This document shows positions 1 through 64,000 of a stretch of 64,000 nt of DNA, one piece after another (the stretch's first letter is position 1; the number at the start of each line of letters is the position of its first letter). A program made the translations under genes and the position numbers. The notes under the pieces were generated by a model. It was not told where the DNA came from. It saw only the letters and a list, made by a program, of their open reading frames with translations, and did no database searches. Source of the stretch: Martelella lutilitoris (GTDB lineage: Bacteria > Pseudomonadota > Alphaproteobacteria > Rhizobiales > Rhizobiaceae); NCBI RefSeq assembly GCF_005924265.1, contig NZ_VCLB01000005.1, forward strand, positions 1 to 64,000, in the 5' to 3' direction.

Positions 1-2
1 TA

Positions 3-122
3 GGAAAGCTCAAGCGCTTCAAACGGGTGGCTCTGCGCTGCGAGAAAACCAAACGCAACTTTTCAGCCATCGTGTCAATCGCTGCAGCATTCAACCTCAT
101 CAAATCCGTCCACACAGCCTAG
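3..122 (+). mobile_element. IS5-type transposase, C-terminal remnant
   Basis: From position 3 one open frame gives 39 residues beginning GKLKRFKRVALRCEKTKR and ending in SVHTA and a TAG at 120-122. This basic tail, with its R-x-x-K-x-x-R-N-F pattern followed by a short hydrophobic helix, is typical of the C-terminus of IS5-family DDE transposases. The window edge cuts the gene, so whether the element is intact upstream cannot be seen. It marks the left border of the accessory region. Family assignment rests on recognition of a short tail and is moderately secure. Confidence 0.6.
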
Positions 123-575
123 GTGAGCGAATGCAATAACATCGCATGATCCGCAGTTTTTATCTGACTTACGTAAAGATCTCAAAGGTTTGAACCAACT
201 GAGTGGAATTTTGTGTCGGACCGGCTTTCTGCCAGCTGAAATTAGCACCACGGCTTCTCCTGGCGGTTAGATATCCAGCGGTAACAAGATAGCGGGCCAT
301 CCACAGCCAGCAAAAAATCTGCGGCCGAACGTTCACAGTGTGTCGGCCTCATACCCAACACTGAAGCACTTCGAATGTCCGTTGTCCCGCTTTCGCGGTT
401 GTGAATCTGCCGTGTCGGATGTTCAACATTGCGGACATTACGATCGCCTCAAGCGAGCCTCTGCTTTCAGATGGGCACCGTCAGCCGGGACTGGACGCCA
501 GACGCAGACCACCGTTGCCAACCTTAAAGTGCGGGATCTTAATGGCTGCGGCTTCTATAATCGCCAGGGCCAACC
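123..575. other. non-coding stretch without a supported gene
   Basis: Between the transposase tail and the first copy of the non-coding repeat only short frames of up to 86 codons occur. None has a clear ribosome binding site or recognisable product. It is probably degraded insertion-element or island DNA. Confidence 0.4.
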
Positions 576-870
576 CGCCATCCCAGTGATCCAGCATTGA
601 GGTGCGTATATTTATTTCGCCAACTTTGACGGTACTTTATCGGAGCGTCAGATTCGACGTTTGCCATCGATGTCTCGTCGCGAGATGGCCGATAGGTGCC
701 GATAGTTCACAAATTTTTGTCGACCCTGAAATTCGCCAAAAACATAATAAAAACAAAAGAATAACTTTTTGACGGCCTACGCCTCGGCGTTGAGCGCGAA
801 AACAAAGGTTTTCCACAATAAAATTAATTTCTTGCGGTTGTAAAAATCTTAGAGTGGGTCGGCCGGGAGG
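576..870 (+). repeat. intergenic repeat, copy A
   Basis: This stretch aligns over almost its whole length with 10211-10530. Shared landmarks in the same order are: ccatccc..gatccag, gaggtg.gtatatt, tttgacggtactttatcgg, gattcgacgttt, gccgatagttcaca, ctttttgacgg, and an AT-rich end ..ttagagtggg. By eye it is roughly three-quarters identical, with small indels. Both copies have the same orientation and flank the three-gene ietA-ietS-GHKL cassette. It has no coding potential. The family of the repeat is not recognised. Confidence 0.65.
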
Positions 871-1130
871 CCAGCTGGCGGCCATATTTTTTTGGAGGTT
901 TTGCGCGCCGCTGTTGTCATTTCCGATGTTAAGATCCTTCTCCACGTCGGCGCTCAACCCCTCCGCAGGTCGAGGCAGCCGTGTACGGGGCGGCGTATAA
1001 GGTTCAACAAATGTGGTTGAACGTCTCCCTAATCGGGCGTCGCTCTCTTCCATTAACGTTTAATAAATATAAAGTCATCTCTCGGTAGTATCGACGCAAA
1101 TCAGCTCGGGGCAGTGAAAGTCGCAATAAT
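871..1130. other. upstream region of the ietA cassette
   Basis: This is 260 bp between repeat copy A and the AAA ATPase start. It has AT-rich patches (for example around 1060-1085) that could hold the promoter, but no convincing -35/-10 pair or operator was found. A minus-strand frame across 637-1053 looks spurious. Confidence 0.35.
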
Positions 1131-2216
1131 ATGGCATCGGCACAGCAATTGATCGGACTCGTCAAGAGTCACGCCGAAGGTGACGAAGAACGCTTCTTCG
1201 ATCTCGCCATGCAGCTTGCTGCCGCCGAAGACCAGAAAGGGCATACAAGGCTTGCCGAGCAACTGCGGCAATGGGCGGAGGTCCGTCGAACGCCGCCCGA
1301 GCCTGCCGCGGCAAAGCCGACGCCGCTGGCGACACCACGCGGTGATCTCGCCGGTTTCCTTGATGCGAGCTATCCCTCTACACGGCTCAGTGATGTCATT
1401 TTGCCGTTCCATCTCGAGGACGAGCTCAGTCACATTGTCACCGAAACCCGCATGCGGGAGCGGTTGGAGGAAAAGGGGTTGCGGCCGCGCCGGCGGCTCC
1501 TGTTCGCCGGCCCGCCCGGGACCGGGAAGACCTTGAGTGCGGCGGCCTTGGCTGGTGAATTGAGGTTTCCTCTTTTTACCGTGCTGCTGCATGGGCTGAT
1601 CACAAAATTCATGGGCGAGACCGCTCAGAAGCTACGCATGATTTTCGATGCGGTTCGCACGACGCGAGGCGTGTACCTGTTCGACGAGATCGACGCGCTT
1701 GCTGCAGCGCGGGGCTCTGAAAATGATATTGGAGAGGCGCGCCGCATCCTCAATTCGTTCCTGCAATTCCTCGACGAGGATACAGGTCCGTCGATCATCG
1801 TAGCTACTACCAATCTTCCGGAAATTCTGGATCGGGCAGTGCTGCGTCGCTTCGATCTGGTGTTGCCCTACGAAATGCCGAAGGGTGCAGCGATTGAAAA
1901 GGCATTGCGCCGCCGGTTGATCGGTTTCGATGCCAACAATGTCGATTGGGCGAATGTGGCGCACCATGCAGAGGGATTGTCGACCGCCGATGTTGTCGCC
2001 GCTGCGGAGGACGCCGCAAGACGAGCAGTATTGGCTAATCAGGAGAGCGTCGAGACAACATCACTCGTCGCGTCCTTGGATCGCCGCCGCTCACTGCATG
2101 GAATAGGGGGAATGGGCGGGGATGCCGAGGAATCGCAAACACTTCATTCTGCAAGGCTTAGGAAAAGCCCAGCTCTTCAAAGCCAAAGGCGGCGGATCGT
2201 CAAAAAGGCCAAGTGA
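1131..2216 (+). CDS. ietA: IetA-like AAA+ ATPase
   Basis: A single AAA+ ATPase of 361 residues. The Walker A motif GPPGTGKT lies at about 127-134 (Lys133). The Walker B motif is VYLFDEID with Asp185/Glu186. A sensor-1-like ATTN and the arginine-bearing RRFD follow. The N-terminal ~100 residues are helical and lack a known domain. Together with the downstream subtilisin-like protease it matches the IetA/IetS pair, first described as an incompatible-plasmid-eliminating stabilisation locus on an Agrobacterium plasmid and later listed among bacterial defence systems. By inference the ATPase controls or feeds the protease. Its last 95 nt overlap the protease gene in another frame, so the final ~30 basic residues after LHGIGGM may be a run-on tail. 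The pair assignment is good; the exact function is untested. Confidence 0.8.
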   Translation: MASAQQLIGLVKSHAEGDEERFFDLAMQLAAAEDQKGHTRLAEQLRQWAEVRRTPPEPAAAKPTPLATPRGDLAGFLDASYPSTRLSDVILPFHLEDELSHIVTETRMRERLEEKGLRPRRRLLFAGPPGTGKTLSAAALAGELRFPLFTVLLHGLITKFMGETAQKLRMIFDAVRTTRGVYLFDEIDALAAARGSENDIGEARRILNSFLQFLDEDTGPSIIVATTNLPEILDRAVLRRFDLVLPYEMPKGAAIEKALRRRLIGFDANNVDWANVAHHAEGLSTADVVAAAEDAARRAVLANQESVETTSLVASLDRRRSLHGIGGMGGDAEESQTLHSARLRKSPALQSQRRRIVKKAK

Positions 2217-4569
2217 TGTCGCCAACCGCGCCGCCCATGCTCAGGCACTTCTCCAAGCGCTCGATCATCTCCCGAACCCAGCTGCCGAAAATCGGCCCGG
2301 CCTCTACCTTGACGTCGAGGGGCGGCCGGGAGAGGTGATGGTGACGTCCGGCCTCGATGCCAGTGGCCTGACACTCCTGAAGGTGCAGCCGGCAGCAGGT
2401 GAGCAGCAACCGGCACGCGCGACCGTGTTTGCCTCGGGAAACGGCATCGACAAACTTCGGCAGAAAGTCACCAACTTCGGCGAGAAGAACCGAACCAAGA
2501 AGGACGGAACGGGAGGTCGGCCCTACAACGCCGATCTTGTCCAGAGCATCGGAGCGATTGTCGAAGCGGGTTTGCGAGCGCTGTGGCGTAGCCCCAATCA
2601 GAAGTTTCCCGACGGCAATGATTCGCGGCCCTGGGAAATCTGGCTCGACAAGGAAGCCGCAGCCGGTTTCATTGCCGGCGCTCCCGACTACGGCGTTGCC
2701 TTCAGCGCCGATCGCCTAGAATTTCCAGAAGACATCGTCGTCATCGGCACGGCTACCAGCGATGCTCTGGCCTTGGCGGTGCGCCGGTTGGCAGGCGTTC
2801 GTGCGCTGGCGGCTCCTACCGTTACGGCGGACTATTTCGATGCGCTCGAAATCGAGGAGCAGGTTGAATGGGTGGATGACGTCGTCGGTAGGGCGACGTT
2901 CGACGGAGGCGGCGATCCCAATTACATCACCTTGCTCGACCGCGGCGTCAGCAGGGCGCATCCGCTGATCGCTCCTGCGCTGGCCGTCGGGGATCGCCAT
3001 GCAGCAGAGCCAGCATGGGGGCTAGAAGATGCGGTTGGCCATGGTACTCAGCTCGCCGGCCTCGCTCTCTTCGGCGACCTCACCACGGCATTGCAGACGA
3101 TGAATCCCATCCAGGTTCGGCACCGGCTGGAGTCGGCCAAGATCATTCCGGACGCCGGACACAATCCCCATCACCTTCTTGGCGCAGTAACTCGCAAAGG
3201 CATCAACGCCGCCGAGGCCACCGGGAACCGCCGGCGCACCTTTACGTTGGCAACGACCACAGAGGACGATACCCCGCACGATGGAGCGCCTACGTCATGG
3301 TCGAGCGAGGTCGACCAGCTGGCCTCCGGCGTGTCCGGCGACAAGAAGATCAAGCGCCTGGTCCTCGTGTCTGCCGGCAACACCAACCAGAACCAGTTCG
3401 ACAACAACGATTACCTGTCGGTTTGCGATCTTCCCGACAACGAGGTGGAATCGCCCGCTCACGCTTGGAACGCGATCTGCGTCGGAGCCTATACCGAGAA
3501 GAATGTGCTCCCAGCCGGAGAGGTCGGTTTGCCGCTGGCGCCAGTTGGCGACCTTGCCCCATCCTCGCGGACGGCCAGTTGGTCATCGCACTGGCCGCTG
3601 AAGCCCGACGTCGTCTTCGAAGGCGGGAACTGGCTGGTGGACGGTGCTCCTCCACCGATGAAGCATCCAGCGCTTTCGCTTCTCACTACCGATCATCAGT
3701 ACCCGCAGCGCGCCTTCACGACCACAGGCGAAACGAGCGGTGCCACTGCGCTGGCAGCACGGGCGGTGACAGAGATCTGGTCGGACTACCCCGACCTTTG
3801 GCCGGAAACCATTCGCGCCCTGTTCGTTTCCTCTGCTCGCTGGACTCCTCAGATGAGGAGCCACCTGCCGGCCAACCCCGCCAAAGGGGATTATGCGCCG
3901 TTGTTCAAGCGCTATGGCTATGGCGTTCCCGATCTTGATCGAGCGCGCCGAAGTGCTTCAAATGCCCTGACCCTCATCGTGCAGGATACAATCAGGCCGT
4001 ACCGAAAGGCAGAAAAGCCATCGGCGCAGCATGTCCACAATGAGATGAAGGTGTTCCAGTTGCCGTGGCCGGTCGAGGAATTGAGGAAACTCGTTCAAAG
4101 CCCTGTGAAGCTGCGCGTTGCGCTCAGCACTTTTATCGACCCGAACCCGTCCGAGCCGGCGCGAGGTTCCAAATTCCGATATGCCTCGCACAAACTGCGC
4201 TTCAAGCTGAACCGGCCCAACGAGAACCAGGTCGCGTTCCTGGCCCGCATCAGCGATGTTGCCGAGCAGCTGGAAGGTCCGGCTGTCGAGGAAGACGACA
4301 ACTGGACCTTTGGCCGCAATCGCCGCGATGTCGGATCACTGCACATCGATGAACTGGTCTGCCCGGCATCCGATCTGGCTCGCCGCAATCTGATCGCGGT
4401 ACATCCTGTTGCAGGCTGGTGGAAGACCAAGACCGTTCCCGATCCGCAGGATCTCATTGCCCGCTTTTCGCTGATCGTCGAAATCGATGCCGGCGAGAGT
4501 AATGCTGAACTCTATGCCGAGGTCCAGGCAGCCATTGAGATCCTCAATGTCGTTGAGAACGTCGTGTGA
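2122..4569 (+). CDS. ietS: IetS-like subtilisin-family (S8) serine protease
   Basis: An 815-residue S8 peptidase with a complete catalytic set: Asp273 in LLDRGVS, His307 in VGHGTQ, oxyanion Asn420 in VSAGNTNQ, and Ser539 in GETSGATA. There is no signal peptide, so it should act in the cytoplasm. The start MPRNRKHFIL is kept because these AAA-partnered proteases typically open with a short basic stretch of this kind, even though it overlaps ietA by 95 nt. The region after the protease domain (about 600-815) has no recognised domain and may bind a substrate or partner. The order ATPase then protease, with overlap, implies one translationally coupled operon. It probably attacks a host or invader protein when triggered; the target is unknown. 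Confidence 0.82.
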   Translation: MPRNRKHFILQGLGKAQLFKAKGGGSSKRPSDVANRAAHAQALLQALDHLPNPAAENRPGLYLDVEGRPGEVMVTSGLDASGLTLLKVQPAAGEQQPARATVFASGNGIDKLRQKVTNFGEKNRTKKDGTGGRPYNADLVQSIGAIVEAGLRALWRSPNQKFPDGNDSRPWEIWLDKEAAAGFIAGAPDYGVAFSADRLEFPEDIVVIGTATSDALALAVRRLAGVRALAAPTVTADYFDALEIEEQVEWVDDVVGRATFDGGGDPNYITLLDRGVSRAHPLIAPALAVGDRHAAEPAWGLEDAVGHGTQLAGLALFGDLTTALQTMNPIQVRHRLESAKIIPDAGHNPHHLLGAVTRKGINAAEATGNRRRTFTLATTTEDDTPHDGAPTSWSSEVDQLASGVSGDKKIKRLVLVSAGNTNQNQFDNNDYLSVCDLPDNEVESPAHAWNAICVGAYTEKNVLPAGEVGLPLAPVGDLAPSSRTASWSSHWPLKPDVVFEGGNWLVDGAPPPMKHPALSLLTTDHQYPQRAFTTTGETSGATALAARAVTEIWSDYPDLWPETIRALFVSSARWTPQMRSHLPANPAKGDYAPLFKRYGYGVPDLDRARRSASNALTLIVQDTIRPYRKAEKPSAQHVHNEMKVFQLPWPVEELRKLVQSPVKLRVALSTFIDPNPSEPARGSKFRYASHKLRFKLNRPNENQVAFLARISDVAEQLEGPAVEEDDNWTFGRNRRDVGSLHIDELVCPASDLARRNLIAVHPVAGWWKTKTVPDPQDLIARFSLIVEIDAGESNAELYAEVQAAIEILNVVENVV

Positions 4570-4744
4570 GGCGTCGGCGGGCCGCACACGTCGCTCGCGG
4601 TGACGTCGCCGGCCATCATGTTCCCGCGCCGCGTCCTCCAGCGGTAAAGATCATGGTTATCCGCCCCATCGGACAACCCCGGTCCGTATGGAAGAAGGCC
4701 ACATTTGACGGCTCGCTGAGGAAAATGGCTGGCCAAAACAAGAG

Positions 4745-7700
4745 ATGTCGAAAGAAATGCAGATGCTGGATCATTCGAGCAAGAACAGTATGGTTGGATC
4801 ACCGTCAGAGCATATCCGGGCTGAAACGCTTCGCCGTATCCAGCATTTTCTGTCGGATCCCGCATTGTCCGTCTATCCGGACCTGAAGGGCATGTGCGAG
4901 CGGGTCTCAGACAGCTATCGCGACCGCGTCATTATCGAACTCCTCCAGAATGCTCACGACGCCCATCCTAGCGCATCAAGCGATGGACGGATAAAGTTCA
5001 TTCTGGACATGAGCGAGGGGCCGCACGGCACCCTGTACGTGGCCAATGATGGCGCCGGCTTCACGCGCGACAACTTCGATGCACTGTGCAGCCCCACTCG
5101 AACCACCAAGGACGTGAACGAGGCCATCGGAAACAAAGGAGTCGGCTTTCTCAGCGTCTTCCAAGTGTGCGCCCATCCGGAAATCTTCTCAAGACTGACC
5201 CCTGAATCACGCTATTTTGATGGTTTCTGCTTTCAGTTCGCGGATGATCCCACGCTCACACGGTTCCTTGAGGCCCAGCAGCTTGGCGACACCGCCGCGC
5301 TCGTCATCGCGAGCATGCCGCGCGTGTACCTCGGGTGCCCCGCCAATGCCTCGAACGTTACGGTCGAGGAGCTGGCGAAAGACGGCTATGCTACCGTCGT
5401 GCGGCTGCCTTTGAAAAGCGCTGAAGCCGCGGAATCCGTTGCCGCGCAGCTCGGCAGTCTTGCGGAGGAAAGTCCTCCAGTTCAGCTCTTTCTCACGCGC
5501 GTCACGACGTTGTCGGTCGAACGACGCGGCTGCGATCCCGTGTTCAACACGCTGACACGGACGTCACAGGTTATCCACGACGAGCATGATCTCCGCCTCA
5601 TGATCGTCTCCTGCGGGAATCGAAGCTATACGGTAGTTGAACGAACCGTTCCATACGCTGCGGTCATCGACGTCATACAGCGAGATGTCATGGCCGAGAA
5701 GATGCCTGAAGCTTGGCTAAACTGGACCGGTGACGCGGTCGTCTCGGTGGCCGTTGCTGTCGACGGACCTCCATTGGACGGGCGGCTCTATAATTTTCTC
5801 CCCATGGGGGCCGATGTGGGCGGTCCCTTCCCCGGATATCTCGACGCGCCGTTCCTCGCCAGCCTCAACCGGCTGACACTCCAGAGCGGCGTCGAGCTGA
5901 ATCACATGTTTCTTGCCGTCGCTCGAGACGCAGCCCTCGCCGGGGCGCGACTTGCGAAGGTGAAACTTGCGCACGAACAAGCGCGGCAGGTCGTGCTGGA
6001 TCTCCTGATGTGGAATGGATCGGAACGAGACGAGATCCGCAAGAAAATATTCGCGTCTCGTGATGCGCTTTTACCTTCGGTACCTGGCACTCGGGCACCA
6101 GAAGGTTGGGCATCTTTCGCTGATGCGAAGGCATGGCCCACCGACCAGTTCATCACTCCTGCCTTGGCGGCGAGAACGTCGCCATTTCCCCTGCTGGACC
6201 CTTCCATCGACTTGGGTCGACTTAGGTTGCTCGAGCAATTCTTGGCTGGGAAACGACTGCTTAGCTGCACAAACGAGGAACGGGCGGAAGTCGTGGAGGG
6301 AGTCGCGTCTGATCTTGCGAAGCGGAAGGCGTCGATCGAGCGGTGGAACCGGTTCTACGCCTCCGTCCGGGTGCTCTTCAAGGATGCAGGTGAGGCGTTG
6401 CATGGCCGTAAATTGCTGCTTACCGCGCGGCGCGAGCTCGACCTCACGGATGCACCAGTGCTCGCCCGCGGCAAGCGGCGCCGTCTGAGCGCGGTCTTCC
6501 TGCCGCCCTTGCGCAATGTCGACAGTGCCGAGGCCTTGAAGAGCCTGCCCCGAAATGTGCAACGCCGCATCGCCTATTTGCATCCAGACCTGGAGCTTTC
6601 CCGAGACGGAACCAGCTTGGCGCGCCGGTTCTTCGTGGGCAATGGGCTCTTGCGCGAGTATGAAAGTCGCGAAATTCTTCGATTGTTGGCGAATGCAATT
6701 TCGGTGCCCGGGGAGACGCAGGATCCCGATGGTCTGCGGTGGCAGGCCCTCACCGCAATGATGCGGATCGTGATCGGGGAGGATACCGCGGACGCCATCG
6801 TGGCCGAGCTCAACGTGCATGTTCCGACGCGCCAAGGATGGTCGCGTGCAAATATTGCCTATCTCGGCGACAGTTGGGCACGAAAGGGCGGCGGCGGGCT
6901 CGAGCGGCTCTTCGAGCGGGCAGCCGGCATTTCTACCGAGCTGGATAACCATGCAGAACGGGCCCTTCGCCGCTATGCCGATTGGCCGGTCGCATCGGGA
7001 GACCGGGAGAACTGGGAAGCATTCCTGCGCAAGGCTGGCGTGTCCGACACGCTTCGGCCGATTCCAGCACTGCCAGGAAGTGCCCCACGCGCATGGCCGA
7101 ACGCGCTGGCCTCGACGCTGGCTGTTCGTGCGGGACTGCCCAAAGATCAGACCGATTGCTGGAAAGCTCTGATGGGGCCGGGGAACAACTTGGCCAATCC
7201 GCAGACGATCTACACCGCGAGCGGCGCGATGCGCGCTCCAGGACAACTGGATTTTGACGCCCTGGCCCCGGTCGCTGGTCCGGACTATGCGAGGGAGATC
7301 ATTCGCATGATCGAGCGGTCACCGGAAGTGCTCCGTATGACCGTGTTCAAACCAGATCATCCGCACGCACCAGATCGCAGGCAATGGCCGTCGCCGCTGG
7401 CTGCCTTTGTCCGAGGCGTGGCATGGGTCCCTCTGTCGCAGGGGAGCCTTGAGCGGCTGCAAGCGGCATGGTTGCCCGGCACCGAGACAAGAACGCCGCC
7501 GCCGTTCTTGCCAATTGTCTCACCCGACCTTCGCGATGTCTTGTCCCGGTCTGAACTCGCGGCCGCCGAGCTTCGAGGCGCCGGACTGTCGGAATATGGC
7601 AATCGTACCTCCGCATGGCGTTTTCTATCCATGGCTGGTGATCTCGTCGACCGCGCCACTCATCAGGTCGACAAGGAGCGAATCTATTCCGCTAGTCAGG

Positions 7701-10039
7701 ACGCTTGGCAGCAGGCGGACCTCCAGCAACTTCCACCTCCACAGCTTCGATTGCTGGGGCGTGTAAACGGCGAAGTGACAGTTGCATCGCCTGATCTCCC
7801 CGACGCGCCAGCTGTTGTCGTTTCAGATGGAGATGACCGACAGCTCTTTGCCGCGACGGCACAATCGGGCGCCGGAACACTCGTTATCGAGCCGCCACCG
7901 AATCGCGCTGGCGAGGTGGGCGCCTATTTGGCGACGCGCTTTCCAGATAGGGTCCGTCGGGCCTCGGCGATCCAGGCAAGCTTCGAGTCTGGCGGCGAAC
8001 CAATCCGCTTCAACTCTGGCGAACCCTTGATCGAAGACATGCTGGGAGATGTGATCCGAGAGATCGTTGTTCTCACGCAGCGTTATCGCAACAGCCTTTA
8101 TCGAGGACCGATCGAACAGGTTCTCGAACGACTTTCTCAACTGCGAATCCGCTTCCTGGACGACCTTTCGATCCGGGCAGGGACGGTTGTGGACCCCGTC
8201 CCGATGTTCGCCACACGCGCCGTGCTTCACAAAGACGATTACGGGCAGACGGTGCTTTGTCATAGCGAGCTCAAAGAAAGCGGCCGGCTGCTTGTCGCGA
8301 TCGCCGAGCCCCTCGGAGAGGCGCTCGGTAGTCGCCGCTTCATTGGCGAGCCTATTCTCGCCTTCGCTGCGCAGTTGGGACCAGATGCGCTCGCCTCAAA
8401 CCATGAGGACTATGCTGCGATCCTGAATATGCCGGTCGAGGTGGTCGGCCGTGTCCTCGGTGCTTCTCGCGCGTCGATCGGCAATCTGCTCAGGACGCTA
8501 CGGCCATTCGTCGCGCTGTTTGCCGGGCAGGACGCTGCTGCCGATTTTGTAACCGGTCGTGGACTCCACAGCGAAGACGATGTGAGAGCCTCCCTTGTGG
8601 CACTGGCGCACCTGTTACCGGTGGAGCCAGACAGCTTGGTCAAGCGATGCCGTGAGGCGGGGGAGATTGAACCCGTTGCGATCGCGCTTGGGGTGGATCT
8701 CGCCCGGCTCAACGCGGCGCTAGAAAGCCTAGGACCGCCCTACACACGGCTCGATCTCACGGATCGGCATCAAGCGACGCTGTCGGCTTTCTTGACGCGA
8801 AAAGACAGGTTCATCCGTGAAAGCGTGCGCGCGTCGTTCAGAGTGATGTTCGCTTCCGGCGCCGACCTCAGCAAGTATGTGCAAACCCGCGACGCGGCGC
8901 TTCCGACCCTTCCTGAGGACTTCGGTCGGACAGCTATCAGTCTCGACCAAGATGTGATGCAGGGCTGGCTCGATCGCTGGATGGCAGTAAACGGTGTCGT
9001 TTCGGTCGCCGACCTCCCCGAGGGCCGCGAAGCGATAGATGCTGTTCGCGACCACAATCAGCGCCAGCTCCGGTCTTGGGCTTCGCGCCTTCGCGAGGCC
9101 GTGCTGATCCGGTTAGAACAGGAGAGCCCGCTGCGCCAGCAATGGCTTTCACTCGCCGAGGTCGAAGGCAATCTTGTTAAGGCTGCCTCGTCGGGAGGGT
9201 GGATGGACTTTGACAGGCTGACAGAAGGTGCCGCTCTTGGTTGGATGTCGCGCAGCGGAATGTGGCCGAAGGATTGGCCGCTATCGCTCGATGCCATTGG
9301 CTTATCTGAGGCGGAACGCTCCAAATTCGCACGTGACGAACAGGCGGCCCGCAAGGCAGCGGCAACACGCCGCCGAACTATCGAGCACAGTGGTGGTGTC
9401 TTCACAATTGGTGCCGATACGCTCAGCATGCTCGTAAACCAAATCGCGAGCGGGGTTGCGCGGAACGCGGCACTCTTAGCGACGTCAACGCGCACGGTGC
9501 GCGGCACCCCAATCGCCATCCGGACGTCGAGAGGTGGCGGCGGGGGTGGTGTTGGCGGCGGCGGGGGTGGAGCGCCGAGGCTTTCCGACGACGAACGCGA
9601 AGTCATTGGGTTCTTCGGCGAAGCCATCGCCTTCAACTGGCTGAAGCAGCGCTTTGGCGCCAAACGCGTCGTCGACGAAAGTGCTTGGAAATCGGGCTAT
9701 CGGCAGCACATCTGCGGAGAAAAGGGTAATGACGGACTGGGGTACGACTTCGAAGTGGCCAATGGTGGAACACGTTGGTTTTTCGAGGTTAAAGCAACGA
9801 AGTTGGTCGAGCCCCAAGCTAGGCAGACTATAGAACTTGGTTCGAGCGAAATCGCGCATGCCGAGTCATGCAAGGCGGACAAGCGGTTTCGATATCGCAT
9901 TCTTTACGTCATGAATGCGCTGCAGCCCGAACGAGCATCGATATTTCCACTGCCTAACCCCCGCAGTCGGGCCGGTCTTGCCTTTTTTGCCGAGCAGCAA
10001 AGCACCGGCGTGCGATTGCTCTTTCCCCTGGCGCGCTAG
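4745..10039 (+). CDS. giant GHKL (Hsp90/sacsin-like) ATPase with C-terminal DUF3883 domain
   Basis: A 1764-residue protein. The N-terminus carries a GHKL fold: ELLQNAHDA (Glu65, Asn69), NDGAGF (Asp102) and the lid GNKGVGF (129-135), as in sacsin-type Hsp90-like ATPases. About 1450 residues without recognised motifs follow. Next is a glycine-rich linker near 1597-1612, and then a DUF3883 domain (about 1618-1740) with GYDFEV (Asp1668) and FEVKAT (Glu1681, Lys1683), resembling a PD-(D/E)XK nuclease core. It lies 175 bp behind ietS on the same strand, inside the same flanking repeats. ATPase-nuclease architectures of this kind are common in defence islands. By inference it is a third component, perhaps a DNA sensor or effector. 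The start ATG at 4745 has only a weak purine-rich leader. Confidence 0.8.
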   Translation: MSKEMQMLDHSSKNSMVGSPSEHIRAETLRRIQHFLSDPALSVYPDLKGMCERVSDSYRDRVIIELLQNAHDAHPSASSDGRIKFILDMSEGPHGTLYVANDGAGFTRDNFDALCSPTRTTKDVNEAIGNKGVGFLSVFQVCAHPEIFSRLTPESRYFDGFCFQFADDPTLTRFLEAQQLGDTAALVIASMPRVYLGCPANASNVTVEELAKDGYATVVRLPLKSAEAAESVAAQLGSLAEESPPVQLFLTRVTTLSVERRGCDPVFNTLTRTSQVIHDEHDLRLMIVSCGNRSYTVVERTVPYAAVIDVIQRDVMAEKMPEAWLNWTGDAVVSVAVAVDGPPLDGRLYNFLPMGADVGGPFPGYLDAPFLASLNRLTLQSGVELNHMFLAVARDAALAGARLAKVKLAHEQARQVVLDLLMWNGSERDEIRKKIFASRDALLPSVPGTRAPEGWASFADAKAWPTDQFITPALAARTSPFPLLDPSIDLGRLRLLEQFLAGKRLLSCTNEERAEVVEGVASDLAKRKASIERWNRFYASVRVLFKDAGEALHGRKLLLTARRELDLTDAPVLARGKRRRLSAVFLPPLRNVDSAEALKSLPRNVQRRIAYLHPDLELSRDGTSLARRFFVGNGLLREYESREILRLLANAISVPGETQDPDGLRWQALTAMMRIVIGEDTADAIVAELNVHVPTRQGWSRANIAYLGDSWARKGGGGLERLFERAAGISTELDNHAERALRRYADWPVASGDRENWEAFLRKAGVSDTLRPIPALPGSAPRAWPNALASTLAVRAGLPKDQTDCWKALMGPGNNLANPQTIYTASGAMRAPGQLDFDALAPVAGPDYAREIIRMIERSPEVLRMTVFKPDHPHAPDRRQWPSPLAAFVRGVAWVPLSQGSLERLQAAWLPGTETRTPPPFLPIVSPDLRDVLSRSELAAAELRGAGLSEYGNRTSAWRFLSMAGDLVDRATHQVDKERIYSASQDAWQQADLQQLPPPQLRLLGRVNGEVTVASPDLPDAPAVVVSDGDDRQLFAATAQSGAGTLVIEPPPNRAGEVGAYLATRFPDRVRRASAIQASFESGGEPIRFNSGEPLIEDMLGDVIREIVVLTQRYRNSLYRGPIEQVLERLSQLRIRFLDDLSIRAGTVVDPVPMFATRAVLHKDDYGQTVLCHSELKESGRLLVAIAEPLGEALGSRRFIGEPILAFAAQLGPDALASNHEDYAAILNMPVEVVGRVLGASRASIGNLLRTLRPFVALFAGQDAAADFVTGRGLHSEDDVRASLVALAHLLPVEPDSLVKRCREAGEIEPVAIALGVDLARLNAALESLGPPYTRLDLTDRHQATLSAFLTRKDRFIRESVRASFRVMFASGADLSKYVQTRDAALPTLPEDFGRTAISLDQDVMQGWLDRWMAVNGVVSVADLPEGREAIDAVRDHNQRQLRSWASRLREAVLIRLEQESPLRQQWLSLAEVEGNLVKAASSGGWMDFDRLTEGAALGWMSRSGMWPKDWPLSLDAIGLSEAERSKFARDEQAARKAAATRRRTIEHSGGVFTIGADTLSMLVNQIASGVARNAALLATSTRTVRGTPIAIRTSRGGGGGGVGGGGGGAPRLSDDEREVIGFFGEAIAFNWLKQRFGAKRVVDESAWKSGYRQHICGEKGNDGLGYDFEVANGGTRWFFEVKATKLVEPQARQTIELGSSEIAHAESCKADKRFRYRILYVMNALQPERASIFPLPNPRSRAGLAFFAEQQSTGVRLLFPLAR

Positions 10040-10210
10040 TGACGGACAGCCCCTTCTAAGCGTCCTTTGTGATCGCGTCTCACGGGCATTGGCGAGTATA
10101 AGCTCGCAAGTTTTGGCACCTTCAGCAAAATCAGGAATATCGGAAACGAGCTGACCTAACCGGCTGCCGGTCGCAAGATACCGACCGAGATTGAACAATC
10201 TACCGGTCAC
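10040..10210. other. non-coding spacer after the GHKL gene
   Basis: No supported gene is present. A minus-strand frame (roughly 10255-10040) reads EHIAWTTEVERVTGRLFN and onward. A similar peptide start (EHIALTTKVE) occurs beside repeat copy C, so this may be a remnant linked to the repeat rather than a gene. Confidence 0.35.
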
Positions 10211-10530
10211 CCTCTCAACCTCTGTCGTCCATGCAATGTGCTCGGTTCGAACCGGCCATCCCGGCGATCCAGGATCGAGGTGGGTATATTGATTTTGCCG
10301 GTTTTGACGGTACTTTATCGGGGCGCTAGATTCGACGTTTGTCGTCTACGTCTCAACGCGAAACGGCCGATAGTTCACAGAATTTTTCTGTCGTGAAATT
10401 CCAAAAAAATATAGCAAAATCAAGAGGCTAACTTTTTGACGGGTCTGGTCACGGCGCGGGGAGCCGAAAAGGAAATTTTCTGTAAGAAAATCAATTCCTT
10501 AGGACATGAAAAATATTAGAGTGGGAATGG
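10211..10530 (+). repeat. intergenic repeat, copy B
   Basis: This is the longest and clearest copy. Its first ~35 bases (cctctcaacc, then tgcaatgtgctcg) match copy C at 42518. The middle and end match copy A at 576-870, including tttgacggtactttatcgg, gccgatagttcaca and ttagagtggg. It is AT-rich toward 10380-10520. It closes the ietA-ietS-GHKL cassette in direct orientation relative to copy A. No open frame of note was found. Confidence 0.68.
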
Positions 10531-10674
10531 TTCAGGCCCATCCGAACGCTGCTGATTGCGCACTGAGACGCGGCTTAACATACTGTAAACAAAAATAAAT
10601 TCCTTCAATGCCTATCGATATCTATCGGTGGGCATAGATCGCGTTTGGTAGCCTCGCTGACGGGCCTCGCCCCC

Positions 10675-10924
10675 CATTGATCAACCGGATATCCGATCAG
10701 ATTGGCTCGCTCTTCCTCGAAGACGTCCCAGACCGTGCGCTGTGGCTGTTCGACCTGTTTGTGGGCAGGGGCGCAACTGATGCGTTTTTCCAGCAGCCAC
10801 CGCCGCGCAGAACCTTCCGAACCACTTTACGCGAAATACCCAATTCCCGGCAGCTCGCTTTGTTCGGCATGCCTTTCATCAGCGCAAGCCGGCGTATCTT
10901 TGCAATTGTTTCCACAACAAGCAT
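10675..10924 (-). pseudogene. IS21-type transposase istA, internally deleted remnant
   Basis: Reading leftward from 10924, the frame starts MLVVETIAKIRRLALMKGMP and continues CRELGISRKVVRKV, the N-terminal helix-turn-helix of IS21-family IstA. Near 10800 the frame changes and the sequence becomes AHKQVEQPQRTVWDVFEEER, which belongs to the C-terminal part of IstA. Several hundred codons between these parts, including the DDE core, are gone. The element is dead, and no istB partner is seen. It lies between the cassette repeat and the catabolic island. Confidence 0.72.
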
Positions 10925-11321
10925 CCAAATACAAAGCCTCCAAGATAAACCGGAGGTTGTTGTAACCCCTGTGCCAGAAGGGTTCCTGTTGGAAGCCGAT
11001 CACCCCTCTAACGGGGTCCTTAGTCCACGCCTAAACACATCCAATTGGTCGACATCCCATGAAACGGACAAAGCTAAGCCGGGGAGCCCATTTCTTCAAA
11101 CTGCGGCAATCCGTCCACACCGCCCAGCGCTTAAGAGAGATCAGAAGTATCGAAGGGCTTGGCAAGCGCTGGCCCCATGAAGCCTTTTGGTCGATAGCGC
11201 CCGATCAGTGCCTAAGTCGATCTTTGATCGGTACATCTTTACGGCTTGTCTTATGCTCTTTCCGGCTTCTGTCGGAAGCAAAAACCTGAGGACATCCGGT
11301 GCGCGATTTGTCCTGTTTGCC
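10925..11321. other. non-coding stretch between IS remnant and catabolic island
   Basis: This is about 400 bp without a supported gene. At 11100-11125 the bases tccgtccacac recall the tail of the IS5-type transposase at 95-115, but the match is too short to call an element. The remainder shows nothing recognisable. Confidence 0.35.
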
Positions 11322-12110
11322 TTAGTGCGCGTTGAATACGGGTTTACGTTTTTCCGTGAAAGCCGCTGCAGCTTCCCGGTGGTTGGCACTCGCTGCGCAA
11401 TGGATGTGATTCCGGGCTTCGAGATCGAGACACTCTGCGAGCGTGGAGCCCGCTTCCGCTTTCGCGATATTTTCCTTCATTCGCCCAAGCGCGTCTGTTG
11501 GGCCTTTTGCGAGTGTGGCGGCGAACTGCCGTGCTGCGCCCTGCAGGTCTGCGGCGGGCAGGGCCCGTGTCGCCAAGCCGATTCGAGCGGCTTCGGCACC
11601 GGTGAGAATTGGCGAGGTGAGGTAGAGTTCGCGCGCCTTCGCACCTCCGAGTAGCTGCGTCAAAAACCAGGAACCGCCGAAATCTCCCGAGAGCGCGATC
11701 TTGGCGAATGCCGTCGTGATCTTCGCGTCTTCGGCGCAAAGCCGCAGGTCGCAGGCGAGGGCCAAGGACAATCCGGCGCCGGCGCAAGATCCCTCAATGG
11801 CAGCGATGGTCGGTTTCGGCATGTCGTGGAGTTGGCGTACGGTGTCCATGCGTTCGCGAAGACCGGCCAGGCGTTCTTTCGCTGCGCTCGCCTCGGAACT
11901 GGCCATTTCGGCCACATCGCCGCCGACACAGAAATGACCCTGTGTGCCGGTGAGAAGAACGGCACGAACCGAAGGGTCGTTCGCGGCAGCCTCCGTCGCG
12001 TCCCGCAACGCCCGCGCGAGAGTTAGATTGAGTGCGTTACGCTTTTCGGGGCGGCTAAGCGTGAGGATCAACAGGCCATCCGCAAGCTCGGATTTCAAAA
12101 CCTCGGGCAT
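11322..12110 (-). CDS. crotonase-family protein (PaaG-like isomerase or hydratase)
   Basis: A full-length crotonase of 262 residues. The oxyanion-hole regions HFCVGGDVAEM and GSCAGAGLSLALACDLRLC are present. The two glutamates of canonical enoyl-CoA hydratases are missing: the first site reads GAGLSLA and the second FAKIALSGD. An Asp in GDFGGSWF sits where PaaG-type isomerases carry their acid, so isomerase chemistry is more likely than hydration. It is divergent from the TetR gene at 12304, with a TetR-type palindrome 62 bp upstream of its start, so it probably belongs to the same regulon as the kinase and dehydrogenase genes to the right. Confidence 0.8.
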   Translation of the reverse strand: MPEVLKSELADGLLILTLSRPEKRNALNLTLARALRDATEAAANDPSVRAVLLTGTQGHFCVGGDVAEMASSEASAAKERLAGLRERMDTVRQLHDMPKPTIAAIEGSCAGAGLSLALACDLRLCAEDAKITTAFAKIALSGDFGGSWFLTQLLGGAKARELYLTSPILTGAEAARIGLATRALPAADLQGAARQFAATLAKGPTDALGRMKENIAKAEAGSTLAECLDLEARNHIHCAASANHREAAAAFTEKRKPVFNAH

Positions 12111-12171
12111 GCTTGCTTTCCTTTTTGCTCGACGCTTTCGGGTAGACGTGACTCAGGTTGCACTAGTCGGA

Positions 12172-12187
12172 ACTGACAAATGTCAGG
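12172..12187. promoter_or_regulatory. TetR-type operator palindrome, site 1
   Basis: The sequence actgacaaatgtcagg contains an inverted repeat (ctgaca..tgtcag) identical in its 14-base core to two sites at 14175 and 14309. It lies in the divergent promoter between the crotonase (11322-12110) and the TetR gene (12304), where it would serve both autoregulation and control of the crotonase. Confidence 0.7.
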
Positions 12188-12303
12188 ATGTCGTTTCACC
12201 GCGTATTGGTCAAGGAATTTCGGCTGTCCTGCCGGCGTCCGCGCAGGTGCTTCGATTGCCAGCCCGTTCGGTCTTGGCTAGGGTTGCGCATCAGAGTTGA
12301 TGG

Positions 12304-12984
12304 TTGGAGTGGAGCCTTTTGTCCATAAGTCAGGAAAAGAAGAACCGAATAGGCGCGATCCGCGAAAAGCTGCTGGAAGAGGCGGAGATACACAGCGTTC
12401 AGAACCAGACGCTGGTGCAGAAACGGCGTGAACAGATTTGCGATGCTGCGCTTGATCTCTTTCTGGAGAAAGGCTTCGCCTCGACGACGATCCGCGATAT
12501 CTGCGGGCGTTCCAGGGTTAACCAGGCAAGCATATACGACTACATCGCTAACAAGAACGATATCCTGCGCCGGCTTATGAACCAGGTCTGGTTCCGCCAG
12601 GACGTCCCGACACTGGCGGAACTGCTGGGTGATCCGGATCTGACGCTGGAGGATGCCTTCGCCCGCTATTTTCGCGACACATTGCAGCTTCGGCGCAAGG
12701 GCACGGTGCTGATTTACCGGTCTGTACCGCACATGCTCGATGACGACCGCCGGCTTATGCACGCGCGTGAAATCGCGTTGATCAAAGACGTGGCCGACGA
12801 ATTGCGGACGCGCACGGCCCACCCCGTGGATGAGCGGAGACTGGAGGTCCTCGCCAACCTGCTGATTTTCCTTGCCGGTTTCGGGCCGTTGCGTGACTGG
12901 CTCAACAAGGACGCATCGCAAGAGACGATTGTGGACGTTGCAGCGGCCGGAGCAGCGGCAATGGTTCGGGCCGTGACCGGCTAG
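12304..12984 (+). CDS. TetR/AcrR-family regulator of the island
   Basis: A TetR-type repressor of about 226 residues. After a ~40-residue N-terminal extension come the helix-turn-helix segment REQICDAALDLFLEKGFA and VNQASIYDYIANKNDILRR. The C-terminal ligand domain is variable, as usual. The frame opens with TTG at 12304; another TTG at 12319 is an alternative start. The palindrome cctgacaaatgtcagg upstream of this gene, its divergent neighbour and the kinase/dehydrogenase promoter region identifies its probable operator. The inducer is likely an acyl-CoA of the pathway, as in other TetR regulators of fatty-acid-type catabolism; this is inferred. Confidence 0.82.
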   Translation: MEWSLLSISQEKKNRIGAIREKLLEEAEIHSVQNQTLVQKRREQICDAALDLFLEKGFASTTIRDICGRSRVNQASIYDYIANKNDILRRLMNQVWFRQDVPTLAELLGDPDLTLEDAFARYFRDTLQLRRKGTVLIYRSVPHMLDDDRRLMHAREIALIKDVADELRTRTAHPVDERRLEVLANLLIFLAGFGPLRDWLNKDASQETIVDVAAAGAAAMVRAVTG

Positions 12985-13028
12985 GCTAAAGGGGCAACGC
13001 CTGACGCCTGGCGAGGCATTTTCCCGGG

Positions 13029-13047
13029 TTGTGACGTGCCGTCACAA
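13029..13047. terminator. hairpin between convergent genes
   Basis: Perfect 8-bp arms (ttgtgacg / cgtcacaa) enclose a 3-base loop between the convergent ends of the TetR gene and the phosphotransferase gene. No clear T-run follows, so termination efficiency is uncertain. Confidence 0.4.
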
Positions 13048-13056
13048 GGAGGTGCT

Positions 13057-14133
13057 TTACATCGAGCGGGCGATCCGGGCGCCTGCTTCAGCGACGCGTC
13101 TGGCACGAGTGCCGTCCTTTTCCGGGTCGGCGCTGGCGCTGCTGGCGGTTCCACGCGCTGCACGCGCTGCCACGCCCTGGCTGATCGCTGCTGAACGGAA
13201 GCAGGAAAAGGCAAGAAAGACCGGCCAGTCCGGGATATCGTCGCGCCCCGTCGCCGTGCGGTAGCGCGCGAGGATGTCTTTCTCCGGCGGCAAGCCGGCG
13301 GCCAGCAGGTCCTGAACGCCGGGCAGATCCAGGGGCAAGCGGTAATGCAGGCACAGATAGGCCAGGTCGGCCAACGGGTGGCCGATGGTGGAGAGTTCCC
13401 AGTCGAGTACGCCGATCACCCGCGGTTCGCGGGGGTGGACCACGACGTTGCCTAGCCGGTAATCGCCATGGACGATGGTGCTCTCGTCGGACACCTGGCT
13501 GTGCTTGAGCAGCCAGTCTCTCAGCCAATCCATCTGGCTGTAGTCGAAGTTCTTCGGCAGGTCGGATTTGGCAGCTTCGTACTGGGCCGACCATCGTGCC
13601 GTCTGCCGCGCCAGATAACCTTCCGGCCGGCCGAAACCTTCCAGTCCTGCTGTACGCCAGTCCACCTTGTGCAACGCCGCCAGCGTGTCGACGAGAGACC
13701 AGGCCAGTTCGACGCGCTCGGTTCTCGGCAACGGGTCCATCGCCACCGAACGGATGATCCGTCCCTCCATGTGCTCCATCACGAAGAATTCCGCCCCGAT
13801 CACGCCAGGATCGTCGCAATAGGCGATCATCCGCGGCACCGGCACGCCGCTGTCCTCCAGCGCGCGCATGACCCGGTATTCCCGGTCAATGGCATGAGCC
13901 TTGGGGAGCAACTTGCCCGGGGGCTTCTTGCGCAGCACGTAACGCCGCCCTGACGGGAGGGTTAGAAGGAAGGTCGGGTTCGACATTCCTCCTTGATATT
14001 GCTCGACCCTCAGACCGTCCCGGGTGTCCGGAAGGCTGTCCGAAAGCCAGCGCGCCAGCGCTGCCTCGTCGAAGCGATGATTGGGCAGCGGCGGAATCGT
14101 CACTGCCGAGGAATTGGCGTTTCGGGTGCTCAT
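13057..14133 (-). CDS. APH-fold phosphotransferase, ACAD10/11 kinase-domain type
   Basis: A 358-residue aminoglycoside-phosphotransferase-fold kinase. It has the nucleotide-binding Lys in YVLRKKPPG, the catalytic loop VHGDYRLGN (His222, Asp224, Asn229) and the metal-binding VLDWE (Asp244). The sequence type is that of the N-terminal domain of mammalian ACAD10/ACAD11 and of LvaA in the Pseudomonas levulinate pathway. Those kinases phosphorylate the 4-hydroxyl of 4-hydroxyacyl-CoAs so that a partner acyl-CoA dehydrogenase can eliminate phosphate. An ACAD11-like dehydrogenase lies at 16538, supporting the same job here. Two TetR-type palindromes separate this gene from the divergent operon. The last ~40 residues are low-complexity and Ala/Arg-rich. 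Confidence 0.82.
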   Translation of the reverse strand: MSTRNANSSAVTIPPLPNHRFDEAALARWLSDSLPDTRDGLRVEQYQGGMSNPTFLLTLPSGRRYVLRKKPPGKLLPKAHAIDREYRVMRALEDSGVPVPRMIAYCDDPGVIGAEFFVMEHMEGRIIRSVAMDPLPRTERVELAWSLVDTLAALHKVDWRTAGLEGFGRPEGYLARQTARWSAQYEAAKSDLPKNFDYSQMDWLRDWLLKHSQVSDESTIVHGDYRLGNVVVHPREPRVIGVLDWELSTIGHPLADLAYLCLHYRLPLDLPGVQDLLAAGLPPEKDILARYRTATGRDDIPDWPVFLAFSCFRSAAISQGVAARAARGTASSASADPEKDGTRARRVAEAGARIARSM

Positions 14134-14174
14134 CGGCGTCGCTTTCCGCTGTAGGGCGGCCTTTCGTCGTGTTT

Positions 14175-14190
14175 CCTGACAAATGTCAGG
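14175..14190. promoter_or_regulatory. TetR-type operator palindrome, site 2
   Basis: A perfect palindromic site, cctgacaaatgtcagg (7-bp arms, 2-bp centre), 42 bp upstream of the phosphotransferase start. The same 16 bases recur at 14309. Confidence 0.75.
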
Positions 14191-14308
14191 ATTACCACTT
14201 AGCGACTTCCGCTCATCGGGTCAATTACCGTTATCGCGTCGCGGGAAGCGTCCGGCTTGGCTTGCCGGCAGGGGTTGACGGGCGGGTGGAAGTCACCTAT
14301 CAGTCGAT

Positions 14309-14324
14309 CCTGACAAATGTCAGG
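14309..14324. promoter_or_regulatory. TetR-type operator palindrome, site 3
   Basis: A second identical copy of cctgacaaatgtcagg, 87 bp upstream of the hydroxyacyl-CoA dehydrogenase start. Paired with site 2, it gives each divergent transcript its own operator. Confidence 0.75.
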
Positions 14325-14410
14325 AAACTTTATCGGCTAACAATTTTCATCGTCGTCAGCACCGTTGATGGCGATGGCGACCGCAGCTTTGCGACGAGAA
14401 GGAATGTTCG

Positions 14411-15715
<1,305 letters not shown>

Positions 15716-15724
15716 GAGCGACCG

Positions 15725-16501
15725 GTGTCCTACGAATTCATCACCACCGAGAAACGCGGCAAAGTGCTGGTACTCACCATGAACCGACCGGAGCTCTACA
15801 ATGCCGTCCATGCGCCAATGCATGATGAGATGCATGCCGCGTGGAACGCGTTCGCTGCCGATCCCGATCTCTGGGTCGCTGTGCTCACCGGGGCGGGCGA
15901 GAAGGCCTTCTCTGCCGGCAACGATCTGAAATATACTGCCAATGGCGGCAAGGGCGCATCGCAGCCGACTGGCTTCGGCGGCATCGTCGCGCGCTTCGAT
16001 CTGGACAAGCCGGTGATCGCGGCCGTGAACGGTTTCGCCGTGGGTGGCGGTTTCGAGATGGCCCTGTCGTGCGACATCATCCTTGCCGCCGACAACGCGA
16101 CATTCGCCCTGCCGGAAGTGAAGGTGGGGTTCTTCCCCGCAGCCTCCGGAATCCAGAGACTGATCCGCGAGACAAGCCGCAAGAAAGCGCTGGAACTGAT
16201 CCTTACCGGACGCCGTGTCGGTGCGGTGGAGGGCGCCGCAATGGGCTTCGTAAACGAGGTCGTGCCGCAGGCCGAACTGATGGCGCGAGCGATGAGGATG
16301 GCCGACGAGTTGGCCGCGGTCTCGCCCTCGGCGCTGCGCGCGACCAAGCGGGTTCTCAACTACATGGACGCGATCGCGCGCCTTGAAGAGAGCCTGCTTT
16401 TCAACCGCGAGGTGCTGGCCGAGTTGCGCCGGACGGAGGACTTCGCCGAGGGCGTGAAGGCGTTCGTCGAGAAGCGCAAACCCGTCTGGAATAACCGCTG
16501 A
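15725..16501 (+). CDS. enoyl-CoA hydratase
   Basis: A 258-residue crotonase with GTG start, nine bases after the preceding stop and with a gag-type leader. Both hydratase glutamates are in place: GGGFEMALSCDIIL carries the first and FALPEVKVGFFP the second. The oxyanion-hole segment AFSAGNDLK is also present. It is therefore likely to be a genuine enoyl-CoA hydratase, unlike the crotonase at 11322. Its position between the dehydrogenase and an acyl-CoA dehydrogenase gives a beta-oxidation order. Confidence 0.86.
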   Translation: MSYEFITTEKRGKVLVLTMNRPELYNAVHAPMHDEMHAAWNAFAADPDLWVAVLTGAGEKAFSAGNDLKYTANGGKGASQPTGFGGIVARFDLDKPVIAAVNGFAVGGGFEMALSCDIILAADNATFALPEVKVGFFPAASGIQRLIRETSRKKALELILTGRRVGAVEGAAMGFVNEVVPQAELMARAMRMADELAAVSPSALRATKRVLNYMDAIARLEESLLFNREVLAELRRTEDFAEGVKAFVEKRKPVWNNR

Positions 16502-16537
16502 GCCGCGGATCGGCTTACTAACGCAAACCGAGGGGGA

Positions 16538-17851
16538 ATGTCCGTGCGAGACATCGAGAACGAACTGAACCAACTGGCAATGTCCGAGGCGGCCCAACCG
16601 CTGCTGGAGAAGGTGAAACGGCATGTCCTGGAGCATTGCGAGCCAGCCTATATCGAATATGAGCGGCTTGGCGAAGGACGGCCCGAGCGTTTTCAGTACG
16701 CACCCGGCCAGCTCGAGATCATCGAGGACCTCAAGGCAAAGGCAAAGGCGGAAGGGCTATGGAACTTCTTTCTGCCCGACGCGGAAACCGGAGAGGGGCT
16801 TTCCAATCTTGACTACGCCTACATCGCATTCGAGCTTGGCAAGAATCCGCTCGCTTCGCAGTCGCTGAACTGCGCGGCACCCGACACAGGCAATATGGAA
16901 GTGCTAGAGAGGGTCGGCACCCCGGCGCAGAAGGAACGCTGGCTCAAGCCGCTCCTGAATGGCGAGATCCGTTCGGCCTTCGCCATGACGGAGCCGGACG
17001 TGGCTTCATCGGATGCCAGGAACATCTCAACCCGCGCGGTTCTGCAGAACGGCGAATGGGTGATCAGCGGCGAGAAGTATTTCATCTCGGGGGCGGGCGA
17101 CCCGCGCTGCAAGGTGATGATCGTCATGGCCCGGACGTCGCCGGACGCGGAGACATTCCGCCAGCAAAGCCAGATCCTGGTGCCAATGGACGCGCCCGGA
17201 GTGGAAATCGTCGGCCCGATGCGGGTTTTCGGCCACGACGACGCGCCGCGCGGCCACATGCAGATCCGCTTCCATGACGTTCGCGTGCCTGAAGAGAATA
17301 TTCTTTGGGGCGAGGGACGCGGCTTCGAAATCAGTCAGCTAAGGCTTGGTCCGGGGCGCATTCATCATTGCATGCGCTCGATCGGTGCAGCGGAAAAAGC
17401 GCTCGACCTGATGATTCATCGCGGCCTGACCCGCGAGGCTTTTGGCAAGAAGATCATCGATCTCGGCAAGAACATGGAAACGATATCCCGTGCGCGTATC
17501 GAAATCGACGCGATGCGCCTCATGGTGCTCAAGGCCGCGCGTGCGATGGATGTTCTGGGAAACAAGGAAGCGCGGATCTGGGTCTCCAAGATCAAGGCCA
17601 TGGTGCCGGAGCGCTGCGCGAAGATCATCGACGATGCGATGCAGGTCCACGGTGCCACGGGCCTCAGTCACTGGTCGCCGCTCTCCGAAATGTACATCAT
17701 GCAACGTCTGTTGCGGTTTGCCGACGGGCCGGACGAGGTTCATCACTTCGTTGTCGCCCGCGCTGAGCGTCAGGCCTTCGAAGCGTCGGCCGATCGGATG
17801 CAGGCGGCCCGGGCGGAGACCCGCGGCGGCATGCTTTTCGGGGGGCCGTGA
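16538..17851 (+). CDS. ACAD11-like acyl-CoA dehydrogenase
   Basis: A 437-residue flavin acyl-CoA dehydrogenase that strongly resembles the C-terminal half of ACAD10/ACAD11. Examples are CAAPDTGNMEVLERVG, AMTEPDVASSDARN, LGPGRIHHCMRSIG, VHGATGLS and RFADGPDEVH. In that subfamily (and in LvaC) the flavoprotein removes phosphate from 4-phosphoacyl-CoA to give enoyl-CoA. The kinase half is encoded separately at 13057 under the same palindromic operators. The gene overlaps the following SDR by four bases. The specific substrate cannot be told from sequence. Confidence 0.88.
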   Translation: MSVRDIENELNQLAMSEAAQPLLEKVKRHVLEHCEPAYIEYERLGEGRPERFQYAPGQLEIIEDLKAKAKAEGLWNFFLPDAETGEGLSNLDYAYIAFELGKNPLASQSLNCAAPDTGNMEVLERVGTPAQKERWLKPLLNGEIRSAFAMTEPDVASSDARNISTRAVLQNGEWVISGEKYFISGAGDPRCKVMIVMARTSPDAETFRQQSQILVPMDAPGVEIVGPMRVFGHDDAPRGHMQIRFHDVRVPEENILWGEGRGFEISQLRLGPGRIHHCMRSIGAAEKALDLMIHRGLTREAFGKKIIDLGKNMETISRARIEIDAMRLMVLKAARAMDVLGNKEARIWVSKIKAMVPERCAKIIDDAMQVHGATGLSHWSPLSEMYIMQRLLRFADGPDEVHHFVVARAERQAFEASADRMQAARAETRGGMLFGGP

Positions 17852-18639
17852 CGATGGCGGATCTTTTCGATCTTTCCGGCCGGGTGGCGTTGCTTACCGG
17901 CGCTTCGAGGGGCATGGGCAGGGTCATGGCAGAGGCGCTGGCCTTGCATGGCGCGACGGTGGTGATCTCGTCGCGCAAGCAGGAACAGTTGGACGAGGCT
18001 GCGGCCTGGATCAACGCTGCATGCGCTCGCAAGGGGTTGGCGCCCCGCGCCCATGGGGTAGCCGCGCATGCAGGGCGCAAGGCCGAGTTGGAGGCACTTG
18101 TCGAGGAAACCCGCAAACTCGCCGGCCCAGTCGACATCCTCGTCGGCAACGCCGGAGTGAATGTGTTCTTCGGGCCAATCTCGGAAATACCGGACGCGGC
18201 CTACGAGAAAACCATGCAGGTCAATGTGCAGGCCAATCTATGGCTGGCCCGCCTGGTGGCGGACGACATGAAGGCGCGTGGCGGCGGTGCGATGATGTTC
18301 ACGTCCAGCGTCGGCGCGCTGCGGCCCTCGCCGACCCAAGGGGTATACGGGATGTCCAAACTGGCCCTTGTCCACCTCGTGCGCAATCTGGCGCTGGAGT
18401 TCGGGCCATTCGGCATTCGTGCCAACGCCATCCTGCCCGGCCTCGTGCGCACCGAGTTCGCCAAGGCCGTGTGGGACACGCCCGAAGGCGAGGAGCGTGC
18501 CCGGTCGAAAATCCCGTTGCGGCGGCTCGGAGAGCCGGAGGATTTCGCCGGTGTCGCGGTGTTCCTGGCTTCAGATGCCAGCAATTACGTCACGGGGCAG
18601 GAAATCACCGTCTGCGGCGGAACGTCGCTGTGGAATTGA
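17848..18639 (+). CDS. short-chain dehydrogenase/reductase
   Basis: A classical SDR of about 263 residues. It has the cofactor motif TGASRGMGR near the N-terminus, NAGVNVF, the catalytic Ser in MFTSSVG and YGMSK (Tyr/Lys), and the C-terminal NYVTGQEITVCGG. The GTG at 17848 overlaps the preceding stop as GTGA; the ATG two codons later is an alternative. It is probably a hydroxyacyl-CoA or alcohol dehydrogenase in the pathway. Confidence 0.85.
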   Translation: MTMADLFDLSGRVALLTGASRGMGRVMAEALALHGATVVISSRKQEQLDEAAAWINAACARKGLAPRAHGVAAHAGRKAELEALVEETRKLAGPVDILVGNAGVNVFFGPISEIPDAAYEKTMQVNVQANLWLARLVADDMKARGGGAMMFTSSVGALRPSPTQGVYGMSKLALVHLVRNLALEFGPFGIRANAILPGLVRTEFAKAVWDTPEGEERARSKIPLRRLGEPEDFAGVAVFLASDASNYVTGQEITVCGGTSLWN

Positions 18640-18661
18640 GATCGAAAACGGAGGAGCGAAG

Positions 18662-19435
18662 ATGAATGTCGCGGGTCGAATTTGCGTCGTGACGGGCGCC
18701 GCGGGCGGAATCGGGCAGGCATTGGCCCGACGCTTCCACGCTGCGGGGGCGCGCCACGTCGTTTGCGCCGACCTTGACGGCGAGGGTGCCGTGGCGACAG
18801 CGGAGGAGATCGGAGGCACCGGGATCGGCGTGGATGTCTCCGGCGAGAATGAGATCGAGGCGCTGGTGACCCGGATCGAACGCGACATCGGTCCGGTGGA
18901 TCTGTTCTGCTCCAATGCCGGTATATCGATACGCGGGGGCGTCGATGTGTCCGACGCGGCCTGGCAGAAGATGTGGGAGGTCAATGTGATGGCGCACGTC
19001 TGGGCGGCCCGCCACATGCTCCCCCACATGATCGCGCGCGGGGGTGGCTATTTTCTCAACACCTCCTCCGCGGCAGGGCTGCTCAGCCATGTCAGCTCCG
19101 CGCCCTACGCGGTGACGAAACACGCTGCCGTCGCCTTTTCGGAGTGGCTCGCGCTCGCTCATGGCGACGAGGGCATCCGGGTCTCCGTGCTGTGCCCGCA
19201 GGCCGTGAAGACGAACATGCTCAAGGGCAAGGAAGGTGGAGTGGCCTCTGTTGACGGGCTGCTCGAGCCAGAGCATGTGGCCGAGGACTGCCTCGCGGCA
19301 ATCGAGGAAGAGCGGTTTCTCGTGCTGCCCCATCCCGAGGTGAAGGAATATCTGCGCAGGAAAACCGAGGATTACGATCGCTGGATCGGCGGCATGCGCA
19401 AATTGCGGCGGCGATACACCGAAGGTCTCGCCTGA
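18662..19435 (+). CDS. short-chain dehydrogenase/reductase
   Basis: A 257-residue SDR with TGAAGGIGQ, CSNAGIS, the serine region LNTSSAAG and active-site YAVTK. The ATG at 18662 is preceded by ggagcgaag, a good ribosome binding site, and yields a standard SDR N-terminus. The frame extends upstream in the preceding gene, but that part is shadow. It is the last gene of the 14411-19435 operon and converges on the DUF35 gene. SDRs with this C-terminal pattern (VLCPQAVKTNM) are often found with acyl-CoA pathways; the substrate is unknown. Confidence 0.84.
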   Translation: MNVAGRICVVTGAAGGIGQALARRFHAAGARHVVCADLDGEGAVATAEEIGGTGIGVDVSGENEIEALVTRIERDIGPVDLFCSNAGISIRGGVDVSDAAWQKMWEVNVMAHVWAARHMLPHMIARGGGYFLNTSSAAGLLSHVSSAPYAVTKHAAVAFSEWLALAHGDEGIRVSVLCPQAVKTNMLKGKEGGVASVDGLLEPEHVAEDCLAAIEEERFLVLPHPEVKEYLRRKTEDYDRWIGGMRKLRRRYTEGLA

Positions 19436-19508
19436 CCGGCAGGTATGAAGGGCCTTCGCGCGATATCGAAGGGCCCATGATCATCGGCACAAGAGCGTAT
19501 CGTGCCGG

Positions 19509-19904
19509 TCAGGGCCCGGCGCCGTCCACCAGGGCCGCGACCAGAAACTTGTTGCCGCTGCCGGCGGTTTCGAACGTCATCCTCACCCGCCGGCCCACGG
19601 CGAGCCTTTCGTGATCTCGTTTGCGAAAGCGGACGTAGATGCGCGGGCCTTCGTCGAGATCGACATAGCCGAGTGCGAAAAGAGCGTCGGCGGGACGGCG
19701 CATGATCGTCCAGGAATAGATCTCGCCTGCGCCGGGACTGCGTTCCTGCCGTGTGTCGATGCTTTCGCACAACGGACAGAAATCGCGAGGATACCAGTGC
19801 GCCTCGCCGCAGGACAGGCAGCGTCCTATCAGGAAGTGTCCGTCTTCTGCAGCCTTCCAGAAGTGGCGGGCCTCGGGATTGATTTCCAGAAGGAGGTTGG
19901 TCAT
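19509..19904 (-). CDS. DUF35 OB-fold, zinc-ribbon partner of the thiolase-like protein
   Basis: A 131-residue protein with a rubredoxin-like zinc ribbon (CLSC..CPLC, around residues 30-47) and an OB-fold (IYSWTIMRRP and after). DUF35 proteins form complexes with SCP-x thiolase-like enzymes, as ChsH2 does with the Ltp2 retro-aldolase in steroid side-chain breakdown. Its start overlaps the stop of the thiolase-like gene by ATGA, which implies a 1:1 co-translated pair. It probably holds the acyl-CoA substrate. Confidence 0.86.
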   Translation of the reverse strand: MTNLLLEINPEARHFWKAAEDGHFLIGRCLSCGEAHWYPRDFCPLCESIDTRQERSPGAGEIYSWTIMRRPADALFALGYVDLDEGPRIYVRFRKRDHERLAVGRRVRMTFETAGSGNKFLVAALVDGAGP

Positions 19905-21055
19905 TCGCTTCGCTCCAGAATTGCTGCGGCGGCGCCATGGCGTACGGTCAAGAGATTGCCGACGCCGGTGACGAGCGCCAGGTCGCAGTTCGGCACCTGA
20001 ACGGCGGGATGCGCTTCGCCGCGCAACTGCCGGACGGCCTCCAGGACTTTTGTCATACCGCCGCGGTTTTGCGGGTGATTGCTGCAAAGTCCGCCGCCAT
20101 CGGTGTTGAAGGGCAGGCGGCCGATACCGGAAATCAGGTTGCCGTCTCGCACGAAGGCGCCGCCCTTGCCCTTTTCGCAAAAACCCATGTCCTCGATCTG
20201 TATCAGTGCCGTAATTGTGAAACTGTCGTAGATTGATGCATATTTGATGTCGGAAAGCGCGATATCGGCTTCCTCGATCGCGCGCGGGCCGCAATCTGCG
20301 ATGCCCGATCGGGTGAGGTCGATTCCGTGTCCACCGAACTGGCCGCCGACCGTTTCGGCAGCCCCCAGAAGGCTCACCAACGGTTTTCGGAGCTCGCGAG
20401 CAATCTCGGGTGTTGTCATCACGAAGGCGCCACCGCCATCCGTGACCACGCAACAATCCATCCTGTGCAGCGGATCGGCGACCATGGGAGAGTTCACGAC
20501 ATCCTCGACGGTCAGAACATTACGCAGGAATGCATTGGGATTGTGCTGCGCGTGGTGTGATGCGGCGACCTTGATCCAGGCGAGATCCTCGCTGGTGGTG
20601 CCGAATTCATGCATGTGCCGTCGCGCCGCCAGCGCGTAGAGATTGGGGGGGCTTCCCTGGTATTCCGCCTCATAGCTTCCCTCAGCGCCGCGCACGACCA
20701 CCGGTGGCGGCGCGGTGCGGGGTTTGCCGGCCAGGGTGCACAGCGCGACGCGACATTTCCCCATTGCGATCGCCTCGGCGGCATGGGCGAGGTGCATCAC
20801 ATAGGTGGCGCCGCCCATATCGGTCGAATCGAGATGGCGCAAGCGACGCAATCCAAGATAGTCGGCCATCGCCAGTCCGCCGCCGGTGGCATCATTTCCG
20901 CAGAAATAGCCATCCACATCGGCAAACGAGAGCCCCGCATCTGCAAGCGCCCCGCGAGCCACCTCGAAATGAAGCTGCCAGACGGACTTGTCCGGTGCAT
21001 GGCGCAGCGGGTGCTCGTGGATACCCACGATCGCTGCCTGTTTCCTGATTGTCAT
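19901..21055 (-). CDS. SCP-x thiolase-like protein, possible retro-aldolase
   Basis: A 384-residue thiolase-fold protein of the lipid-transfer (SCP-x) type. The usual nucleophilic Cys region reads DSTDMGGATYV (76-86), without Cys. YDSFT (276-280) and SNHPQNRGG (325-333) are present. Loss of the Cys with a retained Tyr in YDSFT resembles Ltp2-type aldolases more than Claisen thiolases. With the adjacent DUF35 gene it may cleave a beta-hydroxyacyl-CoA. It is transcribed divergently from the IclR regulator at 21346. Confidence 0.82.
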   Translation of the reverse strand: MTIRKQAAIVGIHEHPLRHAPDKSVWQLHFEVARGALADAGLSFADVDGYFCGNDATGGGLAMADYLGLRRLRHLDSTDMGGATYVMHLAHAAEAIAMGKCRVALCTLAGKPRTAPPPVVVRGAEGSYEAEYQGSPPNLYALAARRHMHEFGTTSEDLAWIKVAASHHAQHNPNAFLRNVLTVEDVVNSPMVADPLHRMDCCVVTDGGGAFVMTTPEIARELRKPLVSLLGAAETVGGQFGGHGIDLTRSGIADCGPRAIEEADIALSDIKYASIYDSFTITALIQIEDMGFCEKGKGGAFVRDGNLISGIGRLPFNTDGGGLCSNHPQNRGGMTKVLEAVRQLRGEAHPAVQVPNCDLALVTGVGNLLTVRHGAAAAILERSE

Positions 21056-21169
21056 CGCTCCTCCTACGCGCCCTGTCGCGCTGTGACCGGGCTTCCCACA
21101 TGGTCGGCATCATGGCTTGATGAGGTAACCGCACAGCGGGTCGGAGTAAAGCTTTGGCAGAATGAGTTA

Positions 21170-21201
21170 TCATTATGCGACAAAAAAAAATCACTATGCG
21201 A
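21170..21201. promoter_or_regulatory. direct repeat in divergent promoter, possible IclR operator
   Basis: The 11-mers tcattatgcga and tcactatgcga (one mismatch) are spaced 21 bp start to start, two helical turns, in the 290-bp gap between the thiolase-like gene and the IclR gene. The spacing suits a dimeric regulator; assignment to IclR is inferred from position. Confidence 0.4.
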
Positions 21202-21345
21202 TGCGTTTTGATTTGACTCGCTCCGCTCGCCTTGCATAACGTCCGCCGTATTGAAGAGGCCTGTCGGTCCGTCGGAGAAACGGAGTCAGGGTAGATCGGG
21301 AGATCGGCGCGACAACCGCGCCGCGTCCTGGAGGAGGAGCGAGAC

Positions 21346-22167
21346 ATGGCCAAATCGGCCGAGGCAACATCGCCAGAACAGTCCGAGTCGTCGCTCGTGC
21401 GCGCATGCCGGCTTCTGCCGATCATCGCAGAGCGCAATCGGACGGGGGTGAACCTCAGCACGATTTCGCGCCTGGCCGATCTGCATCCCGCAACGACGCG
21501 ACGCCTGTTGCAGGGTCTTGTCGAAGGCGGTCTGCTCAGCTTCGATCCCTATTCCAAGCTTTACCATATCGGCCTGAATGTATTTCGTATGGCCTCTACT
21601 GCGGGGTCGCCCCAGCAGTTCGAGGCGTTGCGTCAGCAATTGCGTCCGGCAGCAGATGAGATCGCGGCCCGTACCGGCGACACGGTATTCGTGTCGGTCC
21701 GCGTGGGAAGCGACTCGCTGTGCATCGATAGTGTTTCCGGGTCATTTCCGATTCGCACCAACACGCTGGATGTCGGCGCCCGCCGGCCACTTGGTGTCGG
21801 GGCGGGGGCAGCGGCATTGCTGGCCGTCTTGCCGGAGGAGGAACGAAACGCACACATCCGGCTGCACGAGGAACGTTTCGCGCGTTACGGCAACCTCACC
21901 GCGGTGGCGGTGAAATCCATGGTCCGAGGCATGGATCGGGGAGACTACGTCTTCAACAAGTCGCTGATCTTGCCTGAGGTCGGCGGTATCGCGGTCATTG
22001 CGCGCGACAACGACGGCACACCGGTCGCCGCAGTCTCGTTGGCAACCATCAATTCCCGGTTAAGAGGCCCTCGGATCGAGGAGGTTCTCTCGGTGATGCG
22101 TGAGGCAATCGGACGTTTGGGTTTTACTACGACTAGGAAAAAAGATGTATCCGATTCAACACTTTGA
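21346..22167 (+). CDS. IclR-family transcriptional regulator
   Basis: A 273-residue IclR regulator. The winged HTH lies at about 20-80 (RLADLHPATTRRLLQGLVEGG), and the effector domain from about 90 (DTVFVSVRVGSDSLCIDSV, RRPLGVGAGAAALLA). A gaggagcgag leader precedes ATG at 21346. It heads the plus-strand catabolic operon and overlaps the acyl-CoA ligase gene by 23 bp. It probably senses a pathway acid and controls both this operon and the divergent thiolase/DUF35 pair. Confidence 0.86.
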   Translation: MAKSAEATSPEQSESSLVRACRLLPIIAERNRTGVNLSTISRLADLHPATTRRLLQGLVEGGLLSFDPYSKLYHIGLNVFRMASTAGSPQQFEALRQQLRPAADEIAARTGDTVFVSVRVGSDSLCIDSVSGSFPIRTNTLDVGARRPLGVGAGAAALLAVLPEEERNAHIRLHEERFARYGNLTAVAVKSMVRGMDRGDYVFNKSLILPEVGGIAVIARDNDGTPVAAVSLATINSRLRGPRIEEVLSVMREAIGRLGFTTTRKKDVSDSTL

Positions 22168-23665
22168 ACGTGCGGTCCGGCGCTGGCCGGATTGTCCGGC
22201 AGCGGAGTTCGGCGATCAGGTCCTGACCTATTCCGAATTGGGCGCTCGCGTTGCCGCGCTGGCCGCAGGTCTTCAGAGCCTCGATCCGGATCCCGGTTCG
22301 CGCGTTGCGATCTGTGCGCATAACTCTCTGGAGAACCTGATTGCGATGCTTGCGATCATGGCGGCCGGAAAGGTCTGGGTGCCTCTGCAGTACACCAACC
22401 CCGAGAAAGATATCCTGAACGTCATCGAGATCACACAGGCGAGTATCGTGATCGCCCATGCCGATCTCGTGCCGAAGGTCGCGTCAGCCGGCGGGAAACT
22501 GCTCGTCTGCGATGGCCCCGATGCGGAGAACTCCACGCGGGCCCTGATGCATGCCCATGCGGGCAAGCGGCCGGCCCCGGTCAGCCTGCCGCTGAATGCG
22601 CCTCAGGCGATCAAGTTCACGGGCGGTACCACTGGACGGCCCAAGGGTGTCATGCAGTCCTATCGCGGTTGGAACACCAATATCGTCACGCAGATCGTCT
22701 CCTGGAAGATGCGGGAAGGGGATCGTTATCTCGCCGCAGCACCCATCACACACGGTGCATCGACCTATCTGATGCCGACATTTGCGATCGGGGGCACCGT
22801 CGTCCTGCTCGACCGACCGGCGCCGTCGGCGACGCTCGACTGCCTGCAGAATCGGGAGATCGCGCATACCTTTCTGGCACCCACCGTCATCTATATGATG
22901 ATGGAGCTGCCGGAGGCCCGGAATGCGGATTACGCCGCGTTACGCAACCTCATCTATGGCGGAGGCCCGATGCGGCCGGACGCGATCGCCCGCGCCCAGG
23001 AGATCTTCGGCGAGCGTATCGGCTCGACCTACGGCCAGACCGAAGCGTCGCAAGTTGCCACGATGATCAGCCCATCGGAGTTGGCCCGTCCCGAACTGCG
23101 CCAGTCTGTCGGCCGTGACACCCTTCTCACCCAAGTGGAGATCATGGCGCCCGACGGCAGCCTGATGCCGCCCGGCGAGATCGGTGAGATCGTCATCCGC
23201 GGCGACCTGCTGATGGAGGGATATCTCGGTCAGCCGGATCTGACGGCGCAAACCATCGTTGATGGTTGGCTCCACACCGGCGATCTCGGCTGCAAGGACG
23301 ATCTGGGCTATCTCTCGATCCGCGGTCGCACCAGCGAAATGATCATAACCGGCGGCTTTAATGTCTATCCGTCGGAGGTTGAGCCATCCCTGGGGCAGTT
23401 CCCCGGCGTGGTCGATTGCGCAGTCTTCGGCGTACCGGACGAGAAATGGGGCGAGGCGGTCCACGCGGCCGTGCAGATGCAGGAGGGCGCGGCCGCCGAT
23501 CCTGGTGAGATCATTGCGTTTCTGCGGACGCGGCTCGGCCCGGTGAAAACGCCGAAGTCGGTGCGCTTCTACGACCGTATGCCGCGAAACGCCTTCGGCA
23601 AAATCCAGAGGAAACAACTGGTCGCGGACAGCCAGGCCGAACAAGCTGCGGGAGTGAACGGGTGA
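22145..23665 (+). CDS. AMP-forming acyl-CoA ligase
   Basis: A 506-residue ANL-superfamily ligase. The phosphate-loop signature is KFTGGTTGRPKGV. Motif YGQTEAS is near the middle, and the hinge/C-terminal region has GWLHTGDLG and the catalytic Lys in NAFGKIQRKQL. The chosen ATG at 22145 gives the family-typical N-terminus (MYPIQHFERAVRRWPDCPA); a longer frame back to 22100 lies within the IclR gene. It probably activates the imported carboxylic acid with ATP and CoA. Confidence 0.86.
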   Translation: MYPIQHFERAVRRWPDCPAAEFGDQVLTYSELGARVAALAAGLQSLDPDPGSRVAICAHNSLENLIAMLAIMAAGKVWVPLQYTNPEKDILNVIEITQASIVIAHADLVPKVASAGGKLLVCDGPDAENSTRALMHAHAGKRPAPVSLPLNAPQAIKFTGGTTGRPKGVMQSYRGWNTNIVTQIVSWKMREGDRYLAAAPITHGASTYLMPTFAIGGTVVLLDRPAPSATLDCLQNREIAHTFLAPTVIYMMMELPEARNADYAALRNLIYGGGPMRPDAIARAQEIFGERIGSTYGQTEASQVATMISPSELARPELRQSVGRDTLLTQVEIMAPDGSLMPPGEIGEIVIRGDLLMEGYLGQPDLTAQTIVDGWLHTGDLGCKDDLGYLSIRGRTSEMIITGGFNVYPSEVEPSLGQFPGVVDCAVFGVPDEKWGEAVHAAVQMQEGAAADPGEIIAFLRTRLGPVKTPKSVRFYDRMPRNAFGKIQRKQLVADSQAEQAAGVNG

Positions 23666-24426
23666 AACAGAGCAAGCCGACAACCGGCCTCTGTCGCTAC
23701 ACCGACGATCAGGTGTTCTATCGCGACAAGAATCTTGTCGAGGATCTGCTTGACGGGTCGCACGGCTTCGTTGAGGTGATGATCGCACATATCCTCAATC
23801 GCGATCTGACCGAGCACGAGATCCGGGTGTTCAACACCATCCTGATCACGATGATGGAGCACGGGCTGACGCCAAGTTCGATCGCTGCTCGCTCGGTTTA
23901 TATGAGTGCGCCGGAAAACCTGCAAGGCGCGATCGCAGCCGGGTTGTTGGCAGTGGGAAGCCAGTTCGTCGGCACGATCGAGAACAATGCCCGCCTTCTG
24001 GCCCGGCTCGTGCCGCTGGAAGGCGCCGATCGGGAGCGCGAGGCGGAGGCGATTGTCGCCGAACACCGGTCTCGTCGCACCCACATCCCGGGCTATGGCC
24101 ATCATCTGCACCGACCCGACGATCCTCGCTCGATCCGGCTTCTTGAGCTGGGCGAGGAAAGCCAAGGGCCGAGGCATTACCTGAATTCGCTCAAATTGTT
24201 GGGTGAGGTGATCGATCGCTCCTTTGGTCGTCACATGACCATCAACGCGACAGGGGCTTGCGCCGCATTGATGGGTGATATGGATGTGCCGCCGGAGGTG
24301 ATGCGCGGCATTGCCGTGATAGCCCGTTCGGCCGGTCTGGTCGCTCATATCTCCGAGGAACTCGAGCGTCCGTCGGGTCGCTATATCTGGGAGGTGGTCA
24401 GCGATGCCATTCCATTCGAAGTCTGA
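23662..24426 (+). CDS. citryl-CoA-lyase-like protein (citrate synthase fold)
   Basis: A 254-residue small-domain citrate synthase homologue of the type annotated citryl-CoA lyase. Residues likely to match the citrate synthase His/His/Asp triad are His67 (MMEHGLTPSS), His147 or 148 (IPGYGHHLH) and Asp206 (MGDMDVPPE). The protein lacks the N-terminal third of full citrate synthase. GTG at 23662 overlaps the ligase stop by four bases, and the gene overlaps the next SDR by 23 bp, so it belongs tightly to this operon. It may cleave or form a branched hydroxy-dicarboxyl-CoA; the substrate is unknown. Confidence 0.75.
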   Translation: MKQSKPTTGLCRYTDDQVFYRDKNLVEDLLDGSHGFVEVMIAHILNRDLTEHEIRVFNTILITMMEHGLTPSSIAARSVYMSAPENLQGAIAAGLLAVGSQFVGTIENNARLLARLVPLEGADREREAEAIVAEHRSRRTHIPGYGHHLHRPDDPRSIRLLELGEESQGPRHYLNSLKLLGEVIDRSFGRHMTINATGACAALMGDMDVPPEVMRGIAVIARSAGLVAHISEELERPSGRYIWEVVSDAIPFEV

Positions 24427-25252
24427 GGCCGCACTGAGTGCGGCGCGCGGCAGTCTTGCCGGTCGGGTGGCACTGGTCATCGGGGCCGGGTCGATCGGCG
24501 AAGGGGTTGGCATCGGCAGGGCGATCTGCATCGCCATGGCACGCGAGGGCGCGCACGTCGTGGCCGCCGACGTGGATGGTAGAGAGGCCGCGGAAACCGC
24601 CCGCATTGTGCGCGAGGAGGGCCATGACGCCAGTTCGGCTGAGGTTGACGTGCTGCGCGATGAAAGCGTTATCGCGCTGATTTCCGAAACGCTGCAGAAA
24701 TTCGGGCGGATCGACGTCCTGTACTGCAATGTCGGTCTCGGACGCTCGGGGCCGAGCAACAACACCAGTGCGGACGACTGGCGCCGTTTCGCCGACGCCA
24801 ATCTCACCTCGCTGCACGTTGCCACGCAGGCGGTATTGCCGTCCATGCGTGAAGCCGGGCGGGGGGTGATCCTCGTCACGTCCTCGATCGCAAGCATGCG
24901 TTTCGTTGGTTTCCCGCATCTTGCCTATTCCGCGACCAAAGCTGCAGCGAACCACTTCTGTCGCATGCTGGCGGTGGAGACCGCGCCGGATGGCATCCGC
25001 GTCAACGCCATCATTGCCGGGTTGATCGACACGCCGCGCATCACGCTTACCCTCAAGGACGCCTATGACAGCAAGGACATGGATGCCGCGCGCGCGGCGC
25101 GCGGACGCCAGTGTCCGATGGGACGCATGGGCAGCGTATGGGAAGTCGCGGACGCCGCCGTTTTTCTCGCGTCCGATCGGGCCGCCTACATCACCGGAAC
25201 GGAACTAGTAGTCGATGGCGGGCTTTCCGCTACCGCAAGGCAACCGCTATGA
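24404..25252 (+). CDS. short-chain dehydrogenase/reductase
   Basis: A 282-residue SDR. The cofactor motif is the longer GAGSIGEGVGIGRA, typical of a subgroup with an extra loop. The active-site Ser is in VTSSIASM and Tyr/Lys in YSATK. The C-terminal signature ITGTELVVDGGLSA resembles 3-oxoacyl reductases. It overlaps its neighbours on both sides (23 bp and 4 bp). It probably interconverts hydroxy and oxo intermediates of the operon's pathway. Confidence 0.85.
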   Translation: MPFHSKSEAALSAARGSLAGRVALVIGAGSIGEGVGIGRAICIAMAREGAHVVAADVDGREAAETARIVREEGHDASSAEVDVLRDESVIALISETLQKFGRIDVLYCNVGLGRSGPSNNTSADDWRRFADANLTSLHVATQAVLPSMREAGRGVILVTSSIASMRFVGFPHLAYSATKAAANHFCRMLAVETAPDGIRVNAIIAGLIDTPRITLTLKDAYDSKDMDAARAARGRQCPMGRMGSVWEVADAAVFLASDRAAYITGTELVVDGGLSATARQPL

Positions 25253-26271
25253 GCAAGGCGAGCGAAAAGCGGCGTGAGACCGGCCCCGAGCCTTTATTCG
25301 CGGAGGGCGTGGACGCATATCTTGACAGGGTGACGGGGATTTCGGCCCAGACGAAATCGGCCTCGAGTCGCGAGAGAATGCGTTTTGGCTTTCGAAGCTA
25401 CAGCGCCGCGATGGACGACGCCCCGCAGGACGGGTTGCATCGAAAAAACTGGTATCTTGCCTGCCCGGGACGGGAGATCCCGTTGCGCTTGTACCGTCCC
25501 GAAGCCGGGGATGACGAGCGACTGCCCACACTCATCTTCTTTCATGGGGGAGGCTGGGTTCAGGGCGATCTGGAAACGCATGACACTCTCGCTGCCGAAC
25601 TGGCCGCCCATGCCGGCATCCAGGTGATATCGGTGCACTACCGCAGGGCTCCGGAAAACCGTCACCCGGCAGCCATCGAGGATGGTTTCGAGGTATTGCG
25701 CTGGGCCATCGCCGAAGCCGCTTCCCATGCGATCGATCCCGGGCGCATTGCGGTCGGCGGGGATAGCGCGGGCGGTTTTATCGCCGCTTCCCTGTGCCAC
25801 ATGGCGCGCCGCCTCGGCCTTCCTGCACCCTGTTTTCAGATGCTGATCTATCCCGCGATTACGCCGGATTTCAGCACCGAGTCCTATCGCGAGAATGCGG
25901 CCATGCCGCTTTTGAAAACCGAGGACATGAAGCGCTACTGGTCGGATTATCTGCCCGAAGGCGCCGATCCTCTGGCGTTGGCCGACATGCCCGCCGCGGC
26001 TTCGGATCTCTCCGGATTGCCGCCGGCGCTCATCGTCGCCGCCCAATACGATCCTCTGCTTGACGACGCAACGGCCTATGCCGGTCGTCTTGCCGGGGCC
26101 GGGGTGCCGACGCGCCTGACGGTGGTGCCCGGAATGCTGCACGGCTTTCTACGCGCCCGCAGCGTGTCACCGCCCGCCGAAGAGGTTTTCCGCGCCGTTT
26201 GCGGCGTCATTCGGGAAGCGATGCACGCGACGATGCCGACCGTGGAGGAAATCGGCGGGCGTCGTCGGTGA
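25249..26271 (+). CDS. alpha/beta hydrolase, hormone-sensitive-lipase (HSL) type
   Basis: A 340-residue esterase of the HSL family. It has the oxyanion motif FFHGGGW, the nucleophile elbow GGDSAGG and the catalytic His in GMLHGFL; an Asp in QYDPLLDDA completes the triad. ATG at 25249 overlaps the preceding stop as ATGA. Its likely role is hydrolysis of an ester or lactone substrate before CoA activation. It is soluble, with no signal peptide. Confidence 0.84.
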   Translation: MSKASEKRRETGPEPLFAEGVDAYLDRVTGISAQTKSASSRERMRFGFRSYSAAMDDAPQDGLHRKNWYLACPGREIPLRLYRPEAGDDERLPTLIFFHGGGWVQGDLETHDTLAAELAAHAGIQVISVHYRRAPENRHPAAIEDGFEVLRWAIAEAASHAIDPGRIAVGGDSAGGFIAASLCHMARRLGLPAPCFQMLIYPAITPDFSTESYRENAAMPLLKTEDMKRYWSDYLPEGADPLALADMPAAASDLSGLPPALIVAAQYDPLLDDATAYAGRLAGAGVPTRLTVVPGMLHGFLRARSVSPPAEEVFRAVCGVIREAMHATMPTVEEIGGRRR

Positions 26272-26337
26272 ACAAGGCCCGTCCCGGGCATGTGCGGCCG
26301 GGCGGGAGACGAAAGCGCACAAAACTGGGAGGAACCT

Positions 26338-27447
26338 ATGAAACTGAACACGACCTTTGCAAAAGTCTTGGCGCTGGGCGCGACGCTCGCTCTCACGGGC
26401 GGAGGCGCCATGGCCAAGGAAATCACCTACGTCACCTATATCACCCCGACTCATCCGATCATGAAGTATGCCTACTATCCTTATGTTGAGCGCATCAAGG
26501 AACAGACCGATGGCGAAATCACGATCGAGGTCTATACCGGCGGCAGTCTGGGGGGTTCCAAGGAACTCTTGCCCAACGTTCGCGCCGGCGTGGTTGACAG
26601 CGCGACGCTGGTGCCGATCTACACCTCCGCCGATCTGCCCACGCTCTCGGCTATCGGCGGCCTGATGGCGGCGGTGAGCGATCCTCGCGCCGGGCTGGCC
26701 GCCGCCAACGAAGTGGCGATGCTGAGGTGTCCAGAATGCCTTGAACAGGCGGACAAGAACAACTTCATCAGCCTGGCCCTTGGCGGCGGCGGCCCCTATG
26801 CGCTGATGTGCACCAAGCCTGTTGTCACGCTCGAGGACCTCAAGGGCGTGAAGATCCGGGCCACGTCGAGCGTCGGCAATGTCTTTGCGCAACTGGGCGG
26901 TACGCCGGTCGCGGTCGGCGCGGGCGAGACCTACGAGGCGCTCCAGCGTGGTCAGGTGGATTGCGTTGCCGGTCCGACCTCGTGGATGGAGTCCTTCAAT
27001 CTAAAGGAAATGGTCAAGTATGTGACCGACCTGAAATTCGGCGTCGCCTTTTCAACGATCATTTCCGACATGAACACCAGTGTCTGGAAGGGGCTAACCG
27101 AGCAGCAACGCCAGGTGTTCATCGACAACTCGGCGAAGCTGGTTGCCGACCAGACCTATGGCTACATGCATGATGACCAGACGGTGCTTGAAGCGGGTCT
27201 GGCCGACGGTATCGAATTGCTGAAACCCTCCGACGATCTGCTGGCGGCCCTCAAGACGTTGCAGCAAGGAGAGTTCACCCGCGTCACAGAGATGGAGATG
27301 GAGCGCGGGACGCCCGGCGTGGAAGCGGCAATCGAGGCGTATCGTGTCGCCTATGACAAGTGGCTCGGCATCGTCGAAGAGATCGGCGAGGGCAATCCGG
27401 AGGCCTACGAGAAGGCGCTCCAGGACGAGATCTTCTCGAAGCTTTGA
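26338..27447 (+). CDS. TRAP transporter substrate-binding protein (DctP-type)
   Basis: A 369-residue periplasmic solute receptor. A Sec signal peptide (MKLNTTFAKVLALGATLAL, cleavage after AMA near residue 25) precedes the DctP fold. KGVKIRATSS with its conserved Arg, which normally salt-bridges an organic acid carboxylate, is visible. Strong ggaggaacct leader before the ATG. It is followed by DctQ and DctM genes. The conserved Arg and the downstream CoA ligase support uptake of a carboxylate. Confidence 0.88.
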   Translation: MKLNTTFAKVLALGATLALTGGGAMAKEITYVTYITPTHPIMKYAYYPYVERIKEQTDGEITIEVYTGGSLGGSKELLPNVRAGVVDSATLVPIYTSADLPTLSAIGGLMAAVSDPRAGLAAANEVAMLRCPECLEQADKNNFISLALGGGGPYALMCTKPVVTLEDLKGVKIRATSSVGNVFAQLGGTPVAVGAGETYEALQRGQVDCVAGPTSWMESFNLKEMVKYVTDLKFGVAFSTIISDMNTSVWKGLTEQQRQVFIDNSAKLVADQTYGYMHDDQTVLEAGLADGIELLKPSDDLLAALKTLQQGEFTRVTEMEMERGTPGVEAAIEAYRVAYDKWLGIVEEIGEGNPEAYEKALQDEIFSKL

Positions 27448-27478
27448 TCCGCCAGAGGAACGGGCGTTCGGCCTTGGC

Positions 27479-27510
27479 CGCGCGGGCAGTTGCAGATGCC
27501 TGCCCGCGCG
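27479..27510. terminator. intercistronic hairpin between DctP and DctQ genes
   Basis: Perfect 10-bp GC arms (cgcgcgggca / tgcccgcgcg) with a 12-base loop lie 30 bp after the receptor stop. No T-run follows. Such hairpins in transporter operons usually attenuate read-through or protect the receptor mRNA, giving more receptor than permease. Confidence 0.6.
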
Positions 27511-27543
27511 AATCTCCGGCAAGCCATACTCCAGGGAGGCGTT

Positions 27544-28101
27544 ATGCAAATCCTCTTCAAGCTCTTCAGTCGATTGTCAGGCTTCTCCGGATTTCTGGCC
27601 GGCGCCGTGATGTTCACGATGATGATCCAGATCTCGCTCGATGTGCTGCTGAAATACTGCTGCAGCATGCCCATTCCGGGCACCTTGGTGATGGTCTCCT
27701 CCTACTACATGGCCGCCCTTATCTTTCTGCCGCTCGGGATCGTCACGCGAGATGAGAATCATCTCGAGGTTGAGTTGTTCACGCAGGGGCTCGGGCCACG
27801 CAAGCTTGCGTTCTTCAAGGCCGTGGGATGCCTGATTGGGCTGGGCTATGTCGGGATCATGCTCGTCAAGGGCTTCGATGAGGCCGTCTACAAGACGCAG
27901 ATACGCGAGATCTGGGAAACCGCGACGCGTCATATGGATGTCTGGCCTGCGCGCTGGTTCTTTCCGTTGGGATGTCTGCTGATGGAGGTTTTCCTGTTGC
28001 TGCATCTGGTGCGGCACATTGCGTTTTCCTTCTTTGGCATCAGGCTCCTGCCCGAAACTGCTGAACCGCTCATCGACCACGCGTCCGCGAATGCCGACTG
28101 A
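27544..28101 (+). CDS. TRAP transporter small permease (DctQ-type)
   Basis: 185 residues with four predicted membrane helices, for example FLAGAVMFTMMIQISLDVLL, MVSSYYMAALIFLPLGIV and ALGCLIG-type segments. The acidic HLEVELF after helix 2 is typical of DctQ. ATG at 27544 is chosen because ccagggaggcg lies just upstream; a longer frame begins at 27490 inside the hairpin region. It forms the membrane complex with the large subunit that follows. Confidence 0.85.
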   Translation: MQILFKLFSRLSGFSGFLAGAVMFTMMIQISLDVLLKYCCSMPIPGTLVMVSSYYMAALIFLPLGIVTRDENHLEVELFTQGLGPRKLAFFKAVGCLIGLGYVGIMLVKGFDEAVYKTQIREIWETATRHMDVWPARWFFPLGCLLMEVFLLLHLVRHIAFSFFGIRLLPETAEPLIDHASANAD

Positions 28102-28130
28102 CTTGCGTGTTCAGTTTCTGAGGATAAACA

Positions 28131-29438
28131 ATGTCTGACACGTCCATCGCCCTTCTGGTTCTCGCTGGCATAGGGGTCTTGCTTGCCTGTCGGGTTCCGA
28201 TCGCCTTTTCGTTGGGGTTTTCATCCTTCGTCGGCATTTGTCTTATACGCAATCCGACCGCGGCCTTGGGCATGATCGGATCCCTGCCGTTCAATTTCGC
28301 CGCGAGCTGGGAACTCTCGGCCGTGCCGATGTTTTTGCTGATGGGCGCGATCGCCTATCATACCGGAATGACGTCGAGTCTGTTCCAGGCGGCGCGCATG
28401 TGGCTGAACGGCGTTCCCGGCGGCTTGGCCGTGGCCACCAATTTCACTGCGGCCGGTTTTGCAGCCGCGTCCGGTTCTTCGGTCGCCACCAGTGCGGCTG
28501 TTGGACGCCTTGCAATCCCCGAGATGCTGCGTTTCGGCTATGCGCCGTCTCTCGCCACGGGCACGGTCGCGGCAGCCGGTACGCTAGGCGCTTTGATTCC
28601 GCCCTCCATTCCTTTCGTTCTCTACGGCTGGTTTACCGAGCAGTCGGTCGGACAGCTGCTGATCGCCGGGATTATCCCCGGCCTGCTGACGGCGGGATTG
28701 TACTCCGCCATGATCATCGCGCGCTGTACCCGTAACCCGTCGCTCGCGCCGATGGTGCGCGAGACGGTGACGTGGTCGGAGAAGGTCTCCATCCTGAAGC
28801 AGATCTGGCCGTTGCCGTTTCTCATTCTGGGGGTGATCGGGTCCATCTATTCAGGTCTGGCGACGCCGACCGAAGCCGGTGCGCTCGGCGCATTGTTCTC
28901 GCTGATCATCGGGGCGATCAGGGGCGAGCTCACTGTCAAGTCGCTGCGCGATGCGACGCGTGACACGCTGGTCACCACGTCATCGCTCTTCTTCCTCGCC
29001 ATTGGCGCGGTTCTACTGACCCGTTTTCTGGCTATGGCTGGCCTGCCCGGCGCCATCGCCGACGCGGTGACCGAGATGCAGTTGAGCGAGCTCGAACTCG
29101 TCATCACCATGGCGCTGGTCTATCTGGTGCTCGGCATGTTCCTGGATCCGATTGGCGTCATGCTGCTGACCCTTCCGGTCTTCCTGCCGGCGTTTCACGC
29201 GCTGGACGTGAACCTGATCTGGATCGGCGTTATTGTGGTCAAGATGATCGAAGTTGGGCTGCTGACGCCGCCGGTGGGTTTGCTCGTCTACGTGGTCAAG
29301 GGCGTCGTCGGAAACCAGGTGCCGATCTCGGTGATCTTTCGTGGCGTGTCCTGGTTCCTGGTCTGTGAACTCGTCATCATGGTCCTGCTGATCGCTTTCC
29401 CCCAGCTTTCGCTCTGGTTGCCAGAGTTGATGCACTGA
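28131..29438 (+). CDS. TRAP transporter large permease (DctM-type)
   Basis: A 435-residue integral membrane protein of about 12 helices. The family segments ATNFTAAGFAAASGSS, GTLGALIPPSIPFVLYG and LGMFLDPIGVMLLTLPVFLP are present. It follows the small permease by 29 bp. It is the ion-coupled translocator of the transporter (Na+ or H+ gradient). Confidence 0.88.
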   Translation: MSDTSIALLVLAGIGVLLACRVPIAFSLGFSSFVGICLIRNPTAALGMIGSLPFNFAASWELSAVPMFLLMGAIAYHTGMTSSLFQAARMWLNGVPGGLAVATNFTAAGFAAASGSSVATSAAVGRLAIPEMLRFGYAPSLATGTVAAAGTLGALIPPSIPFVLYGWFTEQSVGQLLIAGIIPGLLTAGLYSAMIIARCTRNPSLAPMVRETVTWSEKVSILKQIWPLPFLILGVIGSIYSGLATPTEAGALGALFSLIIGAIRGELTVKSLRDATRDTLVTTSSLFFLAIGAVLLTRFLAMAGLPGAIADAVTEMQLSELELVITMALVYLVLGMFLDPIGVMLLTLPVFLPAFHALDVNLIWIGVIVVKMIEVGLLTPPVGLLVYVVKGVVGNQVPISVIFRGVSWFLVCELVIMVLLIAFPQLSLWLPELMH

Positions 29439-29490
29439 ATCCGTCGCAGCTTTCCCGTTCATCGCAAGCAGTCTGGCAAGGAAGCAGGAC

Positions 29491-31161
29491 ATGACCAACA
29501 GACAGAAGCCGATCTGGGCGCGCTTTTACTCGCCTAATGTGGATCCGTTCTTTGAACCCGAGCCGATCTGCGTGAATCGTTTGATCGGCAGGGCATTCGC
29601 TCAGTACGAAGACCGCATTTTTATCGAGTACCGGGGCGAGGAGATCAGCTATGGCGAGATGCGCCGGCGCGTCGGGCAGGCCTCTGCGGCGTTGCGCGCC
29701 GCCGGTATCTTGCCGGGTGACCGGGTCGCGCTGCATCTGCCCAACTGCCCGTGGCATCCGGTGCTCTTCTTCGGCGCGCTGGCGGTAGGGGCGACGGTGA
29801 CACATCTATCGCCGTTGGATGCGCCGGAAGAGATCGCGTCCAAGGTGGAGGATACTTCGCCAAAGCTGTTGTTCTCCACCGATGCCGCCGACATGCTGGC
29901 CCCGCTCTCCAGGGCTTTCCCGCACGGCAACTTGCCGCCGATCTTCATTTGCCCGGATGCCGTGCCGGGCAGGGAGTGGGACGGTAGGCCACTTGCCGGC
30001 GCGCGACCAGTGTCGCTTCTGCTGGCAGGCCATGAGCCGGCCGAGGATTTGCCGCTCGACATGCCTCTGGATCATCCGGCGCTGCTGCAGTTCACCGGAG
30101 GTACGACAGGCGCGCCCAAAGCCGCGGTGCTCACTCATGGCAACCTGTCAGCGGCGGCCCAGACTGTCGCCCATGTGAATATCGACGAGCCGGCGGCCCA
30201 GCCCGGCAAGAAAGCGCTGCAATACGCGCCGCTCTTTCACATCATGGGGCTCGTGGGCAACATGATGCGGCGTGCGCAGGAAGGCGGTTACATCAGCCTG
30301 CGCCAGCGCTTCGACGCAGCCGCCTGCATCGACGATGTGGAACGGCTGGGGATCAACACCCTGGCCGGCGTCCCGACGATGTGGATCGGCATTCTGGGCG
30401 TGCAGGGAATCTCCGGACGAGATCTTTCCAGCCTCGACTATGTCGCCGCCAGCGGCGCGCCGTTGCCGCGTGAGGTTTACAACCGAATCCTTGCGCTAAC
30501 GGGCCTGCGCCTGCGCGGGGGGTGGGGAATGACCGAGTCTTCGGCGCTTGGCTGTCAGTTGCCACGCAACATCCCTGAAGAGAAGCTGGGCGCTACCGGC
30601 ATCCCGAACCCTGCGATGGAGTTCCGCGTCGTCGATCCCGAAGACCCGAACAGGGTGCTGGCCATCGGCGAAACCGGCGAATTCATCCTTCGTGGCCCGT
30701 CGATCATGAAAGGCTACTGGAACCGGCCGGAGGAGACCGCCGCCGCGTTTCATGAGGACTGGCTGCTGACCGGTGATATCGGTTACATGGACGAGGACGG
30801 GTTCGTTTTCCTTGTCGACCGCAAGAAGGATGTCATCCTTTCCGGTGGCTACAACGTCTATCCACTCACCATTGAGAACGCGATCCATCGTCATCCTGAT
30901 GTCAGCGAAGCCATCGTGATCGGAGTCCCGGACGCCTATCGCGGCGAAAGTGCGAAGGCCTTCATTTGTCTCAATCAAGGGGCCAGCCCGTTCACGCTGA
31001 AAGAGCTCCAGGACTTCCTTTCTGACAAGATCGGCCGGCACGAAGTGCCGCGGTTCCTGGAGTTTCGGGATTCGTTGCCGCGCACGGCCGTCGGCAAGGC
31101 CTCCAGACGGGTTCTGAAAGATGAAGAGGCTGCGCGCTTGAGTGCGGGCTCGGCCAAATAA
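29491..31161 (+). CDS. AMP-forming acyl-CoA ligase (long/medium-chain type)
   Basis: A 556-residue ANL ligase: QFTGGTTGAPKAAVLTH, the motif GWGMTES, LLTGDIGYMDEDGFVF and RTAVGKASRRVL with the catalytic Lys. It is distinct from the 22145 ligase in length and sequence, so the pathway may activate two acids or one acid at two stages. It follows the transporter genes by 52 bp and precedes decayed acyl-CoA dehydrogenase genes. Confidence 0.86.
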   Translation: MTNRQKPIWARFYSPNVDPFFEPEPICVNRLIGRAFAQYEDRIFIEYRGEEISYGEMRRRVGQASAALRAAGILPGDRVALHLPNCPWHPVLFFGALAVGATVTHLSPLDAPEEIASKVEDTSPKLLFSTDAADMLAPLSRAFPHGNLPPIFICPDAVPGREWDGRPLAGARPVSLLLAGHEPAEDLPLDMPLDHPALLQFTGGTTGAPKAAVLTHGNLSAAAQTVAHVNIDEPAAQPGKKALQYAPLFHIMGLVGNMMRRAQEGGYISLRQRFDAAACIDDVERLGINTLAGVPTMWIGILGVQGISGRDLSSLDYVAASGAPLPREVYNRILALTGLRLRGGWGMTESSALGCQLPRNIPEEKLGATGIPNPAMEFRVVDPEDPNRVLAIGETGEFILRGPSIMKGYWNRPEETAAAFHEDWLLTGDIGYMDEDGFVFLVDRKKDVILSGGYNVYPLTIENAIHRHPDVSEAIVIGVPDAYRGESAKAFICLNQGASPFTLKELQDFLSDKIGRHEVPRFLEFRDSLPRTAVGKASRRVLKDEEAARLSAGSAK

Positions 31162-31171
31162 AGGAAGTCCG

Positions 31172-32346
31172 ATGGAGTTCGCGCCCACCGCCGAAGAGGA
31201 AGCGTTCCGGCAGGAACTTCGCGCCTTCATCGCCGCCAACTGCCAGGCGAGACCGCGCGCCATGTGCGTCAGAGCCGCTTGTTGCCCAAGGCCATGGTGG
31301 TTGACTGGCAACGAATTCTCAACGGCCAGGGCTGGGCGACTCCGCGCTGGCCACGCGAATGGGGCGGTCCGGGCTGGAGCGCCAACCAGATCTATATATT
31401 TACCGAGGAATATCAGCGCGCCTGCGCACCGGATCCGATGGCTTTCGGCGTCGTCATGGCAGCCTCGGTGATCCTCCGGTTCGGTTCCGGCGCGCAGAAG
31501 CGCCGTTTCCTGCCGCGCTTCGCCAATCTGGACGGCTGGTGGTTTCAGGGTTTCTCCGAACCGGACGCGGGGGCCGATCTTGTCTCCTTGTCCACGCGTG
31601 CAACCCGCGATGGCGACGGTTGGCCGATCAACGACCAGAAGACCTGGACCTCCTGTGCCCATTACGCCGACTGGATGTTCGCGCTGGTGCGCACATCGCG
31701 GGAGGAGCGCAAACACGCCAGTATCTCCTTCATGTTGATCGACATGAAGCAGTCGGGCGTGGTCGTGCGTCCGATTATTAGGATCGACGGGGCGCATGAG
31801 GTCAACGAGGTGTTCCTCGACGATGTCTACGTCCCGGACGAGAATGTGGTGGGGACAGTCGGCAAGGGCTGGAGTTACGCCAAGTTCCTCCTTGGCAACG
31901 AACGCTTTGGAATGGCGCGGATCGGTCTCCACCAGGCGCATCTGGCCGAGGTCAGGCGGCTAACGCAGGGGCGGCTCCGGAACGGTCGCCCCCTCTGAGA
32001 AATCCCGCGTTTCCGTGACCGTTTCTCAATGGTGAAGATCGACCTGAAAGCGTTGGAACTCACGACGCTGCGGGTGCTTTCGCGCATGCAAGCGGGAGAG
32101 AGAGGCGGCAAGCCGGATCCTGCGACTTCGGTGATCAAATAGAAGTCCTCGGCGGTCATTCAGGCGATTACCGAACTGTTCTGGGAGGTGGCTGGCGGTC
32201 TCGTGCCGGGGAATGGCGTGAGCCCGGGTCCGGATTGGGTCGATGCTGCCGCAGCAGGATATTTCAATCATCGCAAGGCCACGATCTACGGCGGTTCCAG
32301 CGAGACGCAGAAGAACATTATCGCCACCACCATTCTGGGATTGTGA
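31172..32346 (+). pseudogene. acyl-CoA dehydrogenase, broken by frameshifts and a stop
   Basis: It begins with a normal start (MEFAPTAEEEAFRQELRAFI) 10 bp after the ligase. Near 31255 it shifts frame and continues KAMVVDWQRILNGQGW to about 31975, where frame is lost again. The third part (from about 32028, MVKIDLKALELTTLRVLS) has an in-frame TAG at 32140-32142 before the family ending NHRKATIYGGSSETQKN. All three domains are recognisable, so this was a full-length gene. It lies last but one in the operon, and decay here suggests the step is dispensable or is covered by another enzyme. Confidence 0.85.
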
Positions 32347-32349
32347 GAA

Positions 32350-32705
32350 ATGGATTTCGAGTTCTCTGACGAGCAGCGGACGCTGCGCGACAGTCTCGGG
32401 CGCTTCCTCGCCGATCTATGATTTTGCAACCCGGCGCGCGGCGATGGAACGTGAGAACGGGCTTAATCCGGCGATCTGGCAGAGATTCGCCGGATTGGCG
32501 TTGCTGGCGCTGGAATTTGACGAAGCGGTTGGTGGTTTCGGCGGCGGTGCGGCCGAGGCGATGATCGTCGCCGAGGCCGACCTTCTCTTCGTTCATACTC
32601 ATGACGTGAATGGCATTCCCGGTGTCTATCTGGTGGAAGCGGGGGCGTCGGGTCTCGTTCGAACGGGATGGAGGGATTTTGCAATCGTCGATCAGGCCGT
32701 TCGGG
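32350..32705 (+). pseudogene. second acyl-CoA dehydrogenase, truncated and internally deleted
   Basis: The start MDFEFSDEQRTLRDSLGRFL is typical of an acyl-CoA dehydrogenase. A stop (tga near 32420) interrupts it, and the sequence resumes in another frame as YDFATRRAAMERENGLNP and GLALLALEFDEAVGGFGGG. It then jumps to a middle-domain piece (YLVEAGASGLVRTGW) and ends at about 32705, where AT-rich non-coding DNA begins. More than half of the gene is missing. This is the right edge of the catabolic island. Confidence 0.78.
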
Positions 32706-32764
32706 TGGTAACGAAAACGCGATTTTTGGAAATATGTAGTAATTTCAATACCTTGAGAACATTA

Positions 32765-32870
32765 CGGCGCTTTTGACGGTACGAATGCCGACACGCGGTG
32801 AAAGCGCAAGCAAAATCAAAGCCCTACCCACCTAGGAGACGATGGAGTGGAATGACTCAGGTCCATCCGA
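32765..32870 (+). repeat. intergenic repeat, partial copy D
   Basis: A shorter relative of copies A-C. It contains cttttgacggtac, then gcaaaatcaa, then ggagtggaatgactcaggtccatccga, which parallels the end of copy B (gagtgggaatggttcaggcccatccga). The middle is missing. It sits exactly at the right end of the decayed island. Confidence 0.42.
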
Positions 32871-32984
32871 GGGTATCAGGTACTACGCCACAATACGCTT
32901 TATGCTGCCGAAACAATAAAGAGGCTTGCGGTGATCCACGCGGCGGTGGCGGGTACTGGTATTACCAGCCGATTCTCATTGGAG

Positions 32985-33009
32985 CGCCGCGCCCGTTGCG
33001 GGCGCGGCG
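32985..33009 (-). terminator. GC hairpin after the monooxygenase-like gene
   Basis: Perfect 11-bp arms (cgccgcgcccg / cgggcgcggcg) with a 3-base loop lie immediately beyond the stop of the minus-strand gene at 33011. No T-run follows. Confidence 0.55.
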
Positions 33010-33010
33010 T

Positions 33011-33310
33011 TCAGTCGAAACCGTGCCTTTCCGCCATCACCGTGTAGGTTTGGAGGTCGCCTTTCATACGGTCACCCCAGGTCGTCAGGGACGTCAGTGT
33101 CTCGGCCCTTGCGAGATGGGCCGTCAGCGCTTCCCTGTCCTGCCAGCGCTCGGCGACCAGGAAGCGTCCCGTTGGTCTGTCATCCAGGGTGATGCCGTAG
33201 AACAGGCAGCTCTTTTCGGGCTTCGTTCTGAGGCTGATCACCTGAACGTCGCGGACGAATGCGTCGATGTCCGGCGGATCGATGTGGATGTACCCCATGA
33301 GTATGAGCAT
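33011..33310 (-). CDS. antibiotic-biosynthesis-monooxygenase (ABM) domain protein
   Basis: A 99-residue dimeric alpha-beta barrel protein: ILMGYIHIDPPDIDAFVRDV, GCLFYGI-type strand (CLFYGITLDD) and FLVAERWQDREALTAHLA. ABM-fold proteins act on quinols or small aromatics, or simply protect against reactive species. It is 15 bp from a truncated alcohol dehydrogenase end on the same strand. No cofactor motif is expected in this family. Confidence 0.78.
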   Translation of the reverse strand: MLILMGYIHIDPPDIDAFVRDVQVISLRTKPEKSCLFYGITLDDRPTGRFLVAERWQDREALTAHLARAETLTSLTTWGDRMKGDLQTYTVMAERHGFD

Positions 33311-33325
33311 GGCGTTTTCTCCCCT

Positions 33326-33544
33326 TCACATGCTGACCGCCGGCACGATCTTGCCCTGGATATGACCCTTGGCGGCCCGTTCATGCGCCTGTCGGGCATC
33401 GGAAAGCGGATAGATGCTGTCGACGACCACGCGGATTTTCCCGTCGTCGAGCAGGCGGGCCAGTTCCGTCAGTTGCGCGCCGCTGGAGCGGACCTGGGTC
33501 GCGGGCGATGCCCCGTTTAAGCGGTGCATCGCTCCGTTTCTCAA
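33326..33544 (-). pseudogene. zinc-type alcohol dehydrogenase/quinone oxidoreductase, C-terminal fragment
   Basis: Only the last ~55 residues of an MDR-family oxidoreductase remain, from about SSGAQLTELARLLDDG to HERAAKGHIQGKIVP. The upstream ~250 residues with the cofactor domain are absent; a nonsensical junction (HRLNGASPATQ) precedes the fragment. It is therefore a remnant, not a small gene. A full-length relative lies at 35112. Confidence 0.7.
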
Positions 33545-33663
33545 GCGATATCATGAAATCGGTCGGCTGGAAGAACGACGACAGCCTCCGCGCCGTCGCT
33601 CGCGACCTCCTTTCCGGGAGGACGACGACGCGCCTGGCAAGGCAGCCAAAAGGAGGTGCTGGC

Positions 33664-34584
33664 CTAAGCGAGGAAACGCACGGCATTGCGATGTCCCGAC
33701 GAACGTGCGTGATGGCGGGGCGTCGTGCCCGTCACGCGCTTGAAGGCGGTTCTGAACGCGCTTTCCGATTCATAGCCGAGCGAAAGGGCAATCGCGCCGA
33801 TGGGTTCGCCATGCTCCAGGCTGCGTTCGGCGAGGCGCATCCGCCAGCGGGTGAGATATTCGATCGGACTTTCACCGACCAGTTGCCGAAACCGCGCCGC
33901 AAAGCTGGCGCGCGACATGCCGGCTTCAACGGCGAGCGTTTCCACCGTCCAGCGCCGCGACGGTTCCCGATGGATCGCCTTGATGGCCGCACCTATCCGT
34001 TGGTCCGTTAGCGCGAACAGCCAGCCGGTCCCCTTGTTCTCGTTGAGATAGAGGCGGAGCGCCTGGATAAAGATCATCGCGGCGAGCTGCTGCGCGATGA
34101 GGATGCCGCCCGGTTTGAGATCGGTCAGTTCCTCTCGCATCCGCTCGAAGGCCCAGCGCAGCGTTTCAGCCTCGCCGCGCAAATGGACGATTGGCGGCAG
34201 CATGCCGAGCAAAATCTCGGCCTGCGGGCCCGCGAGCGCAAAATGGCCGCCGAGCACGGTCACGCCTGAGCCGTCATTGAGCTTCACCAGCGCGCCTTCC
34301 TCGGTGCCGAGAAAGTGGCGGCGCCAATCGTCCGGCGGCAGGCTCAGGTCACTGGCGATCTGAAACGGCTGACCGCGCGGCAGCATGAAGCAATCGCCCT
34401 TCTGCAGAAACACAGGTGCGCCCGCGCCTTCCACAGCGATCCAGCACGCGCCGGCGGTGACGGCGTAGCATTTGATGGCCTCATGGGCGTCGAAGCCGAC
34501 CGACCAGTTGCCGCCGGCCTCGAAGCCGCCCACGAGATAGCTTCGCAGTCGCAGGAAAGAGATGATATCGGATAAAGGGTCCAT
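33664..34584 (-). CDS. AraC-family transcriptional regulator
   Basis: 306 residues. The N-terminal cupin-type sensor (about 1-180, GGFEAGGNWSVGFDAHEAIKC) resembles the AraC_binding_2 group. The C-terminal double HTH (about 200-300) reads WTVETLAVEAGMSRASFAARF and IGAIALSLGYESESAFRTAFK. ATG at 34584 is chosen because it gives the standard MDPLSDIISFLRLRSYLVGG opening; a longer frame extends to 34986. It is divergent from a small membrane protein and the oxidoreductase at 35112, which it may regulate. Confidence 0.85.
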   Translation of the reverse strand: MDPLSDIISFLRLRSYLVGGFEAGGNWSVGFDAHEAIKCYAVTAGACWIAVEGAGAPVFLQKGDCFMLPRGQPFQIASDLSLPPDDWRRHFLGTEEGALVKLNDGSGVTVLGGHFALAGPQAEILLGMLPPIVHLRGEAETLRWAFERMREELTDLKPGGILIAQQLAAMIFIQALRLYLNENKGTGWLFALTDQRIGAAIKAIHREPSRRWTVETLAVEAGMSRASFAARFRQLVGESPIEYLTRWRMRLAERSLEHGEPIGAIALSLGYESESAFRTAFKRVTGTTPRHHARSSGHRNAVRFLA

Positions 34585-34684
34585 TCTGGATGATCTCCAA
34601 CAAAATCGGGATTTTGACGCATAGTTCGTCTGAAGTCGACGGCCTATGATGCTTTCAGCGTTCATGTGCACGAGGAGATCTAGT

Positions 34685-35053
34685 TTGACCTTTGAGATAT
34701 TGGCGCTCGTGATGACGTTCGCCTGTTGCGTTCTCGGCATCCGCTTTATCGTCTTCGGCGGAGGCGTTCTCAGGGAGTGGGGGCTCGAGAGCACGGCTGG
34801 CGCGCTCATTGTGTTTCGTCGGATGGGCCTGATGTATCTGGGCCTCGCCCTGATGTTCTTCCTTGGCAGGACGGCCGCCACTTCGGAAATCCGCTCAGCG
34901 GTGTGCCTTGTCATGGGCGGAACGGCCCTCCTGCTGGCGGGGCTGGGCGTGTTCGAGTTTTTGGCGCGGCGTGCCGGCGCGGGCATCTTTCGTTCGGCCG
35001 TCGCGGAGGCGGTGCTTGGGGCCGCCTTTTTCTGGGTTTGGTGGGCGGGATGA
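34685..35053 (+). CDS. small integral membrane protein, DUF-type
   Basis: About 122 residues with four hydrophobic helices (FEILALVMTFACCVLGIRF, MGLMYLGLALMFFLG, AVCLVMGGTALLLAGLGVF, AVLGAAFFWVWW). A TTG start at 34685 is preferred over the upstream ATG at 34646 because aggag lies 8-9 bases before it. The function is not recognised. It precedes the oxidoreductase at 35112 by 58 bp and may be co-transcribed with it. Confidence 0.65.
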   Translation: MTFEILALVMTFACCVLGIRFIVFGGGVLREWGLESTAGALIVFRRMGLMYLGLALMFFLGRTAATSEIRSAVCLVMGGTALLLAGLGVFEFLARRAGAGIFRSAVAEAVLGAAFFWVWWAG

Positions 35054-35111
35054 TGTCGGGTTTCACGCCGCCAACTGATTTCAAGCTTGAGAAAATTGAC
35101 GAGAACCCATC

Positions 35112-36047
35112 ATGAAGCGCATCCAGTATTTCAAGTATGGCAATCCGGAAGAGCTTTCACTGGCCGATGTGGATCAGCCGAAACCCGGACGCGGCCAGAT
35201 TCTGGTCCGCGTCAAGGCCGCATCCGTCAACCCGATGGACTGGAAGATCCGGCGCGGCGAAATGAAAATGCTGTCCGGTTCGCGCTTTCCGCGCGGTCTG
35301 GGCCATGACTTTTCCGGCGTGGTCGATGCGGTCGGACCCGATGTCGAGCGATTCAAGGTGGGCGACGAGGTTTTCGGCGCCGCTTCGATCCGGCACGCCG
35401 GCGCTTTCGCGGAATATGTCGTGGCGGACGAGAAAAACATTGCGCCGAAGCCAACCAATATCACGTTCGAACAGGCGGCGACACTGACGGTTGTCGGCTC
35501 GGCAGCCTGGATCGGCCTCATCGCAAAGGCGAAACTGAGTGCGGGGCAGTCCGTTCTTGTCACCGGGTGTCTGGGAGGCGTGGGGCGTTCGGCGGTGCAG
35601 ATCGCGCGGATGCAAGGCGCAATCGTCACCGGCAGTTGTCGCGCATCCGGGCGCGCGGAGGCTCAGGCGCTGGGCGTGAGCGAGGTGATCGACTACAACG
35701 CCTTCGAGATCGGGGCCTATCGACGCCGGTTCGACGTCATTTTCGATACCGCAGGCGCGCTGTCGCTGCGCCAGTGTGGCGCAATGCTCCGGAAGGGCGG
35801 TAGGTCACTGCACATCGTCCCCACGCCCGCCAAGATGATCGGCTGCCTGTTTTCACCGCGCCATCACATTGTGATCGCCAACCCAACCCCCGAAAGCTTC
35901 GCGGGCATTTCTGAAGCGGCCGCGCAAGACAGGCTCGCCCCGGTGATCGGTCGCGTCGTGCCGCTGTCTGAAGCCATCCCCGCCATCATCGCGCTCGAAA
36001 AGACGGGCAACCCCAAGGGGAAGCTGGTGATTGCGCCCATGGCGTAG
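35112..36047 (+). CDS. NAD(P)-dependent MDR-family oxidoreductase
   Basis: A 311-residue zinc-independent quinone-oxidoreductase-type MDR protein. The N-terminal GroES-like domain contains GHDFSGVVDAVGPDVERFKVG. The nucleotide-binding motif VTGCLGGVGRSAVQIARMQG follows. The structural and catalytic zinc cysteines are absent. It probably reduces quinones or alkenals with NADPH. Its neighbours are regulators and SDRs, which fits a stress or xenobiotic module. Confidence 0.84.
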   Translation: MKRIQYFKYGNPEELSLADVDQPKPGRGQILVRVKAASVNPMDWKIRRGEMKMLSGSRFPRGLGHDFSGVVDAVGPDVERFKVGDEVFGAASIRHAGAFAEYVVADEKNIAPKPTNITFEQAATLTVVGSAAWIGLIAKAKLSAGQSVLVTGCLGGVGRSAVQIARMQGAIVTGSCRASGRAEAQALGVSEVIDYNAFEIGAYRRRFDVIFDTAGALSLRQCGAMLRKGGRSLHIVPTPAKMIGCLFSPRHHIVIANPTPESFAGISEAAAQDRLAPVIGRVVPLSEAIPAIIALEKTGNPKGKLVIAPMA

Positions 36048-36115
36048 GACTGGCGAGCAGCCACCATCCCGGTGGAAGCGCTCTATCTCTTTGTTTTGGT
36101 GAATTTTCGCCGACG

Positions 36116-36760
36116 TCAGGTGTTTCTACCTGACTGTGAAACACTCTCCTCAGGCTTATGTGAGGGACCCGCAGCGCCCTGCTGACCGGCCGCGCGGTAA
36201 CGCAGCCCGTCAACCAGAAGCGCGACCAGCCGGCGCGCGGCTGCCGGATTGCCGTCGCTTGACGGCATGCAGAGGCTCGCCACCGCGCGCAGGAGATCAT
36301 ACGGGTTTGCGTCGGGGCGTATTTCCCCGGCAGCGACGGCGGCATCGAGCAGTCTTTGCAGCGCAGGTTCGAACCGGCTGTCGAAATAGGCCGGCAGCGC
36401 TTCGAATGCCGGGTCGCCCGAATGGAGCGCGGCGGCCAGCCCGCGCTTGGCAACGATGAAGTCGACATAGCGCTGCATCCAGCGGTCGAGCGCTTCTGCG
36501 GGCGGATAGGCTTCTGCGAGAGAGGCTGCAGCGTCCGCGCAGGCGTCGACCTCACTGCGAAACACCGCTGCAATCAGGTCGGAGCGTTGCGGAAAGTTGC
36601 GGTAGATGGTCCCGACCCCGACGCCTGCCTTTTCCGCGATCTCGCGCATCGGCGCCTCGACACCCGATGTGGTGAACACGTCCCGTGCGGTGCGCACCAA
36701 TGTCTCGATATTGCGTTGCGCATCCGCGCGCACGCTCCGTTCCGACGATCTGCCAGCCAT
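36116..36760 (-). CDS. TetR-family regulator
   Basis: 214 residues. The HTH TSGVEAPMREIAEKAGVGVG and TIYRNFPQRSDLIAAVF is clear. The divergent gene is the SDR at 36888. Two operators with cggaa..ttccg arms lie between them, the first perfect. It most likely represses itself and the SDR. Confidence 0.86.
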   Translation of the reverse strand: MAGRSSERSVRADAQRNIETLVRTARDVFTTSGVEAPMREIAEKAGVGVGTIYRNFPQRSDLIAAVFRSEVDACADAAASLAEAYPPAEALDRWMQRYVDFIVAKRGLAAALHSGDPAFEALPAYFDSRFEPALQRLLDAAVAAGEIRPDANPYDLLRAVASLCMPSSDGNPAAARRLVALLVDGLRYRAAGQQGAAGPSHKPEESVSQSGRNT

Positions 36761-36795
36761 GGATTCCTGAAATTCTCCAACATACGCTTGTTAAG

Positions 36796-36810
36796 CGGAA
36801 CAATGTTCCG
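36796..36810. promoter_or_regulatory. TetR operator 1 (perfect palindrome)
   Basis: cggaacaatgttccg has 7-bp inverted arms and a 1-bp centre, between the divergent TetR and SDR genes. A similar site follows at 36819, centre-to-centre 23 bp. A tatata segment between them could be a -10 element. Confidence 0.7.
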
Positions 36811-36818
36811 TATATAGA

Positions 36819-36833
36819 CGGAAGACTGTTCCG
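36819..36833. promoter_or_regulatory. TetR operator 2 (imperfect palindrome)
   Basis: cggaagactgttccg matches operator 1 at all but two positions, with one mismatch between arms. Two sites suggest cooperative binding of two dimers. Confidence 0.62.
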
Positions 36834-36887
36834 TTTAATACGCCGCCGGGCGTCAAAAAGCCAGCGAAGAAACAAGGAGACGTCTTC

Positions 36888-37634
36888 ATGTCGGATGAAC
36901 GCATTGCTCTCGTCACGGGAGCCACGCAAGGCATCGGCCTTCAAATTGCGAAGGACCTGGTTGCAAAAGGGCTGACGGTGATCGTCGGGGCGCGCGACCT
37001 TGAAAAGGGCGAGAAGGCGGCGCAGGACATCGGGGCGGGCGCCCACGCCATCCAGCTCGATGTCACGGATGAAGCATCGATCGCCCGGGCGGCTGCTCTC
37101 ATCCGCACCCGGTTCGGCCGTCTGGACATCCTGATGAACAATGCCGGGATCTCACGGGCGAAGCCGAACCAGGACTTTGCGGAGGCCGTCAGGACCAACC
37201 TGCTGACCGACGCGCCGCTTGCCGATATCCGGACGGTGTTCGAGACCAATGTGTTCGGCGTCATCGCGGTAACACAGGCCATGCTTCCGCTTCTGCGCGA
37301 AGCGCCTGCGGGCCGCATCGTCATCACCGGAAGCTCCGGCGCATCGCTGACGCTCAACTCCGACTCCGCCAATGATCATCGGCGGATGTTCGGCAATTAC
37401 TCCGTGTCAAAGGCGGCGGCGCACGCCGTGATGCTGGCCTTCGCGCTGGCGCTCGAAGGCACAAACATCAAGGTCAACGCCGCATGCCCCGGCTTTACGT
37501 CGACCGCGCTCAACAACTTCAACGGCACGCGCAGCGTGGAAGAGGGCGCGCGCGAGCCGGTGCGGCTTGCCCTGATCGGCGATGACGGCCCCACCGGAAC
37601 CTTCTCCGATGAAAACGGAACCGTGCCTTGGTGA
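36888..37634 (+). CDS. short-chain dehydrogenase/reductase (TetR-controlled)
   Basis: A 248-residue SDR of the carbonyl-reductase-like group: TGATQGIGLQ, NNAGISRAK, ITGSSGAS, the active-site YSVSK, and the ending PTGTFSDENGTVPW. The last is typical of a subgroup annotated as NADPH-dependent SDR near TetR regulators. It has an aaggaga leader. It probably reduces carbonyl xenobiotics. Confidence 0.85.
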   Translation: MSDERIALVTGATQGIGLQIAKDLVAKGLTVIVGARDLEKGEKAAQDIGAGAHAIQLDVTDEASIARAAALIRTRFGRLDILMNNAGISRAKPNQDFAEAVRTNLLTDAPLADIRTVFETNVFGVIAVTQAMLPLLREAPAGRIVITGSSGASLTLNSDSANDHRRMFGNYSVSKAAAHAVMLAFALALEGTNIKVNAACPGFTSTALNNFNGTRSVEEGAREPVRLALIGDDGPTGTFSDENGTVPW

Positions 37635-37703
37635 AGTCGCGCGGAAGGACGGGTTGCCCTGAGAGCGACAAGCCGTAACGAAAGCCAGTTTGAAGGATAT
37701 GAA

Positions 37704-38582
37704 ATGCGCATTTTTCTGACCGGCGCGACCGGTTTCATCGGTTCGGCGATCGTGCCCAACCTGCTCGACGACGGACACCAGGTTCTTGGACTGGCGCGGT
37801 CGGAACCGTCAGCTGATGCCTTGCGACAAGCCGGCTGCGACGTCCTGCGGGGCGATCTGCGTGATCTGGAGAGCCTGTGCCTTGGTGCGGAGCAGGCCGA
37901 CGTCGTCATCCATACGGCCTTCGATCATGATTTCTCCCGCATGGCGGAAAACTGCGAGATGGACCGCGTCGCGATCGAGGCGATGGGCAGCGCCCTTGCC
38001 GGATCGAACAAGAGGTTCATCGTCACCTCGGGCCTGCCGCCCCTCATGGGCCAGGTTGCGACGGAGACCGATATCCTGCCGGCCGGCGCTCACGGCATGC
38101 CGCGCGTATCGGAGCAGGCGGCCATGGCGCTGATCGACAGCGGCGTCAGCGTGTCGGTCATCAGGATGCCGCAGGTCCACGATCGGAACCGGCAGGGATT
38201 CGCCTTCTACCTGATGGATCATGCGCGCAATCACGGTGTCTCGGCCTATGTCGGCGACGGACAAAACCGCTGGCCGGCGGTTCACCGCCTCGACGCCGCC
38301 CGGCTTTACAGCCTCGTCCTCAAGAATGGCGTGAGCGGCGAGCGTTACCATGCCGTGAGCGAAGAAGGCGTGACAGTCCGCGACGTCGCCGAAGCGATCG
38401 GCAAACGGCTGGAAGTGCCGGTGAGGTCGCTTTCGGAAGAAGACTCGGCATCCCACTTCGGCTGGCTCGACCGGATCGCGCGCATGGATGTCCCGGCATC
38501 CAGTGTCCTGACGAGGCAAAAGCTGCAATGGCAACCCCTGCAGAAGGCCGGACTCATCCAGGATATTCTGGACTCGGTCTGA
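37704..38582 (+). CDS. extended-SDR NAD(P)-binding epimerase-like protein
   Basis: 292 residues. The cofactor motif is LTGATGFIGSAIV at the N-terminus. The middle contains VIHTAFDHDF and AVHRLDAARLYSLVL. It belongs to the NAD-dependent epimerase/dehydratase group. It lies 69 bp after the SDR, with an aaggat leader, and precedes the two-component genes. Substrate is not evident. Confidence 0.8.
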   Translation: MRIFLTGATGFIGSAIVPNLLDDGHQVLGLARSEPSADALRQAGCDVLRGDLRDLESLCLGAEQADVVIHTAFDHDFSRMAENCEMDRVAIEAMGSALAGSNKRFIVTSGLPPLMGQVATETDILPAGAHGMPRVSEQAAMALIDSGVSVSVIRMPQVHDRNRQGFAFYLMDHARNHGVSAYVGDGQNRWPAVHRLDAARLYSLVLKNGVSGERYHAVSEEGVTVRDVAEAIGKRLEVPVRSLSEEDSASHFGWLDRIARMDVPASSVLTRQKLQWQPLQKAGLIQDILDSV

Positions 38583-38600
38583 ACGAAGGTCTTCGTATCC

Positions 38601-38618
38601 CCGTAATGCTGCTGCAAT
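38601..38618 (+). promoter_or_regulatory. candidate OmpR-type operator upstream of the response regulator
   Basis: The pattern ccgtaatg-N5-gcaat, with half-sites gtaat/gcaat spaced 11 bp, lies 40 bp before the response regulator start. The same pattern recurs at 40744, upstream of the crotonase-fold hydrolase. A direct repeat of one helical turn suits OmpR-family regulators; this suggests autoregulation. Confidence 0.45.
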
Positions 38619-38657
38619 CTCGGCCCGTAAGATTGCCGCATGGAACACGGAGAAGCG

Positions 38658-39329
38658 ATGAAACTCCTGCTGATTGAAGATGAAAGGGAGTTGGCGAATG
38701 CGCTGTCGGCGGCGCTGGGCAAGCACGGCATTGTCATCGACCATGCCGTTTATCTCGCGGATGCATTCGAGCTCACGCTTCAAAACACATACGACGCCAT
38801 TCTTTTGGACCGGCGCTTGCCGGATGGCGAGGGCCTGACATTCATTCCGAAGCTGAGGCGGGCCGGGGTTGATACGCCCGTCATCGTGCTGACGGCCAGA
38901 AACGAACCGATGGAGCGCGTCGAGGGACTTGACCTTGGCGCGGACGATTACCTCGGAAAGCCGTTTCTCATCGAGGAACTGATGGCGCGGGTGCGCGCCT
39001 TGCTCAGGCGGCCGCCGACCCTGGAGGAACAGACTATCCGGGTGGGGCGATTGCACATCGACCCGCTGCATCTTCATGTCATGGCTGGCACCGTGCCGCT
39101 CGATCTTCCCCGGCGTGAACTTCTGGTCCTTCAGGCGCTCGCCAGGCGGAAGGGAAAGACCGTTCTTCGCTCGACGCTCGAGGAGGCGGTCTACAATTAC
39201 GAAGAGGAAATACAATCCAACGCTCTTGATGCCCATATTTCGAGGCTGCGAAAGCGGCTGGCGGACGCCGATGCCGGGGTAACGATCCACAATATCCGGG
39301 GCGTCGGCTATCTTCTGAGGGAAGAATGA
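38658..39329 (+). CDS. OmpR-family response regulator
   Basis: 223 residues. The receiver domain has the phosphorylation Asp51 (ILLDRRLPDG), the Thr in IVLTARNE and the Lys in YLGKPF. The winged-helix output domain runs from about 130 to the end (SNALDAHISRLRKRL, IRGVGYLLREE). ATG at 38658 follows cacggagaagcg; an in-frame ATG at 38640 is a weaker option. It overlaps the histidine kinase by four bases. Confidence 0.88.
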   Translation: MKLLLIEDERELANALSAALGKHGIVIDHAVYLADAFELTLQNTYDAILLDRRLPDGEGLTFIPKLRRAGVDTPVIVLTARNEPMERVEGLDLGADDYLGKPFLIEELMARVRALLRRPPTLEEQTIRVGRLHIDPLHLHVMAGTVPLDLPRRELLVLQALARRKGKTVLRSTLEEAVYNYEEEIQSNALDAHISRLRKRLADADAGVTIHNIRGVGYLLREE

Positions 39330-40666
39330 TGCGCGCCGGACGCCAATCCAGCCCCTCGCTCCGTTGGCGGTTGAGCTGGCAGCTCAGCCTCGTGATCACG
39401 GCCGTCATTGCCGTCGTCATCGTCGGGCTTTCCGTCTATGCCACGATGGTGCTTTCGCCGAATATCGCCATGGAGCATGCGGTCAAGTCCGCCGTGGCGG
39501 AGGCGATTGAGCGCGACCGTGAAGGCGATCTCGCGCTGAAAGATACGCCGACCCTTCGTTCATTGATCGCGCGCAACGACGGGCTCTGGTTCGTGGTCGC
39601 CACAACTGACGGCGATTCCGTCTCCCATGGAGCCGTCCCCGCAAACTATGCCGCCATCGCGCCGCTCGTGAGCCTGTTTCATTCGGCCGATATTCGCGGG
39701 GCGAGCGGCGTGCCCGAAATCGCGTCGATCGAGGACGTCGAGACGCCGATCGGCGACGTCAGGATCCTGTTTGGCGGTGCCGCCGGCAAAGGCTGGCCTG
39801 TTCTTGCGATCCTCGCGGAGGCCTATCCGATCTACCTGTCGCTGCTCGCAATCGCGCTGCCGGCCATCTTTCTTGCGGTGCCGCGCATCGTCGGGCGCGC
39901 GATCGCGCGCGTCAGCGACGTCGCTGACATGGCATCGCAGATCGAGCTCAAGCAGCGTGGGGACCGGCTTCCGGTCGCCGGTATTCCCAAGGAGGTTGCG
40001 CCTCTCGTCGTAGCGTTCAACGGCGCGCTCGACCGTATCGAGAAGGAGTTCCAGAAACGTCAGCGTTTTTTGGTCGACGCGGCGCATGAACTCAGGACGC
40101 CGATCGCGATCATGCAGACGCGCATCGAGGGCCTGTCCGAAGGCCCGGAACGCACACGATTGCTGGATGATGTCGCGCGCCTGGCGGATATGGCGGAGCA
40201 ACTTCTCGATTTCGAACGCGGCGGTCAGACGATCGATCTCGCCGAAACGGTGGATCTCGTCGATATCGCGCGCATAGCGGTGGCGGATCTCGCGCCGCTC
40301 GCCATCGCGGCGGGTTACGAGATTTCGTTTCATGGCGACGCAATGTGCGTCGAGCGCAAAGGCGACGGCGCCGCCCTGCGCCGCGTGATCGGCAATCTCA
40401 TCCGCAACGCCATCGAGCACGGCGGCGGCCATGGGGCCATCACGGTTTCAGCATTGGCGGACGGCGAAATCAGCGTGAGCGATGAAGGCCCCGGCATAGC
40501 GGCGGATCATCAGGACCTGGTGTTCGAGCCTTTCTATCGCGTGGTTCCGAACGGCCGGGGAGCAGGCCTTGGACTGAGCCTGGTAAAGCAGATCGTCGAA
40601 AGTCATGGCGGGCATGTCAGTATCGAAAGCAGCTCCAGCGGCACCAGGGTAACAATGCGGCTTTAG
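39326..40666 (+). CDS. sensor histidine kinase
   Basis: 446 residues. Two membrane helices (about 15-40 and 165-185) bracket a periplasmic sensor region of ~120 residues. A HAMP-like segment follows. The H-box is AAHELRTPIA with His254, then N-box IGNLIRNAIEHG, G1 SDEGPGIA and G2 GAGLGLSLVKQ. ATG overlaps the response regulator stop (ATGA). It is the cognate sensor; the stimulus is unknown. Confidence 0.88.
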   Translation: MMRAGRQSSPSLRWRLSWQLSLVITAVIAVVIVGLSVYATMVLSPNIAMEHAVKSAVAEAIERDREGDLALKDTPTLRSLIARNDGLWFVVATTDGDSVSHGAVPANYAAIAPLVSLFHSADIRGASGVPEIASIEDVETPIGDVRILFGGAAGKGWPVLAILAEAYPIYLSLLAIALPAIFLAVPRIVGRAIARVSDVADMASQIELKQRGDRLPVAGIPKEVAPLVVAFNGALDRIEKEFQKRQRFLVDAAHELRTPIAIMQTRIEGLSEGPERTRLLDDVARLADMAEQLLDFERGGQTIDLAETVDLVDIARIAVADLAPLAIAAGYEISFHGDAMCVERKGDGAALRRVIGNLIRNAIEHGGGHGAITVSALADGEISVSDEGPGIAADHQDLVFEPFYRVVPNGRGAGLGLSLVKQIVESHGGHVSIESSSSGTRVTMRL

Positions 40667-40743
40667 GCTTTAAGAGCGGTCCTCAGGCCGCGAAAAGAGA
40701 ATATTTTGCTGACAGGGGCTTCCGTCGGCATCCATGGCGCTGC

Positions 40744-40761
40744 CCGTAATGTCCCCGCAAT
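40744..40761 (+). promoter_or_regulatory. candidate OmpR-type operator upstream of the hydrolase
   Basis: A second occurrence of ccgtaatg-N5-gcaat in the 280-bp gap between the histidine kinase and the crotonase-fold hydrolase. The site lies about 190 bp from the next start, so a long leader would be needed. Confidence 0.4.
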
Positions 40762-40947
40762 TCTTCCGTTCCATCTTTGCGCGCGAACCATCGCCGCAGT
40801 CCGCGGCGGCATTGAAACGAGAGCTGATTTCATGAGAACCGACAATCGCACATCACGGGCAAGAGGCCGGGCGACTTCGCGGCCGACCGCGTTCCTCGCC
40901 CCCACCTCGATCGCAGCGTCCGCCACCCATTCCCGGGGGCAGTGCTC

Positions 40948-41796
40948 ATGACCTGGGATCCGAGCGCGGAATGGCCGGGTTATGCCGCACCAACATCCTT
41001 CGATGACTATGCGAAGCGCTACGAGCGCTTCTTCAGGATGCGGCGCGAAGGCGGCATCATCGAGCTGCGCATGCACACCGACGACGGCCCCTACAGACAT
41101 ACCCACGCCGCCCACAACGCATGGGCCCGCGTCTGGCAGGATGTCGGCAACGATCCCGAGAACCAGGTGCTGATCCTGACCGGCACGGGCGACAAATGGA
41201 TGATGGGCGATCCGAAAGGGCTCAACCCGAAACCGGCGTCGGATCTGGACCCGGACCACATCTACCAGCGGATGATGGACGGGTGGAAGCATATCGAAAG
41301 CTTCATCTACAGCATCGACATGCCCACCATCGCAGCCGTCAACGGTCCCGGCGTCCACACGGAATTCGCGCTTTTGTCCGACGTCACTTTTTCAGCGCCG
41401 GACGCGGATTTCATGGATCCCCACTTCTGGTTGGGAAGCCCTCCGGGCGACGGGCAGGGCATGGCGCTGCAAGCCCTGATGGGTCCAAAGCGCGCCGCCT
41501 ATTATATCTATGCGGCCAAATCCATTCCGGCGCCAATGGCCCTCGAATACGGACTCGTCAACGAGATCTTTCCGCGGGACGCGCTTCTCGACAGGGCCTG
41601 GGACCTCGCCCGCTACATGATGAAACGGCCGCGCTACACGCGCTGGGCGACCCACAACATCCTGTCGCGACATTGGAAGAAGGCGATCTCCGAAGATTTC
41701 GGCTTCCACATGGCGCATCAGATGCTGGCAAATGTGGCGAGCAAATCGGTTGTCCCGGATCCGGCGTTGCTGGCCGATCCCCGCAACCCCTTTTGA
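40948..41796 (+). CDS. crotonase-fold beta-diketone hydrolase (6-oxocamphor-hydrolase-like)
   Basis: A 282-residue crotonase-fold protein. Its closest recognisable pattern is 6-oxocamphor hydrolase, a retro-Claisen C-C hydrolase. Residues corresponding to the active site of that enzyme are present: His56 (HAAHNAW), His137 (GPGVHTE), His159 (DPHFWLG) and Asp168 (PPGDG). Enoyl-CoA hydratase glutamates are absent. ATG at 40948 or GTG at 40942 may be the start. The substrate could be a cyclic beta-diketone. It may be controlled by the adjacent two-component system. Confidence 0.72.
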   Translation: MTWDPSAEWPGYAAPTSFDDYAKRYERFFRMRREGGIIELRMHTDDGPYRHTHAAHNAWARVWQDVGNDPENQVLILTGTGDKWMMGDPKGLNPKPASDLDPDHIYQRMMDGWKHIESFIYSIDMPTIAAVNGPGVHTEFALLSDVTFSAPDADFMDPHFWLGSPPGDGQGMALQALMGPKRAAYYIYAAKSIPAPMALEYGLVNEIFPRDALLDRAWDLARYMMKRPRYTRWATHNILSRHWKKAISEDFGFHMAHQMLANVASKSVVPDPALLADPRNPF

Positions 41797-41879
41797 CCAG
41801 ACATTGGGGTTGTCCTGCCGAGCAGCCGAAGCCGCCCGCTTTGATTGCCCGGCAGGGCGCATCCTTTCCCGGAGTGAGC

Positions 41880-42083
41880 ATGATTGACGATCACGAAGAT
41901 CCCATCGCCGTGCAAAGACGCGGACAATTCCCATTAACACGCCGCGCACTGCTCGCTGCCTCGGTAGCGACAATTGCCGCCGCCCCGGTCTCGAAAGCCT
42001 TTGACGGCAGCGTGCAACCCGTGACGGGGCCGATCAACTCCGAATGCGCTTACGCCTATGCCTATGTCTACGTCCTGGGGTAG
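41880..42083 (+). CDS. short Tat-signal-bearing ORF, perhaps a truncated exported protein
   Basis: 67 residues from ATG at 41880, preceded by cccggagtg. It carries a twin-arginine-like signal (LTRRALLAASVATIAAAPVS) and then only ~25 residues ending in an Ala/Tyr-rich tail (YAYAYVYVLG). The length is too short for a Tat substrate, so truncation by rearrangement next to the following repeat is likely. Possibly not expressed. Confidence 0.4.
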   Translation: MIDDHEDPIAVQRRGQFPLTRRALLAASVATIAAAPVSKAFDGSVQPVTGPINSECAYAYAYVYVLG

Positions 42084-42517
42084 GCCGGCATGAGCATTAT
42101 CGGTCCTTGCCGATCCCAACCGCGTGCTACGGCGCGGGATATCGAATCGAATGCAATTCTTCCGATCGCGGACGGCGACATGCGTCACGCCAACCAGCCT
42201 CTCGACAAAGCAGCCGCAGCCGGCATCAGAGCGCATCGACCTGGGTCGGTTGCTCATGGACGACATCCACAAACTCCATACGGCTCGCGCCTGTGGAATG
42301 CCTCTTCACGCCGGCGTCGAGCCTCCGCCTCCCGGTGGTGGCGTTCCCGCTCGTCGGATTCCAACTTCGCCCAACACCCACGTTCCAGCGCTGGAATGTG
42401 GAGGCGATCACAGGTTCTTCTTCGACGCCGTATCCGTAAAGCCATACTCTGCAGCAACTTTGGTCATGGGCTTGGACCAAGCCTGCTCGTAAAGCTCTTC
42501 CCGAGAATCTGTCTTCA
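42084..42517. other. non-coding stretch before repeat copy C
   Basis: About 430 bp containing only overlapping short frames in several directions with no family resemblance. It is probably degraded mobile-element DNA at the end of the accessory region. Confidence 0.4.
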
Positions 42518-42745
42518 CCTCTCAACCTTTGTCGTCAGTGCAATGTGCTCGATATCGGCCCGCCGATTCATGACCAAGGTGGGCGTTTTTTTGCAGTTTT
42601 GACGGTGCTTTATCGACGCATCAGATTTGACCTTCTTGGTCGATGCCTCACCGCAAAGCGGGCGATAGAGGCCGAAAGTTCACAGCATTTTTTCAGCTAG
42701 GTTGGCTCCTCAAAAATCAACAAAATCAGAATACTAGAGCGTGAG
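42518..42745 (+). repeat. intergenic repeat, copy C
   Basis: It starts with cctctcaacctttgtcgtc and tgcaatgtgctcg, nearly identical to 10211-10243 of copy B. It continues with gttttgacggtgctttatcg, gttcacagcattttttc and an AT-rich end with ctagagcgtgag. It is shorter than copy B in the middle. It ends just before the core gene mscL, marking the right border of the accessory region. Confidence 0.62.
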
Positions 42746-42768
42746 TGAGGGCGGCTTCGTTTCCGCCT

Positions 42769-43224
42769 CTACTGCCTGTTCTTCAACGCATCGCGGATTT
42801 CGAGCAGCACGTCCAGTTCGTTCGGGCCGGGCGGCGGGGCAGCGGCGGCTGCGGCCTCTTCCTGCTTTTTCGCCTTGCGTTCGGCTGCGGCGCGGACCCG
42901 GTTGATGGTTTTCACCAGCATGAAGACGACGAAGGCGATGATCAGGAAGTTGATCACAGAGGTGATGAAGGCGCCGTAAGCGAAGATCGCGGCGCTGGAA
43001 TCGCGCGCGTCGGCAAGACTTGCGCCCTCGGGCACCGTGCCGTTCATCACGAAATACATGTCGGAAAAGTCGATGCCGCCGACAATCAGCCCGATGATCG
43101 GATCGATGATATCGGCCACCAGCGAGCGGACGATGGCGGTGAACGCCGCGCCGACGATGATGCCGACGGCCATGTCCACCACATTGCCTCTGGCAATGAA
43201 ATCCCTGAATTCCTTGAGCATCAT
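42769..43224 (-). CDS. mscL: large-conductance mechanosensitive channel
   Basis: About 150 residues: [20 protein letters not shown] begins the amphipathic N-terminus and first membrane helix. [21 protein letters not shown] is TM1-loop, and [18 protein letters not shown] is TM2. The Ala-rich cytoplasmic tail ends in a helix ([13 protein letters not shown]). The second of two Met codons (43221) suits the ribosome binding site spacing better. The channel releases solutes upon hypo-osmotic shock. Confidence 0.92.
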
Positions 43225-43318
43225 CTCTCCGTCCTTATCTGTTGCGACAGGACAAGGTTAGGCGATTGCGGCGGAAGGTTCCATGCTGTGGGGGTTGAAA
43301 AGCGCGGCGGCGGGCAGC

Positions 43319-44071
43319 CTATTCCACAGGCTCTTCCACCTTGGCGCGTTCCCAGCCCTTGCCGGTCAGGTGTTCCTGCGGCTGGAAGCGTTTCTTGTAG
43401 TCCATCTTCTGCGAGCCTTTGACCCAGTAGCCGAGATAGACATAGGGAAGGCTCAGTCTTTGAGCGCGGGAGACATGGTCGACGATCATGTAGCTGCCGA
43501 GCGAGCGCTTCACATAGGCCGGGTTGAAGAAGGAATAAACCATCGACAACCCGTCGACGAGAATGTCGGAAAGGGCGACGGCGACGAGTTCGCCTTCTTC
43601 GCCGAGGCGGCCGGTTGAAACCCGGTATTCGAAGAGCCGGGTTTCCACATGGGTTTCCTCGACCATCACCGCGTAATCGTCGATTGTCATGTCGGCCATG
43701 CCGCCGCGCTGGTGGCGGCTGTCGAGATAGGTGCGGAACAGGTCATACTGCTCGGCGGTGGCGATTGCCGGACGCTCGGCAACCGCGAGATCGCTGTTGC
43801 GCGAGATGATGCGTCTGAGCGAACGGGGCTTTTCGAATTCCTCGGCCACGATCCTGACGGAGACGCAGGCGCGGCAGTTCTCGCAGGCCGGGCGATAGGC
43901 AATGTTCTGCGAACGCCGGAAACCGCCCTGGGTCAGAAGGTCGTTCATCTCGCCGGCGCGCGGGCCGACGAGATGGGTAAAGACCTTGCGCTCGCGCTCT
44001 GCCTCCAGATAGGGGCACTGCGCCGGAGCGGTCAGGTAAAACTGAGGCGACTGAGTAGCTTGCGTGTTCAT
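43319..44071 (-). CDS. bpt: aspartate/glutamate leucyltransferase (arginyltransferase family)
   Basis: 250 residues. The N-terminal Cys cluster [16 protein letters not shown] is the signature of ATE-family N-end-rule transferases; C-terminal [20 protein letters not shown] is also diagnostic. Alphaproteobacterial members are Bpt, which leucylate N-terminal Asp/Glu for ClpS-ClpAP degradation. ATG at 44071 gives the standard MNTQ-type start; the longer frame to 44116 is unlikely. Confidence 0.88.
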
Positions 44072-44161
44072 GAGCGGCACAACATGCTTCGGTTTACGAC
44101 CACTAGCATGGCGCAATCGGTCAAAAGGTCAACCGTGCTTTGTACCGATAATGTTCCCGTT

Positions 44162-44629
44162 TCACACGGCCTCTTCGCGCACGATCACCGCGCCGACGAG
44201 GAAATCATGCAGCAGGCGCTTGCGGTCGGTAAAAAGGCCGACCAGCAGGACGAGCGGCGTCAGCACCGAGTTGAACAGCCAGAAGAGCGCCAGATGCACG
44301 GCCGCCGTCAGAAAATCCATCCGCAATCCGTCTGTGCGCACGATTCTGAGGCCCATAGAACGCATGCCGAGAGAAGCCTGCGAGATGCCGCCCATGGTGA
44401 AGCCGAAATAGAATACGGCGACGATGAAATAGAGCACCGGATAGAGAAAAAAGGCGAGGCCGAGCGTGGCGATGCCGACGAAAAACAGCAGCACCGCCGC
44501 CGGCACCCACAGGATCGCGATGATCAGATAGTCGACCAGAAAGGCAAGAACCCTGCGCGACAGAACGCCGGAGTAGGCCGGGCTGCCGGCATTCGGCGCG
44601 TAGGAGGATATGTCGCGTTCAATGCTCAT
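44162..44629 (-). CDS. RDD-family membrane protein
   Basis: 155 residues. RRVLAFLVDYLIIAILW carries the Arg-Asp of the RDD domain near the first helix; two or three more membrane segments follow (FFLYPVLYFIVAVFYFGF, LALFWLFNSVL). RDD proteins are poorly characterised; some are ion antiporters. It sits between bpt and hemB, an arrangement usual in Hyphomicrobiales. Confidence 0.84.
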   Translation of the reverse strand: MSIERDISSYAPNAGSPAYSGVLSRRVLAFLVDYLIIAILWVPAAVLLFFVGIATLGLAFFLYPVLYFIVAVFYFGFTMGGISQASLGMRSMGLRIVRTDGLRMDFLTAAVHLALFWLFNSVLTPLVLLVGLFTDRKRLLHDFLVGAVIVREEAV

Positions 44630-44751
44630 CGTTCTGGCTCGCTCGTTTCAATCTCGCCACGGCATCCCGCCGCCGGTCAGGGCACTGCGCCCCTCGACAA
44701 GTCAATGTGGGTTGCCGGCGCCCGATTGCAACGGTCGGAGCATCAAAGCTG

Positions 44752-45774
44752 TCACGATTTGGCCAGCTTTTCGGCGACTTCCATCGCGAAATAGGTGAGG
44801 ATACCGTCGCAGCCGGCGCGCTTGAACGACAGAAGCGTCTCCATCATCACCCGCTCGCCGTCGATGGCGCCGCGCTCGGCGGCCATGCGGATCATCGCGT
44901 ATTCGCCGGAGACCTGGTAGGCGAAGACCGGAAGGCCGAAGGCCTCCTTCATCCGCCAGCAGATATCGAGATAGGGCAGGCCCGGCTTCACCATCAGCAT
45001 GTCGGCGCCTTCCTCGACGTCCAGCGCCGCATCGCGCAGCGCTTCCGTGCCGTTGGCGGTGTCGACGTAGTAGCTCGCCTTGTCGCCCTTCAACAGGCCC
45101 TTGGTGGCGATCGCCTCGCGGTAGGGGCCGTAGAAGCCGGAGGAGAACTTGGTCGCATAGGACATGATGCCGACATTCTGGAAGCCGGCGGCATCCAGCC
45201 GCTCGCGGATCGCGCCGATGCGCCCGTCCATCATTTCCGAAGGCGCGATGATGTCGGCGCCCGCTTCGGCCTGCAGTACGGCCGCCGCGCAGATGTGATC
45301 GACCGTGGCATCGTTGACGATCTCATCACCGATCAGGATGCCGTCATGGCCGTGGCTGGTGAAGGGATCAAGCGCGACATCGGTGATGACGCCGACGCCG
45401 GGCGCCGCCTTTTTCACGGCGCGCGTCGCCCGGTTGATCAGATTGTCCGGGTTGAGGATCTCCGAGCCGTTCATGTCGCGCTTTTCCAGCGCGATGTTGG
45501 GGAAGGTGGCAATCGCGGGAATGCCGAGCGCCTCGGCCCTGCGGGCGGCCTCGGCCAGCCGGTCGACGCTCATCCGCGACACGCCGGGCATCGCCGGGAT
45601 CGGCTCCTCGATGTTTTCGCCGGGAATGACGAAGACCGGCCAGATCAGGTCATCCACCGTCAGCCTGTTCTCGCGCACCAGCCTGCGCGTCCAGTCGGCC
45701 TTGCGGTTGCGGCGCATGCGGCGGTGGCCGGTGATCCGGTCGACGAGGTGGGTCTTGTCGTTGGCGTCGTTCAT
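44752..45774 (-). CDS. hemB: porphobilinogen synthase (delta-aminolevulinate dehydratase)
   Basis: 340 residues. Schiff-base lysines are in YATKFSSGFYGP and MVKPGLPYLD. The metal site reads DVALDPFTSHGHDG, an Asp-rich form instead of the Cys triad, as in Mg-dependent alphaproteobacterial enzymes. It condenses two 5-aminolevulinates to porphobilinogen for haem and cobalamin. ATG at 45774 (MNDAND) is preferred over 45795. Confidence 0.94.
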   Translation of the reverse strand: MNDANDKTHLVDRITGHRRMRRNRKADWTRRLVRENRLTVDDLIWPVFVIPGENIEEPIPAMPGVSRMSVDRLAEAARRAEALGIPAIATFPNIALEKRDMNGSEILNPDNLINRATRAVKKAAPGVGVITDVALDPFTSHGHDGILIGDEIVNDATVDHICAAAVLQAEAGADIIAPSEMMDGRIGAIRERLDAAGFQNVGIMSYATKFSSGFYGPYREAIATKGLLKGDKASYYVDTANGTEALRDAALDVEEGADMLMVKPGLPYLDICWRMKEAFGLPVFAYQVSGEYAMIRMAAERGAIDGERVMMETLLSFKRAGCDGILTYFAMEVAEKLAKS

Positions 45775-45822
45775 CCTGGTCCTCCGGCATTTCAACGTCT
45801 TTGATGTTCGTCAGGCTTTTAG

Positions 45823-45920
45823 AGCATCGGGTGAAAAAGTGGAATCCGGTTTTTCGATAACCCGATGCTTAAAGCAAAGAGCTGGATCACCGGGCGTTTC
45901 AAATTCGCCGCCCGGTGATC
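45823..45920. repeat. rhizobial-type mosaic intergenic element (two stem-loops)
   Basis: Two adjacent inverted repeats: agcatcgggt / acccgatgct (45823-45832 and 45860-45869) and gatcaccgggcg / cgcccggtgatc (45885-45896 and 45909-45920). The first encloses gtggaatccggttttt, a phrase common in rhizobial RIME-type repeats. It lies between hemB and the next gene and may also end hemB-side transcripts. Confidence 0.68.
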
Positions 45921-46016
45921 TAGCACGCCGCACCCTTCTGCAAAACAATCCAATTTGTCACATCGGCATAGCCGATCCGGGTTTGTCAGCGGGCGTTTGG
46001 CGCGTATAAGGCAATC

Positions 46017-46424
46017 ATGACTTCAGAGCCGAGTATTGCGCCCAGACCCAGTTTTTCGCAGACCGCTTTTCTGGTTTTCAAGCGGTGCGTAGCTGCCTTC
46101 CTGTTTTTCATGGCGCTTTCGAGCTGGGCGGCGCTGATCGGGTTGACGGAAGGCGGGGCAGGGCGCTTCGATCTTGTGCATGCCGATGTGCGTTTCGTCG
46201 AGGCCGTGCTCTGCGTTCTTTATCCCGTGGCCGCCGCAGGGCTGTGGTTCGGGACCGGCTGGGGATTCGTGCTCTGGGTGCTCGGCGCCGTCGTCCAGAT
46301 CGGCGCCCACAGCGCCTATCCGCATATCTTCGGCAATGCGCCGGGGCTGTCGGCGCTTCACATTCTGTTGATCGGCCTCTACGTCTCCTTCTGGGTTTAC
46401 CTTGCCTTCATTCGCCGGCGCTAG
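46017..46424 (+). CDS. DUF6163-like membrane protein
   Basis: 135 residues with four hydrophobic helices (VAAFLFFMALSSWAALIGL, FVEAVLCVLYPVAAAGLWF, WGFVLWVLGAVVQIGAHSA, ALHILLIGLYVSFWVYLAF). It resembles a Hyphomicrobiales-restricted family of unknown function commonly found next to hemB. No enzymatic motif is visible. Confidence 0.72.
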   Translation: MTSEPSIAPRPSFSQTAFLVFKRCVAAFLFFMALSSWAALIGLTEGGAGRFDLVHADVRFVEAVLCVLYPVAAAGLWFGTGWGFVLWVLGAVVQIGAHSAYPHIFGNAPGLSALHILLIGLYVSFWVYLAFIRRR

Positions 46425-46553
46425 GATGTGCCGAGAAGACCTGCTGCCCGGCTTTGAAAATCGACAATAATTGGCCATATTGCTGTGCAAGGGCATCGAC
46501 AAAGAGACGGGCGCGACCTGACCGCCCGAGGGATCGAACGAGATTTGGATTTG

Positions 46554-47849
46554 ATGACAAAAGACCTAGACCGGAAAGCGCCTTCCAAGAAAACTGTGTC
46601 GCGCCGTCGTTTCATCGCCGGCGCCGCCGGTGTGCTGGCGATGCCGCATCTGGCCTCCGCGCAATCGGCCGTCGATGCTCTGATCAACACGCCCGGGCGC
46701 GGCAACTGGGACGACCAGTTCGACGCCTTTACCTCGCGCGCGCCGGCCAGCGTCAGTTCCAACCAGCCGATCCTCGGACCCAACGCCCCGGCCAACCTGA
46801 TGCAGGCGATTGCCCAGTATCAGCAGATCGTCACCAGCGGTGGCTGGCCGGAGGTGCACCCCAATGTGCCGTTGCAGTTTGGCGTCTATGATCCCTCGGT
46901 GCAGCAACTGCGTCAGCGGCTGATCGTTTCCGGCGACCTTCCGCGCTCGGCGGGGATTTCGGACTCCTACGATTCCTATGTGCAGGGCGCGGTACGCCGT
47001 TTCCAGGCCCGCCACGGCCTGTCGGAAACCGGTTATATCGACGAGTACACGCTGAAGGCGCTCAATGTCGGCGCCCGCGTGCGCCTCGCCCAGTTGGAGA
47101 CCAATCTCTCGCGCGTCGAGGATCTCGGCTCGGACCTCGGCGAGCGATATGTTCTGGTCAATATTCCGGCCGCCTATTGCGAAGCGGTGGAGCAGAACAC
47201 CGTGGCGTTGCGCAATGTCGCCATTGTCGGCCGGCCGTCGCGCCCGACGCCGATCCTGAATTCGAAGATCTTCGAAATCATCTTCAATCCGCCCTGGACC
47301 GTGCCGCGCTCGATCATCCAGAAGGATATCATGCCGCTGATGCGCAAGGATCCCAACTATCTGGTCGACAACAAGATCAGGCTCTACGACAACAAGGGCA
47401 ACGAGGTCGATCCGATGACGGTTGACTGGAACGCGGAGAAGGCCCCGAACCTGACCTTCCGTCAGGATCCGGGCCCCAACAGCGCCATGGCGTCCACCAA
47501 GATCAACTTCCACAACAAGCATGCCGTCTACATGCATGACACGCCGAGCCAGTCGCTGTTCAACGATATCGTGCGCTTCGAATCGTCCGGCTGCGTGCGC
47601 ATCGAAAACGTCCGCGACCTCGATGTCTGGCTTCTGAAGAACACGCCCGGCTGGGATCGCCAGCATATCGAGGAGACGATCCACAGCGGCATCTCGACGC
47701 CGGTGAACCTTGCCGATCCGGTGCCGAACCACTTCGTCTACATCACCGCTTGGTCGGCAAAGGACGGCGTCGTGCAGTTCCGCGACGATATCTACAATCT
47801 CGACGGCGCGCCGGAACTGGCGCTGCAGACAACCAGCGGCATCGAATAA
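46554..47849 (+). CDS. YcbB-type L,D-transpeptidase with Tat signal
   Basis: 431 residues. The Tat signal is SRRRFIAGAAGVLAMPHLASAQ near residues 18-39. A peptidoglycan-binding domain (about 120-185, AVRRFQARHGLSETGYIDEYTLKALN) precedes the YkuD catalytic domain with HDTPSQSLF and Cys347 in ESSGCVRIEN. It forms 3-3 cross-links or attaches proteins to peptidoglycan in the periplasm. ATG at 46554 gives the shortest signal-bearing form; the frame opens at 46485. Confidence 0.88.
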   Translation: MTKDLDRKAPSKKTVSRRRFIAGAAGVLAMPHLASAQSAVDALINTPGRGNWDDQFDAFTSRAPASVSSNQPILGPNAPANLMQAIAQYQQIVTSGGWPEVHPNVPLQFGVYDPSVQQLRQRLIVSGDLPRSAGISDSYDSYVQGAVRRFQARHGLSETGYIDEYTLKALNVGARVRLAQLETNLSRVEDLGSDLGERYVLVNIPAAYCEAVEQNTVALRNVAIVGRPSRPTPILNSKIFEIIFNPPWTVPRSIIQKDIMPLMRKDPNYLVDNKIRLYDNKGNEVDPMTVDWNAEKAPNLTFRQDPGPNSAMASTKINFHNKHAVYMHDTPSQSLFNDIVRFESSGCVRIENVRDLDVWLLKNTPGWDRQHIEETIHSGISTPVNLADPVPNHFVYITAWSAKDGVVQFRDDIYNLDGAPELALQTTSGIE

Positions 47850-47981
47850 CCCGACGCCTTCGTATTCATGATCAAAAATGCCGTCGGCGGGCCATGTTCG
47901 CCGGCGGTTTTCGTCTATTGCACGATGATCGATCGGAGGATAGAACGCTTCCGCCCGCCTGCCACAAGTGAGGAACACGCG

Positions 47982-49286
47982 ATGACAAGCCAGACTGTGT
48001 TTACCGAGAACTTCTTCAACCGCACGCTCGCCGACACCGATCCGGAAATCTTCGATGCGATCGGCAAGGAGCTCGGTCGCCAGCGCCACGAAATCGAGCT
48101 GATCGCCTCGGAAAACATCGTTTCGCGCGCCGTTCTCGAGGCGCAGGGTTCGATCATGACCAACAAATATGCCGAGGGCTACCCGGGCAAGCGCTATTAC
48201 GGTGGCTGTCAGTTCGTCGACATCGCCGAGGAGCTCGCGATCGAGCGCGCCAAGAAGCTGTTCGGCGTCGAATTCGCCAATGTGCAGCCGAATTCCGGCT
48301 CGCAGATGAACCAGGCCGTGTTCCTCGCGCTCTTGCAGCCGGGCGATACCTTCATGGGCCTCGACCTCAATTCCGGCGGCCACCTGACCCATGGTTCGCC
48401 CGTCAACATGTCGGGCAAGTGGTTCGACGTCGTCTCCTACGGCGTTTCCCGCGAGGACAACCTCATCGACATGGATGAGGTCGCCAAGAAGGCCGAGGAA
48501 CATCGCCCGAAGCTGATTATTGCCGGCGGCACGGCCTATTCGCGCATCTGGGACTGGAAGCGCTTCCGCGAGATCGCCGATTCCGTCGGCGCCTATCTGA
48601 TGGTTGACATGGCCCATATCGCAGGGCTTGTCGCCGGCGGCGTGCATCCCTCGCCGTGCCCGCATGCCCATGTTGTCACGACGACGACGCACAAGTCGCT
48701 CCGCGGTCCGCGCGGCGGCATGGTGCTGACCAATGATCCGGATATCGCCAAGAAGATCAATTCGGCCGTATTCCCCGGCCTTCAGGGCGGGCCGCTGATG
48801 CATGTGATCGCCGCCAAGGCCGTGGCTTTCGGCGAGGCGCTGCAGCCGGAGTTCAAGGCCTATGCCGAACAGGTGGTCAAGAATTCGCGCGCGCTCGCCG
48901 CCTCGCTGATGGAAGGCGGGCTTGACGTGGTTTCCGGCGGCACCGACAACCACTCCATGCTGGTCGACCTTCGGCCGAAGAACGCCACCGGCAAGCGCGC
49001 GGAAGCCGCCCTTGGCCGCGCCTACATCACCTGCAACAAGAACGGCATTCCCTTCGATCCGGAAAAGCCCTTCGTGACGTCGGGCGTGCGTCTTGGCGCC
49101 CCGGCGGGTACGACGCGCGGCTTTACCGAGGCCGAATTCACCGAGATCGGCAAGCTCATCGTCGAGGTTCTGGACGGCCTCAAGGAAGCCAATTCCGACG
49201 AGGGCAATGCGGCGGTTGAAAAGGCCGTGCGCGAAAAGGTCGTCGCGCTCACCGAGCGCTTCCCGATGTATGGCTATATGGGCTGA
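47982..49286 (+). CDS. glyA: serine hydroxymethyltransferase
   Basis: 434 residues. The PLP Lys is in [30 protein letters not shown] and [14 protein letters not shown] are family hallmarks. It converts serine and tetrahydrofolate to glycine and methylene-tetrahydrofolate. ATG at 47982 follows gaggaacacgc. Its stop overlaps the nrdR start by one base. Confidence 0.96.
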
Positions 49287-49768
49287 TGCGCTGCCCGTTC
49301 TGCAATTCGCCTGATACCCAGGTCAAGGATTCGCGCCCGGCGGAGGACAACACGTCCATCCGCCGCAGGCGCGTCTGTCCCGATTGCGGCGGGCGGTTCA
49401 CCACCTTCGAGCGCGTGCAGCTGCGCGAGCTCGTCGTCGTCAAGAAGAACGGCCGAAAGGTGCCGTTCGACCGCGACAAGCTGGTGCGCTCCTTCGAGAT
49501 TGCGCTGCGAAAACGACCGGTCGAACGCGAGCGCATCGAACGCGCCGTGTCAGGCATCGTGCGGCGGCTGGAAAGCGCGGGCGAACCCGAAATCCAGTCC
49601 GAGGAGATCGGGCTCCTCGTTCTTGAGGCGCTGAAGAACCTCGATGACGTCGCCTTTGTGCGTTTTGCCTCGGTCTATCGAGATTTTTCGACAACGGAAG
49701 ATTTCGAGGAAATCATCGCCGAATTTTCCGCCAAGCTCGCCCGCGACAACGAGACCAGCGAGATCTGA
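49286..49768 (+). CDS. nrdR: ribonucleotide reductase transcriptional repressor NrdR
   Basis: 160 residues. The zinc ribbon ([12 protein letters not shown] and [11 protein letters not shown]) is followed by the ATP-cone (about 49-139). It senses ATP/dATP and represses nrd genes. It overlaps glyA by one base. In many relatives riboflavin genes follow directly; here nusB follows instead. Confidence 0.95.
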
Positions 49769-49919
49769 AGCGGGCAATTCTGCCCTGCAGAAGAGCGCTT
49801 CTAGAGCAAAATACTTGCAAGTGACCGGCAGGCATGGTTTAGCCGCTCGTGATGACGCGCGGGCAATCATGCACCGCCTCTATAGACTGACCGCATCCCT
49901 TCGGAATGCGAGGAGACCC

Positions 49920-50384
49920 ATGACGACCGAAAAGACCGCAAACCAGCGTGGCGCCGCCCGCCTTGCCGCCGTTCAGGCGCTCTACCAGATGGATCTCGCC
50001 GGCACGGCGCTGGCCGATGTGCTCGCCGAATACGAGGTCTATCGTCTGGGCAAGGAAATCGACGGCGACGTCTACCTGAAGGCTGATCCGGCCTGGTTCC
50101 GCGCGATCGTCAGCGGCGTCGTGAAGGAACAGAAGTCGCTCGATCCGAAGATCTCGGACGCGATTTCGGAAGGCTGGACGCTGTCACGGCTTGATTCGAC
50201 GCTGCGCGCCATCCTGCGCGCCGGCGTTTTCGAAATCGTGAAGAAGCCCGATGTGCCGACGGCCGTCATCGTCACCGAGTATGTCGAGATCGCCACCGCC
50301 TTTTTCGAGGGCGATGAGGGCAAGCTCGTCAACGCCGTGCTTGACCGGATCGCCCGGCGAGAGCGGGCTGAAAAAAAGGCCTGA
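49920..50384 (+). CDS. nusB: transcription antitermination factor NusB
   Basis: 154 residues: [19 protein letters not shown] and the C-terminal [18 protein letters not shown] plus [13 protein letters not shown] are the NusB family. It binds boxA RNA with NusE in rRNA antitermination. ATG at 49920 follows gaggagaccc. Confidence 0.93.
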
Positions 50385-50430
50385 GCGCGCTACCGACACT
50401 CAGGCCCTTTCGCAGGCTATGTGGGTTCGG

Positions 50431-51282
50431 TCATTCGAAGCTGATTCCGGTTACGCGGCCTTTCCAGAATGGCTCGACCCGTCCATCGCCGGCTCGGGCG
50501 ATGAGGAATGTGTGGGGGATCATCATGCCAGCGACAAGGCGGTAGTCGCCGCGTTCCGAATGTTCGCCCGACCCATGATAAGGCGTCGTCAGATCGCCGT
50601 CCTCGGTCGCGTCGAAACTTGCGAGGCTGCCATCGTCCCGGAAGGTGGCAATCATGCTTGCCTCAAGTCCGAACCCGCTCACGGTCGCCAGCGCGCTGTG
50701 CTCGTCGATGGGTTCCCAGCGCACCGGTCCGCCGGGTAGCAGCGCCACGGGAAAGAGCGGACTTTCCAACAGCCAGCGCCGAAGGGAGATCCGGTTGAGT
50801 TCCGGAGTGGCCTTTTCGTCGACGACTGTCAGAGTCGAGGCGAGCTTTGCCCGCATTTCCATCTCGCCGCCGGCAAAGTAATCGTAGACGCGCGCGTCTA
50901 TACCCGGAGCGATCGGCGTCGTTGCGGTGAAAAGCAGGGCCGGGCTCGACAGCGAAATCGTCTGCTCTGCCTGTGTCGGCCCAAATCCCTCTGTCAGCGG
51001 GCGACGGAACATGCCTTCCTCGGCCACGGAAACGACCGTGAGGGACGGATCGACCTCCTTGATGGCAAAATCGAAATAGCGCTTCACCGGCGCCGGCAAG
51101 GCTTGAATTTGTGCCGCAGATGGCCGGGGAAATTGGTCTTCGGCCGCAATGGCGCGCACGCTGCGCACATGGCCGGCGATCTCGCGTAAGGTGACGACAT
51201 ATGAAATGCCGATCCAGACGATCAGCGCGACAATGATGACGGCAAGGCCTGCCGCGGCGTATTTCAGAATCCTTATGATCAT
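50431..51282 (-). CDS. DUF6544-like membrane-anchored protein
   Basis: 283 residues with one N-terminal membrane helix (AAAGLAVIIVALIVWIGISY) and a soluble part. It contains LPAPVKRYFDFAI near the start and HGSGEHSERGDYRLVAGMMIPHTF near the end, a pattern of proteins annotated DUF6544. The function is unknown. It shares orientation with the TetR gene upstream (113 bp) and may be its target. Together they form an insertion between nusB and hppA. Confidence 0.68.
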   Translation of the reverse strand: MIIRILKYAAAGLAVIIVALIVWIGISYVVTLREIAGHVRSVRAIAAEDQFPRPSAAQIQALPAPVKRYFDFAIKEVDPSLTVVSVAEEGMFRRPLTEGFGPTQAEQTISLSSPALLFTATTPIAPGIDARVYDYFAGGEMEMRAKLASTLTVVDEKATPELNRISLRRWLLESPLFPVALLPGGPVRWEPIDEHSALATVSGFGLEASMIATFRDDGSLASFDATEDGDLTTPYHGSGEHSERGDYRLVAGMMIPHTFLIARAGDGRVEPFWKGRVTGISFE

Positions 51283-51395
51283 GGGCTTTCTCCTGGTGCA
51301 TCGTCCCGCAAGCGGCAAGTACCGTTCGCAAGGCGCGATGGGGCAACTCGGTAGGGTGGATTGTTCTATGAGCGCGTGAATGGACGCACGGCATT

Positions 51396-52037
51396 TCAGG
51401 CGTTGGCGTCCGGTTTCGTTTGTGGGCCGGTCGCGATCAGGAAACGCATCAATGCATCGACGGCGGCGATGGCCGCGTCTCGAGGGTCTTCGCCTTCAGG
51501 CACCGGCGCGCGGTCGAGAAGGGTGAGCATCGCCGCTCCGTGGACTGTCGACCAAAGCAGGAAGGCGAATTTTCCGGCCTCGGCCTGCGGCAGGTACCCC
51601 GCCGCCTGACAGGCTTCGACCGCGCCGATCAGCACGGTGAGGCAGCGGGCGCCGATATCCGTCTCGAATGGATTGCCGGACACGCCCGTTTCCTTTGGCG
51701 GATCGAACATCAGGCGGTAGAGATTCGGGTTTTCGAAGGCAAATTGCAGATAGGCCAGCCCGCCTTCCCACAACCGGTCTACGGGATCGGAAGCATGGCG
51801 CGCTGCGGTCGTCAGTTTCTGTTCGAGCATCATCTTGAAGCCTTCGTCATGCACGGCTCTCAAGAGCGCGCTCTTGCTGGAAAAATGGGTGTAGAGCGCC
51901 GGTGCGCTGCAGCCGATTTGTTTGGCGATCCTGCCAAGCGAAATGTCATCGACCGGGCAGGTCGACAGAAGGTCGACGGTCGCGGCGAGGGCTGCCTTTT
52001 CGATTTCAATTTGAAGTTCCTTGCGTGGGCGGGCCAT
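51396..52037 (-). CDS. TetR-family regulator
   Basis: 213 residues. The HTH DISLGRIAKQIGCSAPALYTHFSSKSALLRAV is divided over helices 2-4. The C-terminal part resembles TetR_C_13-type domains (LYRLMFDPP). An AT-rich palindrome with 13-bp arms sits directly upstream (52053-52097), the likely autoregulatory operator. The downstream DUF6544 gene is a plausible target. Confidence 0.86.
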   Translation of the reverse strand: MARPRKELQIEIEKAALAATVDLLSTCPVDDISLGRIAKQIGCSAPALYTHFSSKSALLRAVHDEGFKMMLEQKLTTAARHASDPVDRLWEGGLAYLQFAFENPNLYRLMFDPPKETGVSGNPFETDIGARCLTVLIGAVEACQAAGYLPQAEAGKFAFLLWSTVHGAAMLTLLDRAPVPEGEDPRDAAIAAVDALMRFLIATGPQTKPDANA

Positions 52038-52052
52038 GTCTCTGTTCTTCCG

Positions 52053-52097
52053 ATAATAAATTTAATGACATTAAATTAATGGAGTTAAATTTATTAT
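52053..52097. promoter_or_regulatory. AT-rich inverted repeat, probable TetR operator and promoter
   Basis: ataataaatttaa (52053-52065) and ttaaatttattat (52085-52097) are perfect inverted arms enclosing 19 bases, 16 bp before the TetR start. It is unusually AT-rich for this genome. Confidence 0.68.
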
Positions 52098-52485
52098 GCA
52101 ACTCCTTTTTCGCCTTTCATCACTCTTGGGGTTCGGGCCGGGGTGGTAAACGCCGCTAAACCGGACAGAGGACCGGTTCGGGATTTCGGCTTAAATCGTT
52201 TCATTTTTGCCCTTCGCCTTTGCGATAGCGCAAAGCCCGCCTCCATGACGGTCTTCTAAAGTCGAGCGGAAGCCCTTGACGCCTCGTCCGCTCCACAGCA
52301 CTCTCCTGTTTACCCGCAGGGCGTGGAGGGGAATGAGGCGTTCTGCGGATTGAACGGTGCGGCTTTTGCTGCTTTCGCGAAGGCTTTTCGCGCGGGCAGG
52401 CAGGAGCGGCCGGTGAACAATTTCGGCAAGTGCGGGTGGCCAAGGCCCTGTCCCGTTCGTGCCGTTGAGGGAAGGAAAGCGAGAA
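52098..52485. other. upstream region of hppA
   Basis: 390 bp without a supported gene. Several GC inverted repeats occur but no recognisable riboswitch. It probably carries the hppA promoter. Confidence 0.4.
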
Positions 52486-54621
52486 ATGATGATATTGCTT
52501 GCCGTGATTGTCTGCGGCCTGCTGTCGATCGTGTATGCCCTTTGGGCGACGCGCTCGGTAATGGTTGCCGATCAGGGAACCCCGCGTATGAAGGAAATCG
52601 CGGGCTTCATCCGGGAAGGGGCGCAGGCCTATCTGACGCGCCAGTATACAACGATTGCGATCGTCGGCGTCGTCGTCTTCGTTCTGGCCTGGCTGCTGCT
52701 CTCACTGAGTGCGGCGATCGGCTTTGTGATCGGTGCGGTGCTTTCCGGGGCTGCCGGCTTCATCGGCATGCATGTCTCTGTGCGCGCCAATGTCCGCACC
52801 GCGCAGGCCGCATCCTACAGTCTGCCGGCCGGTCTCGACATCGCGTTCAAGTCGGGGGCAATCACGGGCATGCTGGTCGCCGGTCTCGCGCTGCTCGGTG
52901 TATCGGTTTACTACTATGTCCTGACCGTTGTGCTGGGCCATGCCCCGGCAGACCGCGAAGTGATCGACGCGCTGGTCGCGCTCGGCTTCGGCGCCTCGCT
53001 GATCTCGGTCTTCGCCCGTCTCGGCGGCGGCATCTTCACCAAGGGCGCTGATGTCGGCGGCGACCTTGTCGGCAAGGTGGAAGCGGGAATCCCGGAAGAC
53101 GATCCGCGCAACCCGGCGACGATCGCCGACAATGTCGGCGACAATGTCGGCGACTGCGCCGGCATGGCGGCCGACCTCTTCGAGACCTATGCCGTCTCGG
53201 TCGTGGCCACCATGGTGCTCGGCGCCATCTTCTTCGGCGGAAGCGCCATTCTCGGCGATGTCATGTTGCTGCCGCTCGCCATCTGCGCGGTCTGCATCCT
53301 GACCTCGATCGTCGGCACCTTCTTCGTCAAGCTCGGCGCCAACGGCTCGATCATGGGCGCTCTTTATCGCGGCCTGATCGTCACCGGTCTTCTGTCGATC
53401 GTCGGCCTCGGGATCGCCACCTGGCTCACCGTCGGTTTCGGTTCGCTCGGCGAGGTTGCCGGACGCAACATCACCGGCTGGGCCCTGTTCATCTGCGGCA
53501 TTGTCGGCCTGATCGTCACCGCGTTGATCGTCGTCATCACCGAGTATTATACCGGTACCGGCAAGCGTCCGGTGGTCTCGATTGCCCAGGCATCGGTCTC
53601 GGGCCACGGCACCAATGTCATCCAGGGTCTGGCCGTCTCGCTTGAAGCGACGGCGCTGCCGGCGATCGTGATCTGCGGCGGCATTATCTCCACTTACCAG
53701 CTTGCCGGCCTGTTCGGCACGGGCATCGCGGTCACCGCCATGCTCGGCATTGCCGGCATGATCGTGGCGCTCGACGCTTTCGGCCCGGTCACCGACAATG
53801 CCGGCGGCATTGCCGAAATGGCCGGCCTCGATCCGGATGTGCGCAAATCGACCGACGCGCTCGATGCCGTCGGCAACACCACCAAGGCCGTCACGAAGGG
53901 CTATGCCATCGGTTCGGCCGGTCTCGGCGCGCTGGTTCTGTTCGCCGCCTATTCGAACGACCTCGCCTATTTTGCAGCGAACGGAGATACCTATCCCTTC
54001 TACGCGAACATGGGCGATATCTCGTTCTCGCTGTCGAACCCTTATGTGGTGGCCGGCCTGATCTTCGGCGGACTGATTCCCTATCTCTTCGGCGGCATCG
54101 CGATGACGGCCGTTGGCCGCGCGGCCAGTGCCGTGGTTGCCGAAGTGCGCCGGCAGTTCAAGGAAAAGCCCGGCATCATGGGCGGAACGGAAAAACCGGA
54201 TTACGGTCGTGCCGTCGACATGCTGACCAAGGCCGCGATCCGCGAGATGATCATCCCCTCGCTGCTGCCGGTGCTGGCGCCGCTCGTCGTGTTCTTCGGC
54301 GTCTGGGCCCTCTCCGGTTCCAAGGCTTCCGCCTTCGCGGCGCTGGGCGCCTCGCTTCTCGGCGTGATCGTCAACGGCCTCTTCGTCGCCATCTCGATGA
54401 CCTCGGGTGGTGGTGCCTGGGACAACGCCAAGAAGAGCTTCGAGGATGGTTTCGTCGATGCCGACGGGACGACCCACGAAAAGGGCTCGGACGCCCACAA
54501 GGCCTCCGTCACCGGTGATACGGTTGGCGATCCCTACAAGGATACGGCCGGCCCTGCCGTAAACCCGGCGATCAAGATCACCAATATCGTCGCGCTTCTG
54601 CTTCTGGCGGTTCTCGCCTGA
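52486..54621 (+). CDS. hppA: K+-independent membrane-bound proton-pumping pyrophosphatase
   Basis: 711 residues with about 16 membrane helices. The substrate motif [19 protein letters not shown] and [19 protein letters not shown] are hallmarks. GNTTKA with Lys467 at the position that distinguishes K+-independent (Lys) from K+-dependent (Ala) enzymes indicates K+-independent H+ pumping. It couples hydrolysis of cytoplasmic PPi to H+ export. The start is MMILL at 52486/52489 with aaagcgagaa upstream. Confidence 0.95.
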
Positions 54622-54634
54622 GCAAACGCCTTTA

Positions 54635-54657
54635 CCCGGCGGAGCCGCTCCGCCGGG
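54635..54657 (+). terminator. hairpin after hppA
   Basis: cccggcgga/tccgccggg-type arms with a short loop (54635-54657), 14 bp after the hppA stop and followed by an A-rich tract. It probably acts with the next hairpin. Confidence 0.6.
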
Positions 54658-54666
54658 GCAAAAATA

Positions 54667-54697
54667 AAGACCCCGCCTGTTTTGCAGGCGGGGTCTT
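54667..54697. terminator. bidirectional terminator between hppA and bamE
   Basis: Perfect 13-bp arms (aagaccccgcctg / caggcggggtctt) with a 5-base loop lie between the convergent hppA and bamE genes, so one structure can serve both. Confidence 0.75.
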
Positions 54698-54723
54698 CAT
54701 CGTTTGTACGTTCAAGCCGGGTC

Positions 54724-55236
54724 CTACTGGATGGCGCCGTTGGTGCCGAAGAAGTCGCGGGCGGCGCTGCTGCCGGTGCCCTGCAGGATCTGCTGGATGA
54801 AGGTGATGTCCTTGCCGCCGGTTGGCGTGGTCTCGGAGACCATGTCCACGACCTTTCCGTCTTCAAGCGTATAGCGGGCGATCTTGTCGACGCGGCCATT
54901 GCCGTTGAAGTAGATCGCCAGAATTTCCTGATCGACGAGACGCGGCTTCTGGAATTCGAAACGGCGCTCCTTGCGCTGCGAAATGTAGAAGAGGACCTCG
55001 TTGTCGAAGGTCGCTGTTGTTGACGGCTGGCCCAGCGTCAGGACGACCTGTTCGCGACTTGAGCCTTCCTTGACGAGCTGAAGCCGCTCTTCGTCGACGA
55101 CATAGCCCTGGTAGAAGACGTCCTTGGTGCCGATCACGTCAGAGGTCGAGCAACCTGCGGTAAAGAGCGCGACGGCAAAGAGCGCGCCCGCGGCAGCCGG
55201 ACGAACCGGTCGGAAATCAAAATAGTCTCGGCGCAT
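54724..55236 (-). CDS. bamE: outer membrane protein assembly factor BamE (OmlA)
   Basis: 170 residues. A lipoprotein signal with lipobox FTAGCS (Cys near residue 30) precedes the SmpA/OmlA domain: GYVVDEERLQLVKEGSSREQ, VLTLGQPSTTATFDNEVLFY. It is an outer-membrane lipoprotein stabilising the BamA machinery. MRRDYF at 55236 is preferred over a longer frame. It converges on hppA, as in other Hyphomicrobiales. Confidence 0.88.
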   Translation of the reverse strand: MRRDYFDFRPVRPAAAGALFAVALFTAGCSTSDVIGTKDVFYQGYVVDEERLQLVKEGSSREQVVLTLGQPSTTATFDNEVLFYISQRKERRFEFQKPRLVDQEILAIYFNGNGRVDKIARYTLEDGKVVDMVSETTPTGGKDITFIQQILQGTGSSAARDFFGTNGAIQ

Positions 55237-55541
55237 CTTCAAGCGTCCACTCCCTGGCAAAACTTCTTATCAAGCCGGCGGGGCTTTCCGGCCGGCCGCC
55301 CTGTTTCATGGTGCAAGCCACACCTTCGATGAAGGTTGGCTCTGGCCGCGATTCCCGGTTGCGGGCAGCGAGCGCGCAAACTACCATTGACCATGGTTCT
55401 GTTTGAGCGCACAGACCGCCTGTTGCCGGATGAACCCGAAGCCTCGCGTTTTCCAACTCAAATGGATAAACCAGCTTGTGCCGGGATGCAATTGTGCGGG
55501 CGGTTCGTGACCAGTCGTCACAGCCAAGTGAAGAGAGTAGG
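55237..55541. other. divergent promoter region bamE / cytochrome chaperone
   Basis: About 305 bp between divergent core genes. It contains no supported gene or clear operator; it presumably carries both promoters. Confidence 0.4.
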
Positions 55542-56096
55542 ATGATCCTGAGGATTTTCGGCAAGAGCCGCTCCAATCGCCTGATCGTGCAGCGCCAATA
55601 TGGCGTGATCACGGCAACGGCGCGACAACCCTGTTTCTATACGGATTACGGCGTTCCCGATACGGTGATGGGCCGTTTCGAGATGCTCTCCGTGGTGATG
55701 ATCCTGTTCTTGCGGCGCACCTCGAAATCATCTGAGAGCGGAAAGCAGATGGCCCAGGAGGTCGTCGACGCCTTTTTTATGGATATCGACTATTCGATTC
55801 GCGAGCTGGGGGTCGGCGACAATTCGGTGCCCAAGCGGATGAAGAAGCTCGCCGGCATGTTTTACGGGCGCCTCGAACGCTATGTGCGCTGCCTGCAGGA
55901 TCGCGACCTTGAGCAGCTTGCCATCGCGCTCGCCCAGAATATCCACTCTGTCGAGGCCGACCCCGCCGATATGGCGGAGCTTGCGCGCTGGATGCTGGCG
56001 AATGCCGATCATCTCGACAGGATCGATGAAATTGTCGTGGAAACGGGGATGGTCAGCTTCCTCGTGCCCGAAAGCATGGAGACGGGACGTGTCTGA
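55542..56096 (+). CDS. ubiquinol-cytochrome c chaperone (Cbp3-like)
   Basis: 184 residues: FYTDYGVPDTVMGRFEMLSV, VVDAFFMDIDYSIRELGVGD and KRMKKLAGMFYGRLERY are typical of the ubiquinol_cyt_C_chap domain. It helps assemble cytochrome bc1. The gene starts at 55542 after gagagtagg, and its end overlaps the DUF177 gene by 8 bp. Confidence 0.88.
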   Translation: MILRIFGKSRSNRLIVQRQYGVITATARQPCFYTDYGVPDTVMGRFEMLSVVMILFLRRTSKSSESGKQMAQEVVDAFFMDIDYSIRELGVGDNSVPKRMKKLAGMFYGRLERYVRCLQDRDLEQLAIALAQNIHSVEADPADMAELARWMLANADHLDRIDEIVVETGMVSFLVPESMETGRV

Positions 56097-56673
56097 GAAG
56101 AATGCGAACGAGAAGCCCCTGCCGTTCTCGCGCCCCTTTGCGGTGGCGCGGGCGGCTGCGGTGCCGTTCGAAATGCGCCTTGAGGCGAAGGGTGACGAGC
56201 TTGAGCGTCTGGCCGGTTTCCTTGACGTCGACGCCGTGACCGCGCTTGCGGCCGATCTGAGGATAACGCCCTTCCGGCGCGAGGGCGTGCGGGTGCGGGG
56301 CGACGTGAAGGCCCATATCGTGCAGTCCTGCGTGGTGACGCTGGAGCCGATCGAGACGGATCTGTCTGCACCGGTGGACGCGACCTATCTACCCGAGCAG
56401 TCCCGGCAGTTCAGGCGCAAGGTCAATGAGGAGGGCGAGCTTCTGGTCGACCCGGAAGGACCTGATGATCCGGAGCCTTTTTCCGGCAGCGAGATCGACA
56501 TCGCCGCTGTCGTCATCGAGGCGATCGGGCTTGCTATCGATCCCTATCCGCGCAAGCCCGATGCGGAACTGCCGCCGGACGTCAGCGATGAGGGCGATGA
56601 GGGGGAGGCGACGGCAGAAAAGGAATCGCCTTTCGCCGCGCTGAAGGACTGGAAGGGCGGAGGAGAAGAGTAG
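56089..56673 (+). CDS. DUF177 (YceD-like) protein
   Basis: 194 residues, GTG start at 56089 overlapping the chaperone. The acidic C-terminal half has [20 protein letters not shown] and [24 protein letters not shown]. YceD/DUF177 family members are linked to 23S rRNA accumulation and often precede rpmF-plsX; here the next gene is plsX. Confidence 0.85.
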
Positions 56674-56842
56674 GCGACGGAGAGGAGAGCCCTTCCGGGC
56701 CGGCCTTTGGCGCTGTCGGGCGGGGCTTTCCGGCAAAACGCATGTTAATTGCTGTTTTTGCCTCGCGGCAGTTGTCTCCCGCAGCAAAAACGGTATTTTG
56801 GCCCGGCTTCTCCGGATGCGTGCAAACAGGGATCTCGAACGT

Positions 56843-57889
56843 TTGATTAGAATTTCCATTGATGCCATGGGGGGAGATGTCGGACCGGAAGTCGCCATCG
56901 CAGGCGCCGCTGAGGCTCTGACGCGTCACCCCGACATCAGCTATATTATCTACGGTCGGCAGTCCGTCATCGAACCGCTTCTTGCCTCCTATCCCAAACT
57001 CAAGGATCAGGCGCGCGTGGTCGATTGCGAGGTCGCCGTCGGCATGGACGAAAAGCCGAGCCAGGCCTTGCGGCGCGGACGCAATGTTTCCAGCATGTGG
57101 CGGGCGATCGAAGCGGTGAAGGAAGACCACTCCGACGCCGCCGTTTCGGCCGGCAACACCGGCGCGCTGATGGCCATGGCCATGTTCTGCCTGAAGACCA
57201 TGCCCGATATCGACCGCCCGGCGATCGCCGGCATCTGGCCGACCTTGAAGGGCGAAAGCATCGTTCTCGACATCGGCGCCACGATCGGCGCGGACGCCAA
57301 GCAACTCCTTGATTTCGCCTTGATGGGCGGAGCGATGGCGCGCGCGCTGTTCGAGCTGAAGAAGCCGACCGTCGGTCTTCTCAATGTCGGCGTCGAGGAA
57401 GTGAAGGGCGTCGAACAGGTCAAGGAAGCTGGAAAGCTTCTCCGCGAGGCCGATATCGACAATCTCGATTATGCCGGCTTCGTCGAGGGCGACGATCTCG
57501 GCCGGGGCACGGTGGATGTCTTCGTTGTCGAGGGCTTTACCGGCAATATCGCGCTGAAGACGGCGGAGGGCACAGCCCGCCAGATCGCCGAATATCTGCG
57601 TTCGGCCATGTCGCGCACGCTGATGTCGCGCATCGGCTATCTCTTTGCCCGCGGCGCCTTCCGCATGCTGCGCGAGAAGCTTGATCCGCGCAAGGTCAAT
57701 GGCGGCGTGTTTCTCGGTCTGAACGGCATCGTGATCAAGAGCCACGGCAGCACGGACGCCGAAGGTTATGCCTCGGCGATCGAGGTGGCCTATGACATGG
57801 TGCATAACGGGCTGCAGGCCAAGATCCAGCATGATCTGAGCGAGTATCACGCGCGCAATGAATCACCCATGGGGCCGGAAGCGGCCTGA
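56843..57889 (+). CDS. plsX: phosphate acyltransferase PlsX
   Basis: 348 residues: [20 protein letters not shown] at the start and [17 protein letters not shown] are hallmarks. It converts acyl-ACP to acyl-phosphate for phospholipid synthesis. TTG at 56843 is favoured because an aggga lies 9-10 bases upstream and the family usually opens with (M)IRISID; the open frame reaches back to 56798. Confidence 0.92.
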
Positions 57890-57946
57890 AGCGACAGTGC
57901 GCAAACGGCTTACCGGCCGCAATGTCTGCCAACAAGGAATAACAAT

Positions 57947-58915
57947 ATGATGCGATCTGTCGTTTGTGGTTTCGGTGCGGCGCTGCCAGAGCGCGCGGTC
58001 ACCAATGACGAACTGCGGCAGCTTGTGGACACGACCGACAGCTGGATCCAGCAGCGCACCGGCATTCGCCAGCGCTATATCGCCGGCCCCGAGGAGACCA
58101 CGGCATCGCTCGGCGAGAAGGCCGCGCGCGCGGCGCTCGACAATGCGGGCCTCGCGCCCGCCGATATCGATCTGATCGTGGTGGCGACGTCGACCCCCGA
58201 CAACACCTTTCCGGCAACGGCCGTGAACATCCAGAACCGGCTCGGCATGGAGCACGGCTTTGCCTTCGATATGCAGGCGGTTTGTTCCGGCTTCGTCTAT
58301 GCGTTGACGACGGCCGACAATTTCATCCGCGCCGGGCGCGCGCGCCGCGTTCTGGTGATCGGCGCGGAGACGTTTTCGCGGCTTCTCGACTGGACCGACC
58401 GGACGACCTGCGTGTTGTTCGGCGACGGCGCCGGCGCGCTCGTGCTGGAGGCAAAGGAAGAGAGCGAGGCGGAAAATCGCGGGATCATTGCCGCCAGCCT
58501 GCGCTCCGACGGCTCCCATTGCCAGAAACTCTATGTCGATGGCGGCGTTTCCACTACAGGCGACATCGGCCATCTGCGCATGGAGGGCCGCGAGGTCTTC
58601 AAACATGCCGTCGGGATGATCACCGATGTGATCGAGTCGGCCTTCGCCGAAGCGAAAATCGACATCGACCAACTCGATTGGCTGGTACCGCACCAGGCGA
58701 ACCGACGGATCATCGAAGGCTCGGCAAAGAAGCTCGGCATTCCGATGGACAAGGTTGTCGTGACCGTGGATCAGCACGCCAATACATCGGCGGCCTCCAT
58801 TCCGCTGGCGCTCGCAACGGCTGCAGGCGATGGCCGGATCAAACGCGGCGATATGGTGATGCTGGAGGCGATGGGCGGCGGATTTACCTGGGGAGCGGTG
58901 CTTTTGCGCTGGTAA
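57947..58915 (+). CDS. fabH: 3-oxoacyl-ACP synthase III
   Basis: 322 residues. The active-site Cys113 is in [12 protein letters not shown], His in [12 protein letters not shown] and Asn in [15 protein letters not shown]. It initiates fatty-acid synthesis from acetyl-CoA and malonyl-ACP. Usual plsX-fabH-ihfA order. Confidence 0.95.
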
Positions 58916-59018
58916 TGCGCTTCGCGCAACGAAATCAGTCCTTTCATGCGCTTGACCGCCCTGCCGCACAGCAATAGTGTCTTGGCCAAGGGGAAATTAA
59001 GAAAACTGGGATGCGGCA

Positions 59019-59363
59019 ATGCCTGGCAAAACTGTGACGCGTGCGGATCTGGCCGAGTCGGTGTTCCGCAAGGTGGGACTTTCCCGTACGGAATCGGCCG
59101 AGCTGGTCGAGACCGTTATCGATGAAATCTGCGACGCGATCGTCAAGGGCGAGACGGTGAAGCTCTCTTCCTTCGCGACCTTTCAGGTGCGTGACAAGAA
59201 CGAGCGGATCGGCCGGAACCCGAAGACCGGCGAGGAAGTGCCGATCTCGCCGCGGCGGGTCATGACCTTCAAGGCGTCAAACGTGTTGAAGCAGAAGATC
59301 CTGAAGGCGCATCTCAACCGCAAGCACAAGGCCGAAAAGGCCGCGCAGAAATCGGCCTCCTGA
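59019..59363 (+). CDS. ihfA: integration host factor alpha subunit
   Basis: 114 residues: [46 protein letters not shown]-type arm ([14 protein letters not shown]). It pairs with IhfB to bend DNA. The basic C-terminal tail ([13 protein letters not shown]) is longer than in enterobacteria. Confidence 0.94.
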
Positions 59364-59467
59364 GGCATTTGCCGGAACGGTCTTCTGCCCGGCTTGCTTT
59401 GCCGGCCTTATCGCGCTGAAATACAGGTCCGATTCGATCATTCTGGCAGGCGAGGACGGCTGAGCCC

Positions 59468-59992
59468 ATGGACAAGTCTCCCGAGGCATTTCGCACCATT
59501 TCCGAAGTCGCGGAAGAGCTGGAGTTGCCGCAGCACGTGCTGCGCTTCTGGGAAACGCGGTTCACACAGGTCAAGCCGATGAAGCGGGGCGGCGGTCGCC
59601 GCTACTATCGCCCCGAGGACATCGAGCTTCTGAAGGGGATCCGTCACCTCCTCTATGATCACGGCTATACCATCAAGGGCGTGCAGAAGCTGCTGAAGAG
59701 CAACGGCAACCGGTTTGTCACCGCGATCGGCAGCGGCGACGCCGAGCTTGTCGAGGCGCTGGCCGTGACGCCGGAGGCCCGGCAGAACGAGGATCAACCC
59801 TCGATCTTCGACGATGACCAGGTTGTCGGACGTCCGAAGAAAGCCGGCGGGACCGGCTTTTTCCGCCGCAAGAAGGATGAGGAGGGGGCTGTCGATCCCG
59901 CCTCTGGCCTGGCGCGCTCGGATGACGCGCTCCTGCAAGAAGTGCTCTACGACCTCCTGGAATGCAAGCGCCTGCTCGATCAGGTGCGCTGA
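59468..59992 (+). CDS. MerR-family regulator
   Basis: 174 residues. The HTH is [20 protein letters not shown], then [20 protein letters not shown]. The C-terminus is acidic/basic low-complexity without effector Cys. It always follows ihfA in Hyphomicrobiales; its target is not known. Confidence 0.9.
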
Positions 59993-60021
59993 CGGTCTTC
60001 TCCTCGGCCTGCAGTACAGCA

Positions 60022-60043
60022 AAAGCCCCGGCAACGGGGCTTT
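60022..60043 (+). terminator. terminator after merR
   Basis: aaagccccg/cggggcttt arms with a 4-base loop, 30 bp after the stop, ending in TTT and followed by gtcatgt. Good intrinsic terminator. Confidence 0.78.
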
Positions 60044-60280
60044 GTCATGTCTGCGGCCGGGCCCCGCATCGGCGTTGATCCTCTTCAAATTCCTGTCTTC
60101 ACGGCTGCGCTATAGTGTCCGCCAGAGGGGGAATTGCGACTCCCGTATTGCCAAAGCCGTCCCATTCTGCTTCCACTTATGGTGGCAATTTCGTATCGTC
60201 TCAATACGAAGGCCGGTTTCGGGGGTGAGTTTGCGGATCGCGACGGCGGTGCCCGACACGATGCGCCATGATTTTGGAGA

Positions 60281-62836
60281 ATGATGATGGCGGAGAATGC
60301 AGCGGCCAATGACCTGGAAAGCCTGCCGGTCGAGGCGGTTCTGGAAAAGCTCGGCGTCGACCCCGAAAAGGGCCTGAGCGCGGCGGAGGCGCAAAAGCGG
60401 CTGGCGCAATATGGCCCCAACGCATTGCCCGAGGAAAAGACCAGCCTTTTCAAGAAGATTGCCCAGCACTTCGTCGGCCCGATCGCCTTCATGATCGAGG
60501 CCGCCGCGCTGGTGTCTTTGATCCTCGGGGATACGGGCGACTTCATCATCATCTTCGGCCTGCTGCTCTTCAACGCCGGCCTCGAATTCTACCAGGACAG
60601 CAAGGCGACAAGCGCGCTCGCGGCACTCAAGAACTCGCTCGCCCCGCAGGCAACGGCGCTGCGCGACGGCAAGTTTGCCGTCATTGATGCGGCAACGCTC
60701 GTGCCGGGCGACATCATCAAGATCCGATTGGGCGGCATCGTGCCCGCCGATGTTCGTCTGGTCTCCGGCGACTACGCCTCGATCGACCAGGCGGCGCTGA
60801 CGGGCGAATCGCTTCCGGTCAACAAGACGGTCGGCGATATCGCCTATTCGGGCAGCGTGGTGAAACAGGGCGAGATGGCGGCCGTCGTCACCGAAACGGG
60901 GTCGGAGACCTTCTTCGGTCGCACCGCCAAGCTTGTCGCCGGCGCCGGCGCCGTCAGCCAGGCGCAGAAGGCGATGTTCCAGATCGGCAATTTCCTGATC
61001 GTCGTGGCGGTCGTGCTGGCGCTGATCATGGTCGCCGTCCAGGTCTATGTCGACATCGTCAAGACCGACAACTGGGGTCTCGCCGATGCGCTCGGCATTC
61101 TGCAATTCGTGCTGGTGCTTTTGGTCGCCTCCATTCCCGTGGCGATGCCGGCGGTATTCTCCATCACCATGGCGCTTGGCGCGCTGGCGTTGTCGAAGGA
61201 GAAGGCGATCGTCTCGCGTCTGTCGTCGATCGACGAAATGGCCGGCGCCGATATTCTCTGCTCCGACAAGACCGGAACGCTGACGAAGAATATCCTGACG
61301 CTCGGCGATCCGATCCCGGTCGGCGGGGCAAAGGCCGAGGACATCGTGCTCGCCGGCGCGCTCGCCTCGCGCGCCGAGGACGGCGATGCGATCGACGGCG
61401 CGGTGATTGGCGCGCTTGCCGACAAGGCCGTGCTCAAGCAGTACACGATCGGCAAGTTCACGCCCTTCGATCCCGTGTCAAAGCGCACCGAGGCGACGAT
61501 CAACGGTCCCGACGGCAAGGCGTTCCTGACATCCAAGGGCGCGCCGCACGCGATCGTTCTCCTGGCCAATGCGGACAAGGCGGTTGCCGATGAGGTCGAC
61601 GCCCATGTCGCAGAACTCGGCGCCAAGGGCTATCGCGCGCTCGCCGTCGCCCGCTCCGATGACGGCGGCGCAAGCTGGACGCTGCTCGGCATCCTGCCGA
61701 TGTTCGATCCGCCGCGCGACGATTCGAAACAGACGATCGAGAATGTCCGCGCCAAGGGCGTCTCCGTGAAGATGATCACCGGCGACGACACCGCGATTGC
61801 CAAGGAGACGGCGCGCCAGCTCGGCCTTGGCACCAATATCCTGCCTGCCGCGGAGGTCTTTCCGAAGGACATGGACCCGGACAATGTGCCTGGTCCGATT
61901 GCCAACCGGATCCTGACGGCGGACGGCTTTGCCCGGGTGTTCCCCGAGCACAAATACGCGATCGTCAAGACCTTCCAGAAGAACGGCCATCTGGTGGCGA
62001 TGACCGGCGACGGCGTCAATGACGCGCCGGCGCTGAAACAGGCCGATTGCGGTATCGCCGTTTCCGGCGCGACGGATGCGGCGCGGGGCGCCGCCGCTTT
62101 GATCCTGACGGCGCCCGGCCTTTCCGTGATCCAGAATGCGATCGACGAGGCGCGACGCATCTTCGGCCGGATCACCAGCTACACGATCTATCGCGTGGCG
62201 CTGACCATGGACATCATGTTCCTGGTGGTGCTGTCGACCATCTTCCTCGGTTTCCAGCCGCTGACGCCGATCATGATCGTGCTGATGTCGCTCCTCGACG
62301 ATATCCCGATCATGACGGTGGCCTATGACAATACCAGCGTCTCCGAACAGCCGATCCGGTGGCGCATGCCGCACCTTCTTTCGGTCTCCGCCGTGCTCGG
62401 CTTTGCCTCCATCGTCCAGTCCTTCGGCCTGTTGCTGATGGGCATGGAAGTGCTGTCGGAACCGGGACGCTGGGCGGGACTTGGGCTGACCGACCAGTCC
62501 CACCTCCAGTCGATGATGTTCCTGCAACTTGTCGCCGGCGGTCATCTGCTGATGCTGGTCAGCCGCAAGGAAAACTGGTTCATGAAGAAACCCTATCCCG
62601 CGCCGCCTTTGCTCATCGCCATTTTCGCCACGCAGCTTGTCGCCGTGCTGATGTGCGGGTTCGGTATCATCGTGCCCGAGATCCCCTGGAGGCTGATCGG
62701 CTTCGTCTGGATTTACCTGATTGTCTGGCTGTTCATCATCGGGCTGGTCAGGATCGGGATCGACCATGTTCTGGAAAACCGCAGCGCCCGCAGAGCCATG
62801 TCGATCGATGTGGTCAATGAACGGCTCTTTCGTTAG
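60281..62836 (+). CDS. plasma-membrane-type (P3A) proton-exporting P-type ATPase
   Basis: 851 residues. An N-terminal cation-ATPase domain precedes LTGESLPV. The phosphorylation site is CSDKTGTLT with Asp329, then GDGVNDAPALKQADCGIAV. Lack of CPC rules out heavy-metal transport, and FDPVSKRTEA plus overall length resemble fungal/plant and archaeal H+-ATPases. ATG at 60281, 60284 or 60287 follows ttttggaga. It lies next to ppk2 and downstream of hppA in a block of membrane-energising genes. Confidence 0.88.
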   Translation: MMMAENAAANDLESLPVEAVLEKLGVDPEKGLSAAEAQKRLAQYGPNALPEEKTSLFKKIAQHFVGPIAFMIEAAALVSLILGDTGDFIIIFGLLLFNAGLEFYQDSKATSALAALKNSLAPQATALRDGKFAVIDAATLVPGDIIKIRLGGIVPADVRLVSGDYASIDQAALTGESLPVNKTVGDIAYSGSVVKQGEMAAVVTETGSETFFGRTAKLVAGAGAVSQAQKAMFQIGNFLIVVAVVLALIMVAVQVYVDIVKTDNWGLADALGILQFVLVLLVASIPVAMPAVFSITMALGALALSKEKAIVSRLSSIDEMAGADILCSDKTGTLTKNILTLGDPIPVGGAKAEDIVLAGALASRAEDGDAIDGAVIGALADKAVLKQYTIGKFTPFDPVSKRTEATINGPDGKAFLTSKGAPHAIVLLANADKAVADEVDAHVAELGAKGYRALAVARSDDGGASWTLLGILPMFDPPRDDSKQTIENVRAKGVSVKMITGDDTAIAKETARQLGLGTNILPAAEVFPKDMDPDNVPGPIANRILTADGFARVFPEHKYAIVKTFQKNGHLVAMTGDGVNDAPALKQADCGIAVSGATDAARGAAALILTAPGLSVIQNAIDEARRIFGRITSYTIYRVALTMDIMFLVVLSTIFLGFQPLTPIMIVLMSLLDDIPIMTVAYDNTSVSEQPIRWRMPHLLSVSAVLGFASIVQSFGLLLMGMEVLSEPGRWAGLGLTDQSHLQSMMFLQLVAGGHLLMLVSRKENWFMKKPYPAPPLLIAIFATQLVAVLMCGFGIIVPEIPWRLIGFVWIYLIVWLFIIGLVRIGIDHVLENRSARRAMSIDVVNERLFR

Positions 62837-62864
62837 ACTTGGCCGGTAAAAGGGAGGCCTGCCG

Positions 62865-63698
62865 ATGGATTTTCGCGAAAAACTGAGGATCGAGCCCGCA
62901 AGCGCGGTTCGGCTTGCCGATATCGACCCGTCCTTTCACGGCAGCATCAAGGACAAGGAAGAGGGCAAGGCGGAGCTTGACGCTGTTCTCGACGAGATCA
63001 CGCCGCTGCAGGAAAAGCTCTATGCCGAAAAGAAACACGCGCTTCTTGTCGTGCTGCAGGGCATCGATGCCGCGGGCAAGGACGGCGTTTGCTGGCATGT
63101 GATCCGGGCGATGAACCCGCAGGGCACCTATGTGGCGAGCTTCAAACAGCCGACCGAAACGGAAAAGGCCCATGATTTCCTCTGGCGCGTGCATCAGCGC
63201 ACGCCGGCGCTGGGCCAGGTCGCCGTCTTCAACCGTTCGCATTACGAAGATGTCCTCGTTGCCCGCGTTCACAATCTGGTGCCTGAAAGCGTGTGGTCGA
63301 AGCGATACCGGCAGATCAACCATTTCGAGGAGTTCCTCTCCGAAAACGGCGTCAGCATCGTCAAGTTCTTCCTCTATATCTCCAAGGACGAGCAGCTTGA
63401 TCGCTTCGAGAAGCGGCTGGAGGACAAGGAGCGCCAGTGGAAGATTTCCGGCTCGGACTATTCCGAGCGGGAGCGCTGGGACGACTATATCGCGGCCTAT
63501 GAGGACATGCTGTCGAAATGCTCAACCGAGCATGCGCCCTGGTATGTGCTGCCGGCCAACCGGAAGTGGTTCCGCAACCTGGCGGCGGCGAAGATCATCC
63601 ACCAGACCCTTCTCGACATGCGGATCGAAACGCCCCAGCCGACGGTGGATCTGGCCGAGATCTATCGCAAATATCACCATGCCGTGCGCAGCGGCTAA
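62865..63698 (+). CDS. ppk2: polyphosphate kinase 2 family protein
   Basis: 277 residues. Walker A is LQGIDAAGKDG and Walker B VFNRSHYEDVL; the lid YRQINHFEEFL and KFFLYISKDEQLDRF are typical of PPK2. It would transfer phosphate between polyphosphate and nucleotides; the single PPK2 domain suggests an ADP- or AMP-phosphorylating class that cannot be set by eye. It starts 28 bp after the ATPase. Confidence 0.9.
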   Translation: MDFREKLRIEPASAVRLADIDPSFHGSIKDKEEGKAELDAVLDEITPLQEKLYAEKKHALLVVLQGIDAAGKDGVCWHVIRAMNPQGTYVASFKQPTETEKAHDFLWRVHQRTPALGQVAVFNRSHYEDVLVARVHNLVPESVWSKRYRQINHFEEFLSENGVSIVKFFLYISKDEQLDRFEKRLEDKERQWKISGSDYSERERWDDYIAAYEDMLSKCSTEHAPWYVLPANRKWFRNLAAAKIIHQTLLDMRIETPQPTVDLAEIYRKYHHAVRSG

Positions 63699-63935
63699 GC
63701 TGCATATTTCCTGGCAACGTTCAGATAGGTTATGTTGCGCTGCCACAATATTACTTGATAATAGCTTGATTTGTGTCATCATCGTCTTGGGTGCGGGCTG
63801 CTGACGACCCAATTGGTTTTATTGCATCGCATCATTTTACCCTTTTTGGTTGTCCAAAGTGAAGACGACCTGACGACGTTCCTTGCGGTTCGTTATCGCT
63901 TCGACATCGACTCCTTTCAGGAGGGCGCGAAGGAC

Positions 63936-64000
63936 ATGCGACTTTTAAACTGCCACTATTGCGGACACCATCTTCGCTTCGGGCCTGCAGTCTGTACTGC
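63936..64000 (+). CDS. zinc-ribbon protein, 5' end only
   Basis: The window ends 21 codons into a frame starting MRLLNCHYCGHHLRFGP. The paired Cys at 6 and 9 and a further Cys at 20 resemble the N-terminal zinc ribbon of a putative zinc-binding peptidase family. A caggaggg ribosome binding site is 10-17 bases upstream. The rest is beyond the window. Confidence 0.5.
   Translation, partial: MRLLNCHYCGHHLRFGPAVCT

Follow-up and report, generated by a model that had tools for sequence, protein, structure and literature searches.

The pair ietAS reportedly stands in the defence list of Gao et al. 2020. Its relative sgiAT, from Salmonella genomic island 1, is described as a two-gene toxin-antitoxin pair with toxicity and neutralisation in E. 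coli, in a paper that also cites the Ti-plasmid pair IetAS (PMC5006074). Tiamat is counted among the systems of unknown mechanism (PMC10482375, PMC12926258). A literature search found no published description of IetAS beside Tiamat. This arrangement occurs in the 64,000-nucleotide stretch of Martelella lutilitoris DNA analysed here (the window), in which an ietAS pair is followed by tmtA, which we take to be the Tiamat gene. The two separately known modules, toxin-antitoxin-like ietAS and Tiamat-type tmtA, probably adjoin here in one mobile cassette; both are known, yet mechanistically unsolved.

The three genes and their conserved residues

The open reading frames and alignments confirm the three consecutive plus-strand genes and the active-site residues named in the original prediction. 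The first gene, ietA (1131..2216), encodes an AAA+ ATPase of 361 aa, the antitoxin-like partner of IetS, and the second, ietS (2122..4569), a subtilisin-like (S8) protease of 815 aa, the two reading frames overlapping by 95 nt. In profile searches, IetA matches PADLOC IetA PDLC02196 (E=1.1e-68) and Pfam AAA (E=5.6e-29), while IetS matches Pfam Peptidase_S8 (E=1.2e-43) and PADLOC IetS PDLC02198 (E=3.2e-23). The Walker A and B residues K133, D185 and E186 are identical in all 26 aligned IetA proteins, as is the triad D273/H307/S539 in all 15 aligned IetS proteins. These matches and conserved residues show that the pair had been named correctly as ietAS. The cut-offs of the NCBIfam equivalog models, which are narrow by design, were missed by both proteins (IteA, 196.5 bits vs 510; IteS, 24.8 bits vs 900), and IetS matched no solved structure by sequence at E<=0.001.

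The third gene, tmtA (4745..10039, plus strand), encodes a giant sacsin/NO VEIN-like protein of 1764 aa which matches PADLOC PDLC03971, the TmtA defence family, over residues 11-1761 (E=0, 1469.8 bits). It also matches NCBIfam P_loop_sacsin above the cut-off (1e-21) and, at the N-terminus, Pfam SACS. Judged by its sequence, gene 3 is a full-length TmtA and thus itself belongs to a known defence family. Translation may really begin slightly further 3', by a few codons, because the first ATG is missing in Rhizobium sp. CFBP 8762.

The two ends of TmtA carry the motif residues: E65, N69 and GNKGVGF (129-135) at the head, and E1626, D1668 and E1681-V-K1683 at the tail. Across 16 of 16 aligned TmtA proteins, E65, N69, D72, N101, G103, K131, E1626, D1668, E1681 and K1683 are invariant. 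The GHKL-type ATP-binding motifs lie in residues 55-150 (4907..5194, plus strand), and a profile of the head finds sacsin and Hsp75/TRAP1 domains among solved structures, while a structure model of the N-terminal part (pLDDT 64.6) matches SMCHD1, GRP94, MORC2 and MutL. The usual GHKL motif is DxGxG, with an Asp. The predicted GHKL end is seen in its N-box and GxKGxG motifs, invariant in all 16 proteins, but ATP hydrolysis is not certain because all 16 have Asn101 at the position of this Asp and residue 105 is only variably Gly.

The C-terminal end (9572..9964, plus strand) is a domain of the NOV_C type with a PD-(D/E)XK-like motif. It had been named DUF3883, which is the present-day NOV_C (PF13020). 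The name was right, as the residues align with those of TmtA relatives, four of the five scanned passing the PF13020 cut-off, but the window protein itself has no PF13020 match at E<=1 in the Pfam profile search. A model of this end (pLDDT 81.5) comes nearest to Hjc resolvases, HincII and the SPARDA nuclease, with a best E of 2.7e-3 and TM-scores of about 0.2-0.5.

Distribution of ietAS and tmtA

The order and orientation ietA-ietS-tmtA are kept in three soil-bacterial genera of the Rhizobiaceae, the window's included, and TmtA of the two other genera is 92% and 74% identical to that of the window. A genome contig scan with a single protein query found CFBP 8762 only, and a search of the genera of genomes G435 and G495 yielded one further genome (G533), which is without TmtA. 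At the level of whole genomes, IetA and TmtA co-occur above chance: in the family sample, IetA is present in 4 of 6 genomes with full-length TmtA vs 34 of 346 (P 0.001, or 0.007 without the window's own genome), and in the class sample in 3 of 3 TmtA genomes vs 24 of 385 (P 0.0002, or 0.003 without it). Despite this co-occurrence, the two genes lie on separate contigs in three genomes.

The recurrence of gene 3 with ietAS that the original prediction called for is present in gene order and in genome content, but physical linkage is rare. In the family sample it was found at 3 of 36 IetA places, 27 of which were judged from a genome search scoring at most two candidates per genome, and in 3 of the 6 full-length-TmtA genomes. 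Among the plasmid records listed with an IetA at least 60% identical (identities of 60-92%), 0 of 34 (35 by tally) were among the 19 TmtA-matching records. At the other IetA places of the class sample (>200 bits), TmtA was found in 0 of 24 fetched flanks, some of which end at contig ends.

The closest relatives of the pair are also without an adjoining TmtA. They are found in genome G703 and on a plasmid of Rhizobium sp. NXC14, with IetA 97% and 92% identical to that of the window. The unit common to them (1010..4571) stops at the ietS stop codon, with DNA homology over 1010-4571 in G703 (94.2%) and over 1042-4569 in NXC14 (87.3%). Five TmtA-less plasmid pairs were fetched, and ietS is broken in two of them (S. 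fredii, by an IS66 insertion; Aminobacter, by a split frame). Nearly every ietAS pair examined, even among close relatives, has no TmtA next to it, so the three-part system originally predicted is mostly unsupported, and the genes do not look like parts of an obligatory machine.

The same holds for gene 3 as a partner of ietAS, since it is a TmtA and IetAS is present in the fetched flanks of 3 of the 25 TmtA loci inspected (19 + 6, the plasmid TmtA matches H7 and H10-H19 being left out) and absent from 22. Single-protein queries with TmtA or IetS found no relatives in viral contigs; a viral search with a TmtA alignment found six loci, and none of their fetched flanks contains a match to IetA or IetS. 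An unverified phage-collection record, MT835712, encodes a TmtA of 25% identity and is without IetAS.

The gene that precedes tmtA on the same strand has a match to a defence family at 12 of the 25 loci, a count that has no background rate for comparison. Six kinds are represented: IetS (3), a Mokosh-like helicase (3), a type IIG restriction-methylase (2), a methyl-directed restriction enzyme (2), a type I specificity subunit (1) and LmuB (1). The three TmtA proteins with Mokosh-like helicase neighbours each belong to a different branch of the TmtA tree, and immediately upstream of three TmtA relatives no gene is annotated on the same strand. These neighbours lead to the idea, to be held with considerable doubt, that TmtA is a portable tail gene joining various defence operons as a shared ATP-gated sensor/nuclease, coupled here to the IetAS protease as a conditional three-part system. 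The variety of upstream genes makes such a general partner role testable.

Edges, ages and the meaning of adjacency

The window and CFBP 8762 have a block in common (748..10206, 89.7% identical DNA) with all three genes inside. At the junction 10206..10207, CFBP 8762 has an extra 1.4 kb with most of a 448-aa gene. The flanking repeat pair of the original prediction exists as a repeat of about 290 bp on the plus strand (572..858 and 10250..10525, 73% identical across 291 columns). It was rejected as a conserved boundary, as the homology with CFBP 8762 begins inside the left copy and another genome has two copies around a different gene. No tRNA or Rfam landmarks were found within the window. 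A scan of the gap between ietS and tmtA found neither a promoter nor a terminator site on the plus strand, in a scan whose terminator-like sites are fewer than in shuffles and whose promoter-like sites are about equal to them.

The cassette of CFBP 8762 has DISARM-type genes in its vicinity (matches to DrmA, DrmMI, DrmD and DrmMII). This would fit chance neighbours in a defence island, moved by the same recombination events without selection on their adjacency. Such an origin is very unlikely, as the same order occurs in three genera although guaA of the genera sharing it is only 76-79% identical (DNA) to that of the Martelella genome, and as the possible spacing of ietS and tmtA in G435 is tight: the first in-frame tmtA ATG there, at which the gene possibly starts, is 8 nt past the ietS stop.

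Between the window and CFBP 8762, dS is 0.562 (0.443-0.694) for ietA, 0.476 (0.388-0.564) for ietS, 0.201 (0.176-0.231) for tmtA and 1.199 for guaA; tmtA and ietAS therefore differ in age, and both are younger than guaA. This single gene served as the core yardstick because window positions 12300-32000 have no match in G495; its comparison with G435 (dN 0.98, 471 codons) was a wrong reading and was left out of dS, the DNA identity of 79% being retained. The dS values of ietA and ietS are unequal in other pairs (0.300 and 0.576 for CFBP 8762/NXC14; 1.894 and 0.890 for window/G435), which implies that ietAS itself recombines. In an 11-taxon tree of IetA+IetS, TmtA-bearing and TmtA-less copies are interleaved.

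These data also bear on a true three-part system confined to a small Rhizobiaceae subclade, in which TmtA would be co-made with ietAS, use its nuclease-like end together with the ATPase-like head to sense invading nucleic acid, and license or add to the IetS protease response. The gene order and orientation across three genera, the possible 8-nt gap, the dN/dS values of 0.04, 0.08 and 0.20 for ietA, ietS and tmtA, and the TmtA relatives downstream of other defence genes are consistent with it, as is the position of all three members of the close TmtA subclade (at least 74% identity) directly downstream of ietAS. It is nevertheless improbable given the TmtA-less closest whole relatives of ietAS, the unequal ages, and the state of tmtA in G435, which is split across two contigs with a 4-bp overlap in their homologies, the pattern expected after an IS insertion, while ietAS is whole.

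Two modules that travel together with separate histories mean that adjacency of defence genes need not indicate one machine.

Possible function and comparison with known systems

In the preferred reading of two adjoining modules, each would act independently in this host. IetS would be a protease toxin restrained by the AAA+ ATPase IetA. Loss or disturbance of the pair would free the protease; this would ensure that the cell retains the carrier DNA and would counter competing plasmids or phages. TmtA would be a defence protein of the Tiamat type: its GHKL-type head probably binds ATP, and its PD-(D/E)XK-like end, beyond a long middle region, is a probable nuclease. The block is common to Rhizobiaceae genera; tmtA would repeatedly have been gained beside ietAS or lost from there, and TmtA may have a helper role in this cassette. 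Because ietAS pairs of >90% identity occur naturally both with tmtA and without it, the contribution of TmtA can be tested directly.

As in IetAS and sgiAT, a gene for an AAA+ ATPase precedes one for an S8 protease in the window, and the active sites are intact. The window differs in that its IetS is a moderate PADLOC match, far under the NCBIfam cut-off, and in that tmtA is next downstream. The likeness to Tiamat lies in the full-length match of gene 3 to the TmtA model, whereas its position behind ietAS sets it apart, as does an identity of 21-26% to full-length relatives outside its own subclade. The NO VEIN architecture has a link to plants beyond the Pfam names. With sacsin and plant NO VEIN (Pfam SACS and NOV_C), the window TmtA shares the N-terminal SACS and its relatives share the C-terminal NOV_C; unlike these proteins, it is the product of a bacterial gene in a defence setting.

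Gene identities and conserved sites

The original prediction had placed three consecutive genes on the plus strand at 1131-10039, and both the coordinates and the residues it named are borne out. The first gene (ietA, 1131-2216) matches IetA (PADLOC PDLC02196, 1.1e-68), the second (ietS, 2122-4569) matches IetS (PADLOC PDLC02198, 3.2e-23) as well as Peptidase_S8 (1.2e-43), and the third (tmtA, 4745-10039) matches TmtA over nearly its full length (PDLC03971; residues 11-1761 of 1764, 1469.8 bits, E=0). The first two stay below the NCBIfam equivalog cut-offs for IteA and IteS. TmtA is the gene of Tiamat. Two papers place Tiamat among the defence systems of unknown mechanism (PMC10482375; PMC12926258). 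The frame of ietS begins 95 nt before that of ietA ends (2122-2216), and the overlap has the same length in four other loci (L129, L165, L133, L134), whose IetA identity goes down to about 71%; either the shared stretch is coding in both frames or the true start of ietS lies further on.

The active sites are conserved, with the IetS triad D273/H307/S539 present in 15/15 aligned proteins and K133/D185/E186 of IetA in 26/26. Among 16 aligned TmtA proteins, E65, N69, D72, N101, G103, G129, K131, G132 and G134 at the head and E1626, D1668, E1681, V1682 and K1683 at the tail are invariant. The usual GHKL motif has an Asp at the position taken by Asn101 in TmtA; as residue 105 is variable as well, ATP hydrolysis by TmtA is not assured. 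Its profile matches solved domains of sacsin and Hsp75/TRAP1, and the N-terminal model (pLDDT 64.6) gave 17 structure matches at E<=0.001, including SMCHD1, GRP94, MORC2, GyrB and MutL. The C-terminal model (pLDDT 81.5) gave none at this threshold and low TM-scores, its nearest structures being archaeal Hjc resolvases, followed by HincII, SPARDA nucleases, DpnI and EcoRV. NOV_C scored above its cut-off in four of the five relatives scanned, but the protein encoded in the window gave no match to it at E<=1.

Linkage of tmtA to ietAS

The whole trio recurs in two further genera. Rhizobium sp. CFBP 8762 is 89.7% identical to window 748-10206 (IetA 92.5%, IetS 93.0%, TmtA 91.7% at the protein level), and the genome G435 from a third genus has the same gene order (IetA 86%, IetS 88%, TmtA 74%), with 8 nt between the ietS stop and the first in-frame tmtA ATG. 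Its tmtA is divided between two contigs; the parts homologous to the window share 4 bp (window 5001-5004), the pattern expected after insertion of an IS. In CFBP 8762, DISARM-type genes (DrmA, DrmMI, DrmD and DrmMII matches) lie upstream of the cassette (L128), and a 448-aa gene with a weak RWP-RK match only, absent from the window cassette, follows tmtA (L045 15501-16847); pieces of this gene and of the roughly 290-bp repeat described below are found at window 42242-42694.

The linkage does not hold generally. Among the 346 genomes of the family sample, apparently the same for both searches, IetA (E<=1e-60) is found in 34 genomes (36 places) and full-length TmtA in six, the two being linked in three; IetA and IetS lie within the fetched flanks of 3/25 TmtA loci (sets of 19 and 6, several flanks being short). 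This narrow linkage leaves the proposal of an obligatory three-part system, with the third gene as partner, unsupported. In the class sample (385 genomes, 25 IetA places above 200 bits), no TmtA was found in the 24 IetA flanks fetched besides our own, some of which are cut by contig ends (e.g. G157). Among plasmids, 34 listed records (35 by tally) have IetA of at least 60% identity, and the 19 plasmid records with a TmtA match include none of them; ietS is broken in S. fredii and Aminobacter, out of five plasmid pairs fetched. Whole ietAS without adjacent TmtA is carried by G703 (IetA 97%) and by a plasmid of Rhizobium sp. NXC14 (IetA 92%; the search covered the plasmid), and in both the homology to the window stops at the ietS stop codon. 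A further genome, G669 (IetA 90%), has a contig end inside ietS and is not among the TmtA matches.

At the level of whole genomes, IetA occurs above expectation with full-length TmtA, in 4/6 genomes of the family sample (P 0.001, or 0.007 with our own genome excluded) and 3/3 of the class sample (P 0.0002, or 0.003 with the same exclusion). The two lie on separate contigs in G085, G095 and G645, and in G117 a shorter TmtA relative is about 64 kb from an IetA. Such co-occurrence without linkage could be explained by the general clustering of defence genes.

Histories, neighbours and repeats

In an 11-taxon tree of IetA and IetS, the window groups with G703 (support 100) and CFBP 8762 with NXC14 (69), with G435 placed outside at weak support (62). 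Between the window and CFBP 8762, dS is 0.562 for ietA, 0.476 for ietS and 0.201 for tmtA, against 1.199 for the core gene guaA; towards G435, ietA, ietS and tmtA give 1.894, 0.890 and 1.969 (near saturation). For the pair CFBP 8762 and NXC14, dS is 0.300 for ietA and 0.576 for ietS. The unequal values of ietA and ietS imply that ietAS itself has also recombined; the pieces of the cassette have moved between hosts, not always jointly.

The same-strand gene upstream of TmtA matches a PADLOC family in 12/25 loci, which without a background rate is a lead rather than proof. IetS holds this place in three loci. In G645, Roseovarius and G950 (loci L127, L040 and L183), which fall on three different branches of the tree of TmtA, it is taken by a helicase that partially matches MkoA; in Roseovarius a small DUF4357 gene intervenes, and in G950 the two ORFs abut. 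Type IIG enzymes (G701, L205), methyl-directed restriction enzymes (L204, L207), LmuB 231 nt away in a phage record, and a type I specificity subunit before a divergent relative (L208) are also found. No PADLOC match was obtained for six other upstream ORFs scanned (L081, L182, L206, L209, L042, L185), nor in L043 for an ORF antisense to an annotated gene.

Several Rhizobiaceae carry a repeat of about 290 bp next to genes of defence type; it may mark points of cassette exchange. Copies are found at window 572-858 and 10250-10525, at L045 16844-17180, and at L104 8319-8606 and 9633-9909. The two copies in L104, which is from G007, bracket a gene of 226 aa whose HEPN match is weak (0.0082, below cut-off); a NACHT antiphage HyoA gene is close by. 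The 171 bp at window 10519-10689 look like an attachment-site duplicate, being 88% identical to L107 9765-9934 of the same genome, between the guaA end and an integrase-like gene, and 85-87% identical to similar places, judged by gene sizes, in three other species. The contig start (window 1-123) recurs at other places in the genome, in many cases where contigs end, and is probably the end of an insertion sequence, so the view upstream of the cassette ends there.

Comparison with known modules

The ietAS-tmtA arrangement is a real, recurring neighbourhood of two known modules, in which TmtA could still be a helper or portable partner. Judged by its motifs, TmtA would act beside ietAS as an ATP-gated, nuclease-like defence protein. 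For sgiAT, the ietAS relative of Salmonella genomic island 1, the S8 protease is toxic in E. coli, an effect that the ATPase removes, and deletion of the pair lowers retention of the island when an IncA/C plasmid is present (PMC5006074). By analogy, ietAS is probably a pair of the same kind, in which the IetS protease would be toxic and the IetA ATPase would neutralise it.
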